Source: Natronobacterium haloterrestre (lineage in GTDB: Archaea; Halobacteriota; Halobacteria; Halobacteriales; Natrialbaceae). Taken from it: 64,000 bases of DNA. Under the pieces are notes generated by a model, which saw nothing but the letters and a program-made list of their open reading frames with translations, searched no databases and had not been told where the DNA came from. This document shows, piece after piece, positions 1 to 64,000 of this stretch; within the stretch, counting starts at the first letter, position 1; every line of letters begins with the position of its first letter. The stretch covers positions 1 to 64,000 of the forward strand of contig NZ_FOKW01000014.1 of NCBI RefSeq assembly GCF_900112205.1, given 5' to 3'. The position numbers and the translations under genes are program-made.

Positions 1-84
1 CAGTTCCGTGAAATTGTCCTCATGTTCGCCATCATCAACATAGAAAAGCTCTGTGAGCCTCTCTAACTACCATTCAGAAGCTAT

Positions 85-669
85 TCAACAAAGCACCTCG
101 ACGAGGTCCTCAATCTGCTGTTCGTATTCTGGCACTGTTTCCCACTCGTAGAACTGGTCGTAATACTCGAAGATCTCGAAGACGCCGAAGGTCTGCATCC
201 AGCTGTACTGCTCTTTCTCGCGCTCGGGTGGGTAGGTTCGCTTCAGGATATGGGTTTTGTCGATATACGACCGCGATTCGATCAGGAGTCCGTGTTCGAT
301 GAGTGCGCCGCCTTGGTCGTGTTCGCAGATACCGAGGATGTGGTGTGAGTCGTCGGCGATGAGCTTGAATTTGAGAATCGGGTGAAGGACGAGATCGGTA
401 TCGGGGAGGAAATCATCCATCCTGTAGGCGACAGCATCGTCGCCCGTCTCTCGGTTAATATGGTACTTGAGCTGGTTCACGCGATCGACGTCGCTCTCAG
501 CGAAACTCCCTAAAATGAAAAATCGATTATCGGCCTCTGCGGCGATATCCGCCCAGTCGGCTCGAAAGTGATTGAGACCCTCGTACTCCTCCGGCGTTAA
601 CGACCTGTAGTGGTGCCGTTGAGCTCGGGCCTCGAGGTCGCTCTCTGAGGAGCCGTCCGGCATTACCAT
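85..669 (-). CDS. Hypothetical protein of a repeated divergent pair (possible nucleosidase-like fold)
   Basis: A 194-residue acidic protein with no family name I can give. Residues 49-56 (RFFILGSF) look like a first strand plus loop. Residues 113-125 (an ICEHDQGG stretch followed by a conserved Glu) look like the GG..E motif of TIR-like or deoxyribosyltransferase-like folds; that fold call is inference. The protein is related to the one at 20218-21033: both have FILGS[FY], a GG-x(3-4)-E block, a Y-[IF]-D-K-[ST] block and a YSW-start C-terminal segment. Both are divergently paired with a winged-helix gene. A TATA-like stretch (TTTTAATT, minus strand, about 686-695) lies about 20 bases upstream, fitting a leaderless transcript. 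Confidence 0.75.
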   Translation of the reverse strand: MVMPDGSSESDLEARAQRHHYRSLTPEEYEGLNHFRADWADIAAEADNRFFILGSFAESDVDRVNQLKYHINRETGDDAVAYRMDDFLPDTDLVLHPILKFKLIADDSHHILGICEHDQGGALIEHGLLIESRSYIDKTHILKRTYPPEREKEQYSWMQTFGVFEIFEYYDQFYEWETVPEYEQQIEDLVEVLC

Positions 670-927
670 CTCATTCGCACGCCCGAATTAAAACTCTTTC
701 GACCACAGCGGTCTACACCAATGTGGTTAACGCCGAAGCATTTATAGCGCCGGCGACTATATACTAGCGTGAACACAAGCAACACAACCAGCACCGATCG
801 ATACCGGTCGGATAACCTGTCTCAGACCGGTACTTCGCCGCTCCCATCCTCTGTCAGGGACGGGAGTACGACACCACAGCGATAGCTACAGCAGATACCA
901 AATCGACTGTAGCTGTCCCTCAAAACC
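670..927. promoter_or_regulatory. Divergent intergenic promoter region
   Basis: These 258 bases separate the two divergent genes. A TATA-like TTTATAG near 741 and TATATAC near 758 face the winged-helix gene, and a TTTTAATT faces the leftward gene. The winged-helix protein may regulate both directions; that is inference from the arrangement. Confidence 0.45.
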
Positions 928-2040
928 ATGGCCCACAACACGACGCATCGGGATCAGCCCGATACGACCGATGCAATCGACAGTACGGTTGAAAACCAGC
1001 GACAGCGCCTGAACGTTGTTACGCAAGAGACCCGGTTTGTCCTGATTCAGAATATTCTCTCCCATCCGCAGCAGCTTCCCACGCTCAAAGAGCTCGACTA
1101 CGTGAATCCGAGCAAAAGCAAGAGCACCATCCGCGAACATCTCGAGGTGCTGATCGAGCATGGGATCGTGGCGGAGCGGACGCTTCCGAAGGACCAACGT
1201 AAGCGCGATTTGCCGTGGCGCTTCTACGGTCTCACCGATGTCGGTCGCGACCTATTGGAGGAGGTGGGACTGCTTGGGGCTGAGGGTACGTTGCAGGATA
1301 TGTTCGAGATGTTGGAAACGACGGATAAGATCGAAAAATACGCGCAGGCCCCACGCCCGGGGGATGAGAGTGTGGATGAGGAACTGACCGGTAGCAATGC
1401 GCTTGCTGCCTACATTCGAGACCAGAAAGCGAACACTCACAGCGTCGGTGACCAGGTTTCTGTAGCTACTGCTCTGCATGAGGACGGGATCGGGCCTGAC
1501 CACGAGGGTCTGACTCGAAACGAAATCGCGGAACAGCTGGCATTCGAGTATTCGTCACGAACGGTGCTGAACCATCTTGTTGATCTCGACATCCTCGAAG
1601 AGTTCCAGCCACCTGGTCCGTCGACGTACGTAATCAGCGAACGACGGGATCAGATAATCAACGGTGAGGTTGAGGAGACGCTTGATGTGGAAATCGAGCG
1701 TCTCATCGACCATATGGTGGCCCATATGGACGATCGGATTGTGCCTATGGATGACGGACAGCCTGGGGATCGGGTCGTTATCGCGGACGGCGCTGGTCGA
1801 ACGATCCGATCAATCTTAGCTGAAGAATTTGAGATCCCACAGGAAGATGTTGAGTCCTATCTCCGTGAAGGGGATCGACTAGCAAAACTGAACCAAGCTG
1901 TTGACGCGATTGAAGAGAGTGAAGACATCGATAAGGGAGATGGTTATGGGCGAGTCATCTTCCGAAACCCTGCCTACCGCTATCGACTCTCCGAGTTTGG
2001 AATGGCTCTAGCTGAGAACGGTCTTAGTGTGGAAGGATAG
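928..2040 (+). CDS. Double winged-helix transcriptional regulator
   Basis: A 370-residue soluble regulator. Residues about 28-125 form a winged-helix domain of the ArsR/MarR type (a QETRFVLIQNILSHPQQLP start, recognition helix SKSTIREHLEVL, wing KRDLPWRFYGLT), ending in a TDKIEKYAQAPRPG tail. A second winged helix lies at about 195-245 (RNEIAEQLAFEYSSRTVLNHL). The first domain is closely related to the 162-residue protein at 21134-21622, which shares the QxTR, RDLP-x-[RQ]FYG and T[DE]KIE...APRP motifs. Each sits divergently beside a homologous partner. This copy has roughly doubled in length by adding the second domain. It probably controls itself and the partner gene. Confidence 0.8.
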   Translation: MAHNTTHRDQPDTTDAIDSTVENQRQRLNVVTQETRFVLIQNILSHPQQLPTLKELDYVNPSKSKSTIREHLEVLIEHGIVAERTLPKDQRKRDLPWRFYGLTDVGRDLLEEVGLLGAEGTLQDMFEMLETTDKIEKYAQAPRPGDESVDEELTGSNALAAYIRDQKANTHSVGDQVSVATALHEDGIGPDHEGLTRNEIAEQLAFEYSSRTVLNHLVDLDILEEFQPPGPSTYVISERRDQIINGEVEETLDVEIERLIDHMVAHMDDRIVPMDDGQPGDRVVIADGAGRTIRSILAEEFEIPQEDVESYLREGDRLAKLNQAVDAIEESEDIDKGDGYGRVIFRNPAYRYRLSEFGMALAENGLSVEG

Positions 2041-2141
2041 CAATCTATACCTATAGAATTTTCTATACCACTTCCAATAGCAGTCTTACGAGGCCGAGAC
2101 CAGACCACTATTTGCCGAACAGCTGTGTGGTTTTCCTTGAT

Positions 2142-3224
2142 CTACCTGTACTTGGACTTGTCCACGAGTCGAGCGTATCTCATATCATCCCGAGCAATCT
2201 CCCCAGCATCATCGCCCGTCATCTGTATTGGGGACGTCGTACCGGGGTTCACATCTAACATCGACCGCCAGATCTCTGCCGTGATTTCGTGATATTCCAT
2301 TAGCTGGACGACTTGCGTCAGCTGACGATCGTTGATATCGGGCGGGAGGATAATGCGCTCGATCAGGTCTTCTATATCGACTTTTAGATTGAAGCCTGGA
2401 TCCGCATCGAGTTCCATATCGATATCCCCCGTTTCACTCACCTCCAGATCCAGATCGTTGAGCTCCTGTCTCGCTAGGAGGCGCAACTCTTTCTCATCCC
2501 CGAAGGCGATACGCTTGTGGAATACCCGGTCGACGCCATTTGCTGCGAAACGCTCGTCGCTTCCCTTGTATTCTTTGTAGTTGACTTTCCCGATCAGTAC
2601 CTCCCGATCAGCCCGGTCCGTTGCTGACGAAAGCGTATCCAGGGTTGTCTCGACGGCAACTCCATTTCCATCGTTGATGTATGCATTCCAGAAGACAGCC
2701 GACTCCTCTCCACCGTACCGCCAACAGGATACGAAAGACTGCTTCCGAAGGATTTCGTCTTCTGCGGCGTACACCTGCCGCAGATCATACGGCGGTGGAT
2801 CATCTTCAAATTCGAGGTACTCCCACTGATCAAACCGATGTCGGACCGTTTTATCGGAGACTCCCCCTTCGTAGTCATCGTCGAAATTGTCGAGTCGGCT
2901 GAACCAAATCCCGTCCTGTAGTAACGAAACGAATTTCGAGAGATCAAGGTATTTACGAACCAGAATAGGTTCCTCATCGGATCCCTCGGGCAGCTCCGGC
3001 GAATCGCCCAAATCTGGGGCTGTAGTTGTGTTCTCTACGGTTTGTTCGAGTCGGGAAGCGACGAAATCGCGACGAGTTTTCGAACGGATTTCATCAGAAA
3101 GAAACTCTCGAATTTCCTCTTCGTCGTGATCCTCTTGGAGAATCTCCCGTAGTGCGCTATCGTGTTCACCTGTCGCCTCAATGACTGCATCGAGGTAATC
3201 CATATCCACAATCTTTCTGACCAT
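2142..3224 (-). CDS. DUF2971-family protein
   Basis: A 360-residue protein when started at the ATG at 3224. The open frame runs further upstream to 3440, but that part lies opposite a plausible coding remnant, so the shorter start is chosen. Residues about 90-250 match the DUF2971 pattern: a KYLDLSKFVSLL start, WFSRLDNFDDDYEGG, then SFVSCWRYGGEESAVFW and GVAVETT. DUF2971 proteins are of unknown biochemical role and often occur in accessory or defence regions. No signal peptide or membrane segment is visible. It stands alone between debris and a winged-helix gene. Confidence 0.7.
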   Translation of the reverse strand: MVRKIVDMDYLDAVIEATGEHDSALREILQEDHDEEEIREFLSDEIRSKTRRDFVASRLEQTVENTTTAPDLGDSPELPEGSDEEPILVRKYLDLSKFVSLLQDGIWFSRLDNFDDDYEGGVSDKTVRHRFDQWEYLEFEDDPPPYDLRQVYAAEDEILRKQSFVSCWRYGGEESAVFWNAYINDGNGVAVETTLDTLSSATDRADREVLIGKVNYKEYKGSDERFAANGVDRVFHKRIAFGDEKELRLLARQELNDLDLEVSETGDIDMELDADPGFNLKVDIEDLIERIILPPDINDRQLTQVVQLMEYHEITAEIWRSMLDVNPGTTSPIQMTGDDAGEIARDDMRYARLVDKSKYR

Positions 3225-3302
3225 CACAAAATAACTGGGCTCCGAATCTCGTTTGCGAATATCTCGTTTCTCTGACTGGCTATAGCATTCCTCGAGAACC
3301 CG

Positions 3303-3479
3303 ATACGCGACGCATTCACGGCGCTGGTCGCCCACGACGGCTTCTGGGCGACCGAGCCCCACCGCAGTATCGACTACTACGTCGACGATATCGTGTTCGG
3401 CAATCAGACGCCCGAGGAGGTTGCCACCGCAGTCGAGCAAGCACTCGAGGACATGGACTTGCTCGAGGATGTGTTATAG
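3303..3479 (+). pseudogene. C-terminal gene remnant
   Basis: An open rightward frame of about 58 residues has no start codon and ends with TAG at 3479. It reads as a natural acidic C-terminus (FWATEPHRSIDYYVDDIVFG, then EEVATAVEQALEDMDLLEDVL). It looks like the tail of a truncated protein whose 5' part was lost. Parent family not recognised. Confidence 0.4.
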
Positions 3480-3526
3480 GGATTGTCGTAGCCAACCGAA
3501 GGGTTTCGGGCCCGTCTTTTGTCACT

Positions 3527-4049
3527 GTGTCCCAGTTTGTTCCACGGAAACTATGGACTCCTACAACAATCCCTATAGAACTCGACGGCTTCGGCTGGGC
3601 TACTGCGACCGAGCTCCTCCACGTCCTCACGTCGGACACCTACGCAATCCTTAATGAGCGTGCGGTGGCTGGGATGGCGGGCCTCGGTTACGACGCCCCC
3701 AACAGACAGACAGCTTCTGTCGAGGGGTACTGGACTTCGTCGACGATGTGCGGGGGTACAAGAAGTACGGTCTTCGGGCGGTGGTCAACGAGTCCGAGTC
3801 AGCACCAAACGTCCCCGCGGCTGCAGAAGATCTTGAGGCAGCGAACGCCACGTTTAGTGCCCACTATGATGCAACGCCTTCGACATCGATCGTGAGGGAT
3901 TACGTGAGGAACAAGCCGGTGATAGACAGCTCAAAGTACCCAGCGAGCTGTGTGAACGAATCGATGAGAAAGTCGCAAACGATCCAACGTACCGGGATGT
4001 AGAGGACTTCCTCTATTCGGCTGTGCAGAATGAATTGACTACTAACTGA
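3527..4049 (+). pseudogene. Frameshifted remnant resembling the N-terminal region of McrB-type restriction proteins
   Basis: A coding trace runs through three frames. The first piece contains ELDGFGWATATELLHVL and NERAVAGMAGLGYDAP, which resembles a segment I associate with McrB-like AAA restriction proteins. A second piece from about 3748 starts RGYKKYGLRAVVNESE. A third in another frame ends QLKVPSELCERIDEKVAN ... VEDFLYSAVQNEL and TGA at 4049. At least two frameshifts and the absence of an AAA domain mean it is dead. The family assignment comes from memory of the motif. Confidence 0.45.
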
Positions 4050-4076
4050 TCGACACTGATTACTGGTAATAACCGA

Positions 4077-4838
4077 TTACGACAACGATTCGTTCTCTTT
4101 GCGTGCTTTCGCCGTCATCGTTAGCACCCACTTATTAGCAGCGTTGCGCCACCCCATCGGCTCGTACGCACGTCCGCGGCCCACTTCGTCGCTCTCGATG
4201 ACTGCCGTAACCACGTCGTCGAATCGGATGATCCGCTCGATATGGTCCGTGGGGTTCGTGAGCGCGTCCTCGAGCGGTACCTCGACGTCTAGTGCAGCTG
4301 CGGCGACTTCGCGAAGCGTTGTTGGCACATCGTCGGGCTCCTTCTCGCCGCCAGCATCCGTCTCGTCGGTTTCATCTGAATCGGCGTCTTCGATTTCTCC
4401 GCCGTCAGCGATCGACTGAGTCTTGTCGTCGCCAGCGTCTTCGGACTCCGGCGCTTGGCTTTCTTGCTCGTGCAAGTCCTCAAGAAACCGTGAGATCTCT
4501 TCTTCGAGGAGTGGCAGCATCTCTCTGTTGTTCGGGTCGAAGAATGCCCGTCCAGTCCGCTCATGTAGAATGAACCGACCGCCCCCTTGTGAGACTTCGT
4601 CAACGACGTTGATACCTTCGAGATGGTCAAGGAGTGTGTTCACACCGTATTCGAGCCGGTCGCCGAGGATCTCCTTGAGATCGCTCGTGGGTATCTCGCG
4701 GTCGTTGGTCTCGAAATACTCGTTCGCGTAGAGCCAATTCGCGAGCTCGACCATGCTCTCGCAACTGTCGAGATGGCCCTTTTCGTCGCGGATATACTGT
4801 TCGAGTCGGTCAGTGTCGTCGGAATCGTTGGTACTCAT
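4077..4838 (-). CDS. Winged-helix-containing hypothetical protein
   Basis: About 253 residues starting at the internal ATG (MSTNDSDDTDRLEQY); the upstream extension reads poorly. Residues about 5-105 look like a winged-helix unit: helices around DLKEILGDRLEYGVNTLLDHL and a wing with GGGRFILHERTGRAFF. A low-complexity acidic linker (about 115-170) leads to a C-terminal domain with IIRFDDVVTAVIESDEVGRGRA. No catalytic motif is seen. Probably a DNA-binding protein of the accessory region. Confidence 0.6.
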   Translation of the reverse strand: MSTNDSDDTDRLEQYIRDEKGHLDSCESMVELANWLYANEYFETNDREIPTSDLKEILGDRLEYGVNTLLDHLEGINVVDEVSQGGGRFILHERTGRAFFDPNNREMLPLLEEEISRFLEDLHEQESQAPESEDAGDDKTQSIADGGEIEDADSDETDETDAGGEKEPDDVPTTLREVAAAALDVEVPLEDALTNPTDHIERIIRFDDVVTAVIESDEVGRGRAYEPMGWRNAANKWVLTMTAKARKENESLS

Positions 4839-5688
4839 CGTGTAGTGTGATGGTTTCTCAATCACTACAGGTAGCAGTTCCTCGGCGTGAGTCCGGGCAC
4901 TGTTCGAGAAGTAGGCGTTCACGGCACTGTGAGCGGGCTCTTACCAGACAACGTCGCATTCCCAACGGCCTACTTCAACAAAGGAGCTGTCTGAACTTAA
5001 TTGTTTTCCACCCTATTCTCTATATTACTATTGTCTTATACACAGTGGGCATATTCTAGGTCCTCGAAATAGGTTCGAGTAACCAGTTTCACCCAGGATT
5101 TCCAAATTTAGATTTCTTAGAATCGGACATATTGTACCAATATGTTAAAATTATAGCTCTCGTATAATCGAGAACGAGGATCAACGGATGAAAGGCTACC
5201 ATAGTCGGATGACACCGCCAGGAAGAACTCGGTACGATGACAGCATCAATGCGTTATCTGACGATACTGGCGGAACTGAACACGGCTTCTTGTTCAGCGC
5301 TGGGTATGAGAGTTCGATGGCAACACGTATCGGTGACGAAGAGGCTGATGATTCGAAAGCCGAACGACTCTGAGAGTTACACGAGGGTCGACATCAGTCA
5401 GATGGTAAACACAGCGTTCGTGAGAGCCGGAGAGACAAAAAGCGAATCCCGCAGGCAATCTGTTCAGCATTGCCTCTGGCATCGCATGAACGCCATAAGA
5501 TTATCAGCGTCGTTCAGGACCCCGATCTTTCCTGGTTTGGAAATCAGAAAGCGCTCTGTAAGGCAACACTCGGTGTTGTTGCAGTCGTTATCGATGAGCG
5601 CGAACGCGATCTCGAGATATTAGACGACGCGACCTTGCGGTGCAGCTGCGACAACAGAGAGCAGGAACGTCGTCATCGGTGACCGTAC
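4839..5688. other. Intergenic region with decayed coding traces
   Basis: About 850 bases with no convincing gene. The stretch 5060-5180 is AT-rich. A rightward open frame at about 5488-5682 (QDPDLSWFGNQK ... RERDLEILDD) looks like the tail of a lost gene. Short frames at 5188-5373 and 5237-5623 lack haloarchaeal character. The region ends at the first copy of the 41-bp inverted repeat. Confidence 0.5.
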
Positions 5689-5730
5689 TTAACCAACACT
5701 TGTCGCCGAGGAAGGTGGAATGTTGGTTAA
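5689..5730. repeat. 41-bp inverted repeat family, copy 1
   Basis: TTAACCAACA at 5689-5698 and its exact inverse TGTTGGTTAA at 5721-5730, 32 bases start to start. The central 22 bases differ from the other copies. It lies upstream of the gene starting at 5895. Spacing by about three helical turns suggests a binding site on one DNA face. Confidence 0.85.
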
Positions 5731-5894
5731 TAATATTAGGATTGACCAGTCGAATTCTGGAACCGTTCTCGGAAACAAGCTATCAATCGGAGAATTCGAG
5801 TGACAGAGTCGAGGTACACGCTAGTCTCGCCCCTTTCCTGAAACGTGGAAACGCCACGCCGCGGCTTATCGGGACCGACGACGACTACTCGATT

Positions 5895-6842
5895 ATGCCC
5901 AATCATTCGACGCCGAACCGGTTGACAGTGAATCAGCCAATCCGAGATGCTGATCGTAATCGACGAACGCTCGCTGACCAAGCCGATTCGACCGCAGACG
6001 GGATGTTTCTCCCCTCTCTCGAGGACAGGGTCACGTTGCTCGACATCGAGGGCGACCGCGGCGTTCCGATCCTACAATCGCTCGTGCTCGATCATCTCCT
6101 CCTGCACGACGGGCCCGCCTTCTGGGTCGACGCAAATGGTCACGCGACGACGACGACACTCGCTCAGATCGCGCCAAGTCAACGGTTGCTCAACCGAATC
6201 CACGTCGCACGCGGATTTACCGCCTACCAGCACTACGGCGCCGTCTGTGATCTCCCGTCAGCGGCGAATAAGGTAATCCAGATGTCCACCGCCGACGCCC
6301 GGGCGGCCGGTCGAGGGGCGCCAGGTCGTGACGAGGACACGTCGACCCACACACCCGCCCTCATCGTCGCGCCGGCCGCCGACGCCCAGTACCGCGCCGA
6401 CGATACCCTCGGCGAGACTCACGCGAAAACCCTCCAGGCCCGAACTCTCGCCCGGTTGGCGACCTACGCCGATGGGTACGACATCCCGGTGCTCGTTACG
6501 CGAAACGAACGAAACGAATTCACCGAATCAGTCGCGACGGTCGCCAACCACCACCTGGAGTGCGAGCAGACCCGGATGGGGGCACGGGTCGTCGGCGAGG
6601 ACTTCGAGACGCTCGTCTATCCCGTCGACGACGGCGCGTACTACCAGACGACGTTCGCGTACTGGCGGCAGTTGCTCGCGGCGCGCGCCACAGAGGTCGG
6701 CGTGGAACCGACAACTCCGGCGCCGTCGACGCCGACCCCAGAGGGTGTCGGGACGGGCGTCACAGTAGACGGTGAGACAGTGTCGGCCACCGCGGACCCC
6801 TTACTCGATGCGTGGACCGCGACCGGGACAGGAGGTCGATAG
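5895..6842 (+). CDS. RecA/RadB-like protein with a degenerate P-loop, replication-region associated
   Basis: A 315-residue protein started at the ATG at 5895; the frame opens earlier but the upstream part includes the inverted repeat. Residues about 45-70 (VTLLDIEGDRGVPILQSL) occupy the place of a Walker A loop but lack GK[ST]. Later strands (ALIVAPAADAQYR, DIPVLVTRNE) fit a RecA-fold core, and the C-terminal 60 residues are Pro/Thr-rich. I recall similar proteins beside PolB genes in haloarchaea, where they are described as RecA-superfamily paralogues. If so it would bind DNA or a polymerase without hydrolysing ATP. It overlaps nothing and sits 2 bases before the next gene, so they are probably co-transcribed. 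Confidence 0.55.
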   Translation: MPNHSTPNRLTVNQPIRDADRNRRTLADQADSTADGMFLPSLEDRVTLLDIEGDRGVPILQSLVLDHLLLHDGPAFWVDANGHATTTTLAQIAPSQRLLNRIHVARGFTAYQHYGAVCDLPSAANKVIQMSTADARAAGRGAPGRDEDTSTHTPALIVAPAADAQYRADDTLGETHAKTLQARTLARLATYADGYDIPVLVTRNERNEFTESVATVANHHLECEQTRMGARVVGEDFETLVYPVDDGAYYQTTFAYWRQLLAARATEVGVEPTTPAPSTPTPEGVGTGVTVDGETVSATADPLLDAWTATGTGGR

Positions 6843-6844
6843 CG

Positions 6845-7165
6845 ATGGGGCGCACAAACCCGACGTACCGGGATGCGCTCCGGGCCATCGAAGAGCGCTG
6901 GGCGGAGTTCCGCCGGGCACTGCGGCGTCGCGACCAGCCGCGATTCGACCGACTGTTCGAGTATGCCCGCGAGCACGCCGACGCGAGTGGGCTGTTGAAC
7001 CACCAGAACCCGCTACTGCCGGCGCTGCTCAGCATCGATCTCGAACAGGAAACCCGACTCGATGAACACGAAGACCGCCTCGCTGAACTCGAAAACGCAC
7101 TCAATGAGAGGAACAATCGACAGCAACTCTCCGAGACGGGTTCCACAGAGGATGGGTTGCACTGA
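6845..7165 (+). CDS. Small conserved haloarchaeal protein
   Basis: A 106-residue protein; the ATG at 6845 follows the previous stop by 2 bases. The sequence has a helical region (TYRDALRAIEERWAEFRRAL and RRDQPRFDRLFEYARE) and a C-terminal coiled coil (RLDEHEDRLAELENAL). I recall this type next to PolB/RadB-like genes in haloarchaeal replicons, which suggests a polymerase accessory role. It forms an operon with the preceding gene. Confidence 0.65.
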   Translation: MGRTNPTYRDALRAIEERWAEFRRALRRRDQPRFDRLFEYAREHADASGLLNHQNPLLPALLSIDLEQETRLDEHEDRLAELENALNERNNRQQLSETGSTEDGLH

Positions 7166-7197
7166 TGGTTTTTATGACGGGATACTAGCCCCTTCGT

Positions 7198-7575
7198 ATG
7201 GCAACGGATCGCTTCCAGAGAATCAACGATTTGGAATCGGGTGATCGAATTCGGATCCACCTTACCGGGGACGGTCCGGTTGAGGCTGGTGGTGTAGCGT
7301 TTCCGAATCCGTGGGAGACCTCCGTCGGAAGTGTACATGAAGAGAGAAAGGATCCCCGGAAGGGAGATGAGGTCCGACATATCGAATTTCATCGGACAGT
7401 GCGTCTCGATGCACCTGACGAGATCGTGCCGCCTGATCACGTCGTGTTGAAAACTGTACATCGGATGGACCAGGAGAACACGCTTCAGCTGACATTCAAA
7501 CAGCTGATCGAAGATAGTCCTGGTCACTATACTCTCCATGCCTTGGGATTCGAGGATCTCGAGGTTCTCGAGTGA
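7198..7575 (+). CDS. Hypothetical haloarchaeal protein
   Basis: A 125-residue mostly beta protein of unknown role. It starts MATDRFQRINDLESGDRIRI and has a C-terminal HALGFEDLEVLE. A TATA-like stretch (GGTTTTTATG) lies about 25 bases upstream. It lies 33 bases after the previous gene and before inverted-repeat copy 2. Confidence 0.6.
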   Translation: MATDRFQRINDLESGDRIRIHLTGDGPVEAGGVAFPNPWETSVGSVHEERKDPRKGDEVRHIEFHRTVRLDAPDEIVPPDHVVLKTVHRMDQENTLQLTFKQLIEDSPGHYTLHALGFEDLEVLE

Positions 7576-7617
7576 ATCCGTATCGAATATAGCACCTCAG
7601 TTCCGTGATCAGTAGAC

Positions 7618-7658
7618 TTAACCAACATCTCGTAGGCTGCGTTGGTTTTGTTGGTTAA
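7618..7658. repeat. 41-bp inverted repeat family, copy 2
   Basis: TTAACCAACA at 7618-7627 and TGTTGGTTAA at 7649-7658. It lies between the 7198 gene and the PolB remnant. The centre also contains an extra GTTGG half-motif. Confidence 0.85.
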
Positions 7659-7847
7659 GATAGCGGGGAAGAGGAACCAGCGCCCTGGAAATGTTTACGG
7701 AAGATGGTTGGAAAGAGCCAAATTCGCATTCCAAGCCTTTCGCAGCCGTGTCACACAGATTCCCTGAACTTCGGAAGCGACACACTGTCAATTATCGGGT
7801 GAGCGCACGTTGGCGTGCCTATACTGGAGGGTGACAAATAGAAAATC

Positions 7848-9386
7848 TCGCTGAGTCGGTGGCCGGACGTCGACTACCAGCAGCTCGCGAGCCGGTCGAC
7901 GTACTCGAGCTACGGCCGCGTCGGCCACTCACCGGCGCGGTACAACGTGCCCGGCCGGGCGATCATCGACGAGTCGAACACGTTCTTCTACGGAGAGACG
8001 AACCTCGACGGCGTCCTCGACCTCGTGTCGCGCTCGAAAAAGCCCGTCCAGGAGCTCGCGTGGGCGTCGATCGGGAACGTGCTCACGGCGATCCAGATCT
8101 GTGAGGCCCACGACCGCGGCGTCCTCGTTCCGTGGAACTCCTGGCGCCACGAGTTTTACAAGCCGATGGGGACGCTCCACGACGCCGACCGTGGCGGCTT
8201 CATCTTCGCGCCGGAGGTCGGCTTCCACGAGAACGTCCACGAACTCGACTTCTCCTCGTTGTACCCGAACATCATCTGTACCCGGAACGTCTCGCCGGAC
8301 GTCATCCGGTGTAGCTGCCACAGCGACCGCGAGGATGTCCCCGGTCTCGGGTACTCGATCTGCGACGACCAGGGCAACCTCGTCGACGTGCTGCAGCCGA
8401 TCATCGACGCTCGCGACGAGATCAAGGCGGCCATCCGTCGCGAGAAGGAACGGGACAACCCCGATGAGGACCGGCTGGCGGAACTCGAGGGGCGTTCGGG
8501 AGCGCTGAAGTGGATCCTCGTCGCCTGCTTCGGCTATCAAGGGTTCAGCAACGCGAAATTCGGCCGCATCGAGTGCCACGAAGCGATCAACGCGTTTGCT
8601 CGCGAGATCCTACTAACGGCGAAACAACGGCTGGAAGCTGGCGGCTGGCGCGTCGTCCACGGCATCGTCGACTCCATCTGGGTGACGCCGGACCCCGACC
8701 TCGACGACGAGTACCGCGAGGACCTCGAGACGCTCACGACGGAGATCACGGAACGTGTTGAGATTCGGCTCGAACACGAAGCCCACTACGACTGGGTGGC
8801 GTTTGTGCCGCAGCGCGAGAGCGACGCTGGTGCGTTGACGAAATACTTCGGGAAGGTCGCCGGCCACGACGAATTCAAGATACGTGGTATCGAAGCTCGG
8901 CAGCGCTCGACCCCATCGTTCATCGAGGACGTCCAGCGGGATTGTCTCGAACGGCTCGACGCGACTCGATCCCCGGATGCCGTACTTGACTGTCTTCAGG
9001 ACGCGATCAGTCGCCTCCACGCTGGGACGGTGCCGGTCAAGCAGCTCGTCGAACGGAATCGTGTCTCCAAGCCGCTGGAAGGGTACACGCAGAACACACA
9101 GAACGTGGCGGCGCTAAAGCGGGCTCGCGACCAGGACCTCGCCATCCACCCGGGACAGGACATCGAGTACGTGGTCGTCGACGACGAGAAGAGTTCGCGA
9201 GAGCGGGTCGCGTTGGCTCACGAAGAGACGGAGTCGTACGATGCGTCGTACTACGAGACGCAACTCGTCAGAGCTGTCGAGAGTGTGCTGGCACCGCTTG
9301 GCTGGGATCGGACGGAGATTCAACGCGAGATCGCGGAAACTCGGGAAACGGACCTGGCCGCCCTCACCGAGATTGAGAGATGTTAA
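7848..9386 (+). pseudogene. PolB2-like B-family DNA polymerase lacking its N-terminal half
   Basis: The open frame (first start GTG at 7947, coding trace from about 7848 just after an in-frame TAG) encodes the palm and thumb of a B-family polymerase. Counting from 7947, motif A is DFSSLYPNII (residues 101-110), motif B is about LKWILVACFGYQGFSNAKFG (187-206), and motif C is HGIVDS (238-243). Motif C has lost the first Asp of the usual YGDTDS, as expected for archaeal PolB2 proteins, long regarded as inactivated. The 3'-5' exonuclease domain is missing. Either it is a 5' deletion or a polymerase core expressed alone. The stop codon lies inside inverted-repeat copy 3. Confidence 0.7.
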
Positions 9387-9423
9387 CCAACACTATCGAG
9401 GTGTCGAGTGATTTGTTGGTTAA
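9383..9423. repeat. 41-bp inverted repeat family, copy 3
   Basis: TTAACCAACA at 9383-9392 and TGTTGGTTAA at 9414-9423. The left arm contains the TAA stop of the polymerase gene. The repeat marks the left border of the origin region. Confidence 0.85.
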
Positions 9424-9462
9424 TTCTGAGTGGAGACACGGAAGGGAGCTGGAGAGAATACC

Positions 9463-9508
9463 TCGTCCACACACCCCTCGTCCACACACCCCTCGTCCAG
9501 AGTGAAAA
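9463..9508 (-). repeat. Tandem ORB boxes, inverse orientation
   Basis: CACACCCCTCGTCCA repeats head to tail and ends in GAGTGAAAA. Read on the minus strand this is one full ORB box plus partial copies. Its orientation is opposite to the boxes at 9886-10413. Confidence 0.8.
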
Positions 9509-9885
9509 CCGACCAGAGGTGTGGGGTGAGGTCCACGGGAAACGGGGGTTCTTGTGGGAGGATATCAGCAAGAATCACGGAAAGACTGCCTGAAACGGGA
9601 GAAAACGGAAGAAATGGAACAGCGAACACGAGCAGCGGTTCGAAAACACCCAGACGAATGCCGCCTTCGTCCTTTTCTTTGTGCTGAATGCACTTGGGGG
9701 ATGGTAGGAAGTGGGTAGTAATAAAGCCTCTAGGTAATACTATGAAGATTGGTATGTTTAGAGGATCTTCGACTGTGTGACGACCGCTGTTAGAGGGATA
9801 CACGCCTCACGTCTTGTGATTTCAGTACTTCCCAGCCGACTCGTCGTGTGGTTTCCACCCGGTGAACTGTGGGACTCTCGTAGCG

Positions 9886-9909
9886 TTTCACTCTGGACGA
9901 GGGGTGTGG
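9886..9909 (+). repeat. ORB box
   Basis: A full-match box, TTTCACTCTGGACGAGGGGT then GTGG, in forward orientation on the right side of the AT-rich segment. Confidence 0.85.
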
Positions 9910-10109
9910 GGGTTCGATTCCGTCGTCCGTGTATTATGAGACGTTGAAGGAACAATCGTCATTCTGACTATTCGCCAACCAGCGAAGCGGCACCAAAGCC
10001 GAAATCGGATTAGTATCTCCCGACCTTCCTCGTCAACCGGAATCAGGAGGCCCAATCCCGACAGTTCCGATTGTACCCTGCTTTGCTTCGGCTGGAGATC
10101 TGATCTGCG

Positions 10110-10413
10110 TCTTCACTCTTGATTGGGGGTGCCGAGCAACGCTCGACACCATCACTCGAGGTTCACACTCCATTCCAGCTCGTCACACCGGCGCTTTCAC
10201 TCTGGACGAGGGGTGTCTGCCGTGCATCAGACGCCCAGGGCCGATGTGTCCTCTCATAGATATGATTGATTACCCGGTTCGGGAGATACACTCTGGACAG
10301 GGGGTGTCGTCTCAACCAAGTACGCTGCTCCCGGATGGAGGACTATTCACTCTTGACCAGGGGTGTGTCAAACCCGCTCCAGTCTGGCGTTTTCACTCTG
10401 GATTGGGGGTGCC
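10110..10413 (+). repeat. Cluster of five further ORB boxes
   Basis: Forward boxes near 10110 (variant GATTGGGGGTGC core), 10195 (full match), 10287 (GGACAGGGGGTGTC), 10345 (TTGACCAGGGGTGTG) and 10390 (GGATTGGGGGTGCC). All share the CACTCT[GT]GA start. They are spaced by 45-92 bases. Confidence 0.8.
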
Positions 10414-10585
10414 GGTCTGCGTCGGTAACTCTCGCTCCGAATCCGATTTCACTCGGGACCGACTCGACCCTTTGTGAGGATGATACGCCAGCGACAAAAC
10501 ATCAGAAGACGACCATAGCCCGATTTACACTCTTGTCGAGGTAGCCAAATCATTAAGTAGGTCCCATCCGCGATGTCTGATATTG

Positions 10586-11863
10586 ATGGCTGAGGAACCG
10601 TCCCAACTCTCTGACTTCGACGGCCGCTACGAGGATCCCGCTGACGATCCCCTCTTCGACTTTGATGAAGACGACCCCGACCGAGCCAACATTTTCGCTC
10701 GCAAGGAGCTGCTGAAGGTTGGCCACGTCCCTGAAAGCGGACGTATCGTCGGCCGAGATGGCGAGATCAAGGCCGTGGCTGCTGAACTCAGGCCAATCGT
10801 TCGTGGCGATCCGCCCAACAACGTGATTATTTACGGCAAAACGGGAACCGGGAAGTCACTCGTTGCCCGTCACGTCACTGAACGAGCTCGGCGAGCCGCG
10901 GAATCGAACGGTGTGTCCGTGGGGACGGTCTACGTCGACTGCGCGCAGCATAACACACAGACACGCGTCGCGAGGACGGTGACACGTTCACTCAACGAGA
11001 CGGACGAGACTGACTTCGATATTCCACGCGCAGGGATTGGCAGCGGTGAATACTACGACTATCTCTGGGAGATTCTGGATACTGCCTACGAGTCAGTCAT
11101 TATCATTCTCGACGAGGTGGACCGACTCGATGACGATGATATTCTTATGCAGCTCTCACGGGCTCGCGAATCGGGGAAAGCTGATTGCCACCTGGGCGTC
11201 ATCGCAGTCAGCAACAAGATCGAGTATCGCGACCAGCTGAACGAGCGCGTCAAGTCCAGTCTTCGCGAGGAAGAGTTCGTGTTCCAACCCTACGACGCGA
11301 ATCAGCTGCGCGAGATAATGAAGCACCGACGGGACGCGTTCCACGATGGTGTTCTCTCGGACGATGTAATTCCGCTGACGGCGGCATTAGCCGCTCAGGA
11401 ACACGGTGACGCCAGAAAGGCAATCGAGATTCTTCGTCATGCTGGCGAGCTTGCCGAGCGAGAAAACGTCGAGACGGTCGTTGAGGAACACGTTCGCGAT
11501 GCCCAGGAGTGGGCTGAAATCGATCGGTTCGAGGAGCTTCTCCGTGGATCGACGACACAGGTTAAATTCATCCTCTATTCTCTCGCGCTGCTCACCGAAG
11601 AGAATCCGAACGAGGATGGATTCTCTACCAACCGGATTTACGAACGGTATCAAGCGACGACAGAGAAGGCTGATGCGAAGACTCTCAGCGAGCACCGCGT
11701 CTACGAGCTGTTGAAAGAGCAGGCGTTCCTCGGTGTCGTTGAATCAACTCGGACCGGGGGTGGCCGGGGTGAAGGCAGTTATCTCGAGCACCGGCTGGTT
11801 CAGGATACCGGTATCGTGCTGAAATCTGTCCTCCGGGACAGCCGGTTGGAAGACTTGGGCTAG
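10586..11863 (+). CDS. orc1: Orc1/Cdc6 replication initiator
   Basis: A 425-residue AAA+ initiator. Walker A is GKTGTGKS (residues 84-91), Walker B is IIILDEVDRL (about 174-183), and sensor 1 follows in LGVIAVSNKIEYR. The C-terminal winged helix (about 330-425) contains the GGGRGEGSYLEH wing, which would contact the ORB boxes. It starts at the second of two adjacent start codons (TTG-ATG); the ATG is chosen. It lies directly downstream of the ORB cluster, the standard origin arrangement, and so should start replication of this replicon. All ATPase residues look intact. Confidence 0.92.
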   Translation: MAEEPSQLSDFDGRYEDPADDPLFDFDEDDPDRANIFARKELLKVGHVPESGRIVGRDGEIKAVAAELRPIVRGDPPNNVIIYGKTGTGKSLVARHVTERARRAAESNGVSVGTVYVDCAQHNTQTRVARTVTRSLNETDETDFDIPRAGIGSGEYYDYLWEILDTAYESVIIILDEVDRLDDDDILMQLSRARESGKADCHLGVIAVSNKIEYRDQLNERVKSSLREEEFVFQPYDANQLREIMKHRRDAFHDGVLSDDVIPLTAALAAQEHGDARKAIEILRHAGELAERENVETVVEEHVRDAQEWAEIDRFEELLRGSTTQVKFILYSLALLTEENPNEDGFSTNRIYERYQATTEKADAKTLSEHRVYELLKEQAFLGVVESTRTGGGRGEGSYLEHRLVQDTGIVLKSVLRDSRLEDLG

Positions 11864-11881
11864 TCCCGTTTCGGTCGCTGA

Positions 11882-11907
11882 CCACACCCCTGGTCACGAG
11901 TGTATCT
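11882..11907 (-). repeat. ORB-like box downstream of orc1
   Basis: CCACACCCCTGGTCACGAGT then GTAT; read on the minus strand it is an ORB box (ACACTCGTGACCAGGGGTGT) in inverse orientation. It lies just after the orc1 stop codon. Confidence 0.65.
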
Positions 11908-11954
11908 CTCGACACGTCGGGCACGTGGGGTGGGTGGGTGTGTATCTGCTTCGA

Positions 11955-12278
11955 TTACTCGTCTGGATTAACTGGACTCTTGTACTTCGACTTCACTCTG
12001 TCACCTTCCCGCCACTGCCAGTAGTAGTAGCGGTTGTCGTTGATCTCCTTGATCGTAATCGTAGCCTTCGACGGGACGTCGTCCGGAAGATCGTCTGGCC
12101 GCTCGTCGATTTCGTCGTCCTCCGATTCTTCCTCGAGACGCGCTTCGCGAGCTTTGTGTTCTGCCAGTTCCTCGGCGTAGCGTGCGACGTGCTGGAGCTG
12201 GTCCGGCGAGTAGCCGTTGAGTGTGTTAACGATATCCGTCGGGAGTTCCGCCGGCGGCGTCGGTGGCTCGTAGGACAT
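11955..12278 (-). CDS. DUF6788-like small protein
   Basis: A 107-residue protein started at the ATG (MSYEPPTPPAELPTD) at 12278; the frame opens at 12320 inside the inverted repeat. A helical region (LNGYSPDQLQHVARYAEELA) is followed by a beta-rich end (TITIKEINDNRYYYWQWREG). I recall such proteins in haloarchaea near plasmid replication genes. Inverted-repeat copy 4 ends 17 bases upstream, so it probably overlaps the promoter. Confidence 0.65.
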   Translation of the reverse strand: MSYEPPTPPAELPTDIVNTLNGYSPDQLQHVARYAEELAEHKAREARLEEESEDDEIDERPDDLPDDVPSKATITIKEINDNRYYYWQWREGDRVKSKYKSPVNPDE

Positions 12279-12294
12279 CAGCGGTCGCCTCGTG

Positions 12295-12335
12295 TTAACC
12301 AACAAAATGCGTATTGGCATAGATTTGTTGGTTAA
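12295..12335. repeat. 41-bp inverted repeat family, copy 4
   Basis: TTAACCAACA at 12295-12304 and TGTTGGTTAA at 12326-12335. It lies 16 bases upstream of the start codon at 12278, where it could act as an operator. Confidence 0.85.
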
Positions 12336-12482
12336 TGAGATATCGTCCCGTCACGGACTGAAGAGTATGAATAGAAAACTATTCAAAAATAGCAACCCGG
12401 GAACGCTGTCGATGTCAAACCAACGGCAATCAATTAAACCTCACCGTGGAGGAGGTCGATAATTCAATTGCTGCTGTGAAAC

Positions 12483-13157
12483 TCACGAGCATTCTCTTTC
12501 TGACTCACGGTAGGAAACGTCGAGATCGAGATCGTCGTACATACGATTGAGCATAGCAAGTGCCGACTGAAACGTCGCATAATGCTCCCGCATGAACGCT
12601 ATCGTCTCGCGCCGAGAGATGACTGGATATCCTTCGACGTGGTCGGGGTCGAGCATGGAACGCTCGTCGAAGACGACTTGGAGAGGGCCTTCAAACGAGT
12701 CCTCCGGTCGACGCTCAAATCCTGTCGGGATTCCAAATCGTTCGAAAAAACGCTGCCAAGCGTCGACATCCTCCTCAAGGACGGCAAGAAAGAGCGGGTA
12801 GTCGCCGGGCTCGCGACCAACCTGGTAGCCGCCCTGAGTCCACACGTAGACGGCGTCCACCTGTGTAAAGGCGAAGAGCCAGTCACCGAACTGTGGGAGT
12901 ACGTACGCCTCTTCGATGGACGGTGGATTCACGGCGTCACTCGTGGCCAGCAGGTCTCGTGCCGCCTTACGGACGCGATCGTCGGTCACGAACAGTCCAT
13001 CATCATATCGAAGATACCCTGCATCCTCTAGTTGATTGACTGCTTGTCGAACCGTTTCGTAGGGGGTGTGGAGATGTTGGGCTACCGTTCGGATCGAATC
13101 CCCAGGATTGACCGCGAGCAACACTCTAACAGCCGTCTCATCAAACGGTTCGTACAT
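12483..13157 (-). CDS. Winged-helix regulator with a C-terminal effector-like domain
   Basis: A 224-residue protein. Residues 1-65 form a winged helix (SIRTVAQHLHTPYETVRQAVNQL). Residues about 85-215 form a second domain (WLFAFTQVDAVYVWTQGGYQ, DYPLFLAVLEED, ERFGIPTGFERRP) seen in haloarchaeal regulators beside toxin-antitoxin-like genes. No catalytic residues are evident. It stands alone with its own promoter, about 40 bases from the start to an AT-rich patch. Confidence 0.6.
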   Translation of the reverse strand: MYEPFDETAVRVLLAVNPGDSIRTVAQHLHTPYETVRQAVNQLEDAGYLRYDDGLFVTDDRVRKAARDLLATSDAVNPPSIEEAYVLPQFGDWLFAFTQVDAVYVWTQGGYQVGREPGDYPLFLAVLEEDVDAWQRFFERFGIPTGFERRPEDSFEGPLQVVFDERSMLDPDHVEGYPVISRRETIAFMREHYATFQSALAMLNRMYDDLDLDVSYRESERECS

Positions 13158-13228
13158 CTAATAATTACCAATATCATGGTAACAGTCAAATAGATCACTA
13201 CACTTTCGGCTATGCCGTTCTGAACGGC

Positions 13229-13522
13229 CTATGCAATCCGTCTGACTGACTCAAGTCCCGAGACACCAGCCAGTCTGTCTCTGACTTCCTCCTCGCCAAT
13301 CGCCGTAGCCCACCGGACCGTAATTTCGACGGTAATGAGTGTTGCCGACAGCTGTGGCTCGATACTATCCAGTTCGTCAATCGTGACGTCATCGATAGTT
13401 TCGGGCCGCGAGAGACGCTTCTCAGCGTCAGTGACGAGGTCCCCATCCGCGCCGCAGGGGATTCGAATCGTCACGACGGCAATTGTCGTCGAGTCTAGGT
13501 CAGTGGTATTGGATACTGCCAT
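13229..13522 (-). CDS. Small hypothetical protein at the end of the tRNA/Ro60 array
   Basis: A 97-residue protein started at the ATG at 13522; the longer frame runs into the tRNA-Gly gene. It is beta-rich (TTIAVVTIRIPCGADGDLV and ATLITVEITVRWATAIG) and contains GVSGLESVRRI. Function unknown. It is the last gene of the leftward tRNA-Ro60 array and 60 bases from tRNA-Gly. Confidence 0.6.
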   Translation of the reverse strand: MAVSNTTDLDSTTIAVVTIRIPCGADGDLVTDAEKRLSRPETIDDVTIDELDSIEPQLSATLITVEITVRWATAIGEEEVRDRLAGVSGLESVRRIA

Positions 13523-13581
13523 ATTATCATCTCCGTTGAGGCGCGTCTCACGGGCCAGATGTTCGACAACTGTACTCCGAG

Positions 13582-13654
13582 TGCGCGAGGGACGATTCGA
13601 ACGTCCGTCTCGGTCGTGGCACGACCGCGTGTTTCCGAACTCCACCACTCGCGC
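13582..13654 (-). tRNA. tRNA-Gly(GCC)
   Basis: Acceptor GCGCGAG/CTCGCGC, anticodon stem CGGTC/GACCG with loop GTGCCAC, T-arm GGACG-TTCGAAT-CGTCC, discriminator A. Last tRNA of the leftward array, just downstream of the Ro60 gene. Confidence 0.88.
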
Positions 13655-13674
13655 ATCCTCAAATCCGAACTGGG

Positions 13675-15204
13675 CTAGGTCGGCTCGAACGCCTCGATCT
13701 CATCGATGATCTGTTTCGGATTCTCGGCGTGTTCGATGAACGAGAGGACGTTCTCCGACCATCCCGAGATGTTGTAGACGTTCTCGTAGCCTTCTGGCGT
13801 CACCAGGTCGCCGTAGGCCGCGAGATCGACGAGATACAGCGCGGTGTCCGCAGACACCTCGTCTCGATACGCATCGAACGCGTCTTTGACCGTCTGGGAA
13901 TCGCGGGCCGTGAACGGCGTGTTGTCCCAGATCTGCATATCGGTGAAGACGACGATGCGTTCAACAGCATCCCCTCGGTCGTGGAGGTGCTTGATCGCCC
14001 TCCAGCCGTTCGTCGAGTTTCCGACATCCTCGTCGATCGCCAACACCGCCGCTTGGCGCTGCAGGACTGGCGTGTCGACGTGCATCGGAACGGTCTGGAA
14101 GTCGTCGCCGAACCCGCCGACGTCAGCACCCTGGTTGGCCAGGATCGCACCGAACAACGCACCGATCTCCTTCAGTCGGAGCGTGCTGTTCGCGGACAGC
14201 GGCTGATCCATCGATCCCGACAGGTCGACCGCGACAAAGGTATCGCCGAATCCGCCAGGCACCGTCTCGACCGCGACATCAATTGCGTCTTCGAGCCACT
14301 GCTCGACCGTCGGTGCCTGGACATCCGCGTCTTGCAGCGCGGTGTAGGCCTGGTAGTACCGGAACGGGTACAGCGGCGCGTGGCGGACGGCCTCCAGGTC
14401 GAGGTGATCCACGACGGTGTCCTCCGGAACGCCGGCTTCGAGCATATTCCGGAGGTTCCGGATCGACGCGAAGATGGGCAGCGTGTACTCGTCGTCCTCG
14501 ATGAGCAGTTCCCAGGCGGCTTGGGTGTTGCCGCGCTCGGAGATAACCGTCTCCCACGTGTTCGGCGCCGGCAACGGGTCGACGTCGGGATAGTCGTCGA
14601 GGCCACCACGCATGAACCGCTCGAAGAGCGCTTCCTGCTCGGCGTCGATGGGCGTGGGGTGGACGCGGTTGAAGACGTCGTGCAGCGTCACCTCGCGCCG
14701 CGACAGCTCGTACTTGCCCAGCGTGTAGGCGTCGGCCATTTCAACCAGCGCGTCCTCGATCCCGCGTCGAAGCGGCCACGGCGCAGTCCCGCCGAACAGC
14801 TGATCGTGGACCGCGAGCGCGGTGGCCGTCTCGTCCATCCGCTGGATGATCGCCGGCGCCCATTCGCGGATGAGCGACTCGGGGGAGTCGTCCTTGAATC
14901 GGTCGTCGTTGGCTGCCAGTACGAGTAGCACTTGTGGGATGTCCCGCAAGTAGAGCTCCTGGCGCGCATAGGCCGCGAGCTTCAGGACGAACTCCGGGTC
15001 CTCGTTTGCGGCGGCATCGAACTGGCGAACGACAGCAGCGAGCTGTTCGTCATCGGTCTCGTAGAACGAGCCCTCCAGCAGCTGGTTGATCGTGCGCTTG
15101 TACAGTGCGAGTCGGGGGTCGGCAGGCTCGAACGCTTCGCCACCCTCGTAGTTGGTGGTCCGCGTTGCCTCCGCGACCGTTTGCTTTGGCGTGTTGAATT
15201 CCAT
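13675..15204 (-). CDS. Ro60-type TROVE/VWA RNA-binding protein
   Basis: A 509-residue protein started at the ATG at 15204 (MEFNTPKQTV). Residues about 15-315 match the alpha-helical TROVE ring: FVLKLAAYARQELYLRDIP, DVFNRVHPTP, and ASIRNLRNMLEAGVPED. Residues 320-505 are a von Willebrand A domain with an intact MIDAS (DLSGSMDQ at 327-334, a Thr in STNGW, and FTDMQIWD). Ro60/Rsr proteins bind Y RNAs and misfolded RNAs on the outside of the ring, pass single-stranded RNA ends through the centre, and take part in RNA quality control. The gene lies inside a tRNA array. Three Y-RNA-like sequences lie just upstream on the same strand, and the gene is probably co-transcribed with them. No RtcB ligase is present. 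Confidence 0.9.
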   Translation of the reverse strand: MEFNTPKQTVAEATRTTNYEGGEAFEPADPRLALYKRTINQLLEGSFYETDDEQLAAVVRQFDAAANEDPEFVLKLAAYARQELYLRDIPQVLLVLAANDDRFKDDSPESLIREWAPAIIQRMDETATALAVHDQLFGGTAPWPLRRGIEDALVEMADAYTLGKYELSRREVTLHDVFNRVHPTPIDAEQEALFERFMRGGLDDYPDVDPLPAPNTWETVISERGNTQAAWELLIEDDEYTLPIFASIRNLRNMLEAGVPEDTVVDHLDLEAVRHAPLYPFRYYQAYTALQDADVQAPTVEQWLEDAIDVAVETVPGGFGDTFVAVDLSGSMDQPLSANSTLRLKEIGALFGAILANQGADVGGFGDDFQTVPMHVDTPVLQRQAAVLAIDEDVGNSTNGWRAIKHLHDRGDAVERIVVFTDMQIWDNTPFTARDSQTVKDAFDAYRDEVSADTALYLVDLAAYGDLVTPEGYENVYNISGWSENVLSFIEHAENPKQIIDEIEAFEPT

Positions 15205-15317
15205 CCTATCACCCGGAGCCGCAACAGGCGACTCCGATCGTAGCTGCCCACAAGCTCTGTGAGCAGCGAGTCTCGGGAGAGAAACTTCCCGAACCAGCCT
15301 CGCATCGCTCGGCTGGA

Positions 15318-15392
15318 CGTTCCCGGCACGATTCGAACGTGCGACACCCGGCTTCGAAGGCCGGTGCTCTGTCCTGACTGAGCTACGGGAAC
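15318..15392 (-). tRNA. tRNA-Arg(TCG)
   Basis: Acceptor GTTCCCG/CGGGAAC, D-arm with TAGCTCAG, anticodon loop CTTCGAA, T-arm GCACG-TTCGAAT-CGTGC, discriminator G. It lies between the Ro60 gene and the first Y-like RNA. Confidence 0.92.
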
Positions 15393-15395
15393 ACG

Positions 15396-15479
15396 AGTGG
15401 CCGGACAATTTCTGGAGCGAACGACGGGATTCGAACCCGTAATGTGCCATCGACGTAGCGCTCCAGATCGACGGCCACT
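15396..15479 (-). ncRNA. Y-RNA-like RNA 1 (Ro60-associated, tRNA-like)
   Basis: About 84 nt transcribed leftward. Outer stem P0 pairs AGTGGCCG with CGGCCACT. An internal loop follows with UCGA on the 5' side and AAUUGUC on the 3' side. P1 is nine perfect pairs (TCTGGAGCG/CGCTCCAGA). The head contains a canonical tRNA T-arm (ACGGG-TTCGAAT-CCCGT) but no room for D and anticodon arms. Bacterial Y RNAs have a Ro-binding stem with conserved G-N-C-G-A on one strand plus a tRNA-like head; this matches in layout. It lies 3 bases from tRNA-Arg and 190 bases upstream of the Ro60 start codon. Confidence 0.7.
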
Positions 15480-15487
15480 GGCGACAC

Positions 15488-15633
15488 GACGACCGGAAAA
15501 CTGTCGGAGCGGGACCGGTGTCGAGCGTCCTCTCGTACGCTCTTTGTCCGGGATGTTCTCGATGGGTTGTGCCACCGACAGGATTTGAACCTGCGAGTTC
15601 CTGGCGAAGCAACGCTCCGACTCGACGGTCGCC
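15488..15633 (-). ncRNA. Y-RNA-like RNA 2 (longest form)
   Basis: The same architecture as RNA 1 with different paired bases. P0 has core GACCG/CGGTC and extends with wobble pairs to about 12 bp. The internal loop is UCGA over AGUUUUC (4/7). P1 is nine pairs (GTCGGAGCG/CGCTCCGAC). The head of about 100 nt includes a T-arm (GCAGG-TTCAAAT-CCTGT), a CGGTG/CACCG pairing and a GAGCGT/ACGCTC hairpin. The segment after P1 starts TTGCTTCGCC, almost as in RNA 3. Because stems differ while pairing is kept, covariation supports the structure. Confidence 0.68.
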
Positions 15634-15634
15634 A

Positions 15635-15725
15635 CGTGCGGTCGAGCAACTGGTGGTGCGACGGGCTATGACTCCCGTTGGTGTGCTTTGCGGGCGAAGA
15701 AACGCACCACCTCGACGACCACACG
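15635..15725 (-). ncRNA. Y-RNA-like RNA 3
   Basis: P0 is CGTGTGGTCG/CGACCGCACG (ten pairs, one wobble). The internal loop is UCGA over AGUUGCU (4/7). P1 is nine pairs (GGTGGTGCG/CGCACCACC). The head has TTTCTTCGCCCG and then a T-arm-like hairpin ACGGG/CCCGT with a diverged loop. Its P0 end abuts that of RNA 2, so the two are probably cut from one precursor. Confidence 0.66.
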
Positions 15726-15728
15726 CTT

Positions 15729-15814
15729 GGGGAACGCTGACCGTGACAGCGTCACGGATCCGTGGCTGCCCGCTATGTCAGACACGGAAAAACGCTGTCA
15801 GGGCCAGCCTCCCC
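15729..15814 (-). ncRNA. Possible fourth structured RNA of the same cluster
   Basis: Fills the gap between RNA 3 and tRNA-Glu. The ends pair (GGGGA/TCCCC), a further helix TGACAGCG/CGCTGTCA is perfect, and GCG-TTTTTCCG follows the 5' strand as in RNAs 2 and 3 (GCG-TTGCTTCG, GCG-TTTCTTCG). A CACGG/CCGTG hairpin takes the place of the T-arm. The UCGA internal loop is missing, so membership in the family is uncertain. Confidence 0.4.
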
Positions 15815-15817
15815 GAC

Positions 15818-15893
15818 TGCTCCCGAGGGGAATCGAACCCCTGGCCTCCAGTTTGAAAAACTGGCGTCTCTCGCCAACGGAGACTCCGGGAGC
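15818..15893 (-). tRNA. tRNA-Glu(TTC)
   Basis: Acceptor GCTCCCG/CGGGAGC, anticodon stem CCAGT/ACTGG with loop TTTTCAA, T-loop TTCGATT, discriminator A. Confidence 0.9.
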
Positions 15894-15935
15894 GCTGGAG
15901 AGTAAATCAAGCACCGAGGTGTGGGCACGCACGGG

Positions 15936-16340
15936 TCACTGCAGCCGTTCGAAGCCCTCGAGTTGCCCGTGCGTGAACGTTACTTGATACGTGACGAGTG
16001 TCTCGAGACCCTCGAAGGAGTGTTTGAGCTTGAAGCGGCCGTGGTAGTCGTCTCGTTCGATCCAGCCGTCGTGGACTCGGTTCCGACTGCCGGCCATGTA
16101 GCGAAAATCGTCCTCGTCGACGTCGTCACGGCTCGCGTATGGCCGGTCTTCCGGCGGGACCGCTTCGGTGTGCCACTCCTCTTCGAGGAGCCGACCGTCC
16201 GCCGTAATCCGAAATGTGGTCATGATCGGTCGATCGATGCCTTTCGTCTGCCAGTCGACATCCTCGGCAGGAGTAATCCCTTCGGGGTACTCTGGCAGGT
16301 GGACGTCGTCGTAGAGTTCGACTGTATCGAATAGTCCCAT
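15936..16340 (-). CDS. Virus-type hypothetical protein within the tRNA array
   Basis: A 134-residue protein started at the ATG at 16340 (MGLFDTVELYDD). The pattern MGLFDT, then DWQTKGIDRPIMTTFRITADG, resembles small proteins I have seen in phage genomes with a QTK-x-(L/I)D motif. Its role is unknown. Its place among tRNA genes supports a viral or provirus origin for the array. Confidence 0.6.
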   Translation of the reverse strand: MGLFDTVELYDDVHLPEYPEGITPAEDVDWQTKGIDRPIMTTFRITADGRLLEEEWHTEAVPPEDRPYASRDDVDEDDFRYMAGSRNRVHDGWIERDDYHGRFKLKHSFEGLETLVTYQVTFTHGQLEGFERLQ

Positions 16341-16352
16341 TGTTGTCCTCCA

Positions 16353-16423
16353 TTGCGGGACCAGGAGTCGAACCTGGGCCTCGGGGATATGAGCCCCGTG
16401 GACTGCCATTATCCTATCCCGCA
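16353..16423 (-). tRNA. tRNA with CAT anticodon (Met or Ile2)
   Basis: Acceptor TGCGGGA/TCCCGCA, anticodon stem CGGGG/CCCCG with loop CTCATAT, T-arm CCAGG-TTCGACT-CCTGG, discriminator A. Elongator Met and lysidine/agmatidine-type Ile2 cannot be separated by anticodon alone. Confidence 0.88.
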
Positions 16424-16526
16424 GCACACAATTCGGAACTCACTCATGGGCATCTCTCAGTTCTCCACAGCTGTCCGTCCCTCAGTCTCGTCGGCTGGAA
16501 GTGAGAGGTCTCGGACTGTTGGAGAA

Positions 16527-16599
16527 TGCTCCAGCCCGGATTCGAACCGGGGGCTCGGCCGTGAGAGGGCCGTGAGTTTGGCCGCTACTCCACTGGAGC
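16527..16599 (-). tRNA. tRNA-Glu(CTC)
   Basis: Acceptor GCTCCAG/CTGGAGC, anticodon stem CGGCC/GGCCG with loop CTCTCAC, T-arm CCCGG-TTCGAAT-CCGGG, discriminator A. Confidence 0.9.
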
Positions 16600-16633
16600 G
16601 GGTTGGCCTCGTCTGGAACGGGTCGTCGGCCAG

Positions 16634-16756
16634 TGGGACGGGCAGGATTCGAACCTGCGTGTTCTCGTTACAAGTGAGATGAAGGAACTCTCTCGCACCG
16701 GGTCTCCGGTGAAAACTCGGTGAGTGTGTGTGAATGCCAGGCTCTTCCACCGTCCC
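16634..16756 (-). tRNA. tRNA-Thr(TGT) with a ~51-nt insertion
   Basis: Acceptor GGGACGG/CCGTCCC and T-arm GCAGG-TTCGAAT-CCTGC are normal. The anticodon arm TCTCA-CTTGTAA-CGAGA gives TGT, with one A-C mismatch at the loop end. The gene is 123 nt, about 51 too long. The excess lies between the D-arm (GAA...TTC) and the anticodon stem, flanked by a TTCA direct repeat, and holds a CACCGG/CCGGTG hairpin. This is not the usual archaeal intron position after base 37. Confidence 0.7.
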
Positions 16757-16760
16757 GCAG

Positions 16761-16832
16761 TCTCCCCGGCACGACTCGAACGTGCGTCTCCTCCTCTACA
16801 GGGAGGTATCGTAGCCGCTAGACCACAGGGAG
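16761..16832 (-). tRNA. tRNA-Tyr(GTA)
   Basis: Acceptor CTCCCTG/CGGGGAG with one G-U pair, anticodon stem CCTCC/GGAGG with loop CTGTAGA, T-arm GCACG-TTCGAGT-CGTGC, discriminator A. Only 4 bases separate it from tRNA-Thr and from tRNA-Leu. Confidence 0.88.
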
Positions 16833-16836
16833 AAAA

Positions 16837-16919
16837 TGTCGCCGCGAGGATTCGAACCTCGGAAGGACCTACGCCAGCGGGTCTGAGCCGCTTCTCGTTG
16901 ACCACTTGAGTACGGCGAC
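16837..16919 (-). tRNA. tRNA-Leu(CAG)
   Basis: Type II tRNA with a long variable arm. Acceptor GTCGCCG/CGGCGAC, anticodon stem AGCGG/CCGCT with loop CTCAGAC, T-arm CGAGG-TTCGAAT-CCTCG, discriminator A. Confidence 0.92.
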
Positions 16920-16961
16920 GTAACGGTGAAGCGAGAATTGTCTCCCGGCACGATGGCCGGA

Positions 16962-17043
16962 TGCCGCCACCAGGATTCGAACCTGGGAAGGACTAACCAC
17001 ACGGGTCTCGACCGTGTCCGTTCGACCACTCTGGCATGGCGGC
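16962..17043 (-). tRNA. tRNA-Leu(GAG) lacking U33
   Basis: Acceptor GCCGCCA/TGGCGGC, anticodon stem CACGG/CCGTG, long variable arm, T-arm CCAGG-TTCGAAT-CCTGG. The anticodon loop reads TCGAGAC: position 33 is C, not the near-universal U, and 32-33 look swapped. It may decode poorly or have another use. Confidence 0.82.
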
Positions 17044-17168
17044 GCAATTCGAGAATCGCCGGCGACTCTGCGAATCACTTCGGCACGCAGCGGCGGGAGA
17101 GCGATGTCAACTGCCCCGCGCACGGTGGCGCGGGGCTTGTCAGTGAACTCGGCCTCTGCCGACCATAG

Positions 17169-18386
17169 TTAGTCGGACGAGACAAAGCCCCGGTTCGGCG
17201 TCACCGTTCCTGACTTCAGGGCGAGTTGACTGTCGCCCGTCCGCCGCGACGACTGTAGGCCGCGACGGACATACCGCCACCCAATATTCTTCGCTCCAAC
17301 ATAGTCCGCGTTCGCTGTCGTATCACACCTCTCGCACTCAAACTCTGCCTGTGTTACGCGGTTCCCTTTACTCGTGTGTCCACATTCGGGACACCGACGA
17401 CTCGTATTCTCCGGATCGACGTACTCTACGCAGATGCCTTCCGTCTCGGACTTGTACTCCACGAGATCAACGAGTTGCCGATGCGCCCACTGGTGGAACT
17501 CTTTGACCGGCGGCACACGGTCTCTGATGTGGGTCAGATTCTCGAATGCAATGTATTCACAGTCGTGATTCAACGCTTCTTCGATAATGTCGTTGGCCAC
17601 GCGATGCAGGACATCCCGAACGTAGCGGGACTCTCTGCCGCTCATCTGCTGGATGGTGCGGTGTGCGGACTGCGTACCGGTCTGTTGGAGACTGCTTCGA
17701 ATCCGCTCGAACTCCCGGTGTCGATGTCTGACTTCTCTGCCGGACGCGAAGTACGCCGTTGAGGTTGTGGCGATGTTGACGATGCCGAGGTCGACGCCGA
17801 GAACTGTCCTGTCCTCGTCGTCGCCCTGTTGTTCGACCTGTTTCTCGGGCTTCGGTTTGCGAAAGCCGAGATGCAGGTAGTAGTCGCCATCACGCCGAGA
17901 AAGCGTGGATTCGGTGAGCTCCCAGTCCTCATCGTTGAGGTACTGGTGTTGGTAGCCGTCTTCGTCGTCCGGCAACGCGAGATCGCACCGGATGCGGTCG
18001 TCAACCGTTGTAAGTGAGACTGTTTCGTCGTCGAACAGCGTCATCGTCCGGGTGTCGTATTTCACCGTGGTGGCGGTGAACTCCGGACACGAGGTTTTGT
18101 ATTTCTCGTCTAGTTCTTTGATTTCTTCGACGCCGGAGAGTGCGGCTGCGGCTTGGTGGGTGGCGAGGATTGCGTGTTGGCTCCCGAGACGCGTCTCCTC
18201 CAGCACCTCGTCGTAGGCGAGGTCTTGGAGGTATGTCTTCCGCGTTTCACCCGTTTGCCATCCGATCCGACTGCTGATGTTGCAGGCATCTTGCCACTCG
18301 TTGATGGTGGCGTCAAGCAGATCTTGTTGCTCGGTGGTGAGGATGGGGCGGGTGATTGCGGTGCGTCGCAGGTAGTCGTCCGCCAC
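17169..18386 (-). CDS. tnpB: TnpB RNA-guided nuclease, copy 1
   Basis: A 405-residue protein started at GTG 18386 (VADDYLRRTAITRP), by alignment to copy 2, which starts MADDYVRRTAITRL. The RuvC residues are present: Asp in LGVDLGIVNIATTS, Glu in EYIAFENLTHIRDR, and Asp in TANADYVGAKNIG. The zinc ribbon CPEC...CERC is intact. TnpB proteins cut DNA using a guide RNA that overlaps the 3' end of the gene and the right end of the element; that guide RNA would cover about 17110-17250 here. No transposase TnpA is near, so mobility would need one in trans. The protein looks active. Confidence 0.9.
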   Translation of the reverse strand: MADDYLRRTAITRPILTTEQQDLLDATINEWQDACNISSRIGWQTGETRKTYLQDLAYDEVLEETRLGSQHAILATHQAAAALSGVEEIKELDEKYKTSCPEFTATTVKYDTRTMTLFDDETVSLTTVDDRIRCDLALPDDEDGYQHQYLNDEDWELTESTLSRRDGDYYLHLGFRKPKPEKQVEQQGDDEDRTVLGVDLGIVNIATTSTAYFASGREVRHRHREFERIRSSLQQTGTQSAHRTIQQMSGRESRYVRDVLHRVANDIIEEALNHDCEYIAFENLTHIRDRVPPVKEFHQWAHRQLVDLVEYKSETEGICVEYVDPENTSRRCPECGHTSKGNRVTQAEFECERCDTTANADYVGAKNIGWRYVRRGLQSSRRTGDSQLALKSGTVTPNRGFVSSD

Positions 18387-18450
18387 GGTTTTCAATAGAT
18401 ATATGAGGTACTTAGTAATCGGTGGTTTGTGGCAGTGGGTGTTGGTTTCC

Positions 18451-18474
18451 TCCCCGCCCACCGGTGGGCGGGGA
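18451..18474. repeat. 24-bp perfect palindrome, IS left-end hairpin
   Basis: Two 12-base arms (TCCCCGCCCACC and its inverse) with no spacer. It lies 65 bases upstream of the tnpB start. Confidence 0.8.
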
Positions 18475-18566
18475 ACCCGCCTTGCTATCTAATTTGAACA
18501 CTCGTGTCCTTGCGGACGCTGCGGTTCCAACGCAATCCCTTGACCAAGCTAGGGAAACCCCGCCAA

Positions 18567-18648
18567 CGGTGAGATGGAGAGTCGAACTCCGAAGCCTCGC
18601 GGCTCTCGGTTTCACACCGAGCGCGGTCGCCTATCCGCATGTCTCACC
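18567..18648 (-). tRNA. tRNA-Ser(TGA)-like, degenerate
   Basis: Type II form with long variable arm. Acceptor GGTGAGA/TCTCACC, anticodon stem CTCGG/CCGAG, discriminator G as in Ser tRNAs. Odd points: anticodon loop TGTGAAA puts G at position 33, base 8 is C, and the T-stem has a C-A mismatch. It may be decaying or specialised. Confidence 0.75.
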
Positions 18649-18790
18649 ATCTCCGTCGGAACTTGCTCCGACAAGCCCGCCTCGCGTTTCTCACCGGGAC
18701 ACCGGAAGACGCGCATTACTCAGCTTCTGACCCTCACTACCGAGGCGAATGTGCTCATCAGCATCCAGTCACAGCAGGGATGGATGGTGG

Positions 18791-18931
18791 TCACCTCGTT
18801 CCGTGGAAGTATGCGCCGTCCTCGGTGACGCAGATTTCCACGCTTCCAATCGTGTCGATAGACGTTGTTTCACCGATCGGGACGTGACGGAACGCTTCCT
18901 CCTCGCAGGCAGGGCAGACATTCGTTGTCAT
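18791..18931 (-). CDS. Small CxxC protein between tRNA-Ser genes
   Basis: A 46-residue frame starting MTTNVCPACEEEAFRHVPIG. It has a single CPAC motif, so it might bind metal as a dimer. The start lies 3 bases before tRNA-Ser(GCT). A good-looking but short frame of unknown role. Confidence 0.45.
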   Translation of the reverse strand: MTTNVCPACEEEAFRHVPIGETTSIDTIGSVEICVTEDGAYFHGTR

Positions 18932-18933
18932 GA

Positions 18934-19020
18934 CGCCGCGACCCGGATTCGAACCGGGAGACCGATAGCAGACGGCCACGGCATAGCAGGCCGCTGGGTT
19001 CCCCAATACCCAGTCGCGGC
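18934..19020 (-). tRNA. tRNA-Ser(GCT)
   Basis: Type II tRNA. Acceptor GCCGCGA/TCGCGGC, anticodon loop CTGCTAT, long variable arm, T-arm CCCGG-TTCGAAT-CCGGG, discriminator G. Confidence 0.9.
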
Positions 19021-19023
19021 ACA

Positions 19024-19098
19024 GTGAGCCGACGCGGATTCGAACCTCGGTCCTGTGCGCCCAAGGCACAGATCGTCGTCCGCTGGACCATCGGCTCA
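19024..19098 (-). tRNA. tRNA-Pro(TGG)
   Basis: Acceptor TGAGCCG/CGGCTCA, anticodon stem TGTGC/GCACA with loop CTTGGGC. The T-arm CGAGG-TTCGAAT-CCGCG has one A-G mismatch. Confidence 0.85.
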
Positions 19099-19103
19099 CT
19101 GGA

Positions 19104-19121
19104 CTGCCGAGCGTTCGGCAG
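19104..19121. other. Hairpin next to tRNA-Pro
   Basis: CTGCCGA and TCGGCAG pair around GCGT. No U-run follows, so it may be a processing signal rather than a terminator. Confidence 0.4.
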
Positions 19122-19349
19122 CTGATTCGCTATCTGTACGACTGTTTCCAACTGTGCAACCGCGACCGAGTAGTCGTGGTTGCGCGTCTCATCGCGGGGG
19201 CGTACTTCGGGAGGTTCCCGGGAATACCACACCGGCTCATGTAGGTTGCAGACCCTGCTAGGCCCATCATCGTAGGAACGATCCAGCTGATCGCACCAAC
19301 GGGCTGCCTACCTCGATGGGTATCCCCACGTGGTTTATCCACGCGTCCA

Positions 19350-19423
19350 CGCCGACGCCGGGATTCGAACCCGGATCACGGCCGTGACAGGACCGTATGC
19401 TCGCCGGATTACACCACGTCGGC
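19350..19423 (-). tRNA. tRNA-Asp(GTC)
   Basis: Acceptor GCCGACG/CGTCGGC, anticodon loop CTGTCAC, T-arm CCGGG-TTCGAAT-CCCGG, discriminator G. Confidence 0.92.
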
Positions 19424-19430
19424 ATGCAGT

Positions 19431-19504
19431 CGCCCCGGCCGGAATCGAACCGGCGACCTCCGGATTCAAAGTCCGGCGTCCCTCGCCAGCGGAGACTCCG
19501 GGGC
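19431..19504 (-). tRNA. tRNA-Gln(TTG)
   Basis: Acceptor GCCCCGG/CCGGGGC, anticodon stem CCGGA/TCCGG with loop CTTTGAA, T-loop TTCGATT, discriminator G. First tRNA of the leftward array. Confidence 0.9.
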
Positions 19505-20217
19505 TAGGCGTAGCCGCAGCTATCGCTGCGGGGCTGTTGGCTAACGACTTCCGTGCGCTCAGCGCGGACGGAGCCCGTTCTCCCCTGTATCGGAACGAAC
19601 GGAAACCAATCAGCCGCGAGCCTGGCACCCCACACTCGCTTCACGCTGTGTACTGAGCGAGTACTGGGCAAAGGCAGGCGGCAATCCCGTGTTCCCCGAT
19701 CCCTGACGGGTAGTCCGTATGGGGGCCGAGTTATGCGGGTGAGAGTGTCCGGCCGTCGCCGGATTGCGTCGAACTCTCGTATTCGAAGCCGACGTGGATC
19801 CGGCGGTTTGCGCCCGGTCTCTTCGCACGCTGATCTTGTAGGCACTCGCCGAACACGGGCCCTGCGGCTAAGCGAGAACGAGCACGCCGCGGGGTGAGGC
19901 GAGTGGTGATCATCGTGTTGAACTCTCTCGGTTTGAGGGGTGTATCGGACGTCAACCTGGATTATCGTGGCAATTGTATTAAAATTAGTCAGGGTGTGGG
20001 TAACACACCCATAGTGGTGGACAGTCGAATGTCATACTCAGCTTTTTGAGCGCCGAACATACTCCCCACCTGCGTTGTCTCTCGGCTTAAGGGGTGATCC
20101 AATACGGAGTGTTTCCGGGAGGCCGCACAGAAACTATAGCCACCCTACCAGCAACGGCGCAAATTAGGTTCGGCGTCTACTGTAAACGGCGGGATTCTCT
20201 CCTCGCAGAAAGATAGT
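19505..20217. other. Gene-free leader region of the tRNA/Ro60 array
   Basis: About 710 bases with no convincing gene. For leftward transcription a TATA-like TTTTAATA lies at about 19976-19983 (minus strand). Next to it is a 7-bp hairpin, GGGTGTG/CACACCC, at 19992-20010 that could be an operator. No TTCGAA-type T-loop is seen, so no further tRNA. Confidence 0.45.
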
Positions 20218-21033
20218 TCACCGTTCTCCCCCCTCTTCCCACTCCGGACGTGGCGTCGGGGACGGGAGTTCGTCAACCACAGTTCGGAGTTCGTCCTCTG
20301 TCGTCCACGGGAAGCACCGATCGTGGAGTTCGAATTTGCGGAACTTGTTGAGATGGACCCAACTGTACGTTGCCGGCGCTTCGCCCTCCTCTGCCCGGTC
20401 GTCGATCACACCCCAAATCTCCTGTTCGTCGATGTCGAGACCCCTCTTTTGGGCGCGGTCAACGAGTGACTCGACTTTTGATTGGACTTCATCCGCCGAC
20501 AAATCGTCTGCGAACGCAATCTCGAGGGCGGCCTGAACGACGTGCTGTGTCGAGTCAAGGTTCTCGTCAGTCACCCACGCGTAATCACGCGGGAACACGT
20601 ACGACTTGTCGAAATACGGGCGGTCATCGATCTCACCCAACTCAGGCGCCTCCCCACCACTCTCCTTCTCGAAGACACCGACGATGTAGTCGCTGTACGT
20701 CGCGAGCAACGAAAACATGATATCGAACGTATTGAGCCGGTCAGTCGGGAGTTCGAGGAGATCACCCATGATGAACGGATAGGCACCGAGCTGCTTCGTG
20801 AGTTCGTTCTGGACGGCGCGAAGTCGGCGGATATAGGGGTCGCGATAGCTTCCCAGGATGAAATACGATGTCCGCTGACTCCAGAGATACGGCAATTCAC
20901 GCTGGGTGAACCGCCAGATCTCCCGTTTCTCTGCAGGCTCAAGTTCGATGCCCCCGACGGCCTCGTGAACAACGGTCATAATCTCCCCAGCGTCCGGCGG
21001 CGGGCTTGAGTCGGTCATTAGCTGCCGATTCAA
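20218..21033 (-). CDS. Hypothetical protein of the repeated divergent pair, copy 2
   Basis: A 271-residue homologue of the protein at 85-669. Shared features: FILGSY (58-63), VGVFEKESGGEAPELGEI (118-135) with a conserved Glu at 131, YFDKSYVF (140-147), and a YSWVHLNKF-start C-terminal segment. It carries two insertions relative to copy 1, one of about 60 residues between the YFDK and YSW blocks. The GG..PELG motif recalls the catalytic Glu loop of TIR-like or nucleoside deoxyribosyltransferase-like folds (inference). It is divergent to the winged-helix gene at 21134 with a 100-base gap. Confidence 0.75.
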   Translation of the reverse strand: MNRQLMTDSSPPPDAGEIMTVVHEAVGGIELEPAEKREIWRFTQRELPYLWSQRTSYFILGSYRDPYIRRLRAVQNELTKQLGAYPFIMGDLLELPTDRLNTFDIMFSLLATYSDYIVGVFEKESGGEAPELGEIDDRPYFDKSYVFPRDYAWVTDENLDSTQHVVQAALEIAFADDLSADEVQSKVESLVDRAQKRGLDIDEQEIWGVIDDRAEEGEAPATYSWVHLNKFRKFELHDRCFPWTTEDELRTVVDELPSPTPRPEWEEGGER

Positions 21034-21078
21034 ACTACACCACCTTATCCCTTCTGAATCACTTTGATTTTTTCTGAA

Positions 21079-21095
21079 TTAACCAACTTGGTCAA
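21079..21095. promoter_or_regulatory. Palindromic operator-like site
   Basis: TTAACCAA and TTGGTCAA face each other around one C, in the divergent promoter. The left half matches the arm of the 41-bp repeat family, but the arms here are adjacent. It lies 39 bases upstream of the winged-helix start. Confidence 0.5.
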
Positions 21096-21133
21096 CCCTA
21101 ACTGTTATAGCGCCCTCCCTCGTACCATCACGT

Positions 21134-21622
21134 ATGAGCGAAACCGACACTGGCGCGGCCGATGCAGGGCCGTTCGCGGAACAGCAGCGGCTGTTCAAGC
21201 TGCTGTCCCAGGATACGCGCCATCTCATCATCCAGGAACTGCTGGGCCACCCCGCCCATCTGATGTCGCTCGCCGAACTCGAGTATATGACTGGGAAGAG
21301 TCAGGCGGCCATCAAAGACCAGTTGGAGACGTTGATCGACGCCGGGCTCCTCGCACGCTACACGTACGACCCAAGTGAGGGGAAACGTGATCTCCCCTCC
21401 CAGTTCTACGGATTCACTGAGCGGGGCGTCGAGGTCCTCCACGACTACAAGTATCTCCGTGGCCTTCCGGTCGCTCGTGCCCTCTACGAAAACACGCGCA
21501 AGACCGAGAAAATCGAGCGCCACGAATCGGCCCCTCGCCCGGAGCTTCCGGATGCCGTCGCGGAAGCCCTCGAGTTCGACGAGCCCGATCTCGACGCCGT
21601 CGATGGTGGCACAAACCCATAG
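21134..21622 (+). CDS. Winged-helix regulator of the repeated divergent pair, copy 2
   Basis: A 162-residue protein. Residues about 15-105 form a winged helix (QDTRHLIIQELLGHPAHL, recognition helix KSQAAIKDQLETL, wing KRDLPSQFYGFT). The tail TEKIERHESAPRPELP parallels the tail of the first domain at 928-2040. Lacking the second domain, it is less than half the length of copy 1. Probable repressor or sensor for the divergent gene. Confidence 0.8.
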   Translation: MSETDTGAADAGPFAEQQRLFKLLSQDTRHLIIQELLGHPAHLMSLAELEYMTGKSQAAIKDQLETLIDAGLLARYTYDPSEGKRDLPSQFYGFTERGVEVLHDYKYLRGLPVARALYENTRKTEKIERHESAPRPELPDAVAEALEFDEPDLDAVDGGTNP

Positions 21623-23020
21623 TTCGTCGGTCAACTACCCCACCCTACTTCGCTCAGTCTGACGACTTTGCTCGTTGAGGGTGGGGCTTGTCCGTGTCCT
21701 CGACCTCGAACCCGTCCGGGTGGGCGGTAAATCCGCCACTTGGCGTCACCGTTCCAGACTTTAGGGCAAGCTGACTGTTGCCCGTCCGCCGGGACGACTG
21801 TTGGCCTCGGCGGACGTACCGCATACCGATGTTCTTCGCCGCGTTGTAGTCTGCGTTCGCTTCCGACTCGCACTTCTGACAGCAGAAATCGGTTCGATTC
21901 GGGCGATTCTCGTCGGCTGTGAAGCCACACTCGGCGCACCGTTTCGACGTGTACGCCGAACCCACCTGCTGCACCAAGATACCGTTCGCTTCGGCTTTGT
22001 ACTCTACTTGCTCGTAGAGCGTTTGGAACGCCCACTTGTGGCCCCACGACGCACCCGTGCGGTCGCGGATGTGGGTCAGGTCCTCGAACGCGATCACGTC
22101 GCACTCGTATCGGAGTGCTTCGTCTACGATAGCGTTCGACGCTCGGTGAAGTACGTCGCGGACGTAGCGAAGTTCCCGGCCACTCGACTGTTCAAGCGTC
22201 CGGTGGGCGCTTCGCGTTCCGGTCTGTTGGAGGCCGGCGCGTACCTTCTCGAACTCGCGGAGGTCATGGGTTAACTCTCGCCCGCTAAAGAAGCAGGCAG
22301 TGCTGGTGACGGCGAGATTTTTGATACCGAGGTCAACCCCGAGGACCGTTCCGTCCTCGGCGGTATTCCGTTCGGTGTCGGTCTTGTGTCGGCGGAAGCC
22401 GATGTGCAAGAAGTAATCGCCGTTGCGGGCGGTGAGCGTACTTTCTGTAACGCTCCATTCGTCAGAGTTGAGGTACTGCCGTTGGTAGCCATCGTCGGCA
22501 TCGGGAAGTGCGAGCGAACACCGGACGCGACTCTCTGTCGTGGAGAGAGAAACCGTGTCGTCATCGAACAGCGTCATCGTCCGGGTGTCGTACTTCACCG
22601 TGGGTGCGGTGAACGTCGGGTTGCTGACCTTCTTGCCGTTGGACCGGCGTTCGATACAGCCAGTGATGGCTTGTGCGGCTTGGTGGGTGGCGAGAATCGC
22701 ATGCTGACTCCCGAGGCCGGTTTGCTCACGCACGTCGTCGTAGGCGAGGGGCTGTACGTCGCTCTTGGCGTTGCACTTGCCCCACGCCATGTCGGTGGCG
22801 AGCTGGCAACCACGCTTCCACTCAGAGATGGTCTCCTCAAGCAACTCGCGTTGCCTACCATCTACCGAGAGTCGGGTGATTGCTGTCCGGCGCACGTAGT
22901 CGTCTGCCACAGATTCAATGTAGTCTCGTGGCTACTTATATATTAGTTTCTGTGGCCTATACGAACGCGCTCCTCCCCTCACTACTCACACCCTTCGGTC
23001 GCTCCTTGAGGAAGGGGACT
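21620..23020 (-). mobile_element. IS200/IS605-family (IS1341-type) element without tnpA, copy 2
   Basis: A second orphan tnpB element. A 9-bp stem (CCCCACCCT/AGGGTGGGG at 21638-21686) overlaps the 3' end of tnpB, and an imperfect hairpin lies at about 22972-23018 upstream. No tnpA is seen. Ends are approximate. It abuts the 3' end of the AbiEi-like gene. Confidence 0.65.
21654..22910 (-). CDS. tnpB: TnpB RNA-guided nuclease, copy 2
   Basis: A 418-residue protein. RuvC residues: Asp in LGVDLGIKNLAVTS, Glu in DVIAFEDLTHIRDR, and Asp in EANADYNAAKNIG. The zinc ribbon is CAEC...CQKC. It is a relative of copy 1 with a longer C-terminal tail (DGFEVEDTDKPHPQRAKSSD). The guide RNA should span the 3' end of the gene and the hairpin at 21638-21686. 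All catalytic residues are present. Confidence 0.9.
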   Translation of the reverse strand: MADDYVRRTAITRLSVDGRQRELLEETISEWKRGCQLATDMAWGKCNAKSDVQPLAYDDVREQTGLGSQHAILATHQAAQAITGCIERRSNGKKVSNPTFTAPTVKYDTRTMTLFDDDTVSLSTTESRVRCSLALPDADDGYQRQYLNSDEWSVTESTLTARNGDYFLHIGFRRHKTDTERNTAEDGTVLGVDLGIKNLAVTSTACFFSGRELTHDLREFEKVRAGLQQTGTRSAHRTLEQSSGRELRYVRDVLHRASNAIVDEALRYECDVIAFEDLTHIRDRTGASWGHKWAFQTLYEQVEYKAEANGILVQQVGSAYTSKRCAECGFTADENRPNRTDFCCQKCESEANADYNAAKNIGMRYVRRGQQSSRRTGNSQLALKSGTVTPSGGFTAHPDGFEVEDTDKPHPQRAKSSD

Positions 23021-23092
23021 CCGCGCTACCGCTTCAGTTGAACAGCACCGTTCTCGACGCTGCAGAGAAGGTACGCCGACTTCGTACCTTGG

Positions 23093-23920
23093 TCAGGACT
23101 CCGTGGGCTCCAGCATGGCTGGCTCGACGTTGATTCGGAGGCAATACGTACTGTCGGTCGATCCGGTGTCGGGCCGTGTCGGGTCCAGCAGCGAGTAGCC
23201 ACTTGTGAACGACGCAACGAGTTCCTCGCGGGCGGGGAGGTCGATGCCGAGCTGGTCGGCGAGGTAGACGATCCGCTTGGTCGCAGCGCCGTTGTCGAGG
23301 CGTTCGAGGTACTCGCCGACGGTGTCCCAGTCGCAGCCCCGGTCGTCGGCGGTGCGCATCGCGGTTGCGAGTTCTCGAAGGCCACCACAGAACTCGGGGT
23401 GGTCCGCACAGTCGACCAGCGTCTTCTCCAGGTCGCTGACCTGAACGGTCGTGCCCTCGACCGATGTCGGCTCAAAGCCGAAGAATTTCCGCTCGGTGAC
23501 TGTCGTGACGCGGTACGGGACGCCGTGGATCTCCCTGCTTTGCGCTCGGGTCGGCGTGACGATGTACACCGTCCGAGGTACTTGTTCGGTCAGCCCGTGG
23601 TGGCTGAGGGCGCTGTAGTAGCCGATGTACATCGGCTCGGCGACGTGGGCGGCGATGAGGTACTCGTGGGGTGTGTACAGGCCCTCTTCACCGGCTGCGA
23701 GTGGGATGATGAGGTATCGGCCGGGAAACAGTCGGTCGAGCCAGCCCTTCTCGGTGAGCCGGGAGGCAATCTCTCGGGCGGTGTTCGGGGGGACCTCCAG
23801 CGTCGTCTCGATGTCGTCGATGGAGATGATTTGGTGACCCGCGCCAGCGAGTCGTGCAAGGAGTCGACTTTCTCGAGTCGAGAGGCCCTGGCGTATATTT
23901 TGTGATTGTTCTATAGTACT
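23093..23920 (-). CDS. AbiEi-type antitoxin/regulator
   Basis: A 275-residue protein. The N-terminal winged helix (about 15-75: LSTRESRLLARLAGAG, TAREIASRLTEKGWLDRL) is followed by the AbiEi-type middle domain (PGRYLIIPL, EYLIAAHVAEPMYIGYYSAL, TVYIVTPTRA). AbiEi proteins repress and neutralise the nucleotidyltransferase toxin AbiEii encoded just downstream. Here the downstream space is occupied by tnpB element 2, so the partner is missing. Inverted-repeat copy 5 lies about 70 bases upstream. Confidence 0.75.
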   Translation of the reverse strand, partial: STIEQSQNIRQGLSTRESRLLARLAGAGHQIISIDDIETTLEVPPNTAREIASRLTEKGWLDRLFPGRYLIIPLAAGEEGLYTPHEYLIAAHVAEPMYIGYYSALSHHGLTEQVPRTVYIVTPTRAQSREIHGVPYRVTTVTERKFFGFEPTSVEGTTVQVSDLEKTLVDCADHPEFCGGLRELATAMRTADDRGCDWDTVGEYLERLDNGAATKRIVYLADQLGIDLPAREELVASFTSGYSLLDPTRPDTGSTDSTYCLRINVEPAMLEPTES

Positions 23921-23992
23921 CATACCTGCGTTTCTTACATAGAGTATGAATTTTGGGCCTGCTTTATCCTTGTCCCATCCCTCTTAGCCTCC

Positions 23993-24032
23993 TTAACCAA
24001 CACAAATCACCCGATAGATATGTGTTGGTTAA
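23993..24032. repeat. 41-bp inverted repeat family, copy 5
   Basis: TTAACCAACA at 23993-24002 and TGTTGGTTAA at 24023-24032. It lies upstream of the AbiEi-like gene. Confidence 0.85.
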
Positions 24033-24996
24033 GAACCGTGAAGACTGTGAATGAACAAATCGGATGTTGCAAGTACTCACGTCTTCCTGTGGACGTATTC
24101 TACAAGGTGTGTGGGGTGAAAGACTGGAAAAATGATTCTGTCGGCAGTATCTTCCAACCCCGTCTTCTGGCTGGTCCAACTATTGATGGGATATTGGATC
24201 GGGGTCGAATTAGTCATTCGATACGAAATCCCGATCGTAATCAAAAACAAGGTGGAGGGGCTTGTTGACGTGCCCACTGCGTTGACTTGCCGGTACTACG
24301 AGACACAGGTATGAACCCACGCGATATCATCCGGCGAGACTATGTGCGCGTATCCATAGTTCAGGACACACGCACCGCCGTCATCAACATCGGGGACCAA
24401 CGAGACGGACTCACAGACAGGGCTGGCGAGGACCCGATCTCGATACCCTGGGCTGGTCGTTGGGACGACAATCGTCCCGGTGACTCAGTAGACGAAACTG
24501 TTCTCTCAAACTGATAAATTTTGAAAGTCAGGACTCCAGAGATGGCCCCTCGGCCGGAGAGAGACGGCGGCCTTCGCACACCGCATATCGCCTCTTTCTT
24601 TGGACGAAAACCGCGATATGCAAGGCGAAATAACGCGCTCAAATAGCAGGAGAACCCCGCCGGGACGATTTGGGAGCGTAGAAAGTACCTCGACGAGCTG
24701 CCGGCTTACCACGATTTCGATAAAATTGTTCGACCACGGGGTAAGCGGAGCAAATTCGGGGAGTACTGATGCGAGCTACGAATAGCACTGTGTCAGGAAC
24801 GCCTCGCTGGATGGTTGTCCTCTCTTGGTCCTCACCGAAAGAAACGTATGATTCCCACGAATTCGGGACGGTGAACACACTAAAAATTGCTCGACGGGAT
24901 TTCAGTACAAGAGGGGCAGCACTACAACCAATCTTCTCGATATCCTGAGGAACACTCGTTCACAGTCCGAGCTCAGTCAAAGACTCGTACGGAGTG
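24033..24996. other. Long gene-poor interval between two inverted repeats
   Basis: About 960 bases. The only frame of note is 24311-24514 (+, MNPRDIIRRDYVRVSIV, 67 residues), which may be a small protein. The rest shows no haloarchaeal coding pattern. It may hold gene debris. Confidence 0.4.
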
Positions 24997-25037
24997 TTAA
25001 CCAACACGGCCCACGAACCCATAGGTTTGTTGGTTAA
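24997..25037. repeat. 41-bp inverted repeat family, copy 6
   Basis: TTAACCAACA at 24997-25006 and TGTTGGTTAA at 25028-25037. It lies about 85 bases upstream of the winged-helix/nucleotidyltransferase operon. Confidence 0.85.
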
Positions 25038-25120
25038 GACGATGAAGACGGCTCCCGTGCCTGCTGACTGTAACACTACTCGAAACTTCTTTATATACAT
25101 GTTTCGTATTATGTTACACC

Positions 25121-26047
25121 GTGCTCCGGCTCATCGAACTCGAGGTCCTCGCCACGGTCGACCGCGGCGACATGATCTCTGAGCTAGCGACGAAACTCGA
25201 CCACAGCGAGAGCTACCTCTCTCGTGCTGTCGCCGACCTCGTCGAGAAGGGGCTCGTCTACACGGAACGCGACGGCCGCCGAAAACGAGTCGTCCCGTCG
25301 GATGCTCGCGCCGTTGAGCTCTACCAGGACCTCGTCCGCCAGCACTCCCACATCGACTTCCCTGAGTTGCTGACCGGCAAGGCGCTCGAGGTGTTGTACT
25401 ATATCGACCAGCCGCGAACCGTTTCCGAGATAGCCGACCGGAGCGACAACTACCGCAACACGGTCAACCGAGTCCTCAAGCGGTTTCGCGACCGTGGTCT
25501 CGTCGGCACGGACGACGGCCGCTATGACTTCAACGCCGACTTCGACCGCCTCCACGAGTTCGCCCGTGAACTCGCACATCATCTGCATCGCCAGCGCCTC
25601 GAAGCCGTTGCCCCGAAGGGCACGATTCTCTGGGAGGACTACGACGAATTCCTCGCCCAGACGGAGACGGAAATCGACGCGGAGGCGTTCCACGAAACCG
25701 GCCTCGCTCGGTTCGCGGCCTTCGACCTCCAGTTCCTGCTCACCGGCCACCGCTACTACGTCTACTCCGAGGACCTCGACGCAGTCTCGCCGGCGGAGCT
25801 CTGCTGTCACACGCTGCTGATCGACGACGGCAGTCGCCACCGCTCGTACTGTCTCCTCTTGCTCAGCCACGTCGACGTCGACGAGGCGGACCTCCGAGAG
25901 CAGGCGTCGAAGTATGGCCTTGAAGCCGAAATCGACGCCTTGCTCCGCTACCTCGAGACCCACGGCGAGGTCGACGACGACCGGCTCCCGGAGTGGGACG
26001 AGTTCCAGGAGCTGGCGGCTGACTACGAGGTGCCACTACCACAATGA
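25121..26047 (+). CDS. Winged-helix antitoxin-like regulator paired with a nucleotidyltransferase
   Basis: A 308-residue protein started at GTG 25121 (VLRLIELEVLATV). Two winged-helix units (about 1-70 with DHSESYLSRAVADLVEKGL, and about 90-145 with NYRNTVNRVLKRFRDRGL) precede a C-terminal domain (FAAFDLQFLLTGHRYYVYSED). Its stop overlaps the start of the next gene by four bases (ATGA), so the two are translationally coupled. Such regulator/nucleotidyltransferase pairs are common in haloarchaea and are read as toxin-antitoxin-like units. TATA-like TTTATATA lies about 30 bases upstream. Confidence 0.75.
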   Translation: MLRLIELEVLATVDRGDMISELATKLDHSESYLSRAVADLVEKGLVYTERDGRRKRVVPSDARAVELYQDLVRQHSHIDFPELLTGKALEVLYYIDQPRTVSEIADRSDNYRNTVNRVLKRFRDRGLVGTDDGRYDFNADFDRLHEFARELAHHLHRQRLEAVAPKGTILWEDYDEFLAQTETEIDAEAFHETGLARFAAFDLQFLLTGHRYYVYSEDLDAVSPAELCCHTLLIDDGSRHRSYCLLLLSHVDVDEADLREQASKYGLEAEIDALLRYLETHGEVDDDRLPEWDEFQELAADYEVPLPQ

Positions 26048-26847
26048 GACCAACATTCGGCCGCGAGTACATCGAGAACGAATTCCAACGAATTGCCGAG
26101 GGCCTCTCAGCCCTACTTACAGTTTACCTGATCGGTGGTGGCTCGATGTCGCTGCGCGACCTCAAGGGAGCGACGAAAGACATCGACCTGGTCGTCCCGG
26201 ATGGCGACGCGTACGGCCAGCTGTGGGCCGTCCTGATGGACCTCGGATATACGGAAGTACAATCACTGGATCCAGATTATCGGGCGCTGGGAGCGACGAG
26301 CTGCGTCGAGAACGACGATGGGTGTCGCCTCGACATCTTCAACCAGCAGGTTGCGAATAAGCTTGTGCTCACCGACGGCATGCAAGAGCGCAGCGAGCCG
26401 TTCCTCGACACGGATCGACTGACGGTCCGGCTGGTCAGCAACGAGGATATCTTCCTGTTCAAACTGATCGCAGGCCGCGACGATGACATTGGGGACATGA
26501 ATATGCTCGTGCAGGCCGGCCTCGATTACGACGTCGTCCGAGATGAACTCGAAGCCCAGATCGAACGCCTGAATGATGATCAGTTCGCCACGTTCGCGAA
26601 CGAGGCCCTGGTCGAACTCGAGGAGCGGTACGGGGTAACCACGCCGATCGAGGCCCGCGTCCAAGAGCTCACGAATAGGTACTACCGGGGGCTCGAAGTC
26701 CTCCAGGCAGTCGACGAACCGATGACCGTCGACGAACTGGCCGCCGAGCTTGGACTGGACATCGATGAAATCCGAGACAGGGTCGCGTATCTTGCGAAAT
26801 TCGACCGGGTACGCCAAGAAGGCGACACAGTCAATCCGGTGGAGTAG
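26044..26847 (+). CDS. Nucleotidyltransferase (AbiEii/MNT-like)
   Basis: A 267-residue protein. The polymerase-beta fold signature appears as IGGGSMSLRD then ATKDIDLVV (residues about 29-50): a GGS loop, then D-x-D. A partner strand contains CRLDIFN. The C-terminal 45 residues form a winged helix (MTVDELAAELGLDIDEIRDRV). AbiEii-type enzymes transfer nucleotides to tRNA 3' ends or proteins and act as toxins, and the upstream overlapping gene would be the antitoxin. The catalytic triplet looks intact. Confidence 0.75.
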   Translation: MRPTFGREYIENEFQRIAEGLSALLTVYLIGGGSMSLRDLKGATKDIDLVVPDGDAYGQLWAVLMDLGYTEVQSLDPDYRALGATSCVENDDGCRLDIFNQQVANKLVLTDGMQERSEPFLDTDRLTVRLVSNEDIFLFKLIAGRDDDIGDMNMLVQAGLDYDVVRDELEAQIERLNDDQFATFANEALVELEERYGVTTPIEARVQELTNRYYRGLEVLQAVDEPMTVDELAAELGLDIDEIRDRVAYLAKFDRVRQEGDTVNPVE

Positions 26848-26864
26848 TAAGGTCTCCACCCTAC

Positions 26865-27149
26865 TCAAAGTGTGTTCAATCCGTCGACGACAATCTCTAC
26901 GTCTTCTTCAGCTATGAGTGGATCTTCAGCGGTACCGAGCTCGAACTCTTCGTCCTCTGGAACAGTCTTGTCAACTTCAGTTTCTCGGTCAACGTTGACT
27001 GTAACGTCTACTTCTTCACTTGTGTCAAAGTCGATTGTTCCGAAGTAGACTGTACCGTTCTCGACCTCGTAAGAGGCGTGGACACCATCACCATCCGAGT
27101 AAGTTGCGTACTGTGTTGTTGCTACTCTGTCGTCGCCGCTTGTGGTCAT
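26865..27149 (-). CDS. Small acidic hypothetical protein
   Basis: A 94-residue very acidic beta-rich protein (HASYEVENGTVYFGTIDFDT, VDVTVNVDRETEVDKTV). No motif recognised. It is divergent to the ApeA-like gene and marks the left edge of the lower-GC island. Confidence 0.5.
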   Translation of the reverse strand: MTTSGDDRVATTQYATYSDGDGVHASYEVENGTVYFGTIDFDTSEEVDVTVNVDRETEVDKTVPEDEEFELGTAEDPLIAEEDVEIVVDGLNTL

Positions 27150-27272
27150 GACTTCTTTTTCAGCAACAGCTCTTTTCTCTTCAAGCTCAGCATCTCCATT
27201 GTAGAAGTCGAAAATGTCTATCGTTGGTTCCCCTTCAGTGCCTTTTTGACGCTATTAGAAGAATCAGCCGTT

Positions 27273-28628
27273 ATGGACAGTATCGGTCTGAGAGGAAAGT
27301 GGTGGCTAAAAGGTATGAGAGCCGACGACGAGATCGTACCCGACGCTGCTACCGCTGGAACTCTATCATTCTCACCAAAAGAAGGAGGCGAACTGGAACT
27401 CATCGGAAGTTTCCACAGCACCTTCGAGAGACTCGATGAAGAATCCGATACAGAAGACGGTCCTGTAACCATTCACGGTGTATCTACAGAAGGAGAGTAC
27501 ATCTCCATACTCAACTGTATGTACACCGGCGAAAGTATGAGTTCTAAAGATGTTTCCTTCACCACTGAGACCTATCAGGTGGGAACAATCATACGAGGTG
27601 CCCTTGTTGACCCCACGTCAAAATACTGGAAGTGCACATTCTCATTCGACAATCTTGACAAGTGGACCGGGATCAGAAGGGTACATACACCCGGCGATGG
27701 ACCTATGAACTTCGGTCCTGCTCTCTCCGACTCACTCTCCACAGATGAAGAGGATATCATTCTAAATCTTCACGAGGATAACAAGGCCGCAATTGAGGGA
27801 AAGCTTGGAAGAGTCTACTTCACTGTCTTCCCCGAAGAGCCGCTGACGTTCGACGAGTTCTCATCCCAGTACATCCGGCCATTACAGAATCTGATTACCC
27901 TCGGTGTGGGGGAGGCAGTCTTCCCGACCTTCGTTAACCTCTTCTCAGAACGGTTCGGCCATCCTGATTCAAAACATTCGGTGCACTGGCAGGTACCGTA
28001 CTACCGAGAACAGGACGATGTAAATCAGATGCAGATGAATTTCACTTTGCAGGACATCTCTTTTGAGGAAGTTGTCGTCCAGTGGTTAGAAAGCGAAAGT
28101 TCGGTAAGCAGACTCCATGACCACTATTTCGGCACCCGCTACAACGATAGTATGTATGTCAACACTCAATTTATGTCGATGATGTTTGCTCTCGAGGCCT
28201 ATCACCGGAGGAAGTTCCCTGACCGTCAGAAGATAATGAGTAAGAAGGTGTACAAGCGGTTTCGGGATGTCACGTTGGAAAGAATGCCTAAGGTGGCGGC
28301 TTGGGACAGAGCTGAAGGTCTCTTCAATAGCATAGTGAATGAACCCTCGATTGGAGATCGACTGATCGATATTACTGAGCAACACGAGGAAATGTTCCCA
28401 GAGTCGTACGATATTGATTCCAATCTGAGTACGATCAAAAACGTCCGCCATACTATTGCACATAGCCTTCCAGAAGATCTCTCTACAACAGATATCGTCC
28501 GTGCAGAAATTCTTGTGAGAATTATTGTTCTCGCTGTACTGCTTGACACAGCAGGAGTTGACGAAGAGAAGGGTCGTGAAATACTGGCAGACGAGTACAG
28601 CAGTGTCGAGCGTATCGTTGAAGTATAG
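27273..28628 (+). CDS. ApeA-like HEPN abortive-infection protein
   Basis: A 451-residue protein started at the ATG at 27273 (MDSIGLRGKWWLKG). The first 190 residues match the ApeA N-terminal pattern: GKWWL, AGTLSFSPKEGGELELIGSF, a short region with VTIHGVSTEGEYISI, then a beta-rich half. The C-terminal helical region carries the HEPN ribonuclease motif R-x4-H (RHTIAH, 392-397). HEPN proteins of this type cut host RNA on infection and give abortive phage resistance. The gene ends 3 bases from the convergent nuclease-like gene. Codon use is less GC-rich than the flanks. Confidence 0.75.
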   Translation: MDSIGLRGKWWLKGMRADDEIVPDAATAGTLSFSPKEGGELELIGSFHSTFERLDEESDTEDGPVTIHGVSTEGEYISILNCMYTGESMSSKDVSFTTETYQVGTIIRGALVDPTSKYWKCTFSFDNLDKWTGIRRVHTPGDGPMNFGPALSDSLSTDEEDIILNLHEDNKAAIEGKLGRVYFTVFPEEPLTFDEFSSQYIRPLQNLITLGVGEAVFPTFVNLFSERFGHPDSKHSVHWQVPYYREQDDVNQMQMNFTLQDISFEEVVVQWLESESSVSRLHDHYFGTRYNDSMYVNTQFMSMMFALEAYHRRKFPDRQKIMSKKVYKRFRDVTLERMPKVAAWDRAEGLFNSIVNEPSIGDRLIDITEQHEEMFPESYDIDSNLSTIKNVRHTIAHSLPEDLSTTDIVRAEILVRIIVLAVLLDTAGVDEEKGREILADEYSSVERIVEV

Positions 28629-28631
28629 TCC

Positions 28632-30032
28632 TTAGATGACTTCTATGAACTGGGTGTCTGCGTCCACCGTATCCGTGGTATCCTGACTCGCTGCATAGAT
28701 CGCTTTCAGCCGCTCGCTGTTCAGAATCTTGATGCCTTTCTCCTTGAACTCCTCTACAACATCATCATTGAGTTCCTCTCGTGTCTGGGGCGTTGCGACA
28801 CAGGGAACCGTTTGCAAAGGCTCGATCAATCCGATGTCTGTGGGGATGAGATAGTCGTCGAGCACGGAGCTGATTGCTTCTGTTCGATCCAGGATCTGCT
28901 CTTTCGAAGAGATATCTTGGTTAGTACACTCGATGAAGAGGATCTGTGTGTTCTCAGGATGATAAGCGATTACGTCGATCTCTTGGTAGCGTGCCCCAGG
29001 GACGTCTTCGGAGAAACTGGGGATAACGAACGAATCATCCCCGTACCACTGGACAAGCCAGCCTGCCGTACTCAAGGCGTTCACCACCGCTACCTCGAAG
29101 TAATCGGCATTGTGTCCCTCCAGATATCCCTCTAAGTTGTTGTCTTGGTCGAACGCCTGCATAATCTCGTAGCGAGGGTTCTCTGGGACTACATCGCCCG
29201 TGTTGTGTTCGACCATATTGACCATCTCATCCTCAAGATACAGGACCGCGTAGAGCTCATCGATATCCTCTAGGTCCAGCTCCTCGGTGTACCGTGACCG
29301 GCCATCTTCCATCGACTCCAACTGTTCCTCATCGAACTCAATCTGCCAACCCTTGTGTTCGTCGTACGGCTTCTGGGGAAGCATACTGACGAATAAATCC
29401 TCGAACAGGCTTGTAGAGGAAACAACCTCAAGCATATCTGAGTCATCAATGCTGAACTCCATCCCTGAATCAGCGAACAACAGGATGGCCGGGCTCTCAC
29501 GGTCCGACCGGAAGATGTAGTCGAAGTAGTAGCCTTCGCAGCGTCCAAGATCGTAGTACGGTTCTTCTGCCCGCATCAACTGATCGTCCAACTCGTCGAC
29601 TACCTCGGAGTACCCGTCCTCAATGTCCTCTGGGATGTCGATACTGACAGCGGCGTTGACCTCCATCCGGGGACGGGTTTCTCGGACACGGCCCTCCCGA
29701 ACACCATCTTGGAAATAATTGCTGGGGTTATGTCGGCGGAGTTCGCTCTCAATCTCAGCTGTTCCCTCGTCCGTGGGTATCTCCCCGTTGATTATCTGCT
29801 CCAGCAGATCGAAGGGAGAGGTGGAGTTAACCTTGTAGATCGAAAGAGCGCCCTCACGGTACAGGACTTCCGTACTCTCCTCGCCAGGTACTCGGGAAAA
29901 CTCGAGTTCTCCATTCGGGATTTGCACTCCGTCGACTTCGACACTTGAGAACGTGAGAGTGGCTGACTGCCAGATATCACCGAAGTGTTCCCGGTACCAC
30001 TGTAGATCGTCGAGATCCTCGATGTACGGCAT
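28632..30032 (-). CDS. PD-(D/E)XK-like protein convergent with ApeA
   Basis: A 466-residue protein. The N-terminal 300 residues are acidic and not recognised. Residues about 315-375 look like a restriction-endonuclease fold: YFEVAVVNALSTAGW, then EIDVIAY, then LFIECTNQ (E368-C-T370). The usual last Lys of E-x-K is Thr, so activity is uncertain. The convergent layout with ApeA (3 bases apart) makes the two a likely travelling pair or neighbours in a defence island. Confidence 0.6.
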   Translation of the reverse strand: MPYIEDLDDLQWYREHFGDIWQSATLTFSSVEVDGVQIPNGELEFSRVPGEESTEVLYREGALSIYKVNSTSPFDLLEQIINGEIPTDEGTAEIESELRRHNPSNYFQDGVREGRVRETRPRMEVNAAVSIDIPEDIEDGYSEVVDELDDQLMRAEEPYYDLGRCEGYYFDYIFRSDRESPAILLFADSGMEFSIDDSDMLEVVSSTSLFEDLFVSMLPQKPYDEHKGWQIEFDEEQLESMEDGRSRYTEELDLEDIDELYAVLYLEDEMVNMVEHNTGDVVPENPRYEIMQAFDQDNNLEGYLEGHNADYFEVAVVNALSTAGWLVQWYGDDSFVIPSFSEDVPGARYQEIDVIAYHPENTQILFIECTNQDISSKEQILDRTEAISSVLDDYLIPTDIGLIEPLQTVPCVATPQTREELNDDVVEEFKEKGIKILNSERLKAIYAASQDTTDTVDADTQFIEVI

Positions 30033-30161
30033 TGTTGAATCGTACTCACTCAGCCAGTGTCATAAACGCCCAGCAAACAGCGTTAGAACCGAAGGACTCC
30101 GACCACTTTCAGCCCAAGCTTATGCAGGGATACGTGAAATACCACTGTAAGACAAGAGGGG

Positions 30162-30536
30162 ATGTCGGGAAGTCTACTTGGCGATCTCTGGCAAACAGGG
30201 AAGTTCGCCGTCGGATATTACCGAGGGGACAAAAGCACCCTCATTTCACGAGGTATCGACGAAGTATCACCGCTCCTGCTATTTCTCGTAGCAGCTCTAA
30301 CCGTCGGCCACTACTACGGAGTCGTCCCAGCAGCTGATGTTCTCTGAGTACTCGGCATCACTGCCTTGATCGGAGCAGTCGATCTCGTCCTGTTACTCGA
30401 CTTTTCGATCCTCCTTGACCCCCTCATCGGAGACATTCTTGGGTTAGCTGGGCTGAGAAACCTGCTTACCGGGCTTGCAGTCTTCGGATTCGGCGGCCCA
30501 GTCGTGAACTACTTCAAAGCCATCCGCAACCAGTAA
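30162..30536 (+). pseudogene. Membrane protein interrupted by an in-frame TGA
   Basis: One reading frame of 124 codons begins MSGSLLGDLWQTGKFAVGYY and ends GGPVVNYFKAIRNQ-stop, but has a TGA at about 30345-30347. Both halves are hydrophobic and match in style (LLLFLVAALTVGHYYGVV; VLGITALIGAVDLVLLLDF; LLTGLAVFGFGGP), giving about four membrane helices. Either a nonsense mutation or a sequence error. Confidence 0.6.
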
Positions 30537-30600
30537 CCTCTTCTTCTCCGCTCGGACCCAAAACGGTTTCACCCGACTGGACACCAGTACGGTCAAGAAA

Positions 30601-30800
30601 ATGCCTTTGTCTGCATCCGGCGTTGACTACATCGTGGAGAAACTGGCTGACCTCGACTACGTGATGGGGACGATATCCACGTCAGCAGCGACGACATTGT
30701 CACCACCTACGTATCGACTGACCGACTGGAAGACATCGATGTCGAGGTGCTCGAGGAACACGACTACGAGTACCTGACCTCCGCCAAAGCCCGTCAGTGA
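30601..30800 (+). pseudogene. Frameshifted small acidic gene
   Basis: Starts MPLSASGVDYIVEKLADLDYV and continues in another frame as GDDIHVSSDDIVTTYVSTDR ... EYLTSAKARQ-stop. The shift falls at a GGGG run at about 30665, so a one-base sequencing error is plausible. Confidence 0.5.
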
Positions 30801-30835
30801 TTTCCTGACTCAGCTCGGAGAGTACCAGCGCTACT

Positions 30836-31192
30836 GGTTTTCCAGTTCCCTGTACGATTCCACGGCTTCCGCAACCGGGGTGTACTCCACCGTCAGTTCT
30901 GGGAACTCTTCGTCAACCGCTTCAACGATCGACCCGTAGGTATCACGGGCAAAGTCCTCACCAGCATCGGTGAAAGCCTCCCACTCATCCTCTACTGGTT
31001 CCTCCAGGGAGTCGCTGTCCAGCTCGTAGCTGAACCTCCACTGGTACTCAGAGAACTGACTGAACGAGCTAGAGGTTTCCTCGTAGACTGCGTCGAAATC
31101 AACGTAGGTGTCTTCCTCGTCGATTTAGTGGGCTGCGAGAATCCCTTGATATTCTGCACCGTATCAACTACCGGATCGTCGTGCCTCGGCAT
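30836..31192 (-). pseudogene. Frameshifted acidic gene
   Basis: The start MPRHDDPVVDTVQNIKGF continues in another frame as DEEDTYVDFDAVYEETSSSF ... AVESYRELENQ-stop. The shift lies at an AAA run at about 31127. If joined, it makes about 118 residues of unknown function. Confidence 0.55.
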
Positions 31193-31266
31193 TTTACCTG
31201 ACACCTCGAAGAGTGCGCTGTTGTACAATCATCATAGAGAAGACTTGCACAACGTGATTTTTAACA

Positions 31267-31701
31267 TTACTGCCAGATTTTGACTGCTCCCCACTTCAGA
31301 GAATCCAACGCCTCATCTGACTTCTCAGTGAACCGCTCTGCTAACTGGCCGTTGTCCAGACTCGTATTGATGTTCCCTGCTGAGTGTGATATCATAGAGA
31401 ACTGAGTTTCCACCTTGTCGATTCGCTTCCTCTGACTCTCTCTGAGAAGGTAGGACGCCTGGAGACGAGCCTGCTTCAACTCCTCCATAAGCATCAGGAT
31501 GTCCTCATCAGTCAGCTCTGAATGACCGCTATCCGCCGACTTCAAGTCCGACTCAGAGAGTTCCCTTGTCTCCTTCAGCACTGATCGAAGCCGGTCCAAG
31601 TCCCGTTTCCGTCGACGGAGAAACGCCCATCCCTGAGCAACGGTACCTCCGAAGATCCCGCCCAGAAAACCAAGAACCGGTGCCGAAGTCAAATCCACCA
31701 T
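31267..31701 (-). CDS. Membrane-anchored coiled-coil protein
   Basis: A 144-residue protein. An N-terminal hydrophobic segment (APVLGFLGGIFGGTVAQGWAF) and a basic RRRKR patch give an N-out membrane anchor. Residues about 30-105 are a predicted coiled coil (LKETRELSESDLKS, LMEELKQARLQASYL). It lies 5 bases from the next leftward gene (31707), so they form an operon. Role unknown. Confidence 0.6.
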   Translation of the reverse strand: MVDLTSAPVLGFLGGIFGGTVAQGWAFLRRRKRDLDRLRSVLKETRELSESDLKSADSGHSELTDEDILMLMEELKQARLQASYLLRESQRKRIDKVETQFSMISHSAGNINTSLDNGQLAERFTEKSDEALDSLKWGAVKIWQ

Positions 31702-31706
31702 AGCCG

Positions 31707-32006
31707 CTACTTTCCGTCCATCAGGTTGCGAAGGTTTTGCTGTGTGTTCGCGTCCTCATCGACATCAAAATCAGTTGCTGACGCGATATTTCTCATCCCC
31801 TCCTTCGCATACCGGTCTCGAACAACGAACTCAGCTACCGAGTTCTCATCTTCACTCGGCTGCTTCCTGAAGATGCGTCCACTCCCGTCCTCGAACTGGA
31901 TTATGTAGAAGTGGCGGCCCTCGTCATCGACGAACTCCTTGAAGCTCTCCAAGTCGTCTTCAAAGCTGTCGGCATCGCTGGGCATACCTCGAAATGTATC
32001 CTCCAC
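31707..32006 (-). CDS. Small acidic hypothetical protein
   Basis: A 99-residue protein with GRHFYIIQFEDGSGRIF and a C-terminal DEDANTQQNLRNLM. It precedes the membrane-anchored coiled-coil gene by 5 bases, probably as one operon. Confidence 0.55.
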   Translation of the reverse strand: MEDTFRGMPSDADSFEDDLESFKEFVDDEGRHFYIIQFEDGSGRIFRKQPSEDENSVAEFVVRDRYAKEGMRNIASATDFDVDEDANTQQNLRNLMDGK

Positions 32007-32031
32007 CTGAGTTATATCCCGGCGTCACAGC

Positions 32032-32565
32032 GTGATCAAACCGAGATTTGAGGATACCCGTCGTGCAAAGCTTGATAGTCGCCGATTGGAAAAACTACGG
32101 CTAAGTGACTCAGGGATGACCGGAGCAACTATCAAATCCGTATTCGTCAAAACAACTCCCTCAGAAATCGAAGACGACGACAACTTGGGATACGAGCTAC
32201 AGAAAGTCAGAGACGACTACGAACACGCCATTATCATCCAGGAAACGGAAATGCGGAACGCAAGAGGTAGACGATACACGCTGGTCAGCAGTGGCCGAGT
32301 CTTCCCCGAAGACGTCCAGGCCACGATCAAACCGTACCTCGACCGGGCTGACTTCGATCATCATCTCAATCCGGGAACCTCCGACACTGTCGAAGAACAG
32401 GAAGTACGTGTCATGGTCGAAACAGCGGACGGAGAAGACTATCACATCCAGAAGCTCGACGAAGAACGGTACTACGTATCCCGCGACAATAAACCGGTGA
32501 AACCGCCGCACGCCGTCAACCAGAAAGCAGAGCAGGTGTTCCCTGACTACGAACCGATGCTGTAA
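32032..32565 (+). CDS. Hypothetical protein
   Basis: A 177-residue protein started at GTG 32032; an ATG at 32116 (MTGATIKSVFVK) is an alternative. It has no motif I recognise. Segments such as DYEHAIIIQETEMRNARG and VMVETADGEDYHIQ suggest alternating beta strands. It is divergent to the 31707 gene. Confidence 0.5.
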   Translation: MIKPRFEDTRRAKLDSRRLEKLRLSDSGMTGATIKSVFVKTTPSEIEDDDNLGYELQKVRDDYEHAIIIQETEMRNARGRRYTLVSSGRVFPEDVQATIKPYLDRADFDHHLNPGTSDTVEEQEVRVMVETADGEDYHIQKLDEERYYVSRDNKPVKPPHAVNQKAEQVFPDYEPML

Positions 32566-32581
32566 CCCATTCCAGCACAGA

Positions 32582-32916
32582 TCACGTCTCGGCTACCTTC
32601 TCTATAATCAGTTCGTGCCTCTCTTCCGTGGTTTTCTTCTGACCTTCCGGTATCTCGGTCTCGTCTAATAGGATTTCTGCCGCCCCTGGGTCACCCTGTT
32701 CCCGGTAGAAATCGGCGGCGTCCTCGACGTACTCCTGCAGACTGTTGTACATCCGAGTTGCCTTGGGATACGACTTGAACCGGTTCACAAGTTCTTCCGG
32801 ATCGGTCGGCGGGTAGAAACACTTCCCTGTTGCTCCACTACCTTGTTCATCAAGCGGCAAGTCGTCTCGAACCACTCCTCTTTCTCCATCTCTACCTTAG
32901 AACCCTGCTCACCCAT
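32582..32916 (-). pseudogene. Probable frameshifted gene
   Basis: One frame gives MGEQGSKVEMEKEEWFETTC ... LMNKVVEQQG and the next gives KCFYPPTDPEELVNRF ... AAEILLDETEIPEGQ ... LIIEKVAET-stop. The switch is at about 32825. Joined, it makes about 111 residues. Without the shift, 32582-32875 could be a 97-residue protein. Confidence 0.45.
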
Positions 32917-33033
32917 ATCTATCTGAAAAGTGCCATGCTCCGTATATACGATTACTCCACCAACAGACGGTCTACTCACTCAGCGGAATTGTGAGGGAAA
33001 TGACTTAGTGGAAATGTTCTCCATTCGTTGATA

Positions 33034-33534
33034 ATGGCTTCAGGGACCTCCTTTGAGGACCGTGCGAAACGGTTCATAAGTAGGACGCCAGGAGATCACG
33101 ATCACGAACAGACGATACAGTTCATCAGCGAGATATTCAGAATAGAAAGCCAGCTAATTGCCTTAGAGAAGCGGTTGGACAATCTCAGTGCCGGAGTCTG
33201 GAGCAGCGAGCTCTCCAAAATAAATGACGAACTCTCGGCTCTCTCCTCTGACTTCTTTGAAGTACAGCGTGTGATCTCGTCGCCGGAAGGCCATCTACAC
33301 GAGCTTATTGATATACCTCGAGACGAGGTAAGTGAGAAAGCGGTCAGCGAGATACTGACCCAACTCGGCTGGGAATGGTTCCCCAGAGAACTGAACCGGG
33401 TGTATTCCGTTCAAGAACGGGTCTACAGGAAGGCCGATGCGAAAAGCCAGCAGATGCTGACCAACCGGATCATCTTCCTGTCCTTCCTGGCGTTCGTTAT
33501 CTCTGCATCCACCTTCGCCATCCAGTACATATAG
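33034..33534 (+). CDS. Coiled-coil protein with a C-terminal membrane anchor
   Basis: A 166-residue protein. A helical region (SEIFRIESQLIALEKRLDNL and SKINDELSALSSDFFEV) is followed by one C-terminal membrane helix (IIFLSFLAFVISASTFAI). Tail-anchored, cytoplasmic head. It is 78 bases before the TraB-like gene on the same strand. Confidence 0.55.
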   Translation: MASGTSFEDRAKRFISRTPGDHDHEQTIQFISEIFRIESQLIALEKRLDNLSAGVWSSELSKINDELSALSSDFFEVQRVISSPEGHLHELIDIPRDEVSEKAVSEILTQLGWEWFPRELNRVYSVQERVYRKADAKSQQMLTNRIIFLSFLAFVISASTFAIQYI

Positions 33535-33611
33535 ATCAGAGAGATCGAATTGGAACCGTTTCTCCACCTACACCAATTATCTTCCTTCAAAAGAAACGCA
33601 CTTGGCAGTCA

Positions 33612-34286
33612 ATGAAAGCAGTATTTCAGGGAGAATTTCACATCTCTTCTACGGACAGAGAATCACTTGACTCACACTTAGACGCAGATGCAGATGCATT
33701 GTTCGTGGAACAGAGAGAAGACCGTGCCAGCCCGGACAACTGGTCTATCGGCTACCTCTCCTTCCTGATCGGTGCCCTCACACTGTACTGGCTGCAAGCA
33801 GCGCTCTACGACGGACCGGACATCAAAGAGAAAGCAGAGATCCCTGTCTACGACGAAATTGACACCGATCTCCCAGAACTATACCCCCGATTTCCTAAAA
33901 GCTGGATACTTGGCTCAGGGATTATCTCCGGCTTAGTCTTCGCTGCCGGGTTGTTCGTCCCGGTCTATCCGTTTCCATTTATTGATGCTCCAGCGGTTGC
34001 CTCCCTCGCCTTCACAGCAGTGGTTAAACCAATGATGGTGATCGGGGCACCGCTTTTGTTCTCCTTCTTCTTGATCATCCTTGAGGAACGACGGCTTGGA
34101 ACCCGTGACCAAGATATGGCGGAGGAAATCCACAGAAGCTCCAAAGAAAACGGGTACGATACTATTGTCGTCTCCTGCGGTGATGCACACCTCGATAGTC
34201 TTCCGGACTTGTTAGAAGAGAAAGGGTGGGAGACAGAAGTTAACGAGTCCGACCACAGTTGGGCAGCCAAAATCTGGCGCTGGTAA
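33612..34286 (+). CDS. TraB/TIKI-like membrane protein
   Basis: A 224-residue protein started at the ATG at 33612 (MKAVFQGEFHIS). Residues 7-38 (GEFHISSTDRESLDSHL, then ALFVEQREDR) resemble the G-x2-H and VxxE motifs of the TraB/TIKI family. Two to four membrane helices follow (WSIGYLSFLIGALTLYWL, ILGSGIISGLVFAAGLFV, MMVIGAPLLFSFFLIIL). The C-terminal VVSCGDAHLDSLPDLLEE parallels the family's second H motif. The family has suspected peptidase activity. The assignment is tentative. Confidence 0.5.
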   Translation: MKAVFQGEFHISSTDRESLDSHLDADADALFVEQREDRASPDNWSIGYLSFLIGALTLYWLQAALYDGPDIKEKAEIPVYDEIDTDLPELYPRFPKSWILGSGIISGLVFAAGLFVPVYPFPFIDAPAVASLAFTAVVKPMMVIGAPLLFSFFLIILEERRLGTRDQDMAEEIHRSSKENGYDTIVVSCGDAHLDSLPDLLEEKGWETEVNESDHSWAAKIWRW

Positions 34287-34455
34287 CCCTCATTCTTGAT
34301 TCTCACGACGGGACTCGACGGCTGGCAAGAACTCCCCGTCCCGCAAAGCCCGGAACGGAATACCTATTCAAATGACATTCTCGATTTCTATGTAGCTGCC
34401 GGTCAACCAGAGGGAGAAGACTAAACCAGTCAATCGAGCAATACTCTATCTAAGT

Positions 34456-35874
34456 ATGGGTGAGGGCTTCACAGACGATATCGACCTCTCTGATGACCCA
34501 CTTATTGACGCAGTCCGAGACGAACTTAGTGAACAACTCGAGAACCTCGACGAAGACGAATTAGACGATGTCAGCCTGGAAGACATCCAGAATGTCGTAG
34601 AAGAATCCGTGGAGGGATCCATTGAGAAGCTTGCTACGGACACCTACGAACGGATCCTCAGCAATGACAAAGGTCTGGAACGGTATCACGAAACTATCGA
34701 AGGCTTCCAGGAGAGACTTGAGGAACGATGGGGAGAACCCCTTGAACTTCTCGAACGGCTCATCATCTGGTCAATGGAATGCGGCAGAGCAATCAACCAG
34801 AATCACGGATTCCAAGCCCGGCAGGAAGACAATTACCAGATTGAAGCCCTTCTACACCTGCACTCCCGATCTGTCCAAGTCGCTTTAGAAATCCACCACT
34901 TGCTGAAAGGCGGATTTGCCGACGGAGCATTTGCCCGCTGGCGATCACTCTACGAACTCTCTACCACCACTTCATTCATCTCCAAGTACGGCGAAGACAC
35001 AGCAGAACGCTTCCTCAACTACCACAACGTCTGGGAATATTACTTCGCTGAGACCTACCAAGAGCACCAAGACGACCTCAATGTCGAATCCCTTGAACCC
35101 GAAGTCCTCGAAGAGCTCGAGGAAATTAAAGACGAACTCGTAGACCAGTTCGGTGAATCCATCGACGACGGCGGGCGTGGATCTGGCTGGGCAGCTGAAG
35201 CACACAGCGGCCAGAGTATGAGAAAAGAGGTTGATTTGGAACATCTCTATCCGTACTATAGACTGGCCTGCGAATCCGTCCACGCAGGGTCAAAGGGAAC
35301 GCTTGACCGATTAGGAATCATTCGCCACGAGGACATCGAACAGCCAGGTGTATTGCTTGCAGGTCCCTCGAACGCCGGACTGAATCTTCCAGGTCAACTC
35401 ACGGCGATCTCTCTCGCACAGGTTACAACCGATCTGTTAATGATGAGTGTAAATTCCCGGTCTGTGGCCGATATGATGGGGATGCAGATGCTTGTCGACG
35501 ATATCGAGCAAGAGTTCGCTAATGCCTCCGAAGCTCTTGAACAGGACGACCGAGAGGCTACTGAGGAATGGGCGAACCAGGACATTGTAGATATCGCGTT
35601 GAATCACCTTAACCGGTCAGACCTGTTCTCCGAGGCCTTCTTCGAGGAACACACGGACTTCGATTCGCTGGAAGAGTTCGAAGACTCACTACCTGTTGGC
35701 CTTGACAATGTGAAAGGCGGCGACTCGGTTGATCCTGACGTCGATGAAGTTGTCCAGGCCCATTCGGAATTCGAGTCGTTCCGAAATCTGGTTGATACTG
35801 CAATGGAGATCTGGGTACACCGAAATATCGATCTCTCAGAGTACGATATAGACAATGACGCTTTTTCTGATTAA
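34456..35874 (+). CDS. DUF5677-family protein
   Basis: A 472-residue acidic protein. The core (residues about 130-290) has HSRSVQVALEIHHLLKGGFA, ARWRSLYELSTTTSFISKYG, FLNYHNVWEYY and YYRLACESVHAGSKG, the pattern I associate with DUF5677. The helical N-terminus (20-75) is coiled-coil-like. DUF5677 proteins are of unknown activity but recur in defence islands. It is the last gene of the low-GC island. Confidence 0.6.
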   Translation: MGEGFTDDIDLSDDPLIDAVRDELSEQLENLDEDELDDVSLEDIQNVVEESVEGSIEKLATDTYERILSNDKGLERYHETIEGFQERLEERWGEPLELLERLIIWSMECGRAINQNHGFQARQEDNYQIEALLHLHSRSVQVALEIHHLLKGGFADGAFARWRSLYELSTTTSFISKYGEDTAERFLNYHNVWEYYFAETYQEHQDDLNVESLEPEVLEELEEIKDELVDQFGESIDDGGRGSGWAAEAHSGQSMRKEVDLEHLYPYYRLACESVHAGSKGTLDRLGIIRHEDIEQPGVLLAGPSNAGLNLPGQLTAISLAQVTTDLLMMSVNSRSVADMMGMQMLVDDIEQEFANASEALEQDDREATEEWANQDIVDIALNHLNRSDLFSEAFFEEHTDFDSLEEFEDSLPVGLDNVKGGDSVDPDVDEVVQAHSEFESFRNLVDTAMEIWVHRNIDLSEYDIDNDAFSD

Positions 35875-36142
35875 CCAGGTAGAGCCAGTCCAAAGTACAT
35901 ATTTCCTCAGCGATAAACTGTAGGTATGACTGCATCTCCGCGCCGAAGTGAGGAAATCGACGCTCGTGAGGTGGGACAAACACGCCAGGTCGCGCACCCT
36001 TTCCCTCGGTTTTAGGGATAAATCCCAGACCGGGTCTCGAGGTTGTGGCTACGCGCGCAGCGAAGCGATCACGGAGCGAAGGGTAGGGTGGCGAGGTCTG
36101 GGTCGGTCCGGCACACAGCAAAAAGAAGGCTGCTCAGACTGG
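35875..36142. other. Island border with a gene fragment
   Basis: Holds a 29-codon frame from 35926 (MTASPRRSEEIDAREVGQ) that ends at TAG, like the N-terminus of a lost gene. Base composition rises sharply in GC after about 35940. Probably the right edge of the 27-36 kb island. Confidence 0.4.
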
Positions 36143-36440
36143 CTATGCTTCCCACCAGTGACCGCGCTCAGGGAAATAAAGAGTTGACCAGCCAGTGACG
36201 GCCAGTGAGACGCGTCCTACGTACCAACTTCTCGCCGCTTCGTGGATGCGCGCCCGTTCGCCTTCCTCGATCCAGGGGGCATTCGATTTCTCCCAGATCG
36301 TCACCTTCGTTTGCCCGCTCTCGTCTGCGAAGAGGCCAACTTGAGCGATGGCTGGGGAGTCACTATTCCAGAGCACCTCGATTCCTTGCGATCCGATGTC
36401 CTCAAGGGCGTCAATGGGTACGGTGCCCCCTGTCAGCTGT
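36143..36440 (-). pseudogene. 5'-truncated OB-fold (RPA-like) gene
   Basis: About 98 codons with no proper start: LTGGTVPIDALEDIG ... SPAIAQVGLFADESGQTKV then TIWEKSNAPWIEEGERARI and SWYVGRVSLAVTGWSTLYF. This is an OB-fold strand pattern as in haloarchaeal RPA-type single-strand-binding proteins. It is cut off by the adjoining PIN gene at 36433, so only the C-terminal OB domain remains. Confidence 0.6.
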
Positions 36441-36942
36441 TGCCGGCGACTAGGTCCTCAATGAACTGGAACCCGTTCACAAACGTCACCGAGTCACCGT
36501 ACCCCTCGCTCGCGAGCACAGTCTCGGCCCCCTCGCCGGCCGCGATGTCGGTTGTGTAGATGTACACCTCGGTCGCTGTCCCCGTACTGAGGTGCTGGGC
36601 AGCCAGCGCAGCGAGGGCGGCGTCTGCCCGTTCAACCTCGTCGGCAGGGCGGTCGTCGGCGTTCGCGATGTATCGCTGGACCCCATCCATCACACGCGAG
36701 ACGACAGGATCGGAGAACTCCAACGGCGCCGCAACCGTCGCCCAACCTTCGTCGATCGCAGCGTCGATAGGTGGCGTCTCGACGTCGGGGTCGTCGACGG
36801 TCAGCTCCTCGTACACTCGTTCGGGCAGGACAAAGGCGACGTCGTTTCGGCGAGCGAACCGTCGAACAGCCTGGTAGCGGCTATTCGACAGCTGCCCCAT
36901 CGCGACGAACAGGCCGGTATCGGCGATGTGGAGTGAGCTCAC
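36433..36942 (-). CDS. PIN-domain toxin-like nuclease
   Basis: A 169-residue protein. PIN acidic residues: Asp in HIADTGLFVAMG, Glu in PERVYEELTVDD, Asp in EVERADAALAALA, and Asp in IYTTDIAAGEGAE. PIN domains are Mg-dependent ribonucleases, usually toxins. Its start overlaps the stop of the upstream regulator by ATGA, a common haloarchaeal toxin/antitoxin-like pair. Confidence 0.8.
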   Translation of the reverse strand: MSSLHIADTGLFVAMGQLSNSRYQAVRRFARRNDVAFVLPERVYEELTVDDPDVETPPIDAAIDEGWATVAAPLEFSDPVVSRVMDGVQRYIANADDRPADEVERADAALAALAAQHLSTGTATEVYIYTTDIAAGEGAETVLASEGYGDSVTFVNGFQFIEDLVAGNS

Positions 36943-37529
36943 GCGTCGTCAGTATCGCCGATGTCCAACTCGTCGAGTCCCGCCCCAGTCTCCTCGATTT
37001 CGTAGTGCTCCTGGACGACGGGCCGGAGCGCCTGCAGGATCATCTCCGCAGCCAGTGGCGAGATATCGAGGTCCTCGGCCATCAGGCGGTGGGTCACATC
37101 ACCGCGTTCGCGGGCAACAGCGTAGGTTAGCGCGGTCGCGAGGCCGGCAACGCCGTGCCGGTCGATGTAGGTGTCGATGTCGGCATCCGTCTCGCGGCGG
37201 CCGACGGCGTCGATCAGCGCCGGCGTGATCGTGTACTCGCGGTCGCCGGCGGCCGTCGTCACGGTCAGGTCGATCTCCCGGGCGGCGTACCGGCGTGGCT
37301 GCTCGTCGTCGGTGATGTCGACGACGCCGGCGTCGACCAACCGGTTGACGTAGCTGTAGGCGGTCCCCTGGGCGAGCTCGAGGTCGTCCATCACGTCTTG
37401 GACGGTCGCCTCGCCCTCCTGGGCGAGGTACGCGTACAGCTGGGCGAGCTGTGGATCTTCCAGCAGGTCCGCGACTGACAGGAAGTCGCGAACGACGTCG
37501 CCGTCAGCGCGGTTCGAGGTGCGTGACAC
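36939..37529 (-). CDS. Winged-helix regulator, likely antitoxin of the PIN gene
   Basis: A 196-residue protein started at GTG 37529 (VSRTSNRADGD); the open frame is longer, but the upstream part lies opposite another coding trace. Residues about 20-75 are a winged helix (LAQLYAYLAQEGEATVQDVM, AQGTAYSYVNRLVDAGVVD). The C-terminal half carries HGVAGLATALTYAVARERG. A TATA-like TTTACTGTTT lies about 25 bases upstream. Confidence 0.75.
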   Translation of the reverse strand: MSRTSNRADGDVVRDFLSVADLLEDPQLAQLYAYLAQEGEATVQDVMDDLELAQGTAYSYVNRLVDAGVVDITDDEQPRRYAAREIDLTVTTAAGDREYTITPALIDAVGRRETDADIDTYIDRHGVAGLATALTYAVARERGDVTHRLMAEDLDISPLAAEMILQALRPVVQEHYEIEETGAGLDELDIGDTDDA

Positions 37530-37588
37530 GCTTCGTTCTTGATTACAGTTTACAGCGAAACAGTAAAGAGTGTTGGGGTCACTCCGCC

Positions 37589-37776
37589 GGCGTCGCGATG
37601 AGATTCTCCTCAAGATCGCGCGTCCAGTACGTCGCAAGCCCGCCCGGGCTACAGCGGGCGCACAACTGCAACGGCCCTTCCAGATGCCCCAGTTCGATGC
37701 GGAACCGTGTGAGCGCGATCGAGCAGGGACCGTTGTACCAGTTCTTCGCTGACGCACTACCGACGTGAACCGCTTG
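37589..37776 (-). pseudogene. Possible small gene or fragment
   Basis: A leftward frame reads VHVGSASAKNWYNG ... LTRFRIELGHLEGPLQLC then RCSPGGLATYWTRDLEENL-stop, in a style that looks coding, but I find no start codon. It is probably a 5'-truncated remnant, or it uses an unusual start. Confidence 0.4.
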
Positions 37777-37883
37777 ATCTCGAGGCGGAAGGGTTCGATC
37801 TCGAGACCTGTGACGAGACCCGAAAGCGACAGTTCAGGAGAGACCGAGACCAACGATAACCTCTCAATATACTGGTTGGTGTA

Positions 37884-38167
37884 TGATTTAGAGTCCCTGT
37901 CGAGACTGCGGAAAGCCTGTATGGGCCACACCCATCAACGCCGCCCCGACGTACGACGACTTCCATATCCGCCAGAATGTTGAGGAAACGCCAGATGAGT
38001 GCGACTACTGTGACGGGGTTTCAGTGGCTTACGTGCGAGGTAATCCAGACCCGTTCTACTCCTGCCGTGACCTCTCTGACCAAGAACCACCGTCTGAGGA
38101 ACGGTACTTCCGCAACTTCCCCAGCGCGAGACCAGCGTACACGAACCTCCGTTCAAGATTTAAATAG
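37884..38167 (+). pseudogene. Zinc-ribbon-like small gene with an amber codon after the start
   Basis: The frame reads M-I-stop(TAG)-SPCRDCGKPVWATPINA ... DECDYCDGVSVAYVRG ... NLRSRFK-stop at 38167. Two CxxC pairs suggest a small zinc protein of about 90 residues. Without another start codon it is either mutated at codon 3 or a remnant. Confidence 0.45.
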
Positions 38168-38224
38168 TAACACATCCCTCTGTCTGGTAACTTGCCAGCA
38201 AAGTCACCAGACAAAGACCGTATC

Positions 38225-38851
38225 ATGGTCTTGCAAGGGGAGTCCATTGATTTCGGTGTGGAATTCGACGGACCCGGTCCAAAAGGCGTCAAATTATTTG
38301 CAAACGGCGAGCTGGGTTTGGCTGACGAGGTTCACCCAGCTGAGACCGAGTGGACGTTCGACCCTACGTTCGAGAAACCTGGACAATTCACTCTCGAGAT
38401 TGTCGTTGAAGGCCCTGCTGAAGACGAGATGTGGAAGCTCACGAGTCGTGACGGTGACCTAATGCAGAGTATCGAAGAGGTAGAGCGGGTCAATGCTACA
38501 TGGGACGTGGTGGTGGCAGACCCCGACGAATTGTATCAAACTGATGCAGAACGGGTCAAAGGGCTGATTACAGACGCACTGGCACTATACGCACTTGGAG
38601 AGCTATCGTTCAAATCCGTGGTTCACCTGCGGAAGGTCCTCGCCGAAAACCTCTCCGACGATACCAAAGAGGAAGTCTCGTACGAGATAACAAGACTTGA
38701 CGACTTCATTGATACCCGGATGGAAGAACCCGGCGAATCTGAGGGTGACGAGGAAGAACCGTGGAGCCTCTTAATTGCACTCCCCGGGTGGGGTCGCTCT
38801 ATATACCGTCGCCTTCGAGAGTGGATCTCAAGAGGCGAGGAGAACACGTGA
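38225..38851 (+). CDS. Hypothetical protein with an Ig-like N-terminal domain
   Basis: About 208 residues from the ATG at 38225; a TTG at 38192 would add 11. The N-terminal 75 residues are beta-sandwich-like (ESIDFGVEFDGPGPKGVKLF, KPGQFTLEIVVEG). A helical middle (GLITDALALYALGELSF) and an acidic linker lead to an amphipathic end (WSLLIALPGWGRSIYRRL). Its stop overlaps the next gene's start (GTGA), so the two are coupled. Confidence 0.55.
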   Translation: MVLQGESIDFGVEFDGPGPKGVKLFANGELGLADEVHPAETEWTFDPTFEKPGQFTLEIVVEGPAEDEMWKLTSRDGDLMQSIEEVERVNATWDVVVADPDELYQTDAERVKGLITDALALYALGELSFKSVVHLRKVLAENLSDDTKEEVSYEITRLDDFIDTRMEEPGESEGDEEEPWSLLIALPGWGRSIYRRLREWISRGEENT

Positions 38852-39246
38852 TAGACGATATCTGCGAGTGGACAGCCGGCGTGATTGCGGTCATCCTGTG
38901 GGCTATCATCCTCGGCCACATCTACGGTTGGGCGGTGTCGACAGTGCCAGCCAGTTCGCCGTGGGGAGGAGTTCTCCACAGCGTATCGGAAATGGGCGCA
39001 GCAGCACTCGCGCTGACTGGCGGCGGGTTTGTCGGTGCTGTTGCAATCGCCCTTCGAGTATTCAGCGACTCGTTCGGAGGTCGGTCAACCGTGGATGGAG
39101 ATGCAGCGTTCAATTTCGTTCTCTCAATCATCGTCATTGGACTCGTCTCATGTGTCGCAATCTTGCTGATGGCACACTTGGAGACCTCCGTTATCGCACT
39201 CGAACCAGGGGACGACCTGTACATGCTTCTCTCCGGAGTTTTTTAG
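38848..39246 (+). CDS. Small multi-span membrane protein
   Basis: A 132-residue protein started at GTG 38848, chosen because it overlaps the previous stop by four bases. About four membrane helices: GVIAVILWAIILGHIYGWAV, ALALTGGGFVGAVAIALRVF, FVLSIIVIGLVSCVAILLM, and a weak last one. Its partner upstream is soluble with an amphipathic tail, so they may act together at the membrane. Confidence 0.6.
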   Translation: MIDDICEWTAGVIAVILWAIILGHIYGWAVSTVPASSPWGGVLHSVSEMGAAALALTGGGFVGAVAIALRVFSDSFGGRSTVDGDAAFNFVLSIIVIGLVSCVAILLMAHLETSVIALEPGDDLYMLLSGVF

Positions 39247-39431
39247 ATGTATGAACATAACTGTTATTCATATATCAGTGTCTCTTGATTACACCGTGGG
39301 TCTTCGAATCGCTTGATTCTAGGGTTTAGGCGGCCCTAGACGGTATCTTAGACGATAGTTATATGTGGTGTTAGCGCGTAACCTGACATGTCTCCCATTG
39401 AAAAGAACGAAACGGAGACGAGGCACAAACT

Positions 39432-40316
39432 TTGAGTTCGCAAGCAGACTCTCGAGAACTCAGTAGAGGGCAGCAAACTCTGCACGATGCAGTTAATTCT
39501 CGCCGGATTTACGAGCCGGTTAGAGGCGTTCATCCGCGGATTGAGCTTCCGGACGAGGAGTACGAGGAGTGGCTTGACGGCAACAGAGAAGTCGAGTACG
39601 TGGTAATCAACTTCTCGGATGCTGAGGAAGTCGTTGAGCGGGACGGAGACCTAAGCCAGGTCCTCGAGCCGTGGCATATCCCGTTAATCCTCGGTACAGA
39701 GCACGACGATGACGTGAACGAGCGTACTTTCCAGGACGTAGTGGATTTATTGGAGGTGGTTCAGCCGGCGATCTACGTTCCCGACGTGGTCTACAGCTAC
39801 AACTGGATGGACGAGGAGATTCAAGACAATGCTATCGAGGCATACATCGGCCATGTCAGAGATCTCCAGAAGGAGATTATCGAGCAGGACTTCGATGTCC
39901 GATTGATTCCGACAAACAAGGGCTGGAAGTACGAGCACTTCGTAGAGTACCGGGAATTATACAACGAGTTCGATTACGAGGAGTTCGCGTTCTACGCTGT
40001 CCAATACACCGGCGGTGATGCCGGGAACGCGATCAACGTGTTACATAGCCATGTCAGGAACTCCATCGCCGCCATAGACATGAAGGATATTTTCCTGATT
40101 GGACGGCTTGCGGGGGACGACCTGTTTGATTTTGCTCCGCGTGTTCGTGGGGCTACCGGACTTCGGCAGTGGAAAGATGCCTGTTCTACGGGGGACGGGC
40201 TTTCGCAGGATCCGTGGCCGGAGTTCCAGGAGAATCGGGAGGCCAAGCTTGCAGTTAATGACGGTCAGGAGCAGCGGCCTGTAAACGAGTTCAGCGACAA
40301 GAAAGAGGACAACTGA
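39432..40316 (+). CDS. TIM-barrel-like protein resembling tRNA-guanine transglycosylase folds
   Basis: A 294-residue protein started at TTG 39432. Repeating strand-helix units suggest a beta/alpha barrel: IPLILGTEHDDD, AIYVPDVVYSYNW, DVRLIPTNKGW, EFAFYAVQYTGG, KDIFLIGRLAGDD. The final APRVRGATGLRQWKDAC segment recalls the end of TGT/DpdA-type barrels that handle 7-deazaguanine bases. That likeness is from memory; no zinc site is seen, so substrate is open. The next gene begins 3 bases after its stop. Confidence 0.45.
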   Translation: MSSQADSRELSRGQQTLHDAVNSRRIYEPVRGVHPRIELPDEEYEEWLDGNREVEYVVINFSDAEEVVERDGDLSQVLEPWHIPLILGTEHDDDVNERTFQDVVDLLEVVQPAIYVPDVVYSYNWMDEEIQDNAIEAYIGHVRDLQKEIIEQDFDVRLIPTNKGWKYEHFVEYRELYNEFDYEEFAFYAVQYTGGDAGNAINVLHSHVRNSIAAIDMKDIFLIGRLAGDDLFDFAPRVRGATGLRQWKDACSTGDGLSQDPWPEFQENREAKLAVNDGQEQRPVNEFSDKKEDN

Positions 40317-40319
40317 ACA

Positions 40320-41552
40320 ATGTTTGTATTCCTTGGTTCGTACAGCGGAGGCGGCGGAGGAGGTTCGTCGGATGACGATGATTCGCAGGATGGAGGATCG
40401 ACAGATGACCAGTCTCAGACAGGTATTGATGATTTCGGCGGAGATGGTGAAGAAGTCGATGATTCTGATAGCGGTGCGGCTGCTGCAGGTGCGGCCGGTG
40501 CCGCAGGTGCTGCAGCTGGTGCTGGTGCCGCTAGTGGTGCTGCTTCAGGTGCCGGTACGGGTGCTGGTACTGTTGTCGAACCACCGGAAGAAGAAGATCC
40601 TGAAGAGGGTGAGGACGAAGAGGAGTCAGAGCCTGAATCACCGGAGATAGAAGAACCAGATCTCGAAGAGTCGGAAACGGAGCCGGAAGACGACATCAAT
40701 GAGCCTGAGACAGAGGAAGACACGGAAGAAGAGTACGATTTTGACGAGTCTGACGACGTTGAAGAGGATACGGAAGAAGAGGAAGACGCCGACAAAGAAG
40801 ACGAAGAGGATGAAGACGAGGACGAAGATAAGACAGTAGTCGTGGTCCAGGAAGTCGATGCGTTGAGCGCGATGTCCTGGGGCGTCCAGCCTGTGATGAA
40901 ACGTGTTGAGGAGTGCTACGGCGAAGACGTTGAGGTCTTCTACAAACCTGCTCCTGTCCGAGAGATCGATCCTGAGCAGGAGAAACAGAAGTGGAGAGAC
41001 GTCGGTCAGCAGCTGGGTATGCCTGTTGATCCTTCGTTCTGGGACGAGGATCCACCGGAGTCCACGGACCTGGTCAACAAGGCGTTCGAGGCAGCTATCC
41101 AGCAGTACCGTGGAGAGGATTATATCCGGGCGTTGTGGCAGCAAGGTGTTGCAACTGGCCATGACATCAACGACAGGGAGGTCCTGATCGACCTGGCGTC
41201 AGATCTCGGGATGGATCGGGAGCGTTTCGAGGACGATTTAGATGAGGTGGAACTGGAGTCTGGTGAGCGTGACGAGCTTCCGTTCACGTTTATGGAGATC
41301 CAGGGGAAGCCGGTGCCGAAGAATGGCCGTGTCCGGTACACGGATTTCAAGACTCAGTTCACGTTCCAGGGTATCGACGAGCAAAGTCTTCAGGACTTGC
41401 AGGGCTTCGTAGAGGAGCATGGTCCTGTAGCCACGCCCGAGGTCATGGAGGTCTACGGAATCCAGCGTCAGGAGGCGGTGCAACGTCTCCAGGATCTGGA
41501 TAGTGTTTCGTCGTTCAAGGCCGGCGGCGAGCGCTTCTGGTATCTCGAGTAG
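40320..41552 (+). CDS. DsbA/FrnE-like protein with a long low-complexity N-terminus
   Basis: A 410-residue protein in four parts: a Gly/Ser/Asp start, an Ala/Gly run (about 52-83), an acidic tract of about 100 residues rich in E and D, and then a DsbA-fold domain (about 178-320: VQEVDALSAMSWGVQPVMKR, WRDVGQQLGMPVDP, AIQQYRGEDYIRALWQQG). The CxxC redox site of DsbA is replaced (ALSAMSW). A C-terminal winged helix (EEHGPVATPEVMEVYGIQRQ) ends the protein. The domain is thus probably a binding fold and not an oxidoreductase. It forms a tight operon with the TIM-barrel gene. Confidence 0.6.
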   Translation: MFVFLGSYSGGGGGGSSDDDDSQDGGSTDDQSQTGIDDFGGDGEEVDDSDSGAAAAGAAGAAGAAAGAGAASGAASGAGTGAGTVVEPPEEEDPEEGEDEEESEPESPEIEEPDLEESETEPEDDINEPETEEDTEEEYDFDESDDVEEDTEEEEDADKEDEEDEDEDEDKTVVVVQEVDALSAMSWGVQPVMKRVEECYGEDVEVFYKPAPVREIDPEQEKQKWRDVGQQLGMPVDPSFWDEDPPESTDLVNKAFEAAIQQYRGEDYIRALWQQGVATGHDINDREVLIDLASDLGMDRERFEDDLDEVELESGERDELPFTFMEIQGKPVPKNGRVRYTDFKTQFTFQGIDEQSLQDLQGFVEEHGPVATPEVMEVYGIQRQEAVQRLQDLDSVSSFKAGGERFWYLE

Positions 41553-41567
41553 CTTGGAGTCAATCCT

Positions 41568-41732
41568 TTAGCAGGTGAGATTTATTCGTCGATTCCTGCT
41601 TCTCTGAACATTTTCTTTCTGTGATCGGCAGTGTGAGCAGGCGTGCAGGGTGCCGTCGTTGTCAGCGAATACTCGATTGTATTGGTCAGTGACGTGGTGG
41701 CCGCAGTTATCACAACGCAGGTTTGGTAAGGC
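41568..41732 (-). pseudogene. DUF7563-like zinc-finger remnant
   Basis: A leftward frame reads PNLRCDNCGHHVTDQYNRVF then TLHACSHCRSQKENV ... stop. The CxxC...CxxC pattern and VTDQYNRVF match small haloarchaeal zinc-finger proteins (DUF7563-like, from memory). No start codon is visible upstream; a TGA precedes it closely. Likely truncated. Confidence 0.5.
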
Positions 41733-41942
41733 CAGTCAGTTCGCCAGTGAAATCTTCGGAAACTGTGGAGGGGTAGATACCGGTGTGTATTGAGGTTCTC
41801 GGAAAGGGCTTTGTGTTATTACTGATGATCTTCTATTGTATCTGAGGCACTGCGACAGGTGCTAAAGCACGACTCTCTGCCAGATGACTAGACAGTAGCT
41901 CCGAGCCTCTTTTGTGTTGGTTAGGAAAGAATCGAGGTTACT

Positions 41943-42599
41943 CTACTCTGATGGCATGTTGGCCAGTTTGCGGACTGTTTCCTTGCGATCCGGGAGTAAG
42001 AGGATCATCACGATCGCGCCGAAGGCAAGGGCAGTGATCAGACCGGCCCACTCGACCGGATCGCCAGCTGCAAGCCTCTCGATTGCGCCGTTCTGGCTCA
42101 GCAGTATAGTGGCAACCGCTGCGATCAGTGCCCAGCTTCCGATGATCATTGTCGCGGTGGACCTGTTTGGCGGATACTTGATCTCCGGGTGAGCCTTCAT
42201 GAAGACAGACTTCGCACGGCTCCATGAGGCCGCTACAGTCGCGTACCAGGAAGCAACAGCAACCAGCGAGATAGCACTGCGAGTCTTGGTCGACTCGTTA
42301 ACTATCTTGGCCACTTCGATCCCGCTGATTTTGAGCTTCACTTTCTTGTCGTCGATTCCCAGTACCTCTCGCACCTCCTTGTCAATCCTGACGACTCCCC
42401 GGTCGTTGATACGCGAAATAGTGCTACAAGTTTCGTCCGGCAACTGTTTGACGTCGATTCCTTCGTCTTCGACTTTCACGACCTTGATTTCAGAGAGTCT
42501 AACGAGATCACCATCTGTGATATCAAGTAAATCCCGGATCTCGGAGTCGATTGTGACACTCCCCCGTTCATTCATATAAGCAATCGTTTGTTCGCTCAT
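41943..42599 (-). CDS. Tandem AbrB-domain protein with a membrane anchor
   Basis: A 218-residue protein. Two AbrB/SpoVT swapped-hairpin units follow each other: about 5-50 (MNERGSVTIDSEIRDLLDI) and about 62-105 (INDRGVVRIDKEVREVLGI). The C-terminal half has two or three membrane helices (MIIGSWALIAAVATILL, WAGLITALAFGAIVMILLL). AbrB units bind DNA in antitoxins and transition regulators; joining them to a membrane segment is unusual. Confidence 0.7.
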   Translation of the reverse strand: MSEQTIAYMNERGSVTIDSEIRDLLDITDGDLVRLSEIKVVKVEDEGIDVKQLPDETCSTISRINDRGVVRIDKEVREVLGIDDKKVKLKISGIEVAKIVNESTKTRSAISLVAVASWYATVAASWSRAKSVFMKAHPEIKYPPNRSTATMIIGSWALIAAVATILLSQNGAIERLAAGDPVEWAGLITALAFGAIVMILLLPDRKETVRKLANMPSE

Positions 42600-42989
42600 G
42601 CAACCAACTGGTCAACGAAATACTATATTTCTGTTGCTCATTCGAAATATCTAAATCAATTGAAATATTTGATATTGGTATATTGATGTTTCCGACTCAG
42701 TCGAATACAATCTGACTTGTATTGAGGGGCTCCGATTCAATCAGCCATACGCATCATGTTCTCGTTTTTCCGTCCCGATAAGACTATGAACGTCATGCCG
42801 ATCTCAACTCAATACCCTATCGCTGTCCTGCGATTTTGAAAATCGGGAAACTAAATGAGAACTGCAGTATACAGATATCCCCTGACCACACCAGTTTCTC
42901 ACTTGATTAACTTTACCGGAAAAACAACTAAAAGTATGGAATTCAATTAGGCAAGTACAAGTTCAGTTGTATAACTGGACGTGAGAATC
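42600..42989. other. AT-rich intergenic region upstream of the integrase operon
   Basis: About 390 bases with no gene. AT-rich with several AATATTT-type short palindromes at 42640-42690 and an AATTCAATTAGG patch about 50 bases before the next start. Could hold the integrase attachment site, but no duplicated att core was seen. Confidence 0.4.
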
Positions 42990-43352
42990 ATGGGGAAGCC
43001 AGAATTCACGCAACGCTACGTTTCGATGCCGAAGGCAATGTGGGAACGTGCCTCCAACGCTGAGGGGTACAACAGCGCAGCGGAGTACATCCGAATCATG
43101 GTCTCTGCTGGTGAGAGCAACATCGTCGAACTCGACCCACGGACACTGAACGACGAGAACAGGAGTACAGTAGAAGGTGCTGACGATCCGGAGCAACTTC
43201 TACTTGAGGCGTTGGACGAGGACTACAAAGACCTCGACACCATCCTCGAGGACGCTTTCACGGAGTTCGCTTCGAACTACCTGTTCGAATTAGCCCGAGA
43301 CGATGACTCGCCCGTCGAAAAAGACGGGTACAGCTTTAGGGTCGATGAGTGA
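42990..43352 (+). CDS. Small DNA-binding-like protein preceding the integrase
   Basis: A 120-residue protein from the ATG at 42990. The start (MGKPEFTQRYVSMPKAMWER) and NSAAEYIRIMVSAGES resemble a ribbon-helix-helix unit, followed by an acidic helical tail. It overlaps the integrase start by eight bases, so they are coupled. Likely an excisionase-type or regulatory partner of the recombinase (inference). Confidence 0.6.
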   Translation: MGKPEFTQRYVSMPKAMWERASNAEGYNSAAEYIRIMVSAGESNIVELDPRTLNDENRSTVEGADDPEQLLLEALDEDYKDLDTILEDAFTEFASNYLFELARDDDSPVEKDGYSFRVDE

Positions 43353-44544
43353 ACCAGACTACGGCACCGTCCGCCACGGTAACGATCCTACTCGGCCGCC
43401 GCTGGACTGGTTCGTCCACAAGCGGCACAACCACTCGTCGGACGGCACCCAGCGGACCGTCAAACACTCGGTAGAGTTCTTCAAGCGTTGGCTCAACGAC
43501 GAGTTAGATTGGATCATCTACGAAGACGACGATCATCAGACGATCGAAGAGAAGCGTCGCGAGTACGGCAGAGAAATACTGCGCCACGAGAGTGAGATTG
43601 ACTGGAACACTGGTGGCGAAATGCGGCCAGAAAACCTCTCGATCGATGACGCTCGAGAATACTTCCGCGCGCTCGCTGCGAACCCGAATTACAAAGGAGC
43701 CACTGAAGAAGGCAACGTGAAGACCATCAGACAGTTCTACGACTTCTGCCTGAAACGCGGTCACTCGTGGTTTACGGAGTCTGGAAACCCGATCGAACTC
43801 GCAATCGATGAGGGCGCAGATAAGATCATCGGGAGTGCTTCATCACGCAACCCGAAGATCATTCCCGTCGACGAGATGGCCGACTACATCCAGGCCTTTC
43901 AGCACCCACTCTGGGAGGCGATCACAGCTCTGATGGCGAAAACAACGATCCGAAGAGGCGTCATCATCAACGCGGACCTCCAAGACATCTATCTGGATCA
44001 CCCGGCCTGTGACTGGGATGTCCACAAAGCCCTCCGGCACAAGGAACGCCCGTTCCTCTACGTGCCAAGCGCGCCCGAAGAAGGCGCACTCTGGGAGGAA
44101 CGAGGACGAGTCCCAACAGCGTCGAACAAAACGAGCGTCGACAGGACGATCCCGCTCGATGAGGAGATGGTCAACCTACTCCTCCGATGGCTTGCCGCAC
44201 ATCCTGGGCCGCTCGAATCCGACACGCCGCTGTTCGTAACCGTTTCACACAACTGGGGCGAGCGGATTCACGCGCAGACAGTCGCTCAGAACATCCGACG
44301 CCACTCGAAAGAACTCGGCTACTGGTACGAAGCCTACGACGACGACAATATCAATCCGCATTACTTCAGGCACTGGTCGACGTCTGTGATCGACGAACGC
44401 CTCGAGGCTGCCGGTACGGGTCAGCACGCAACGACAACGAAGCTGCTGCGCGGCGACGAGGAGGACACGATGGACAACTACACCCACTGGTCTGACGACC
44501 GCATCGACCGCTACCTCGACGTCTGCCCCAAGTTCTACGACTGA
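43345..44544 (+). CDS. Tyrosine recombinase (integrase)
   Basis: A 399-residue protein started at the ATG at 43345. An N-terminal SAM-like region (TQRTVKHSVEFFKRWLNDEL) precedes a catalytic domain with Arg in KTTIRRGVI, H-x2-R in HYFRHW, and the Tyr nucleophile in MDNYTHW. These are the residues of the lambda-integrase family. It starts a rightward accessory block, and probably inserts or excises this region or resolves replicon dimers. Confidence 0.85.
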   Translation: MSEPDYGTVRHGNDPTRPPLDWFVHKRHNHSSDGTQRTVKHSVEFFKRWLNDELDWIIYEDDDHQTIEEKRREYGREILRHESEIDWNTGGEMRPENLSIDDAREYFRALAANPNYKGATEEGNVKTIRQFYDFCLKRGHSWFTESGNPIELAIDEGADKIIGSASSRNPKIIPVDEMADYIQAFQHPLWEAITALMAKTTIRRGVIINADLQDIYLDHPACDWDVHKALRHKERPFLYVPSAPEEGALWEERGRVPTASNKTSVDRTIPLDEEMVNLLLRWLAAHPGPLESDTPLFVTVSHNWGERIHAQTVAQNIRRHSKELGYWYEAYDDDNINPHYFRHWSTSVIDERLEAAGTGQHATTTKLLRGDEEDTMDNYTHWSDDRIDRYLDVCPKFYD

Positions 44545-44775
44545 GGCCGGTTCTCTTCGGTTTATTTTTAGCCACCGAGGTGTGGTGAAGTGAGTCTAAC
44601 GAGTCACTAAGAATGAAAACGAGATTTGGCAGTACAGCCACTGAAGAAGACGAATTAGAGATCCAGAGTTTTCACACCGGATATAGAAGGTAGTCCCGAC
44701 ACTACGAGAGAATAGCACGGCCCCAGAAAGCGACCTCCGGCGCTGGGACGCCGGAAGCGCCGTGCTGCCAGAGCT
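44545..44775. other. Intergenic region after the integrase
   Basis: No gene. A TATA-like TTTATTTTTAG lies at about 44560 and an imperfect GC-rich inverted repeat (CACGGC...GCCGTG) at 44717-44764. Confidence 0.35.
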
Positions 44776-45087
44776 ATGACAGCAACGAAAACTGACAGGG
44801 TCAGGAGTGATAACTCTGTCTCTCGCGACCGCGACCGTCGCGAGACGCCAGGCGTCACTCCCGAAAACGACCCACGACTGCACCGAATCGTCCAGCTCGC
44901 AAACCAACGCGATGGCCCCTCTACCCGAAACGACATCGCCGGCAAGAGCGGCTGGCTCCTCGAGGAGGTCGACGACTACCTCGAGTGGCTGCGCCAGGGT
45001 AACTACGTCCAGTGGCTCGAGGAGGATCGAACGATCATCGTCCTGCTCACCGGTCGCGGAGAGAAACTCGCTGAGGGGATTCTCTGA
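44776..45087 (+). CDS. Small winged-helix protein
   Basis: A 103-residue protein. Residues about 35-100 form a winged helix (PRLHRIVQLANQRDGPSTRN, EEVDDYLEWLRQGNYVQWL, DRTIIVLLTGRGEKLAEG). First gene of a five-gene overlapping rightward operon of regulators; its stop overlaps the next start (TGATG). Confidence 0.65.
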   Translation: MTATKTDRVRSDNSVSRDRDRRETPGVTPENDPRLHRIVQLANQRDGPSTRNDIAGKSGWLLEEVDDYLEWLRQGNYVQWLEEDRTIIVLLTGRGEKLAEGIL

Positions 45088-45464
45088 TGACCGACGAGAT
45101 GACGTCGCTGGCTATCCCGATGGATCCAGACACCGCCTTCGATGCGATTTCGAACAGCCGCCGGCGACGAGTGATCCTCTCGCTTTCGCGAACCTCGGGG
45201 GAAATCACTGCCGGAGACCTTGCCATCGAAATTGCGGCGATCGAGAACGAGATCGACCCGAGCCAAGTCGGCAGCGACGAACGGACATCGGTTTATATCT
45301 CTCTTACACAGAGCCATCTCGATACCCTCGATGAAGCCGGTGCTATCGACTACGATAGTCGATCGAAGACCGTCGCTGCGACTGACGCTACCGAACCGCT
45401 CGCCGAATACATCCGCAGGCTGCAGACCACCTGCTATAAGCCAGATTCGGAGGCTGATGCGTGA
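45087..45464 (+). CDS. DUF7344-like winged-helix protein 1
   Basis: A 125-residue protein. The pattern FDAISNSRRRRVILSLSR, TAGDLAIEIAAIEN and SLTQSHLDTLDEAGAIDYD is that of the haloarchaeal DUF7344 winged helix. It overlaps both neighbours by one base and is paralogous to the next gene. Confidence 0.7.
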   Translation: MTDEMTSLAIPMDPDTAFDAISNSRRRRVILSLSRTSGEITAGDLAIEIAAIENEIDPSQVGSDERTSVYISLTQSHLDTLDEAGAIDYDSRSKTVAATDATEPLAEYIRRLQTTCYKPDSEADA

Positions 45465-45886
45465 TGGCGGAAGGCACTCTCCATCTACGAGAGGAAATTC
45501 ACACCGGCGGGATCATTGAGGAGGTGCTCTACCTATTCAGCTCCGAACGCCGCCGAATCACGATCCACATCCTCCACGAGGTTGACAGCGAAGCCTCTGG
45601 TCGAGCCGGAATCATGTCCCACGAACAACTGGCAGAACAGGTCGCTGCCGTAGAGAATGGCTGTCACGTTGATTGCGTCGATCGACAGTCACGAAAATCA
45701 GCGAAGGTTGGTCTCCGACAGAATCATCTCCCTGTGCTTGACGAGTTCGGCATCGTCGAGTGGAATAAGCGGTCCGGTTCGATCTTGACAACGACTCAAA
45801 CCCGAGAGTTCGGGAGTTTACTGAAGACGATCGAGTTCGCTATCCGGAGAGTCGAGATCAGCGATACTGATAGGAGGAGGTCGTGA
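45464..45886 (+). CDS. DUF7344-like winged-helix protein 2
   Basis: A 140-residue paralogue of the previous gene (LYLFSSERRRITIHILHEV, SHEQLAEQVAAVENG, GLRQNHLPVLDEFGIVEWN). Overlaps both neighbours. Probable DNA-binding partner. Confidence 0.65.
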   Translation: MAEGTLHLREEIHTGGIIEEVLYLFSSERRRITIHILHEVDSEASGRAGIMSHEQLAEQVAAVENGCHVDCVDRQSRKSAKVGLRQNHLPVLDEFGIVEWNKRSGSILTTTQTREFGSLLKTIEFAIRRVEISDTDRRRS

Positions 45887-46722
45887 TGGGCCGGGACGGA
45901 ATACTGCATCCGAAGGACCAAGCGCTGAACGACCGCGGACTCGAGTACAGAGATGCCGGTTCCGAACTGTGCCCCGAGTGCGGTGTCCGACATCGCCGTT
46001 ACATCGGACCGATGTCGGACGAGCACTCTGACGGGCCAGAGTTAGTCACCGACGGTGGCACTAACACCACTGCCCCCTCGGAGTACGTCATTCCAACGGG
46101 TAGTGGCTACCTCGGGACTTACACTGTCAGTGCCGAACGCAGGGTTGTGATCTCGAGGGCCGCGCTGGGCGACCAGGACTGGACAACCGACACCGTCCAC
46201 GCTATAACCCACGAAGACGGCGTCGCGATCGTCCCACCGTCCGAGACCACCGAGCCACTCGCCGAGTACACGCTGTGCACTCGGTACAACGGGACCCGCA
46301 TCGCCGCCGGTCACACCGTCGTAGACGAACTCGAGGTCGACCCCAACGACGACGTCCGGGTCTACGACCTCGCGACGACAGACGACCGAGACGGACTCCT
46401 GTTCGTCGATACCGACGACGATCCGCGTATCGCAACCGACGGCGGCCACGACACCACACCCGATCACGATCTCGAGCTCACACTTGAGTACACGACGATC
46501 AACAACCGCCGGCGACGGATCACGATCGTGCCCGACACTGGCGGCGAAGCGTGGCGAATCACCCATGAAATTCGCAATGGAGAGTGGCGTGAAACCGGCC
46601 GCGAACCGATCTCGGAACTCACGATCAACCTCAACTCCACCGACGACTCGAAAACTATCACAACCGACCAGCGCCGCCACACCGTCGACGAACTTCTAAC
46701 CGAGCGGGGTGAGGACCAATGA
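45886..46722 (+). CDS. Hypothetical protein with an AbrB-like core
   Basis: A 278-residue protein. It begins with a Cys pair (CPEC) near residue 29 and then a conserved MSDEHSDGPELVTDGG, which may be an alternative start at 46012. The next 130 residues are beta-rich (YLGTYTVSAERRVVISRAAL, GTRIAAGHTVVDELEVDPND), similar to AbrB-like haloarchaeal proteins. The C-terminal part is also beta-rich. Overlaps the next gene by ATGA. Confidence 0.55.
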   Translation: MGRDGILHPKDQALNDRGLEYRDAGSELCPECGVRHRRYIGPMSDEHSDGPELVTDGGTNTTAPSEYVIPTGSGYLGTYTVSAERRVVISRAALGDQDWTTDTVHAITHEDGVAIVPPSETTEPLAEYTLCTRYNGTRIAAGHTVVDELEVDPNDDVRVYDLATTDDRDGLLFVDTDDDPRIATDGGHDTTPDHDLELTLEYTTINNRRRRITIVPDTGGEAWRITHEIRNGEWRETGREPISELTINLNSTDDSKTITTDQRRHTVDELLTERGEDQ

Positions 46723-47471
46723 CGGACCAATCGCCTCACGAGAGTGAGCCGCCGACCGATGACTTGCAGGGCTACATCACGTCCCTCGAGGAGATCGACA
46801 CCAAAATCCACGAACTGCTCGAGGAGCTGTCGGCCACTGACGAGATTGATACCTCCTGCCAGACGGACATACTCCAGCAGCTATACAACGCTCGCTCGGA
46901 GATCGACCCGGTGCTTCTCGCGCTCCGAAACCAGCAGACAGACTCAGCCACAGGTAAATCCGACACGATCACACTCCAGTGGGACCCTGACGGGACACCG
47001 CCTCGCCGCCTCGTCTTCGAACCCAAGAGCGAAGAGGGGCAGTGGTCGTACCGGAAACTCGAGTGGGACGGATTAGGCTGGCGACCGTGCGGTCGCTCCA
47101 CCGTCGAAGACGTCGCAATACGTACCCCCACTAAATCGCAGTACTCTACCCCGACCAGTCCCCCGACACTCGATACACTGCTCGAGCAACTTCGGGGACA
47201 GTGGCACCGATCTGATCCGCCGGCACTCGTCTTCGATGCCACTGCCACAACTGAACAAGGGGTCCTCGTCGCCGTCGACGACGAACTTCGCTACCGAGAG
47301 CAAGACGGCCAGGACTGGCATACGGTTACGAAAGACGACCTGTACCACCACATCCAGCAGCAGGGTCAACCCACACTGACGTCCCTCGCTGAAACGCCGC
47401 TCACCCGAGAGCACTTCACCACGAGCCCGATTGCCTCCCTCGAGTCGGAGTCGGAATCACAGTCACCATGA
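46719..47471 (+). CDS. Hypothetical protein of the regulator operon
   Basis: A 250-residue protein. An N-terminal coiled coil (TSLEEIDTKIHELLEELSAT) is followed by a beta-rich middle (TITLQWDPDGTPPRRLVF, GQWSYRKLEWDGLGWRPCG). Not recognised. Coupled to the upstream gene by ATGA. Confidence 0.55.
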   Translation: MTDQSPHESEPPTDDLQGYITSLEEIDTKIHELLEELSATDEIDTSCQTDILQQLYNARSEIDPVLLALRNQQTDSATGKSDTITLQWDPDGTPPRRLVFEPKSEEGQWSYRKLEWDGLGWRPCGRSTVEDVAIRTPTKSQYSTPTSPPTLDTLLEQLRGQWHRSDPPALVFDATATTEQGVLVAVDDELRYREQDGQDWHTVTKDDLYHHIQQQGQPTLTSLAETPLTREHFTTSPIASLESESESQSP

Positions 47472-47549
47472 GCCGCCACTCCGCGCTCACGACGCCGACC
47501 ACAGGCGAGTCGACGACCGACTGCCCTGCCACCACCCCCCACCAGATCC

Positions 47550-48593
47550 ATGACAACTGATGAGACGCCTATCCCGAACGAGTACTACGAACAGTTGCTC
47601 CCGCTTATCAAGACCGTCGAGTCGCTTCGCGAATCGATCATCTTCGAGAACACCATCACGACAGAAGAGAGACACACTGCCCGCCGGCTGCTCCATACGA
47701 CCAAACGACCGCTCGAAGAGGCCCGAGAGATCCTCCCCGGGTCGGATCCGGGAGCCGAAATTGACTGCAAGCGCGAACCCGACGAGTTCGACGACTACGA
47801 GGAGGCACTTACCCACATCGAGCGCCGTCTCGGTCGCCTCCTGCAGTGTGCCCGCGACGAACACCCCGACGAGTACAGGTACAGCGACTCGCCCGAAGAC
47901 AAATTCGAAACCGCTCTCGAGAGCGTCACGGCGTTGCGTGACCTGCTACCGGACGTCGACACCGAGAGCAAGCTCACAACTGATTTCGACATCAGAACCG
48001 AAGCGGGCTACGACCACGTCGACGGGCGGGGTCATGGCGATGGTCGCTGGCTCGAGTACCAGCTCCAGCGGGCGCTCCATCGGTGGGGCTACCGAGCCGA
48101 AACTCGCCAGACGCTCTTCAGCCTCGAGATCGACGTCGTCGCCCTCCGCGAGGAGAAACAGCAGGAACCGACCGACTGGATCGTCGCCCAGTGCAAGGAC
48201 TGGGAGAGCGGCACCATCACTCCGGGAACGATCTTTCGGCTTTGTACGGTCGCTTTCGCCTGCCGTGCCATGCCCGTGCTGTGCCATACGACCGAACTGA
48301 CCACGCGAGCGGAAGACCTCGCCCGTGAGCTCGAAGTCCGCGTCCTCGAGCTCGAGGACCTCGAACGCGGCGAGTTGCCGACCCCGAAAGTCGCCAAACC
48401 CGCCGCGGAACTCCACGAGTGGAAACTCCAGTATCGGGTACGTGAGAACCGCGGCGACCTGCCGTGGCTGTTCCGGCGAGAACCGGGCAAACGCTTCAGT
48501 TACGTTCCCGGTTTCAAGCCGGTCGGCAAGGACTGCGAGTACGAGCCGATCGACGACCCGGATGACGATACCCATCCCGCTGCCGGCCACTAA
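47550..48593 (+). CDS. Mrr-like restriction endonuclease-fold protein
   Basis: A 347-residue protein. The N-terminal 150 residues are helical. Residues about 160-245 form a restriction-endonuclease fold: Glu in GDGRWLEYQLQRAL, Asp195 in LEIDVVAL, and Q214-C-K216 in WIVAQCKDW. D...QxK is a known variant of PD-(D/E)XK in the Mrr family, which cuts modified or foreign DNA. It lies at the end of the regulator operon, 78 bases after the last gene. Its last codons and the stop region are duplicated at about 49584. Confidence 0.7.
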   Translation: MTTDETPIPNEYYEQLLPLIKTVESLRESIIFENTITTEERHTARRLLHTTKRPLEEAREILPGSDPGAEIDCKREPDEFDDYEEALTHIERRLGRLLQCARDEHPDEYRYSDSPEDKFETALESVTALRDLLPDVDTESKLTTDFDIRTEAGYDHVDGRGHGDGRWLEYQLQRALHRWGYRAETRQTLFSLEIDVVALREEKQQEPTDWIVAQCKDWESGTITPGTIFRLCTVAFACRAMPVLCHTTELTTRAEDLARELEVRVLELEDLERGELPTPKVAKPAAELHEWKLQYRVRENRGDLPWLFRREPGKRFSYVPGFKPVGKDCEYEPIDDPDDDTHPAAGH

Positions 48594-48598
48594 CACGC
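48563..48598 (+). repeat. Direct repeat, copy A (3' end of the Mrr-like gene)
   Basis: A 34-35 base stretch (CGAT[AG]CCCATCCCGCTGC...) that recurs at 49584-49618 with about 85% identity. Copy B has no gene attached, so it is a remnant of a duplication. Confidence 0.6.
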
Positions 48599-49196
48599 TG
48601 GATTGAGACTCGGGAAGGTACGAGTTCCGCTCGCGCCACACGTCCGTACCCGAGTTTCACGCCAGTCGATCAGCGTTCTCTCTCGAGCAGTAGCGCTCGC
48701 TCAGTAGTTACACCACTATCGTCCAATGTCAATCACACCTACCGAGTTCCGACTGTACAGCTGCCAGACCAGGTTAGTGAGCGTCTCGAGGCGCTGGAAG
48801 AGCGCATCGACGAGATCGAAGTCACACTCGAGCGCAAAGACGGCCGGATCGACGCCCTCGAGCGCGATCGTAGGCGGCTCGAAGAGCAGACGGCCGCCCT
48901 CGAAGAGCGCATCGACGAGCTCGAGTCCGAAACGACTCGCCTCGAGAAGCTGGTTGAGGCCACACTGAAGAAGGCCACCGTGAACAAGGAACGCATGAGC
49001 GAACTCCAGTCTCGCGAGTTCGAGGCTCCTTTTCCGATCTTTTTCCGGGAACGAACCCAGAATCGACGATTTCGGTCGTTTTCGGAACGCACGACTCGAG
49101 AATCTCGACGACAGTCTCGTTGTCACCAGCGTCTCAACGGTTGTAGGTGAAGCAGTCTCCCTGCTCCAGTAACTTCAACACACGAGCAACCCTACG
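48594..49196. other. Gap with a start-less coiled-coil frame
   Basis: A rightward frame covering about 48725-49149 reads HTYRVPTVQLPDQVSERLEA, then about 65 residues of coiled coil (LEALEERIDEIE, LEERIDELESETTRLEKL), and stops at 49149. No ATG or GTG start fits. It may be a truncated gene or use a non-standard start. Confidence 0.45.
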
Positions 49197-49556
49197 ATGA
49201 CTATGGACTGCCCCGCGTGCGGTTCCCCTGTCACGCTCAAGGTTGGGCCAGAACAGCCGCTTTCAACCTCGCTTTCCGACGCAGTTCTTGCGGCCGGTCC
49301 AGACGAGCGCGTCGAGGTTACACGGGACTGTTGGAACTGTGGGTGGCACGAAGTACACCAGCTTCGAGTCGAATCGATCGACACGACCGAAGGCAATGAA
49401 GCCGCTGCCAAGCGCACCGCGCTCGTTGACGAGATCACCGGCGAACTTGCGGCGATCGATGATGTAGCAACGCTCGAAGAAGCTCTTGCAGAGATTCGCC
49501 GACAGCGACAGCTGGAGCCACCGCCAAACGATACTGAGGAGGTCATTCCGGAGTAG
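49197..49556 (+). CDS. Zinc-finger protein
   Basis: A 119-residue protein. Two CxxC pairs at the start (CPACGSPVTLKVG, CWNCGWHEV) form a probable zinc ribbon. A helical acidic tail follows (LVDEITGELAAIDDV, LEEALAEIRRQR). It lies between the two copies of the 34-bp repeat. Confidence 0.65.
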   Translation: MTMDCPACGSPVTLKVGPEQPLSTSLSDAVLAAGPDERVEVTRDCWNCGWHEVHQLRVESIDTTEGNEAAAKRTALVDEITGELAAIDDVATLEEALAEIRRQRQLEPPPNDTEEVIPE

Positions 49557-49583
49557 GTGACAATTCCTTATGCTGTACCATCG

Positions 49584-49618
49584 AGAGGACGATGCCCATC
49601 CCGCTGCTGGCCATTAAC
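49584..49618 (+). repeat. Direct repeat, copy B
   Basis: Imperfect copy of the repeat at 48563, including the equivalent of the HPAAGH-stop codons (here HPAAGH with TAA). Suggests that an Mrr-like gene end was duplicated. Confidence 0.6.
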
Positions 49619-49649
49619 CCCGCAGCGCGATTGGGACGCGAGTGCCTAA

Positions 49650-49868
49650 TCAGCTAGATTCGGATCGCTGCTCGCAGAGTACTTCGATTTTCCTGGAAGC
49701 AACTACTTTGTCGATTTGACCGGCGTTCATGACAAGTTTGGATTCTCCAAAGAGCGGTAGCTGATTTCGAACTCCACTGGACAGTAGCGAGTTCCTCAGA
49801 AAAGATACCCCTCCAGAAACCGTCTGGAAGTATCCTTCTGCGAAAACTGTAATGTCCTCAAGTGGCAT
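49650..49868 (-). CDS. Possible small protein divergent to a MarR gene
   Basis: A 72-residue frame (MPLEDITVFAEGYFQTVSGG ... VVASRKIEVLCEQ). The layout against the MarR-like gene and the reasonable composition argue for it, but it could be chance. Confidence 0.35.
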   Translation of the reverse strand: MPLEDITVFAEGYFQTVSGGVSFLRNSLLSSGVRNQLPLFGESKLVMNAGQIDKVVASRKIEVLCEQRSESS

Positions 49869-49880
49869 ATAGTGGTAAGG

Positions 49881-50336
49881 ATGCCAGTCCCCGTCGACGA
49901 ACTCACAAATGACGACCCGTTCCCAGTCAAGCCGGATACGAACGAGTACGAGGCCCTCAGCTTCCTTGTCGAGCACCATGAGTACGGCTTCACTCTCAGT
50001 GAAATTGCAGCCCGAACAGACCTCAGTGAGGCAAGCACGTCAAAAGCGATGACTCGCCTCTTCGAGAACGGGCTCGTCGAACGAGCAGAAACTATCTATT
50101 ATATCGATCCGCGTCGAGCCGATGAGCTAAAACAACGATTTGCGTCGCTCGATTCAGCCGTTCGACTCTTTGAGACAGCACCTGACGACGCCTACGCCAA
50201 TCAGGGCTGGGAACAGGAAGTCCCCAGTCTCGATCGAGATGAAAGAACAGAGACTGCAAGTGAGCACTCCAAAACTGCAGAAGAACGAGCAGAAGCCCTC
50301 ATCGCAGATATCGAAGACCGCCGCGCAGAGGAGTGA
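49881..50336 (+). CDS. MarR-like winged-helix regulator
   Basis: A 151-residue protein from the ATG at 49881. Residues about 20-85 form the winged helix (YEALSFLVEHHEYGFTLSEI, EASTSKAMTRLFENGLVER, YYIDPRRADEL). The C-terminus is an acidic helix. This type of protein is often the regulator of a toxin-antitoxin pair in haloarchaea, but no toxin follows. Confidence 0.7.
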   Translation: MPVPVDELTNDDPFPVKPDTNEYEALSFLVEHHEYGFTLSEIAARTDLSEASTSKAMTRLFENGLVERAETIYYIDPRRADELKQRFASLDSAVRLFETAPDDAYANQGWEQEVPSLDRDERTETASEHSKTAEERAEALIADIEDRRAEE

Positions 50337-50411
50337 GCGCAACGGTATGGTCCATTCGGCGCTGAATATCTGGTTTTCTCACGATTACCCTCGACAAGAG
50401 TGGGAGTTGAA

Positions 50412-50971
50412 TTAGCAGATACCGTTCGTAACGGACGTCGGTACCGACGGCTTTGGAATGGTCATGCTCTGGATGTCGTATTGGGCGTCTCTCGGGAGGG
50501 ATGTGACGATGCCGACCCGCTCCGGGAATGCCGGCGGTTGCTGTTTCTGGTCGTCGTCGAACCAGCCACGCTCTTCGAGTTCGCTTCGCAGTCGCTCGAC
50601 GGCAGCCGCCTGGTCGCCGTCGCCGACGACGATCACCCCCACGGTTTGAGGTCGATTTTCCCACCTTCGACCCAGTAGTCGATATCGCCCTCGAGGATGA
50701 CTTCGGTCCCGTCCTCGAGGTCGGCGTCCATCTCCCGGTAACGGTTCGCCCAGATCATACAGGGGAGCTCGTCCTCGCCGTCGGTGAGCGTGAAGTAGAG
50801 CGCCGTACTGTTCTTGTGAAGGTCAGTGACCTCTCCGATACAGCGGACGCCGTTGAGGGCAGGCGTGTCCTGGACGACCGACGCGATCCGGTCGTTCAGC
50901 TGGGACACGCTAAGGACCTCTCTCGCATCGGGTTCGACCGCCTGCCGTTCGGTATCCGGTGCGTCCGCCAT
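50412..50971 (-). pseudogene. xseA: xseA (exonuclease VII large subunit) remnant
   Basis: Starts normally (MADAPDTERQAVEPDAREVL, then LSVSQLNDRIASVVQD) and carries the OB-fold (VRCIGEVTDLHKNSTALYF, LPCMIWANRYRE, WVEGGKIDLKPWG). The frame shifts at a five-G run at about 50640, then continues VIVVGDGDQAAAVERLRSEL, PERVGIVTSLPRDAQYDI. After that the sequence departs from the family and stops. The catalytic core is thus missing. Adding one G would restore the first junction only. Confidence 0.7.
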
Positions 50972-51046
50972 CTCCGTTTCCTAACTTCTGAACAGGAACC
51001 TCAAAAAGCTACGTTCGAGTGCCGGGGTGGGCTGCGTTACGCAGGC

Positions 51047-51214
51047 CTACAGGTCGCGGGGCTGGACCGTCTTCCGGTCGTTGGCCTCGGCACGCTCTGC
51101 GGCGTCGTCGAGCAGTTCGGCGACCTCTTCGTTGAGGGCGTCGTAGAAATCTGCCGAGACGTTGTGGTCCGAAAGTGCGTCCTTCACGGCTGCTTTGACG
51201 ATTAGGTCAGACAT
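51047..51214 (-). CDS. Small histone-fold protein (DUF1931-like)
   Basis: A 55-residue protein: MSDLIVKAAVKDALSDHNVS, then FYDALNEEVAELLDDAAERA and NDRKTVQPRDL. The helix pattern and the TVQPRDL end match the single histone-fold DUF1931-type proteins of haloarchaea. It lies 75 bases upstream of the xseA remnant on the same strand. It probably binds DNA as a dimer. Confidence 0.8.
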   Translation of the reverse strand: MSDLIVKAAVKDALSDHNVSADFYDALNEEVAELLDDAAERAEANDRKTVQPRDL

Positions 51215-51350
51215 TCCATCGCGGACTTCTCTTGTCCACCATATAAAGGTTCGAAGTTCTCACGCAGGGTTCTCGCCTCGTCGTATCGAATATTGGCCTT
51301 TGAGCACCAGAGAGAACATATGCCACCCCTCAAAAATAGTGAACGGACGG

Positions 51351-51650
51351 ATGCACGATCTAACTGGGTTCCAGCGGGACATCTTGTACGTGATCGCCGG
51401 GCTCGAGGAACCACACGGGCTCGCAGTAAAGGCCGAACTCGACGACTACTACGAACAGGAGATCAACCACGGCCGGCTCTATCCGAATCTCGACGACCTC
51501 GTCGAGAAAGGGCTCCTCAAGAAAGGCGAACTCGACAAGCGAACCAATCTGTACTCGCTAACGCAACGAGGCTTCCGCGAAATTGAGGCACATCGAGAGT
51601 GGGAAGACGAATATATCGAGTCTGCAGAAGAAGTCGCTCCGTCGACCTAG
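51351..51650 (+). CDS. PadR-family regulator
   Basis: A 99-residue winged-helix protein starting MHDLTGFQRDILYVIAGLEE, with YYEQEINHGRLYPNLDDLV and YSLTQRGFREIEAH, as in PadR regulators. It ends exactly where the next gene begins (TAG then ATG), so it probably regulates the CoiA-like genes. A TATA-like AAAAATAG lies about 18 bases upstream. Confidence 0.85.
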   Translation: MHDLTGFQRDILYVIAGLEEPHGLAVKAELDDYYEQEINHGRLYPNLDDLVEKGLLKKGELDKRTNLYSLTQRGFREIEAHREWEDEYIESAEEVAPST

Positions 51651-52736
51651 ATGCCATTTATCGCACAGTCTTCTACAGACGAGGAGGGAGGGACAGTTCT
51701 TCCTGAAGAGGTAGAGGATGGTACTGACGTCGTGTGTCCAGCCTGTGGCGGAACGATGCGACCACGGGGCCCATTTGATGATGGCCGCGCCCGCCATTTC
51801 TATCACGTTACTGCGGGCTCAGGGGATTCGACGGCCAATTGCTCCGGAGGAGAGTCGGATCCGCATCGAAAGATGAAATCCCTCGCAGTTTCGGCGTTGC
51901 GGCAGCGGTTTGACCAATATACCCGTTGCGGACCCGAGCTCACCGTCGACGTCCCCAATACGCCGACGCTTACTGATTCTCGCCGGGCAGATGCCCTCGT
52001 CGAATTTCCCGCTGATGACACAAACGACTACCTTGGGCGTGGATTGATCGTTGAGGTACAATACGCGAACGAAAACAAAGATCTCGACGCGGTCACGCAC
52101 GACTATCTCTCGGCCGGATATAGCGTCTACTGGGCCAGCCCTGACGATTTTACGAACGACCGATTCCGTATTGAGGAGATGGTCGTCGCATTCGACAAAC
52201 GGGCTGACACCGCCTTCGCAGCTTCGTGGGCAGACCCTCCAGAGGTAGATCCACCTGAGGAGTATCTAGAGCGGTTCGTGAACGGTGACTCCCTAACTTT
52301 CTCCGACCCGAATCCGGACTGTGATCACACCTGGAAATACGGAGGGAGTGACCTCCATGACCGGGATTTCTGTAAACACTGTCGGCTTGAGCGTTGGAAA
52401 GAGAGAGCTGTTGATGCCTATATCTACGATGAGTCGACCATCAAGACGAGCTCAGATCTTGCTGACAGAGCTGCTCAAGCAGCGTTTGAACAGCGAGAAA
52501 AGGAGGAGAAGAAAGAAGACCATCAACACGTCTGGGAGCCGCGAGGAGAAAACCGCTATCGGTGCCGGTGTGGGGCCCGTCTCAAAGAGCACAACGGAGA
52601 GGAGGTCATCTCAAATGATCCGTTCGAAGACTTCTCTGAGATGACGACCACGGACCCCCAGTACTGCGACCACATTTGGGAACGTGAGGACGGCTGCATG
52701 AAGTGTATCTCCTGCGGACTCGAGGACCCGCTCTAA
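51651..52736 (+). CDS. CoiA-like nuclease 1
   Basis: A 361-residue protein. An N-terminal zinc site (CPACGG at 29-34, GRARHFYHV, ESDPHRKMKSLA) is followed by a PD-(D/E)XK core: RRADALVEF with Asp114 and LIVEVQYANENKD with Glu135-Val-Gln137. This layout matches the CoiA competence-nuclease family. The C-terminal 110 residues add two or three zinc-binding clusters (CDHTW...CKHC; HVWEP...CRCG; CDHIW...CISC). Directly follows PadR. It is tandem with a paralogue that starts 68 bases downstream. Confidence 0.75.
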   Translation: MPFIAQSSTDEEGGTVLPEEVEDGTDVVCPACGGTMRPRGPFDDGRARHFYHVTAGSGDSTANCSGGESDPHRKMKSLAVSALRQRFDQYTRCGPELTVDVPNTPTLTDSRRADALVEFPADDTNDYLGRGLIVEVQYANENKDLDAVTHDYLSAGYSVYWASPDDFTNDRFRIEEMVVAFDKRADTAFAASWADPPEVDPPEEYLERFVNGDSLTFSDPNPDCDHTWKYGGSDLHDRDFCKHCRLERWKERAVDAYIYDESTIKTSSDLADRAAQAAFEQREKEEKKEDHQHVWEPRGENRYRCRCGARLKEHNGEEVISNDPFEDFSEMTTTDPQYCDHIWEREDGCMKCISCGLEDPL

Positions 52737-52804
52737 CCTGTTCCGTCTTGTACTGGCCTACAGCTGGGAGAGATTATTTGCTTACCGAGATGTTCTTTGC
52801 CAGT

Positions 52805-54028
52805 ATGCCCTTCCGCGGTCGTCGTGACGGTCGCCCGGTCGTCCCCGCCATAGTCGACGATGGAGAAGAAGTCACCTGTCCGGTATGCGGCGGGACGATG
52901 TACCCGCGATCGGCGCCGGGAAAGTCTCGACACTTCTACCACGTATCAGCCGACGCCGGCCAGCGCTGCTCGAATGGCGGCGAGTCAGAGACCCACGAAC
53001 GCGCAGTCGCCCGTGTTGAGGTCGCTCTGCACCAGCAATTCGGAGGAAACGCCCGCATCGAGACAGAGGTGGACGTCGACGTGGCCGAGGTGCCGACACC
53101 TGTGACCGAACGCCGGGCCGACGCACTCGCAACCTTTGACGATTGGAACCCTTACTTCGGGGAAGGCCTCGCCGTTGAGGTACAGCACAGTCACGAGGAC
53201 AAGGACGTCCATCAGGTGACGCATGACTATTTGGCCGCTGGGGACTCGGTCGTCTGGATACGCGCGGCAACAGTCCTTCTCGATACGTTCAACTACGATA
53301 CGATCGGTGCCGAATTTGAGCAAGACGACGGTTCTGGATACGCCCAACGAACGAGCAAAGCTAGCCGATTTACGAACTGCCAAGCGCTCCTCTACGACGG
53401 CGAACATGCGTGGGAGCGCGTGCCGCCCTATGCCCATCCCCGCGGACAGGATGACCTGATTACGTACGATATCTGTACTGCCCAGGGTTGCGAGCTACGC
53501 CGGCTTCACGAACCCGACGGCAGTTACACCTACACCGCGAGCGACGAGCACGGCCCCGACTTTCCCCTGAAAGCGCTCAAGAACGCGATTGTCCGTGAGT
53601 ACGACCGAGATCCGTTCTGGAAGTGGGCAGGAAGCCAGTACCATTCCGCACAGGTGGAGAAGCTGCTTGCGACACGACCTGAGATAGAGCGCTGTTGGGG
53701 GCCGAAGGGGTTTCACGAATGGGGGCGGCGAGAAACGCTCTGGACGAACCATTCCGACCAGCCGTTAATCGAACTCCGCGAGTGCATGTACTGTCCCGTT
53801 CGGTTAGTGACGAACCATCGAGGGCGGTCAGGACACAGTACATTCTGTCTCTACGGTCGAGAGCCTAATCTCGACTGGGACGACGTGTATTTCCAAGCCA
53901 GCCCTCCCGAGTGCGATCACTATCTCTACGACGAGGATGCGATCGAAGATTACTGCCCCAAGTGCGGTGCGACGATGGAGACTCCCGAGACAACCCTCTG
54001 GGACCATACAAGTTGGATTCCGCCCTAA
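52805..54028 (+). CDS. CoiA-like nuclease 2
   Basis: A 407-residue paralogue started at the ATG at 52805 (MPFRGRRDG), to match the MPF start of copy 1. Shared: CPVCGG, SRHFYHVSADAG, ERRADALATF, and LAVEVQHSHEDKD with the E-x-Q core. The C-terminal region has other zinc-binding pairs (CMYC, CPKCG), and a long middle (LKALKNAIVREYDRD) not in copy 1. Two diverged copies side by side suggest distinct targets or partners. Confidence 0.75.
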   Translation: MPFRGRRDGRPVVPAIVDDGEEVTCPVCGGTMYPRSAPGKSRHFYHVSADAGQRCSNGGESETHERAVARVEVALHQQFGGNARIETEVDVDVAEVPTPVTERRADALATFDDWNPYFGEGLAVEVQHSHEDKDVHQVTHDYLAAGDSVVWIRAATVLLDTFNYDTIGAEFEQDDGSGYAQRTSKASRFTNCQALLYDGEHAWERVPPYAHPRGQDDLITYDICTAQGCELRRLHEPDGSYTYTASDEHGPDFPLKALKNAIVREYDRDPFWKWAGSQYHSAQVEKLLATRPEIERCWGPKGFHEWGRRETLWTNHSDQPLIELRECMYCPVRLVTNHRGRSGHSTFCLYGREPNLDWDDVYFQASPPECDHYLYDEDAIEDYCPKCGATMETPETTLWDHTSWIPP

Positions 54029-54181
54029 AAGGTAGCCGGCCAATCAAGATGATCTACTCGATAAGCGAGGTAATCAACCATCTCTTCGAGGTTCATATTC
54101 GAAGAAAATCTGCCGAACGGTATAATTCCAGTTTGGCCTCAAGAACAGGGGATAGGAGATGGTGAACCGGGATTACTGTCG

Positions 54182-55855
54182 TTAACGAAGATCGTCGACA
54201 AGATCGCTTGCATCTCGAGTTTTCTGCTCAGGCATCTCCATATCATCGCGTTCGTACCGCATTGCCCAGTCTGTTCCAGTAGGGAGTTCCTCGCGGTCGC
54301 CGACGCCAATTGTAGCTGCCTCGCAATCCTCTTCACAGCCCCACGTAGACGACATATTCGTCTCCACATCGCGGAGACCGAGTCGAAGCGTACCCTCGGT
54401 CTTCCGTGCTACGTCCAGCGTGATCGCCAGGAACCGCCGCTGCATCAGGCCAGCGACAATCGCGTTCACCCCGATAACCGACGGATCCCTATCCTCTTCG
54501 GCTGGATCCTTCCCACCCTGCACGTAACCCCGCTCGCCACGAAACTCCGGATGGTCGGCCTCCCAGTCGACATCGTCCTGGGTCCAGACGCGCTGACACT
54601 CGAAACACGGCCAACCGGGTCCGGTGACCGCCGTTTCGACTTTCGCCTCTTTTTCTAGGACACCTTGATCGTCGGCGTGTAGGAGGCTTCCACCGTCAAT
54701 AACTGGAATACAGTGAGCGCGAGCGAGCACGTCCAGAACCTGTCGGGGGCGAGCGGCGTCGACTCCTGACATGATAAGATCACAATCCAGGAGATCAGGG
54801 ACAGCCGCATACTCGGGGTTTTGATCGACGACACTCCCGTCGACGACCCGCGTCTCAAAATTCTCAGCTGTCGCACTTCGACGGGCAACACGTTCGGCGA
54901 CCTCGGTCTTGAGGCGGTCTTGCCGAACGTCTATCCGCCGGGCACCCTGTGCGCGGTTGAAGTTCGCGCTCTCGAGATGGTCGAAGTCTACGAACACGAG
55001 TTCACCAACGCCTAGACGAGCTAAGTGTTCTGCAAGAATCGACCCGACGCCACCACAGCCCACGACGCCGACGCGAAGGTCGGCTAACCGTGCCTGGCCG
55101 TCTGCCCCCCAGAGCTGGATCGTGGAGTCCTGCTCAGCACTAGCAACACCTACACTATCGGCATCGGCATCTCGCCAGCCGGTTGGACGAACTTCCAAAG
55201 CGGGTTCGTCAGTGGCTGGACCGACAACGCGAACGTGGTCAGCGCGCGTTACCTCCGGCCCGTCGCTGGGGTCGCGCGTGGGTTCGTAGACACGCATCGA
55301 CCAGTCGCCAGCATCATTAGTGATGGCAGCAGCGAACGGAGCGCCGCCGGGGAGACGATCCCGGTCGTTCTCGTAGACGCGAGCCGCCGACGCGGTATCG
55401 GTACCGCTCTCACGAACGCCGCCGGGTTGAGTATGAATCCGAATGAGCCCGCCACCACGGCTGCGGGCACGTTCGATTGCGCGCTCGTGGTAGGCTTCAC
55501 TGAATTCGTAGCCGACAATCGAGTCGTCGCTCGATACGTCGCCATTAGAGCTACTCCCAAACAACGACCCGATTGAACGGCTTTCTGACCGATCTCCCCA
55601 AGCTGTCCCCTTCAACTCGAGGTCGTCACTGGACTCAGGGTGGACCACGTCTTCGACAATGTAACTCGCACGATAGTTGCCCGTACTCTTTGCGAGAACG
55701 GCGAACGCACCACGCTCGCCCATGCCGTAGAAAGGGTGGCCTTCACTCGGAAAGAGCACCTTCATCAAATCCTCGTGGATGTCTCGGGGGAACACGAGAT
55801 GGACCTCGTCGGCGTCGGCTGCCGTCAGCCAATCCGCTGCTGTACCCTGAGGCAT
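54182..55855 (-). CDS. JAB-E1 fusion of a ubiquitin-like conjugation system
   Basis: A 557-residue protein. Residues 15-190 are a JAB/MPN-like domain, but its metal site is changed: IRIHTQPGG (141-146) has Gln where JAMM needs His, although S150 and D153 remain. Residues 258-540 are an E1/ThiF domain: RVGVVGCGGVGS (261-272), FVDFDHLESANFNR (288-301) with the E1 Asp, Asn and Arg, and later CFEC near 416 as a candidate catalytic or zinc site. E1 enzymes adenylate the C-terminal glycine of ubiquitin-like proteins. It is the last of three tightly packed leftward genes. Confidence 0.75.
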   Translation of the reverse strand: MPQGTAADWLTAADADEVHLVFPRDIHEDLMKVLFPSEGHPFYGMGERGAFAVLAKSTGNYRASYIVEDVVHPESSDDLELKGTAWGDRSESRSIGSLFGSSSNGDVSSDDSIVGYEFSEAYHERAIERARSRGGGLIRIHTQPGGVRESGTDTASAARVYENDRDRLPGGAPFAAAITNDAGDWSMRVYEPTRDPSDGPEVTRADHVRVVGPATDEPALEVRPTGWRDADADSVGVASAEQDSTIQLWGADGQARLADLRVGVVGCGGVGSILAEHLARLGVGELVFVDFDHLESANFNRAQGARRIDVRQDRLKTEVAERVARRSATAENFETRVVDGSVVDQNPEYAAVPDLLDCDLIMSGVDAARPRQVLDVLARAHCIPVIDGGSLLHADDQGVLEKEAKVETAVTGPGWPCFECQRVWTQDDVDWEADHPEFRGERGYVQGGKDPAEEDRDPSVIGVNAIVAGLMQRRFLAITLDVARKTEGTLRLGLRDVETNMSSTWGCEEDCEAATIGVGDREELPTGTDWAMRYERDDMEMPEQKTRDASDLVDDLR

Positions 55856-55857
55856 AG

Positions 55858-56328
55858 TCAGTCCTCCTTTTCGAAGCGAGACCGCACGACCTCAGGAGCT
55901 TTCCGGAGGTCAGCGGGTTCAGTCCACGAGAAGTCCTCCCAGCGGTAACTCCAAAGGGCGACTTCGTCGACGTCGAGAGCCTCACGTGCCGGACGCCCCT
56001 TGGCATGGTCGCGATGTACGCTGTCTACCTCCTGACCGTCGTGCTTCGTGACGTAGGGGTACGTCACGATGCCATAGGGCCGTCGACCGTTCGGGAAATC
56101 GGTCGGAATTCGGAGGATAGCGAGGACCTCTTCCTGGTCGAAAACGTCGTTGACGTGGGCAGGATTGACAGTCCCGATACTGACCCATGCCCAGTCGCCT
56201 TCGACCGCAATGAGTTCGGCTTCAGGCCGCTCGTCCTGCAGTTCGGAGAGAGCATCGCGACACCTTTCGCTGAGGTGATTGCGGAGGTCCGCGCGATCAG
56301 CGTCTTCCGGTGTCTCGCCCTCACTCAT
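55858..56328 (-). CDS. E2-like protein of the ubiquitin-like operon
   Basis: A 156-residue protein (MSEGETPEDADRAD start). The core reads ERPEAELIAVEGDWAWVSIG, LAILRIPTDFPNGRRPYGIV then YPYVTKHDGQ, and WEDFSWTEPADLR, like the prokaryotic E2 family E type seen next to multi-ubiquitin proteins. The only Cys (residue 23) is not where an E2 nucleophile would be, so it may be a non-catalytic partner. Overlaps the upstream gene by eight bases and ends 2 bases before the E1 gene. Confidence 0.55.
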   Translation of the reverse strand: MSEGETPEDADRADLRNHLSERCRDALSELQDERPEAELIAVEGDWAWVSIGTVNPAHVNDVFDQEEVLAILRIPTDFPNGRRPYGIVTYPYVTKHDGQEVDSVHRDHAKGRPAREALDVDEVALWSYRWEDFSWTEPADLRKAPEVVRSRFEKED

Positions 56329-56950
56329 ACGCGATCTTCCCCCCATCGCTGGTCGACTCGAAGAACGTTCGGTTCTTTTCGCCGAGGTCCAGATCCCGAT
56401 CAGCCGGGAACGCCTGGTCTTCCTGACGGTTCCCGAGAAGGCCGTCCATCGGGAAAAGCCCGAGTTCGTCGGGATCCTTCTTGCCGGCGTCCAGCAGGAT
56501 GGTTTCGACGGATACCGAACTGTCGTCGTATCGGTCGACAAACTGCTGATTGACGTACACGACATGGCCAATGGTGCTGAACTCCAGAGGTTCGACAGTG
56601 TCCGCGAGGTTCTCCAGACGCTCCGTGAGGTTGTCGAACTTCTGAAGGAGGCTGGTGTTGCCATCGGGAACCTCCTGTCGAATGTCCCTCGCACGCTCAC
56701 GCTCTGCGCTGACGATAGTCTTCGTGCCCACGAGCGCGTCGGTATCGTGGGGGTCGGCGTCGTCGGCCCAGATTTTGATGGCTCCGATCGCCTCCTTCAT
56801 ATGTGATAGTCGACGGAAGACCTCGACCGGGACGTCGTCCTCAATAGCCTCGATGGCGGACTGTACCGGGTTGACTTTGCCGGCAACTTTCTTCGTGGTA
56901 GTCGTACTGTGCTCGTCTGCGGAGTCGGCGGGAGTGTTGCGTTCACTCAT
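56321..56950 (-). CDS. Ubiquitin-like protein with an N-terminal extension
   Basis: A 209-residue protein. An N-terminal helical region (NPVQSAIEAIEDDVPVEVF, SLLQKFDNLTERLENLADTV) is followed by a C-terminal Multi_ubiq-like fold: HVVYVNQQFVDRYDDSSVSV, TILLDAGKKDPDELGLFP, FESTSDGGKIAYE. The Gly-Gly near the end is followed by five residues, so cleavage would be needed before conjugation. First gene of the Ubl-E2-E1 operon. Confidence 0.65.
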   Translation of the reverse strand: MSERNTPADSADEHSTTTTKKVAGKVNPVQSAIEAIEDDVPVEVFRRLSHMKEAIGAIKIWADDADPHDTDALVGTKTIVSAERERARDIRQEVPDGNTSLLQKFDNLTERLENLADTVEPLEFSTIGHVVYVNQQFVDRYDDSSVSVETILLDAGKKDPDELGLFPMDGLLGNRQEDQAFPADRDLDLGEKNRTFFESTSDGGKIAYE

Positions 56951-57647
56951 GGTTGTGGGTCGTCGCGCTTAGCCCGGCGACGTGGGGCCGACCGAAATGA
57001 TACATTCGCCGCTGTGAACAGATCTATGAACGGGCCGAGACCACGTGGTCACTCAGTACCCGTCAGGGATCCGCTCGGCGGGCGAACATCCGTGGAAGTC
57101 ACTGCCGGATACCCCGGCTCTCTCGTCGGTCTTGGTGGATTCCCGCCGTCCCCCTGCCGCAGAATTGCGGTGATCGGGGGATGCCTACGTAGCGGTGGGT
57201 AACCAGCCCAGGAACGTGTAGCCGGCCCCCACTGAAAAGGGTTTTGCTGAGTGGAACTATACTCGCCTCTTTCTCGTATCAGGCATATATGAACCGTGGG
57301 GTGGGGGTTTTCGAACTGGCAATTTCCACTTTCACTCCGCTGGGAATAGCTTTTTAAATAGGGGTATTCAGCCATACAGAGCTGTCAACCGCGGGTCGAA
57401 AACCAGCGCCTTAGCTGCTGAACGTTGCGGTTTGGTGGGTAGCAATAGAGCCCCCACCGCTACGTAGGCAGGCATCCATATGGCATAGGTGCTAATAAGA
57501 CTGTCGGCCGCCCCTACGCAGTCTTGCGATTTCCACTCGAAAGCATAGGGGGATCGCTATACTTAAACTGTATTTTCCAGCGAAAGTGAATCGTCAAACA
57601 CTGCTTTAGTCCCCCGGTTTGTGAGCAGTGAGTACGAGAAGTTGACA
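56951..57647. other. Gene-free region with an 18-bp inverted repeat
   Basis: About 700 bases without a gene. TGCCTACGTAGCGGTGGG at 57182-57199 and its exact inverse at 57453-57470 enclose about 250 bases of AT-richer DNA, like a small non-autonomous element. One ORB-like word (TTTCCACTCGAAAG then a G-run) lies at about 57528. The recombinase gene ends next to it, so an attachment site could lie here. Confidence 0.5.
57182..57470. repeat. 18-bp perfect terminal inverted repeats around 289 bp
   Basis: Exact inverse copies of TGCCTACGTAGCGGTGGG at both ends. No coding content inside. Candidate MITE or recombination site. Confidence 0.65.
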
Positions 57648-58901
57648 TCAAACTGATTCCGCTGAAAATTCGATCTGATCTCCTACCTCTTCAAGAGCCT
57701 CTGTAGCAATATCCCCTAACTCGCCAGCTTCAATATGCGAGTAGCGCTCTCGGACCATCTCTTCGGAGTTATCGAGATACCGGGCCGCCACCGTGTATCC
57801 AAACGCGCGGACAAGTACCTCCCCCATCCCCCGTCGACCACCGTGCGGAGCAAGATAATCGTGTTTCGGATGGTCGATATCGATCTCTGCGGTCTCCGAG
57901 AGCCGTTGGAGAACCGACCGTGCTCCGTCCGTCGTGATCGACGTCGGCCGAATGTCCTCATCGAGCGCCAGCAGGAGGTCACGGGCGTATTCGTCGCGGC
58001 ACTCAGTAATTGCTTCTAGGGGTTTCCCTCGTTCGGCTAACTCTTCCTCGATGAGTTCTGCGAGCGTCCGTTGGTCGAACGTCGGAAACACCGGCCAGCG
58101 CTCCGTCGGTGGGTCCATCAGCTGGCGATAGCTTCGCAGCGGAGAAATCACTGGGTCAGGGAGACTCGCAGCGTCCCATTGCTGTTTCTTTCGGTAGACG
58201 TCCATACTCCCGTCGTCGAGGGAGAGATCCTCCCAGCGGACGCCACGCCGTCGCGGGTCGTTCGGATCCCGGAGTAGTTCCCCAACGCGGACAGCTGTGT
58301 ACGCAAGGACGAACACCAGAGCCCGGTCACGAGCCGACTTTAATGCGGCGTAGCGTGCTCGCTCCTTGTCGAGGGAGGCAGTATCCTCCGGGAGTGTCGT
58401 GTACGCCTCGATGGCCTCGCGAGCCTGTTCGTCGACGTGGCGGGTGAGGGCGTGGCGCTGTTCGGACGTCCAGGCCTGCTGGTCGCCGGGCTTGCGGCCG
58501 TCGTCCTCCGGTAGCGGCGCCATCGCACTCGCCCGCTGCGCGTAATGCGCCTCGAGATACCCTTCGTTGACGCACCAGCCACACCACGCAGAGATATAGC
58601 GGTAATAGGTTTGTACCGTGTTCTGCTTGAGCCCCCGGTCTCCTCCGAGATGCCGAGCGTACTCACGGAAGACGCGTTCATCGAGATCGTCGAAGGTCGG
58701 CTCGCGGTCGACGTCGTCGGGGGCGATCCCGGTCCAATCGTCGTCGCCTCGGTGGCCGGCGGCCCACTCGGCGAACCGTTCGAGCTCGCGTGCAGCGTTA
58801 CGTCGATAGTTCCCACCGTCGCCGCCGCGGCCTTTCCCCTTGTCTTGGAGGTAGCGCTCGAAGCTGTCGTCGAGCGGTGTCGAAAGCGCTCGGTCAGGCA
58901 T
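57648..58901 (-). CDS. Tyrosine recombinase (XerC/D-like)
   Basis: A 417-residue protein. An N-terminal core-binding region (FREYARHLGGDRGLKQNTVQ, YYRYISAWCGWCVNEGYLE) precedes a catalytic domain with Arg in YTAVRVGELL, H-x2-R in APHGGRRGM, and Tyr in VRERYSHIE. A haloarchaeal plasmid-type recombinase, likely for integration or dimer resolution. A 12-bp inverted repeat lies about 120 bases upstream. Confidence 0.85.
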   Translation of the reverse strand: MPDRALSTPLDDSFERYLQDKGKGRGGDGGNYRRNAARELERFAEWAAGHRGDDDWTGIAPDDVDREPTFDDLDERVFREYARHLGGDRGLKQNTVQTYYRYISAWCGWCVNEGYLEAHYAQRASAMAPLPEDDGRKPGDQQAWTSEQRHALTRHVDEQAREAIEAYTTLPEDTASLDKERARYAALKSARDRALVFVLAYTAVRVGELLRDPNDPRRRGVRWEDLSLDDGSMDVYRKKQQWDAASLPDPVISPLRSYRQLMDPPTERWPVFPTFDQRTLAELIEEELAERGKPLEAITECRDEYARDLLLALDEDIRPTSITTDGARSVLQRLSETAEIDIDHPKHDYLAPHGGRRGMGEVLVRAFGYTVAARYLDNSEEMVRERYSHIEAGELGDIATEALEEVGDQIEFSAESV

Positions 58902-59381
58902 TCACCGGCCCTCCACCGCCCTGCGGGCCCGGTCTCGGTGCCTCTACCCTGGGGGAAGCGCCGTCGTGAGGCGGTTGCAGCATTCGTGCTTCACCGACGG
59001 CGGCGGGGTACTTCAAAGTGGTCATGATTACGAGCATAATCAGGACCACATTCTGTATTCGGCCCATCGGGAGAATTCGAGGAACTGAAGTCTCTTAGCG
59101 CCGGAATTCCGCACTACAGGAAAACGTATATCGTATATCGCTATACAAAATCTCGGTCCTCGTTCTGCCACAGTTTCGGAAGATGGGCTAGTTTTGGGTT
59201 GAGTCGGCGACTACTTGAGAGGATTTCGTGCGGTTAGTACCCGATATCAGCACTGAGTGGCCTCAAATTCGGAGCGTACATCAACAATTACACGGAAATC
59301 GGCGATTCCGGACAGCGTTGCCACTCAGCCGGGTCAGACCCCGGTTGACCTTTTATTATGTTTCAGTTCCTATGACTATCC
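58902..59381. other. Intergenic region with an operator-like palindrome
   Basis: No gene. Contains the inverted repeat at 59019-59048 and an AT-rich CGTATATCGTATATCG stretch at about 59123-59145, a likely promoter area. Confidence 0.45.
59019..59048. repeat. 12-bp inverted repeat upstream of the recombinase
   Basis: TGGTCATGATTA and TAATCAGGACCA (one mismatch) around six bases. Could be an operator for the recombinase gene or a recombination core. Confidence 0.55.
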
Positions 59382-59732
59382 ATGCCCCACGACAATACCA
59401 GGGCATCGGCGACTTCGTGGCATAGTGCGAAGCGTCGTGCACGCGACCAGAAGTACAACACGAAGGTTGAGGTTCCGAAGGCATTCGTCGCCGGCGTCCC
59501 GCCGGAGTTCGAACGCTCACTGCTCTCGCTCCCGAACGGAGCGAAAGCGGTCTATAGGGACCAAGAACCGACAGACAGTTTCCAGATCCGTGAATTCGAC
59601 GATCACTACACGATCGAGATGGATCGGCACAATCCCGAAACAGGGAATGCAGTGGCCCATGCTGTCCAAGACGCACCAGCATACACCGCAGTCGGCCTTG
59701 CTGTCTTGGGCGGCGCAGCACTGTTTAGCTAA
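59382..59732 (+). CDS. Hypothetical protein with a hydrophobic C-terminus
   Basis: A 116-residue protein (MPHDNTRASATSWHSAKRRA start). Middle: KVEVPKAFVAGVPPEFERSL, REFDDHYTIEMDRHNPETGN. End: YTAVGLAVLGGAALF, a weak tail anchor. TATA-like TTTTATTATG lies about 25 bases upstream. Unknown role; its orientation is opposite to its neighbours. Confidence 0.55.
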   Translation: MPHDNTRASATSWHSAKRRARDQKYNTKVEVPKAFVAGVPPEFERSLLSLPNGAKAVYRDQEPTDSFQIREFDDHYTIEMDRHNPETGNAVAHAVQDAPAYTAVGLAVLGGAALFS

Positions 59733-59866
59733 CCACAGCACTCCCTCGTTTTCTCCCACCGAGTCAGTTACTCCGTAGCGGTAGCGTTCGGATCCTCGAG
59801 CCACCCGTCGAGCACGCCTAGCGCATCCTCAGCGACGATCCGAGTCAACATTGAACATGCCAGACG

Positions 59867-60289
59867 CTACTCGAAGTCGTAGCCCCATTCCCGAAGTTGA
59901 TCCGCGACATCATCGATTCGCTTGAGGCCGACAAGTAGCGCTGCCTCCCGGAGGTCAGCCTTCTTGACCGACTCGCCTAGCTCGCCCTCGACATCGGACT
60001 TGACTTGGCGCTGTCGATCGAGCGTTGTATCCTGCAAGTGTAACTGCACAGTTTTCGCGCGACCATCCGTGATACTATCGCGCTCGTAGATCCAGGGGAG
60101 GCCACTGCGGCTCGAGTCGCTCTCGTCGCGACCGTCCTGCTGCTCGATCGCGCGATCGGGCTGCGGATCGACTTCGACTGACGAGCCCATTGACTCGAGC
60201 CCGTCAACGTCGTCTTCTCCGGCTTTGTCGTCCTCGGTGCCAGCACCAAACGGATTATCGCCGCTCGCACCTTCCTTGAAGCCCGTCAC
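59867..60289 (-). CDS. Small partner protein of ParA
   Basis: A 140-residue acidic protein. A flexible N-terminus (about 1-60) precedes a C-terminal part with DGRAKTVQLHLQDTTLDRQR and LREAALLVGLKRIDDVADQL, which could be a ribbon-helix-helix-like DNA-binding unit. It overlaps the ParA stop by ATGA. By position it is the ParB-like centromere binder of the partition operon (inference). Confidence 0.65.
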   Translation of the reverse strand: MTGFKEGASGDNPFGAGTEDDKAGEDDVDGLESMGSSVEVDPQPDRAIEQQDGRDESDSSRSGLPWIYERDSITDGRAKTVQLHLQDTTLDRQRQVKSDVEGELGESVKKADLREAALLVGLKRIDDVADQLREWGYDFE

Positions 60290-61167
60290 GCCTCAATCAC
60301 CTCATCGTCTTCCAAGCTGCCTGGCTCCGGAGGATTCGGTGCCTTGAGACCGACCTGGTCCTCAAGGTAACGAGCAATCCGGTCGAATTGCGCCAACGTC
60401 TTGACTTCGTGGTCTCGGGTGCGCGCGCGATGTTTACGAACGTACTCGAAGGCCGAACACTGCTGCTTCCAGCACCCCTCCATCATTGACGTCCGGTCGC
60501 CGATCACCTCAGGTGTAGGGAGGTCGATCTCGTCGATCAACTCCTCCTGGTCGTTCGTATGCTTGAACCCGTTCGGTACCGCAGCCAGTACACCAATCTC
60601 GATGTTCAGCTGGTCACCGAAGTTCGTCGCAAGTTGCTCAAGACCCTCAACTGAGGCCCGCCCCTTCGCGGAGGGTTCGACTGGGATCACGAGGTTGCGC
60701 GTCGCGTAGATCGCGTTGTAGAGATGGTCGGACTCGGTAGCCGGCGGATCGCAAATCAATACGTCGTACTTCTCGGCGATATCGGCATCACGAAGGACGC
60801 GTTGCAGCTGGGCGTAGATGTTGTACGAATCCCCCAAGTCCTCCGCTTTCCGCTGCTCGCGCTGAAGGTGGCTCGAGAGATCAGAGAGCATGTTGTGTTC
60901 CGGGACGATATCAACACCCTCCGCCGTTCGGACGAGGTCTGCGAGCGATCCCTTTGGACTGCGGACGATATGGCGTACGATATTGTCGGCGTCACTATTG
61001 GCGCGATCGTCGTCAACGCCGAACAGTCGACTGAGGTCACCGTCCTGCGGATCCAGCGGAACGACCAGAACGTCAAGGCCGGCTCGAGCGTGTGCAACAG
61101 CTAGGTTCGCCGTCAGCGAGGACTTTCCCACGCCGCCTGCTTCGCTGTAGACCGTATACGAGAGCAT
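60286..61167 (-). CDS. parA: ParA-family partition ATPase
   Basis: A 293-residue P-loop ATPase. Deviant Walker A EAGGVGKSSLTANLA (residues about 9-23), Walker A' in LVVPLDPQDGDLS, and Walker B in DVLICDPPA. This is the ParA/Soj type that positions replicons. The signature starts with EAGGVGKS where KGGVGKT is usual. It is followed by the small partner gene with a four-base overlap and preceded by palindromic repeats at 61225-61259. Together they form the partition locus of the replicon. Confidence 0.88.
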   Translation of the reverse strand: MLSYTVYSEAGGVGKSSLTANLAVAHARAGLDVLVVPLDPQDGDLSRLFGVDDDRANSDADNIVRHIVRSPKGSLADLVRTAEGVDIVPEHNMLSDLSSHLQREQRKAEDLGDSYNIYAQLQRVLRDADIAEKYDVLICDPPATESDHLYNAIYATRNLVIPVEPSAKGRASVEGLEQLATNFGDQLNIEIGVLAAVPNGFKHTNDQEELIDEIDLPTPEVIGDRTSMMEGCWKQQCSAFEYVRKHRARTRDHEVKTLAQFDRIARYLEDQVGLKAPNPPEPGSLEDDEVIEA

Positions 61168-61224
61168 ACTCTCATGGATGAATTTCTCCGATAAGTAACT
61201 TTGCCAAGCAAGCTACCTAAGTAA

Positions 61225-61259
61225 GATAACTAAGATAGTTATCTAAGATTCTTAGATAA
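61225..61259. repeat. Nested palindromes upstream of parA (centromere or operator candidate)
   Basis: GATAACTA/TAGTTATC around AGA (61225-61243) and a perfect TTATCTAAGA/TCTTAGATAA around one T (61239-61259) overlap each other. CTTAG/CTAAG words recur up to 61284. This AT-rich stretch 60-90 bases before the parA start is where a parS-type site or autoregulatory operator would be. Confidence 0.7.
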
Positions 61260-61284
61260 GGACCATAGCTAAATCTCTTAGGTG

Positions 61285-61437
61285 AGGAAGGCGAAGCCCG
61301 CAACGAAGCCCGACTCAAGAACAACAGTGCCGATCAGCACTTTCGATACGTCGAGAAACACGACCTCGGCGAGAAGGTAGTCTCCACAGAACACCCCCAG
61401 CGCCTTATGGCGATTCAACAGAACCCTACGTTCTGAT
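61285..61437 (+). pseudogene. C-terminal gene fragment
   Basis: A start-less rightward frame of about 50 codons ends at TGA 61437: GEARNEARLKNNSADQHFRY, then VEKHDLGEKVVSTEHPQRLM. It reads as a genuine protein tail. Parent not recognised. Confidence 0.4.
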
Positions 61438-61471
61438 CTTTCGAGGGAACCGTTCAACTACAGTGTTCTAC

Positions 61472-64000
61472 TCACTCGTTCTTTGGAGTATACCGAGTCT
61501 CTTTGACTTCGACTCCCTCCTCAAAATCGGCTGTATGGACACGAACTTTGGATTGAACACGCTCTTCGGCCTCTTCACGAGCGTAGAGTACTTTCGCTGG
61601 ATTCTCGATACGGCGGATAAATGGGTCACCAGCCGCATCGACACTCAGGTTCCCGACCACGTATAGCCAATACCGTTGCTGAGTAGAATCACACTCGGCG
61701 GTGCGCCACTCGTTGAGCGTCATTGACCCACGGCCATTGTCGCCGGTACTGGCTTTAATCTCAATGAGCCGTTCGGCCTCGTGGCTTTCTGGATGGACAA
61801 TTAGGAGGTCGAAGCCAGGATACCGTTTCGAGATACCGGCTTCAGCTGCCAAATCCGTTAGTACTGTATCCAGCAATTCGTCATCAGGGTCTCGTGTTTG
61901 CAATGTCTGACTGACGTCGAAAATATATCGACCCGGGTCGCTCACATCGTAGCATTCCTTCAATCGTTGGGCTTCGAAAACGGTTACCAGATCAGTACCG
62001 ACTGATTCGATCTCGTCGTCTCGAGTTGCTCTATTCGGTGATGCTCTCTGATTATGCGTCCGTCCATTCGATCTGTCTCCAGTCCCATCGTCAGTATCAG
62101 TTCCAGTAGTCGGTTCTGGCCTTTCACCCGCCCCCTCAAGAATTTCGGTCCCTTCGAGAGCGAGCGATTCGACCTCGTATAGCTGCGAGGGCGAACTGGT
62201 TGCAGTCGATGACTCAGACTGACTGTCGGTCGTAGGTGCCCCTATACTATCGTCCGAAACCCGTTCTGCGTCAGATTTCTCAGTGTGGGCCACCTCCTGT
62301 TCGAACGAAGTCGTGCCACTGAACGTGGTAGGATCCACGTCGTCGAATCCATAAGACACTGATTTACCCTTGAATGCCGCCTGTTTTCGGTCGACTGTTT
62401 CGTCATCGAGATCCGCATATCGTGCATAGCTTTCGAGATCTCCGTTCCGGCTTGATTGGATTGCCAAGAGTACTGCCTCTACGTTCGGGAACGCCACATG
62501 GTCACAGAGGAGCTTTGCTGCACGGCGGCAGAGATTGTCGCCATGGTCTGCCTCGGGGAGTGCCAGTAGCGGTCGCGGTCGCTTGTGAGTCCCATCATAG
62601 ATGTCGACGAGTTCGTCCCCCTCATTTGGATCAACAAACTCGACGGCTGTTGCGTCTTCGGGGAGACTCCGATGGTCGAGTTCGAGACGGCGGACGACCT
62701 GTAGTTCCTCGACGACGCAGACGTTATCGACAAACGTTCGAAGCGCACGGAGATCGTCATCAGCCTGCTCTGGTCGGTCTGCCTCGAGTCGGGCTAGTAG
62801 ATACGGCGCTGCACGGCTCAACCACCGATGTAGTTTCGAGGTTTCGTCGCTCTCTTTGCCCATCTGGATCTCGCGAACCAGGTGAGTCGTGAAATCCTGT
62901 AAGCCAAACCAGTCACCGAATGCCCCCGCATCACGCTCAGAGAGCAGAAACGTCGGTGCCCCCAGTGAGCGTGCTTCTTGGAAGGCACTATCCGAACGAA
63001 CAAATACGGTCTCGGAAGCCGGATGAAGATCGAACCCGTTGTCAGACTTTGCGACGACTGCTGTTTCCGCAAGGGTTTCCCGCGCATCCTCCCATTCGTC
63101 GGAGAGTTTTGTCACCGATTGCTGTGTCGACGGAAGCCGACGGGTGAGATTCCGATACACCGTCTGGATGGAGCGCTTCGCTGCGCCGATCCGTTCGGAG
63201 CGTTCGTCATCAGGGAACTGTTCTCTGATGAACGTCGCCAGATTCTCAACGACGCGACGAGCGTCCTCCGGTCGGAGCTCAGTGTCTAGATCCGATCTGA
63301 TTCCGAGCTGATCGGCAAGTACTGACTCGTCGTCGTCTGAACCGATCGTAATCACGGGGAGGAGGTTGATCTGGTCGTCACGACCCAATTGAAGTGCTAC
63401 GCGTTGGGTTGCTCGTGACTCCTGCCAGACCGCTGTAGGGCGGTACGAACCACTATCAGTCGGAATCCACTGACGCGATCGGAGCTGCCAGAGCCATAGG
63501 TTCCGTCCGATGGCGTGTCGTTCCTGAGAGGTAGGAATGCCGTTTCCTCGATCGATGACGTTACTGTAGCTGGTGCGGTTGAGACCAACCACAACATCCG
63601 AATACCGCGAGAGATCAGTTGCACCGCCGGGTGGCGTCTCCCACCAACACTCGAGGTGACTGAAGAGGCGACCAGCGAACGAGGCATCCGCTCTCGCTTT
63701 TGCGACGAACGTATCGATGTTCTCGAACCCGTGGAGGCTATAAAGGGACTTACTACTGAACTCCTCGAAAGGATACTCGTCTAGCGATTCGAGAAGATAC
63801 TCGCGATACTCTTGCCATCTAGTCGAATCGACGGTATCCAGTGCGGAGGGGTGGTCCGGCGCTGTGAAGTCCTTGACCTCGGAATAGTACTGCTGTTGAC
63901 TTGGTCCGAACAGTGGTGTCAAATGGACGTGCTCGCGGACGCCAAGCCAAGTGAGAAACTCCCACCAAGCAGTTTCGGGCGATTGGGAGCTCTCGTCGGA
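61472..64000 (-). CDS. Large DUF3883 (NO VEIN C-terminal)-type protein, partial
   Basis: At least 842 residues; the frame is still open at the window edge (reading ETAWWEFLTWLGVREHVHLT before the first internal TTG start), so the N-terminus lies outside. The C-terminal 150 residues match DUF3883: YPGFDLLIVHPESHEAERLI then EIKASTGDNGRGSMTLNEW and RYWLYVVGN. This is a PD-(D/E)XK-like fold with D...E-x-K. A low-complexity linker (about 570-640 of the visible part) precedes it. Proteins of this type usually carry an Hsp90-like ATPase N-terminus and appear in defence islands. The N-terminus cannot be checked here. Confidence 0.7.
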   Translation of the reverse strand, partial: SDESSQSPETAWWEFLTWLGVREHVHLTPLFGPSQQQYYSEVKDFTAPDHPSALDTVDSTRWQEYREYLLESLDEYPFEEFSSKSLYSLHGFENIDTFVAKARADASFAGRLFSHLECWWETPPGGATDLSRYSDVVVGLNRTSYSNVIDRGNGIPTSQERHAIGRNLWLWQLRSRQWIPTDSGSYRPTAVWQESRATQRVALQLGRDDQINLLPVITIGSDDDESVLADQLGIRSDLDTELRPEDARRVVENLATFIREQFPDDERSERIGAAKRSIQTVYRNLTRRLPSTQQSVTKLSDEWEDARETLAETAVVAKSDNGFDLHPASETVFVRSDSAFQEARSLGAPTFLLSERDAGAFGDWFGLQDFTTHLVREIQMGKESDETSKLHRWLSRAAPYLLARLEADRPEQADDDLRALRTFVDNVCVVEELQVVRRLELDHRSLPEDATAVEFVDPNEGDELVDIYDGTHKRPRPLLALPEADHGDNLCRRAAKLLCDHVAFPNVEAVLLAIQSSRNGDLESYARYADLDDETVDRKQAAFKGKSVSYGFDDVDPTTFSGTTSFEQEVAHTEKSDAERVSDDSIGAPTTDSQSESSTATSSPSQLYEVESLALEGTEILEGAGERPEPTTGTDTDDGTGDRSNGRTHNQRASPNRATRDDEIESVGTDLVTVFEAQRLKECYDVSDPGRYIFDVSQTLQTRDPDDELLDTVLTDLAAEAGISKRYPGFDLLIVHPESHEAERLIEIKASTGDNGRGSMTLNEWRTAECDSTQQRYWLYVVGNLSVDAAGDPFIRRIENPAKVLYAREEAEERVQSKVRVHTADFEEGVEVKETRYTPKNE

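Follow-up and report, generated by a model that had tools for sequence, protein, structure and literature searches.

A predicted DNPH1/NDT/TIR-fold protein and a divergent winged-helix regulator form a recurrent two-gene module in haloarchaea

Why does one stretch of haloarchaeal DNA carry the same small gene pair twice, and what might the two proteins do? The window (the whole 64,000-nucleotide stretch of Natronobacterium haloterrestre DNA that was analysed) was originally predicted to hold two copies of a divergent two-gene module, and we recovered both pairs of open reading frames (ORFs; Table 1). In each, a leftward gene encodes a protein that we call A and a rightward gene a winged-helix (wHTH) protein that we call B. 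The two A proteins (A1 and A2) are 32% identical over 98 aa (E 2e-11) and the two B proteins (B1 and B2) 38% over 132 aa (E 4e-27); a third module is found at G000:C21, in another part of the genome. The A2 ORF extends to 21033 if started at a TTG (271 aa); the ATG used in Table 1 is the likelier start. The motifs recorded earlier are present in the proteins, except that the B motif reads RDLP-x2-FYG and not RDLP-x-FYG. Both partners have indeed changed length independently, A2 by about 60 aa that its AlphaFold model shows as a helical insert, and B1 by its C-terminal extension.

Table 1. Features of the two modules and of their context in the window (coordinates in nucleotides).
Feature	Position	Strand	Basis
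A1, predicted DNPH1/NDT/TIR-fold effector, 194 aa	85..669	-	ORF, alignment, AlphaFold, fold matches
Module 1 candidate operator, palindrome ACCACAGCGGTCTACACCAATGTGGT	702..727	.	Inverted repeat, 33-58 bp upstream of A1 start
B1, winged-helix regulator, 370 aa, with C-terminal extension	928..2040	+	Pfam HTH_20, relatives
B1 C-terminal extension, about 215 aa (about aa 155-370)	1390-2040		
DNA polymerase family B gene (context)	7947..9386	+	Pfam PF00136
Orc1/Cdc6 replication initiator, between both modules (context)	10586..11863	+	Pfam Cdc6_lid, Cdc6_C
A2, predicted second effector copy, 266 aa from likely ATG	20218..21018	-	ORF, AlphaFold, fold matches
Module 2 element with CCAACTTGG and TTATAGCG, candidate operator and promoter	21080..21112	.	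Alignment of 8 loci
B2, winged-helix regulator, 162 aa, without extension	21134..21622	+	ORF, 38% identity to B1
ParA-type partition ATPase (context)	60286..61167	-	Pfam AAA_31/CbiA

The original prediction hinged on the two genes co-occurring in other genomes, and in 100 related genomes, where 119 A genes were scored as full-length, the neighbourhood check found a partner for 115 of them. In 111 the genes are divergent and in 4 co-directional, although one of the latter (G076) actually consists of two B genes flanking the remains of an A gene. Two of the remaining four lie at contig ends; the other two, first listed as lacking B, proved on inspection of their loci to be divergently paired with a wHTH gene whose sequence has diverged. 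Chance is excluded as the source of the pairing, because it is near-universal in other genomes. Across a set of 80 loci, the immediate divergent neighbour of intact A is B, mostly no more than about 160 bp away, the exceptions being contig-end loci and one degenerate lineage.

The converse does not hold. B occurs without A in about 26 places of the 100-genome set, some of them partial, and A remnants lie next to intact B, for instance on Natribaculum luteum and Salinibaculum sp. KK48 plasmids. Where B is not detectable, in one plasmid lineage (L092-L097 and L080), A is broken in 7/7 loci, with a common frameshift in six (L092-L097), a stop in L080 and a GG to GC change in the key motif in all; these seven cases amount to no more than one or two events. 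The two partners co-evolve: their distance matrices correlate with a Mantel r of 0.92, a value reached in 0 of 2000 permutations. That A needs B fits a harmful A, but would also fit an A that simply serves no purpose without B.

B is very likely a dedicated regulator of the A-B unit. B1 matches Pfam HTH_20 (30.8 bits against a curated cut-off of 27); the HTH_5 match of B2 falls under its cut-off by itself, and the winged-helix assignment comes through the identity to B1. The B1 extension also occurs as stand-alone proteins (G048:C8:8535, G079:C10:27906, G022, G035 and G054), and a B1-type extension is found alongside an A2-like partner (G040, G016).

The DNA between A and B contains conserved elements. 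The module 1 palindrome is kept in four related loci (G052, pHSR-CO, pJCM16430-01 and KK48), in an intergenic alignment from which the G048 row (drawn from the wrong side of its gene) and the N. luteum row (only partly intergenic) were left out. In the chromosomal-type subfamily, an exact dyad, TTTAC-N6-GTAAA, is present in 31/39 intergenic regions, whereas in 50 shuffled sets any dyad appeared in at most 2; kinship inflates this count, though the spacer around the dyad has diverged. Plasmid-type loci have common CGAAAC/CGAATC elements. Operator conservation is partly shared ancestry. A whole-genome near-exact search located none of the genome's three elements anywhere but at its own module, and those of modules 1 and 2 have a single site each at up to 3 mismatches. 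Since the elements are private to each module, B appears to have the A-B locus as its output. Judged on near-exact sites, this suggests three insulated circuits in the genome, whose main output would be A.

Searches with A1 and A2 (E up to 1) found no family in Pfam, NCBIfam, PHROGs or PADLOC beyond chance-like matches; a PADLOC MTase_II match of A1 spans 39 aa and PHROG matches of A2 are weak (E 0.018 and above), and we judged both to be chance. PDB sequence profiles returned chance matches alone, and a profile comparison with DNPH1 (hhalign) was not significant, so that no likeness of A to any characterised enzyme was found at the sequence level by family libraries, PDB profiles or hhalign. 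Annotated plasmid records label A a "hypothetical protein" or leave it unannotated, and a literature search, with most subscription journals outside its reach, found no paper describing the A-B family.

We therefore turn to predicted structure. AlphaFold models of A1 (72 sequences; pLDDT 82.8, pTM 0.81) and, built separately from an overlapping alignment, A2 (pLDDT 83.8, pTM 0.80) both predict a Rossmann-like alpha/beta core with a five-stranded sheet that matches solved TIR-DrHyd-SLOG members, with Z of 10-13.5 (A1) and 9.4-11.5 (A2) to DNPH1/NDT. After realignment, the top PDB match of the A1 model was 7m5h (Z 13.5), with Z up to 13.4 for DNPH1/Rcl, about 10-11 for NDTs, about 11 for TIR domains (among them SPARTA, TIR-STING and SARM1) and 11.2 for the retron-Ec86 effector. 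The A2 model ranked DNPH1 first (Z 11.5), followed by NDTs (about 8-10), TIR domains (about 8-9.6) and the retron-Ec86 effector (8.2), unrelated folds reaching about 8. Foldseek E-values were weak for both models; the fold claim therefore rests on Z, the agreement of two models and the motif described below. It is likely that A has the DNPH1/NDT/TIR fold, and by predicted fold and motif only we place it in the TIR-DrHyd-SLOG class, nearest the DrHyd/NDT branch. The original prediction required a catalytic pocket, and both models match the fold of enzymes having one.

TIR, DrHyd and SLOG domains are regarded as one class, whose active-site residues come after strand 3 (PMC9503650). In A, G113, E116, E125 and G127 lie at or beyond the end of strand 3, and LG[SN]Y (L53, G54) and a nearly invariant R63 after strand 1. 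Glu125, Glu116, Gly113, Gly127 and Asp86 (A1 numbering) are invariant in 72/72 aligned A sequences. The key Glu is E125 within GGALIEHG in A1 and lies within GGEAPELG in A2, giving the family motif GGxxxExG. The nucleophile of DNPH1 is Glu104 (PMC10603095), and the non-significant profile alignment sets E125 of A on this residue (the DNPH1 query sequence agrees with PDB entries over the folded part). Aligning DNPH1 Y24/D80/E104 with A by motif keeps the Glu; the two remaining positions carry Phe and Lys/Phe. As Asp80 and Tyr24 have no clear counterpart by this alignment, enzymatic activity of A is a prediction, and A could be a nucleotide sensor.

Comparison with known systems places the module between several of them. 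A shares with DNPH1/Rcl and NDTs the predicted fold, GxxxExG whose Glu sits in the helix that follows strand 3, and a Gly-Ser/Asn motif after strand 1, but it has added N-terminal helices, a conserved C-terminal W motif and a wHTH gene partner; we do not file it as DNPH1/NDT proper because it has no detectable sequence similarity to them. The NDT-like effector of retron-Ec86/Eco1 is reported to hydrolyse NAD+ (Carabias et al. 2024, as cited by others). A resembles it in its NDT-like fold and proposed toxic-effector logic, whereas control of A-B would be by a divergent repressor and not by msDNA; no reverse transcriptase is annotated beside an A-B module in the record stretches inspected. With TIR NADases (SARM1, SPARTA, TIR-STING, Thoeris ThsB), A shares the fold group and a single key Glu; unlike them, it keeps the GxxxExG-type motif, ranks nearer DNPH1/NDT and lacks an Argonaute- or STING-like sensor partner. 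Like type II toxin-antitoxin systems, A and B are two small adjacent genes, one of them for a predicted DNA-binding protein, with conserved elements in a common promoter region; they occur on plasmids, and intact A was not found without B. However, A and B are divergent in 111/115 paired cases and not operonic, and the toxicity of A and its neutralisation by B would be predictions; we therefore do not file them in that class.

A-type proteins occur in 62-67 and B-type proteins in 75-80 of the 100 related genomes. In the phylum set, 49/393 genomes match, every one within the window's own order, Halobacteriales, across which the family is widespread; plasmid records gave 93 matches, with haloarchaea only among the matches listed, and relatives of A or B were not found in phage and viral collections. 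Genomes carry several diverged A-B copies. In several genomes, two or three modules of different subfamilies lie together within a few to 22 kb (G043:C1:707514-729802, L066, L069, L139 and G019:C3), and module clustering is therefore recurrent.

An Orc1/Cdc6-type gene lies within 6 kb of the module in 30/80 loci by ORF clusters (19/34 plasmid-type and 11/46 chromosomal-type), backed by record annotation in several, and A1-B1 relatives reside on 35- and 41-kb plasmids that also have orc1 and parA. Many copies, like those of the window, have orc1/cdc6, PolB or ParA genes nearby. In the record stretches inspected, module neighbours are mostly replication, partition and mobile genes; defence genes (BREX PglX or type I restriction, for example) occur on some plasmids only. 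This context points to plasmid stability at least as much as to defence. The plasmid lineage with a broken A (L092-L097 and L080, at about 5900-8770) has this gene within a 6.9-kb region that is 93-95% identical across haloarchaeal genera, which suggests recent cross-genus spread of one replicon.

Several other features of the window were recorded. Adjoining B1, positions 2142-3362 resemble DUF2971 under the curated cut-off. A winged-helix gene of HVO_2833_C type followed by a DUF6036 nucleotidyltransferase gene (25121-26847) looks like a regulator-effector pair, and relatives of the former lie near A in 7/80 loci (e.g. L066:1913-2899). A ThiF-family gene is found at 54182-55855, and pHSR-CO also has a ThiF adenylyltransferase. 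On this plasmid-like contig, 13 tRNA genes cluster at 13581-19505, interrupted by a TnpB-like ORF; of the genome's 53 tRNAs, counted as above-cut-off matches or ARAGORN calls, 13 are on this contig (12 by Rfam). Phage-encoded tRNAs are able to counteract certain defence effectors (PMC11555353). We dropped a link between A2-B2 and this cluster: among 24 loci, a tRNA cluster lies beside the module only here and in G016.

What, then, is the module? We give a probability of about 0.55 to A-B being a self-repressed N-glycosidase-like effector module, with the logic of a toxin-antitoxin or abortive-infection cassette. The original prediction, an enzyme acting on nucleotides or NAD and controlled by a repressor of its own, stands in so far as the predicted fold, the invariant Glu, the obligate pairing and the private operator-like sites agree with it; the absence of sequence likeness to DNPH1 speaks against the enzyme half. 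An anti-virus module, in which a virus would disturb B or the host and A would deplete NAD or make a nucleotide signal, is an unlikely account of the pair. TIR and NDT-like effectors act in this way in bacteria, A falls in the fold group of the SPARTA, TIR-STING and retron-Ec86 effectors, TIR-DrHyd-SLOG domains are frequent in prokaryotic immunity (PMC9503650) and several diverged copies per genome would suit defence; yet A has no PADLOC family match beyond a chance-like fragment, and the neighbourhood is mostly one of replication, partition and mobility.

We consider it improbable that A is a nucleotide-binding co-regulator of B with no activity of its own, the pair being a sensor that controls other genes: although the DNPH1 Asp and Tyr are not evident in A, inactive TIR-DrHyd-SLOG members are known as sensors (PMC9503650) and the decay of A without B would be accounted for, Glu125 is invariant throughout the alignment, and near-exact copies of the B elements are confined to the A-B intergenic space, leaving B without another apparent target. 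More improbable still is that A is a routine enzyme of nucleotide salvage or pool cleaning, controlled by a local repressor. The nearest folds, DNPH1 and NDT, are metabolic enzymes, but the patchy distribution would be untypical of such a function, as would diverged copies with separate elements, an obligate regulator and a broken A where B is missing.

Under the self-repressed effector reading, each A-B unit would be a self-contained switch. B would bind its operator in the divergent promoter region and hold both A and B itself low, in what we infer to be repression. If plasmid loss, replication stress or infection lifts this repression, A would be made and would probably break the N-glycosidic bond of NAD or another nucleotide via the invariant Glu (E125 in A1), leaving the cell arrested or damaged. 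We put the harmful output of A at even odds. If A is harmful once repression is lost, plasmids and genomes would therefore keep the pair, as we propose.

More broadly, and somewhat more tentatively, the family may represent a large unrecognised archaeal group of nucleotide- or NAD-cleaving effectors, serving as plasmid addiction and/or abortive-infection cassettes under private divergent wHTH repressors, with several mutually orthogonal copies per genome. If so, a common unannotated gene family, found in roughly two-thirds of our sample of 100 related genomes, would gain a name, and an enzyme and repressor with predicted operators would be open to testing. The module would also offer a possible cause of stable haloarchaeal plasmid inheritance, and would add archaeal plasmids to the settings of NDT/TIR-fold effectors, here with neither a retron nor an Argonaute as partner.

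Follow-up and report, generated by a model that had tools for sequence, protein, structure and literature searches.

The 64,000-nucleotide stretch of DNA analysed here (the window) carries an operon that is likely to represent a haloarchaeal branch of the Bub pathway, in which a ubiquitin-like protein (Ubl) would be conjugated via an E2-like protein in a thioester-free manner. The operon consists of three tightly packed genes on the minus strand, encoding the Ubl, the E2-like protein and a JAB-E1 fusion (Table 1). The Ubl and E2 genes overlap by 8 bp, and 2 bp separate the E2 gene from the JAB-E1 gene. This three-gene set probably attaches the Ubl to other proteins. An earlier note on this DNA had described three packed leftward genes, and the ORFs, strand and coordinates were as given there when we checked them. 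Its reading of these genes as a Ubl, E2-like and JAB-E1 set is borne out by the Pfam domains of relatives, by fold models and by PDB matches; the lack of a beta-grasp or of an E2 fold, which it had named as evidence against that reading, was not observed, both folds being present in the models.

Table 1. Features of the operon and its surroundings (positions in the window)
Feature	Position	Strand	Basis or remark
Ubl (BubA-like) gene	56321..56950	-	209 aa
N-terminal four-helix bundle of the Ubl, residues 18-119	56594..56899	-	AF2 model; in some haloarchaeal relatives, not others (alignment)
Beta-grasp (ubiquitin-like) domain, residues 129-200	56351..56566	-	Foldseek
C-terminal GG-KIAYE tail, residues 203-209	56324..56344	-	GGKIA common to window, DL31, L034-L036
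E2-like (BubB-like) gene, no catalytic Cys	55858..56328	-	156 aa; AF2 model and 9eae_C BubB match
Ser127 codon, [W/F/Y]-S-x-x-[W/F] motif, place of E2 catalytic Cys	55948..55950	-	Invariant column; aligned with Ser of bacterial BubB WSRH
JAB-E1 fusion (BubCD-like)	54182..55855	-	557 aa; PDB matches 9ea4/9ea5/9eav; ThiF 3e-27
JAMM motif H141-T-Q143-P...S150-x-x-D153, second His replaced by Gln	55397..55435	-	Sequence, alignment
E1 (ThiF) adenylation domain; CxxC zinc cysteines inside, CxxxC partner pair further downstream	54419..55120	-	Pfam, alignment
Conserved 249-bp stretch from arm 2 to Ubl start, possibly structured leader RNA	56951..57199	-	Alignment
Arm 2 of long-range inverted repeat	57182..57199		Repeat search
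Match (1 mismatch) to TTTCACTTTCA, Halobacterium UV-B promoter motif	57324..57334	+	Points away from operon, TATA-like box behind
Second conserved noncoding block, holds arm 1	57411..57552		Conservation
Arm 1 of long-range inverted repeat	57453..57470		Repeat search
Integrase-like gene (SAM-like domain)	57648..58901	-	Common to DL31 plasmid, within block 53843-59048

Full JAB-E1 relatives (E <= 1e-60) were found in 16 of 392 Halobacteria genomes, at 17 loci, and many of the contigs that carry them are of plasmid size. A single-protein scan of genome contigs had returned no relatives, whereas this genome search did. The 18 haloarchaeal loci retrieved with their flanks (two of the E2 genes were recovered only by a second ORF pass) and the halophilic archaeon DL31 all have Ubl, E2 and JAB-E1 in this order, separated by a few bases. 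Within the genome of the window (4.5 Mb, 31 contigs) JAB-E1 is present in a single copy, on contig 17, and two more matches correspond only to the E1 domain of other proteins. The window JAB-E1 is 93.2% identical to Halar_0658 of the DL31 plasmid phalar01, and block 53843-59048, which comprises the operon and the integrase-like gene, is common to the window and this plasmid at ~90% nucleotide identity. Nei-Gojobori dN/dS values between the window and DL31 were 0.09 for the Ubl, 0.11 for the E2 and 0.10 for JAB-E1 (0.13 for the JAB domain alone and 0.07 for the E1 domain alone). Against L034 to L036 the range was 0.08-0.35, with the highest values for the Ubl; these ratios are rough, synonymous sites being near saturation in the wider comparisons. 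The operon is under purifying selection, and its carriage among haloarchaea is patchy and mobile. Together, the recurring gene order and the dN/dS values of ~0.1 against DL31 for all three genes argue that the operon is more than a chance arrangement.

Pfam detected ThiF alone in the window JAB-E1 and had no credible match in the Ubl and E2 of the window, and the family assignments therefore rest on the domains of relatives and on structure models. Among the relatives, Multi_ubiq was found in 5 of 16 Ubls (1.2e-7) and Prok-JAB in 6 of 13 JAB-E1 proteins (5e-7); Prok-E2_E was only marginal in the E2s (0.063). Because the window E2 and Ubl, used alone or as profiles, gave only chance matches to PDB sequences, fold comparison was needed. 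The AlphaFold2 model of the Ubl (mean pLDDT 89.9) has a four-helix bundle, a beta-grasp domain and a loose tail. Foldseek matched the beta-grasp domain to the bacterial multi-ubiquitin proteins 8u38, 9cd2 and 9d5b (probability 1.00, rmsd 2.7-4.1), and the assignment rests on this program since the VIA match list was filled by helical bundles. These models, together with Multi_ubiq in the relatives, agree with the earlier description of a Multi_ubiq-type protein with GG near its end. The five residues that follow GG in the window Ubl (...SDGGKIAYE), previously regarded as odd, are real but not exceptional: all 16 aligned Ubls end 2-6 residues past the last Gly, and several bacterial Bub Ubls do likewise. 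As such short tails occur throughout the family, a tail-processing step is likely to be general to it and not peculiar to the window Ubl.

The AlphaFold2 model of the E2-like protein (15 family members, pLDDT 86.5) had as its top Foldseek match chain C of 9eae, the Citrobacter BubCD(D104A)-BubB structure, with a probability of 1.00. VIA aligned 127 of 128 residues with BubB (Z 11.3, rmsd 3.3 Å), versus Z scores of at most 7.5 for classical E2s and RWD proteins. Met1 and Ser127 are the sole residues invariant in the haloarchaeal E2s (n=15), none of which has a Cys at the E2 catalytic site. By hhalign, W126-S127 falls on W-S of the bacterial WSRH motif (probability 90), and the same Ser is found in 7 bacterial E2s and in 2 E2s of haloarchaeal group C. 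The spacing between this Ser and the next Trp is 8 in the Acidiphilium E2, and that between Cys85 and Trp93 of human UBE2D is likewise 8. Hence, the absence of a well-placed Cys, listed before as an odd point, is true of the window protein but is the rule for the family, which has an invariant Ser in its place. The archaeal E2s keep the Ser of WSRH and the preceding aromatic residue, and the His is replaced (by R129 in the window). Since actinobacterial E2s do not clearly keep this His either, it is probably not a defining feature of Bub. As of 2010, E2 enzymes had not been detected in archaea (Makarova and Koonin, 2010).

Against the catalytic view, Ser127 could be structural. In that case the protein, while belonging to the same Bub family, would be an RWD-like, non-catalytic scaffold that binds the Ubl or the E1, and the Ubl would go directly from the adenylate to the target. 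Such a scaffold would fit the judgement of Iyer et al. (2006; PMC1779556) that Cys-less domains of this kind are catalytically inactive and RWD-like, and RWD domains are indeed among the weaker structural matches of our model. It fits less well with a Ser that is the only invariant residue besides Met1 and lies at the place of the catalytic Cys, and with the separate group-B operons, most of whose E2s carry a Cys in the region matching Ser127. We therefore regard a purely structural Ser127 as possible though rather unlikely, and favor a role of this residue in Ubl transfer.

The best PDB match of JAB-E1 was Citrobacter BubCD (1e-17 over the E1 domain), compared with 1e-11 for the next non-Bub match. 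It includes a weakly aligned JAB stretch in which H141, Q143, S150 and D153 fall on the H, H, S and D of the BubCD JAMM site. Thus, the Gln for His that the earlier note had seen at the JAB metal site is real: the window protein keeps E47, H141, S150 and D153 and has Q143 at the position of the second zinc His. E47, H141 and D153 are present in all 13 aligned group-A proteins and S150 in 12 of them. Within group A, Gln143 occurs only in the window, L034, L035, L036 and DL31, where it is fixed, and since these five members form one branch (100/100) the change from His to Gln most simply happened once and was then kept. The dN/dS of the JAB part against DL31 indicates that the domain is maintained despite its changed metal ligand, and the HxQ subclade raises the question whether a JAMM domain works with Gln at the zinc position or acts as a binder. 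In the E1 domain, the nucleotide-binding motifs are intact, as had been claimed; the named residues of GCGGVGS, D290/D292, N298/N300/R301 and K316 are invariant in 13 relatives. Group-A JAB-E1 proteins have five invariant or nearly invariant cysteines, C358 in the Rossmann domain and the zinc-type C417, C420, C507 and C511. Read against the standard E1 topology, the alignment places no Cys in the E1 crossover region, the place of the catalytic Cys. The altered JAB, the Cys-less E2 and the absence of BubE (see below) might suggest a decaying or purely binding system in which conjugation has been lost. We consider this improbable, as all three genes have low dN/dS values against DL31, including the JAB part, and Gln143 became fixed while E47, H141, S150, D153 and the E1 motifs were retained.

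In an E1 tree of 37 proteins, the group-A haloarchaeal JAB-E1 proteins form one clade (100/100) whose sister group consists of actinobacterial JAB-E1 proteins of Rhodococcus, Mycobacteroides and Clavibacter (100/99). The more distant haloarchaeal E1 operons of group B (L052-L058, L060, L062 and L063) and group C (L059 and L061) are placed elsewhere, with proteobacterial proteins. The E2-like genes of group B mostly encode a Cys near the domain end (e.g. YCIH, WC), its Ubls end in FG or FG plus a few residues, and some of its operons adjoin small membrane proteins. Occurring in the same taxonomic order and having mostly Cys-keeping E2s, the group-B operons provide a contrast set beside the Ser E2s, which in turn, with one invariant Ser in many diverged proteins, constitute a natural test set for non-thioester Ubl transfer.

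The nearest characterised system is the Bub pathway, reportedly described by Ye et al. in 2026, with structures of Citrobacter BubCD and BubB. Citrobacter Bub (PDB 9ea4, 9ea5, 9eae) resembles the haloarchaeal operon in its JAB-E1 fusion, its Cys-less E2 of the same fold with the same Ser, its Multi_ubiq-type Ubl and its packed, mobile operon, and bacterial Bub operons have the same order Multi_ubiq, E2/UBC, ThiF. Unlike Citrobacter, in which the Ubl and E2 are fused, haloarchaea encode them in separate genes; the haloarchaeal operons are archaeal, lack the DUF6527 protein BubE, do not keep the proteobacterial WSRH His and have an upstream inverted repeat instead of CapK/CapS. The window subclade differs in addition by its HxQ JAB and by the four-helix bundle on its Ubl. 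DUF6527 was found in the Citrobacter, Mesorhizobium and Methylomagnum operons; it is absent from the window genome and over the cut-off in none of the 18 carrier genomes. As the Clavibacter and Acidiphilium operons have no DUF6527 in their annotation either, this protein may not be defining for Bub. The actinobacterial Bub-like operons (Rhodococcus L069, Mycobacteroides L066, Clavibacter L070) have separate Ubl, E2 and JAB-E1 genes, as in haloarchaea, and their Ubls end in GGVA or GPVA. They differ in that the Ubl apparently has two beta-grasp repeats (by sequence), the JAB motif is an intact HSHP and no upstream inverted repeat was found.

As we read it, the counterpart of Bub in Iyer et al. 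(2006) is their fifth operon type (row 6e), which like the haloarchaeal operon combines JAB-E1, multi-Ub and a Cys-less E2/RWD-like domain and was listed for proteobacteria, cyanobacteria and actinobacteria, not archaea (PMC1779556). Bil (BilABCD) likewise comprises Ubl, E2, JAB and E1. However, BilB uses Cys138 (CEHH motif) as catalytic residue and the E1, BilD, is a two-domain pseudodimer (PMC11354881); membership in Bil was rejected on the Cys-less site of the 15 haloarchaeal E2s. Type II CBASS (Cap2/Cap3) was also rejected, as the E1 is fused to JAB, the E2 is separate and no CD-NTase was recognised in the flanking ORFs; CBASS E1-E2 models gave only partial, E1-domain matches to JAB-E1. 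The ThiF/MoeB-type E1 domain, and the presence of SAMP/UbaA in haloarchaea, would also be expected of a sulfur-carrier or cofactor/SAMP-like E1-Ubl system without conjugation through an E2. Yet SAMP/UbaA, although an archaeal Ubl and E1 too, has no E2, no JAB-E1 fusion and a MoaD-like Ubl, whereas the operon has a co-located BubB-type E2-fold protein, a JAB fusion and tails after the Gly, and its UbaA score is 40 bits against a cut-off of 450. This reading is thus very unlikely. No earlier description of an archaeal Bub branch was found in the literature searched, the two main Bub papers lying outside it, and priority is uncertain. Under the present assignment, archaea too would have a Bub pathway, linked to that of actinobacteria as its sister group, and some haloarchaea are genetically tractable.

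From homology, predicted folds, motif conservation, selection and mobility we infer the following chemical steps, Ser acceptor, target and biological role. The Ubl tail would be trimmed to GG, and the E1 domain would adenylate the Gly carboxylate with ATP. A suitable Cys is lacking both in the E1 crossover region and in the E2, and the Ubl would therefore pass from E1 to E2 without thioesters. Bub transfer is reported to avoid Cys thioesters, a point that we use only as a lead. The Ubl would most likely be placed on the invariant Ser127 as an oxyester, or Ser127 would organise transfer straight from the adenylate, after which the E2 would conjugate the Ubl to its target. The fused JAB, intact in most members, could process and deconjugate; in the window subclade, because the second zinc His is Gln, it may be weakened, altered or a binding module only. 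The operon may serve as a mobile defence or stress response, possibly damage-regulated. For Bub operons, protection against phage has not been demonstrated (PMC13373217).

Helicase genes accompany the operon on the related plasmid segments that carry it in L042-L045 and L048. The segments of L042, L043, L044 and L048 are near-identical, with a DEAD/MZB (MrfA/HRQ1-like) helicase gene 32-33 bp after the operon, followed by more conserved genes. A PLD-like gene precedes the operon in L042-L044, so that the L042 operon lies between this gene and the helicase gene (33 bp), and L045 has an Argonaute gene near the operon. These surroundings fit defence or stress islands and prove neither. A search of viral contigs gave two short partial matches only, and hence no sign of a viral origin. 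Elsewhere in the window, the protein encoded at 61472-63922 is large, contains a NOV_C domain and weakly resembles TmtA defence models; its gene may be another defence gene of this contig. Thirteen tRNA genes lie on one strand within 6 kb (13581-19505), an unusual cluster on what is apparently a plasmid-type contig.

Of the 17 haloarchaeal operons, 11 (the window, DL31, L034-L037, L039, L041, L046, L047 and L051) have an inverted repeat ahead of the Ubl gene, and one of the same kind lies upstream of the group-C Ubl in L061; it is absent in L038, L040, L042, L045, L049 and L050. The arms are 152-411 bp apart and contain perfect runs of 16-23 bp, save in L035, where the arms match but for a single internal G-T. 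At the group-A loci, 190-240 bp separate the end of the near arm from the Ubl start. There are nine different arm sequences, which differ pairwise at 5-14 of 18 positions (2 of 18 for L034/L036), whereas within each locus the arms pair at 18 of 18 positions, except for the G-T in L035 and one mismatch in L046. The inner half of the arm (CGGYGRGG) is more constant than the outer half. The window and L039 have identical arms and proteins that are only ~40% identical, and the closer relatives of L039, L041 and L051, have other arms. A chance origin was rejected, as shuffled sequence gives at most 12-14 bp. Away from the operons, the ~490 kb scanned contained perfect repeats of at least 15 bp only in L054 and at window positions 9470-9908. 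The window's arm sequence was not found intact elsewhere in its genome, and Rfam detected nothing in positions 47000-64000. An integrase attachment site is considered unlikely, as most loci have no recognised adjacent integrase gene. So is an ORB-type replication origin: the G-rich ends face inward, opposite to an apparent ORB pair at 9485-9908, and there is no adjacent Orc1 gene. The latter pair, a 23-bp perfect inverted repeat with its arms 378 bp apart, lies upstream of gene 10586-11863, whose product, read by eye, we take to be Orc1/Cdc6, and is probably a plasmid replication origin.

Six loci could be aligned over the stretch from arm 2 to the start codon. For this stretch RNAalifold predicted 65 pairs, 15 of them changed on both sides, with a small covariation term (-2.0 of -64.3) and several pairs that break; a leader RNA structure is therefore possible. 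In other genomes, similar DNA lies mainly beside the same operon, two further matches being short and marginal. A 108-codon open frame (57049-57375) spans the conserved upstream element; its intact form is apparently not retained in relatives, and it therefore probably does not represent a gene.

The motif TTTCACTTTCA is located upstream of UV-B-induced radA1, top6B and other genes in Halobacterium (PMC2556686). With at most one mismatch it is present between the arms in seven loci (the window, DL31, L035, L039, L041, L051 and L061; exact in three of them), in every case on the opposite strand from the operon, against a background of 0.03 per 700 bp; the seven loci are not independent and represent about three lineages. 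In the window's genome it also lies 59 bp before a gene with a product read as RadA, and elsewhere it precedes genes for RadA-like and Top6B-like proteins of other genomes (names by reading). A stricter form of the motif was found in 209 of 293 Halobacteria genomes, and a reversed control was almost without matches. In the window, the motif is followed downstream by CTTTTTAAATA, directed away from the operon, and this arrangement would give rise to a divergent transcript with the same CCCACCGCTACGTAGGCA that the operon leader contains. It is conceivable, though rather unlikely, that haloarchaeal Bub is an RNA-linked, damage-controlled, serine-based Ubl conjugation system, with a divergent ncRNA and/or a structured leader that share an 18-23 nt element, varying by locus while its two copies stay matched, under a DNA-damage-type promoter. 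Of 544 bacterial Bub operons, 219 lie beside CapW or CapH+CapP and 59 beside CapK+CapS, which are DNA-damage-sensing regulators (PMC13373217). None of these was recognised among the neighbouring genes. Where bacterial Bub commonly, not universally, has Cap regulators, the haloarchaeal operon instead has a UV-type promoter motif upstream, which together with the repeat suggests an independent archaeal solution to damage control of Bub. At L061:8156-8525, the inverted repeat of the group-C Ubl operon (TGGACCTAGCCCGGTGGG) occurs together with two copies of the UV-type motif.
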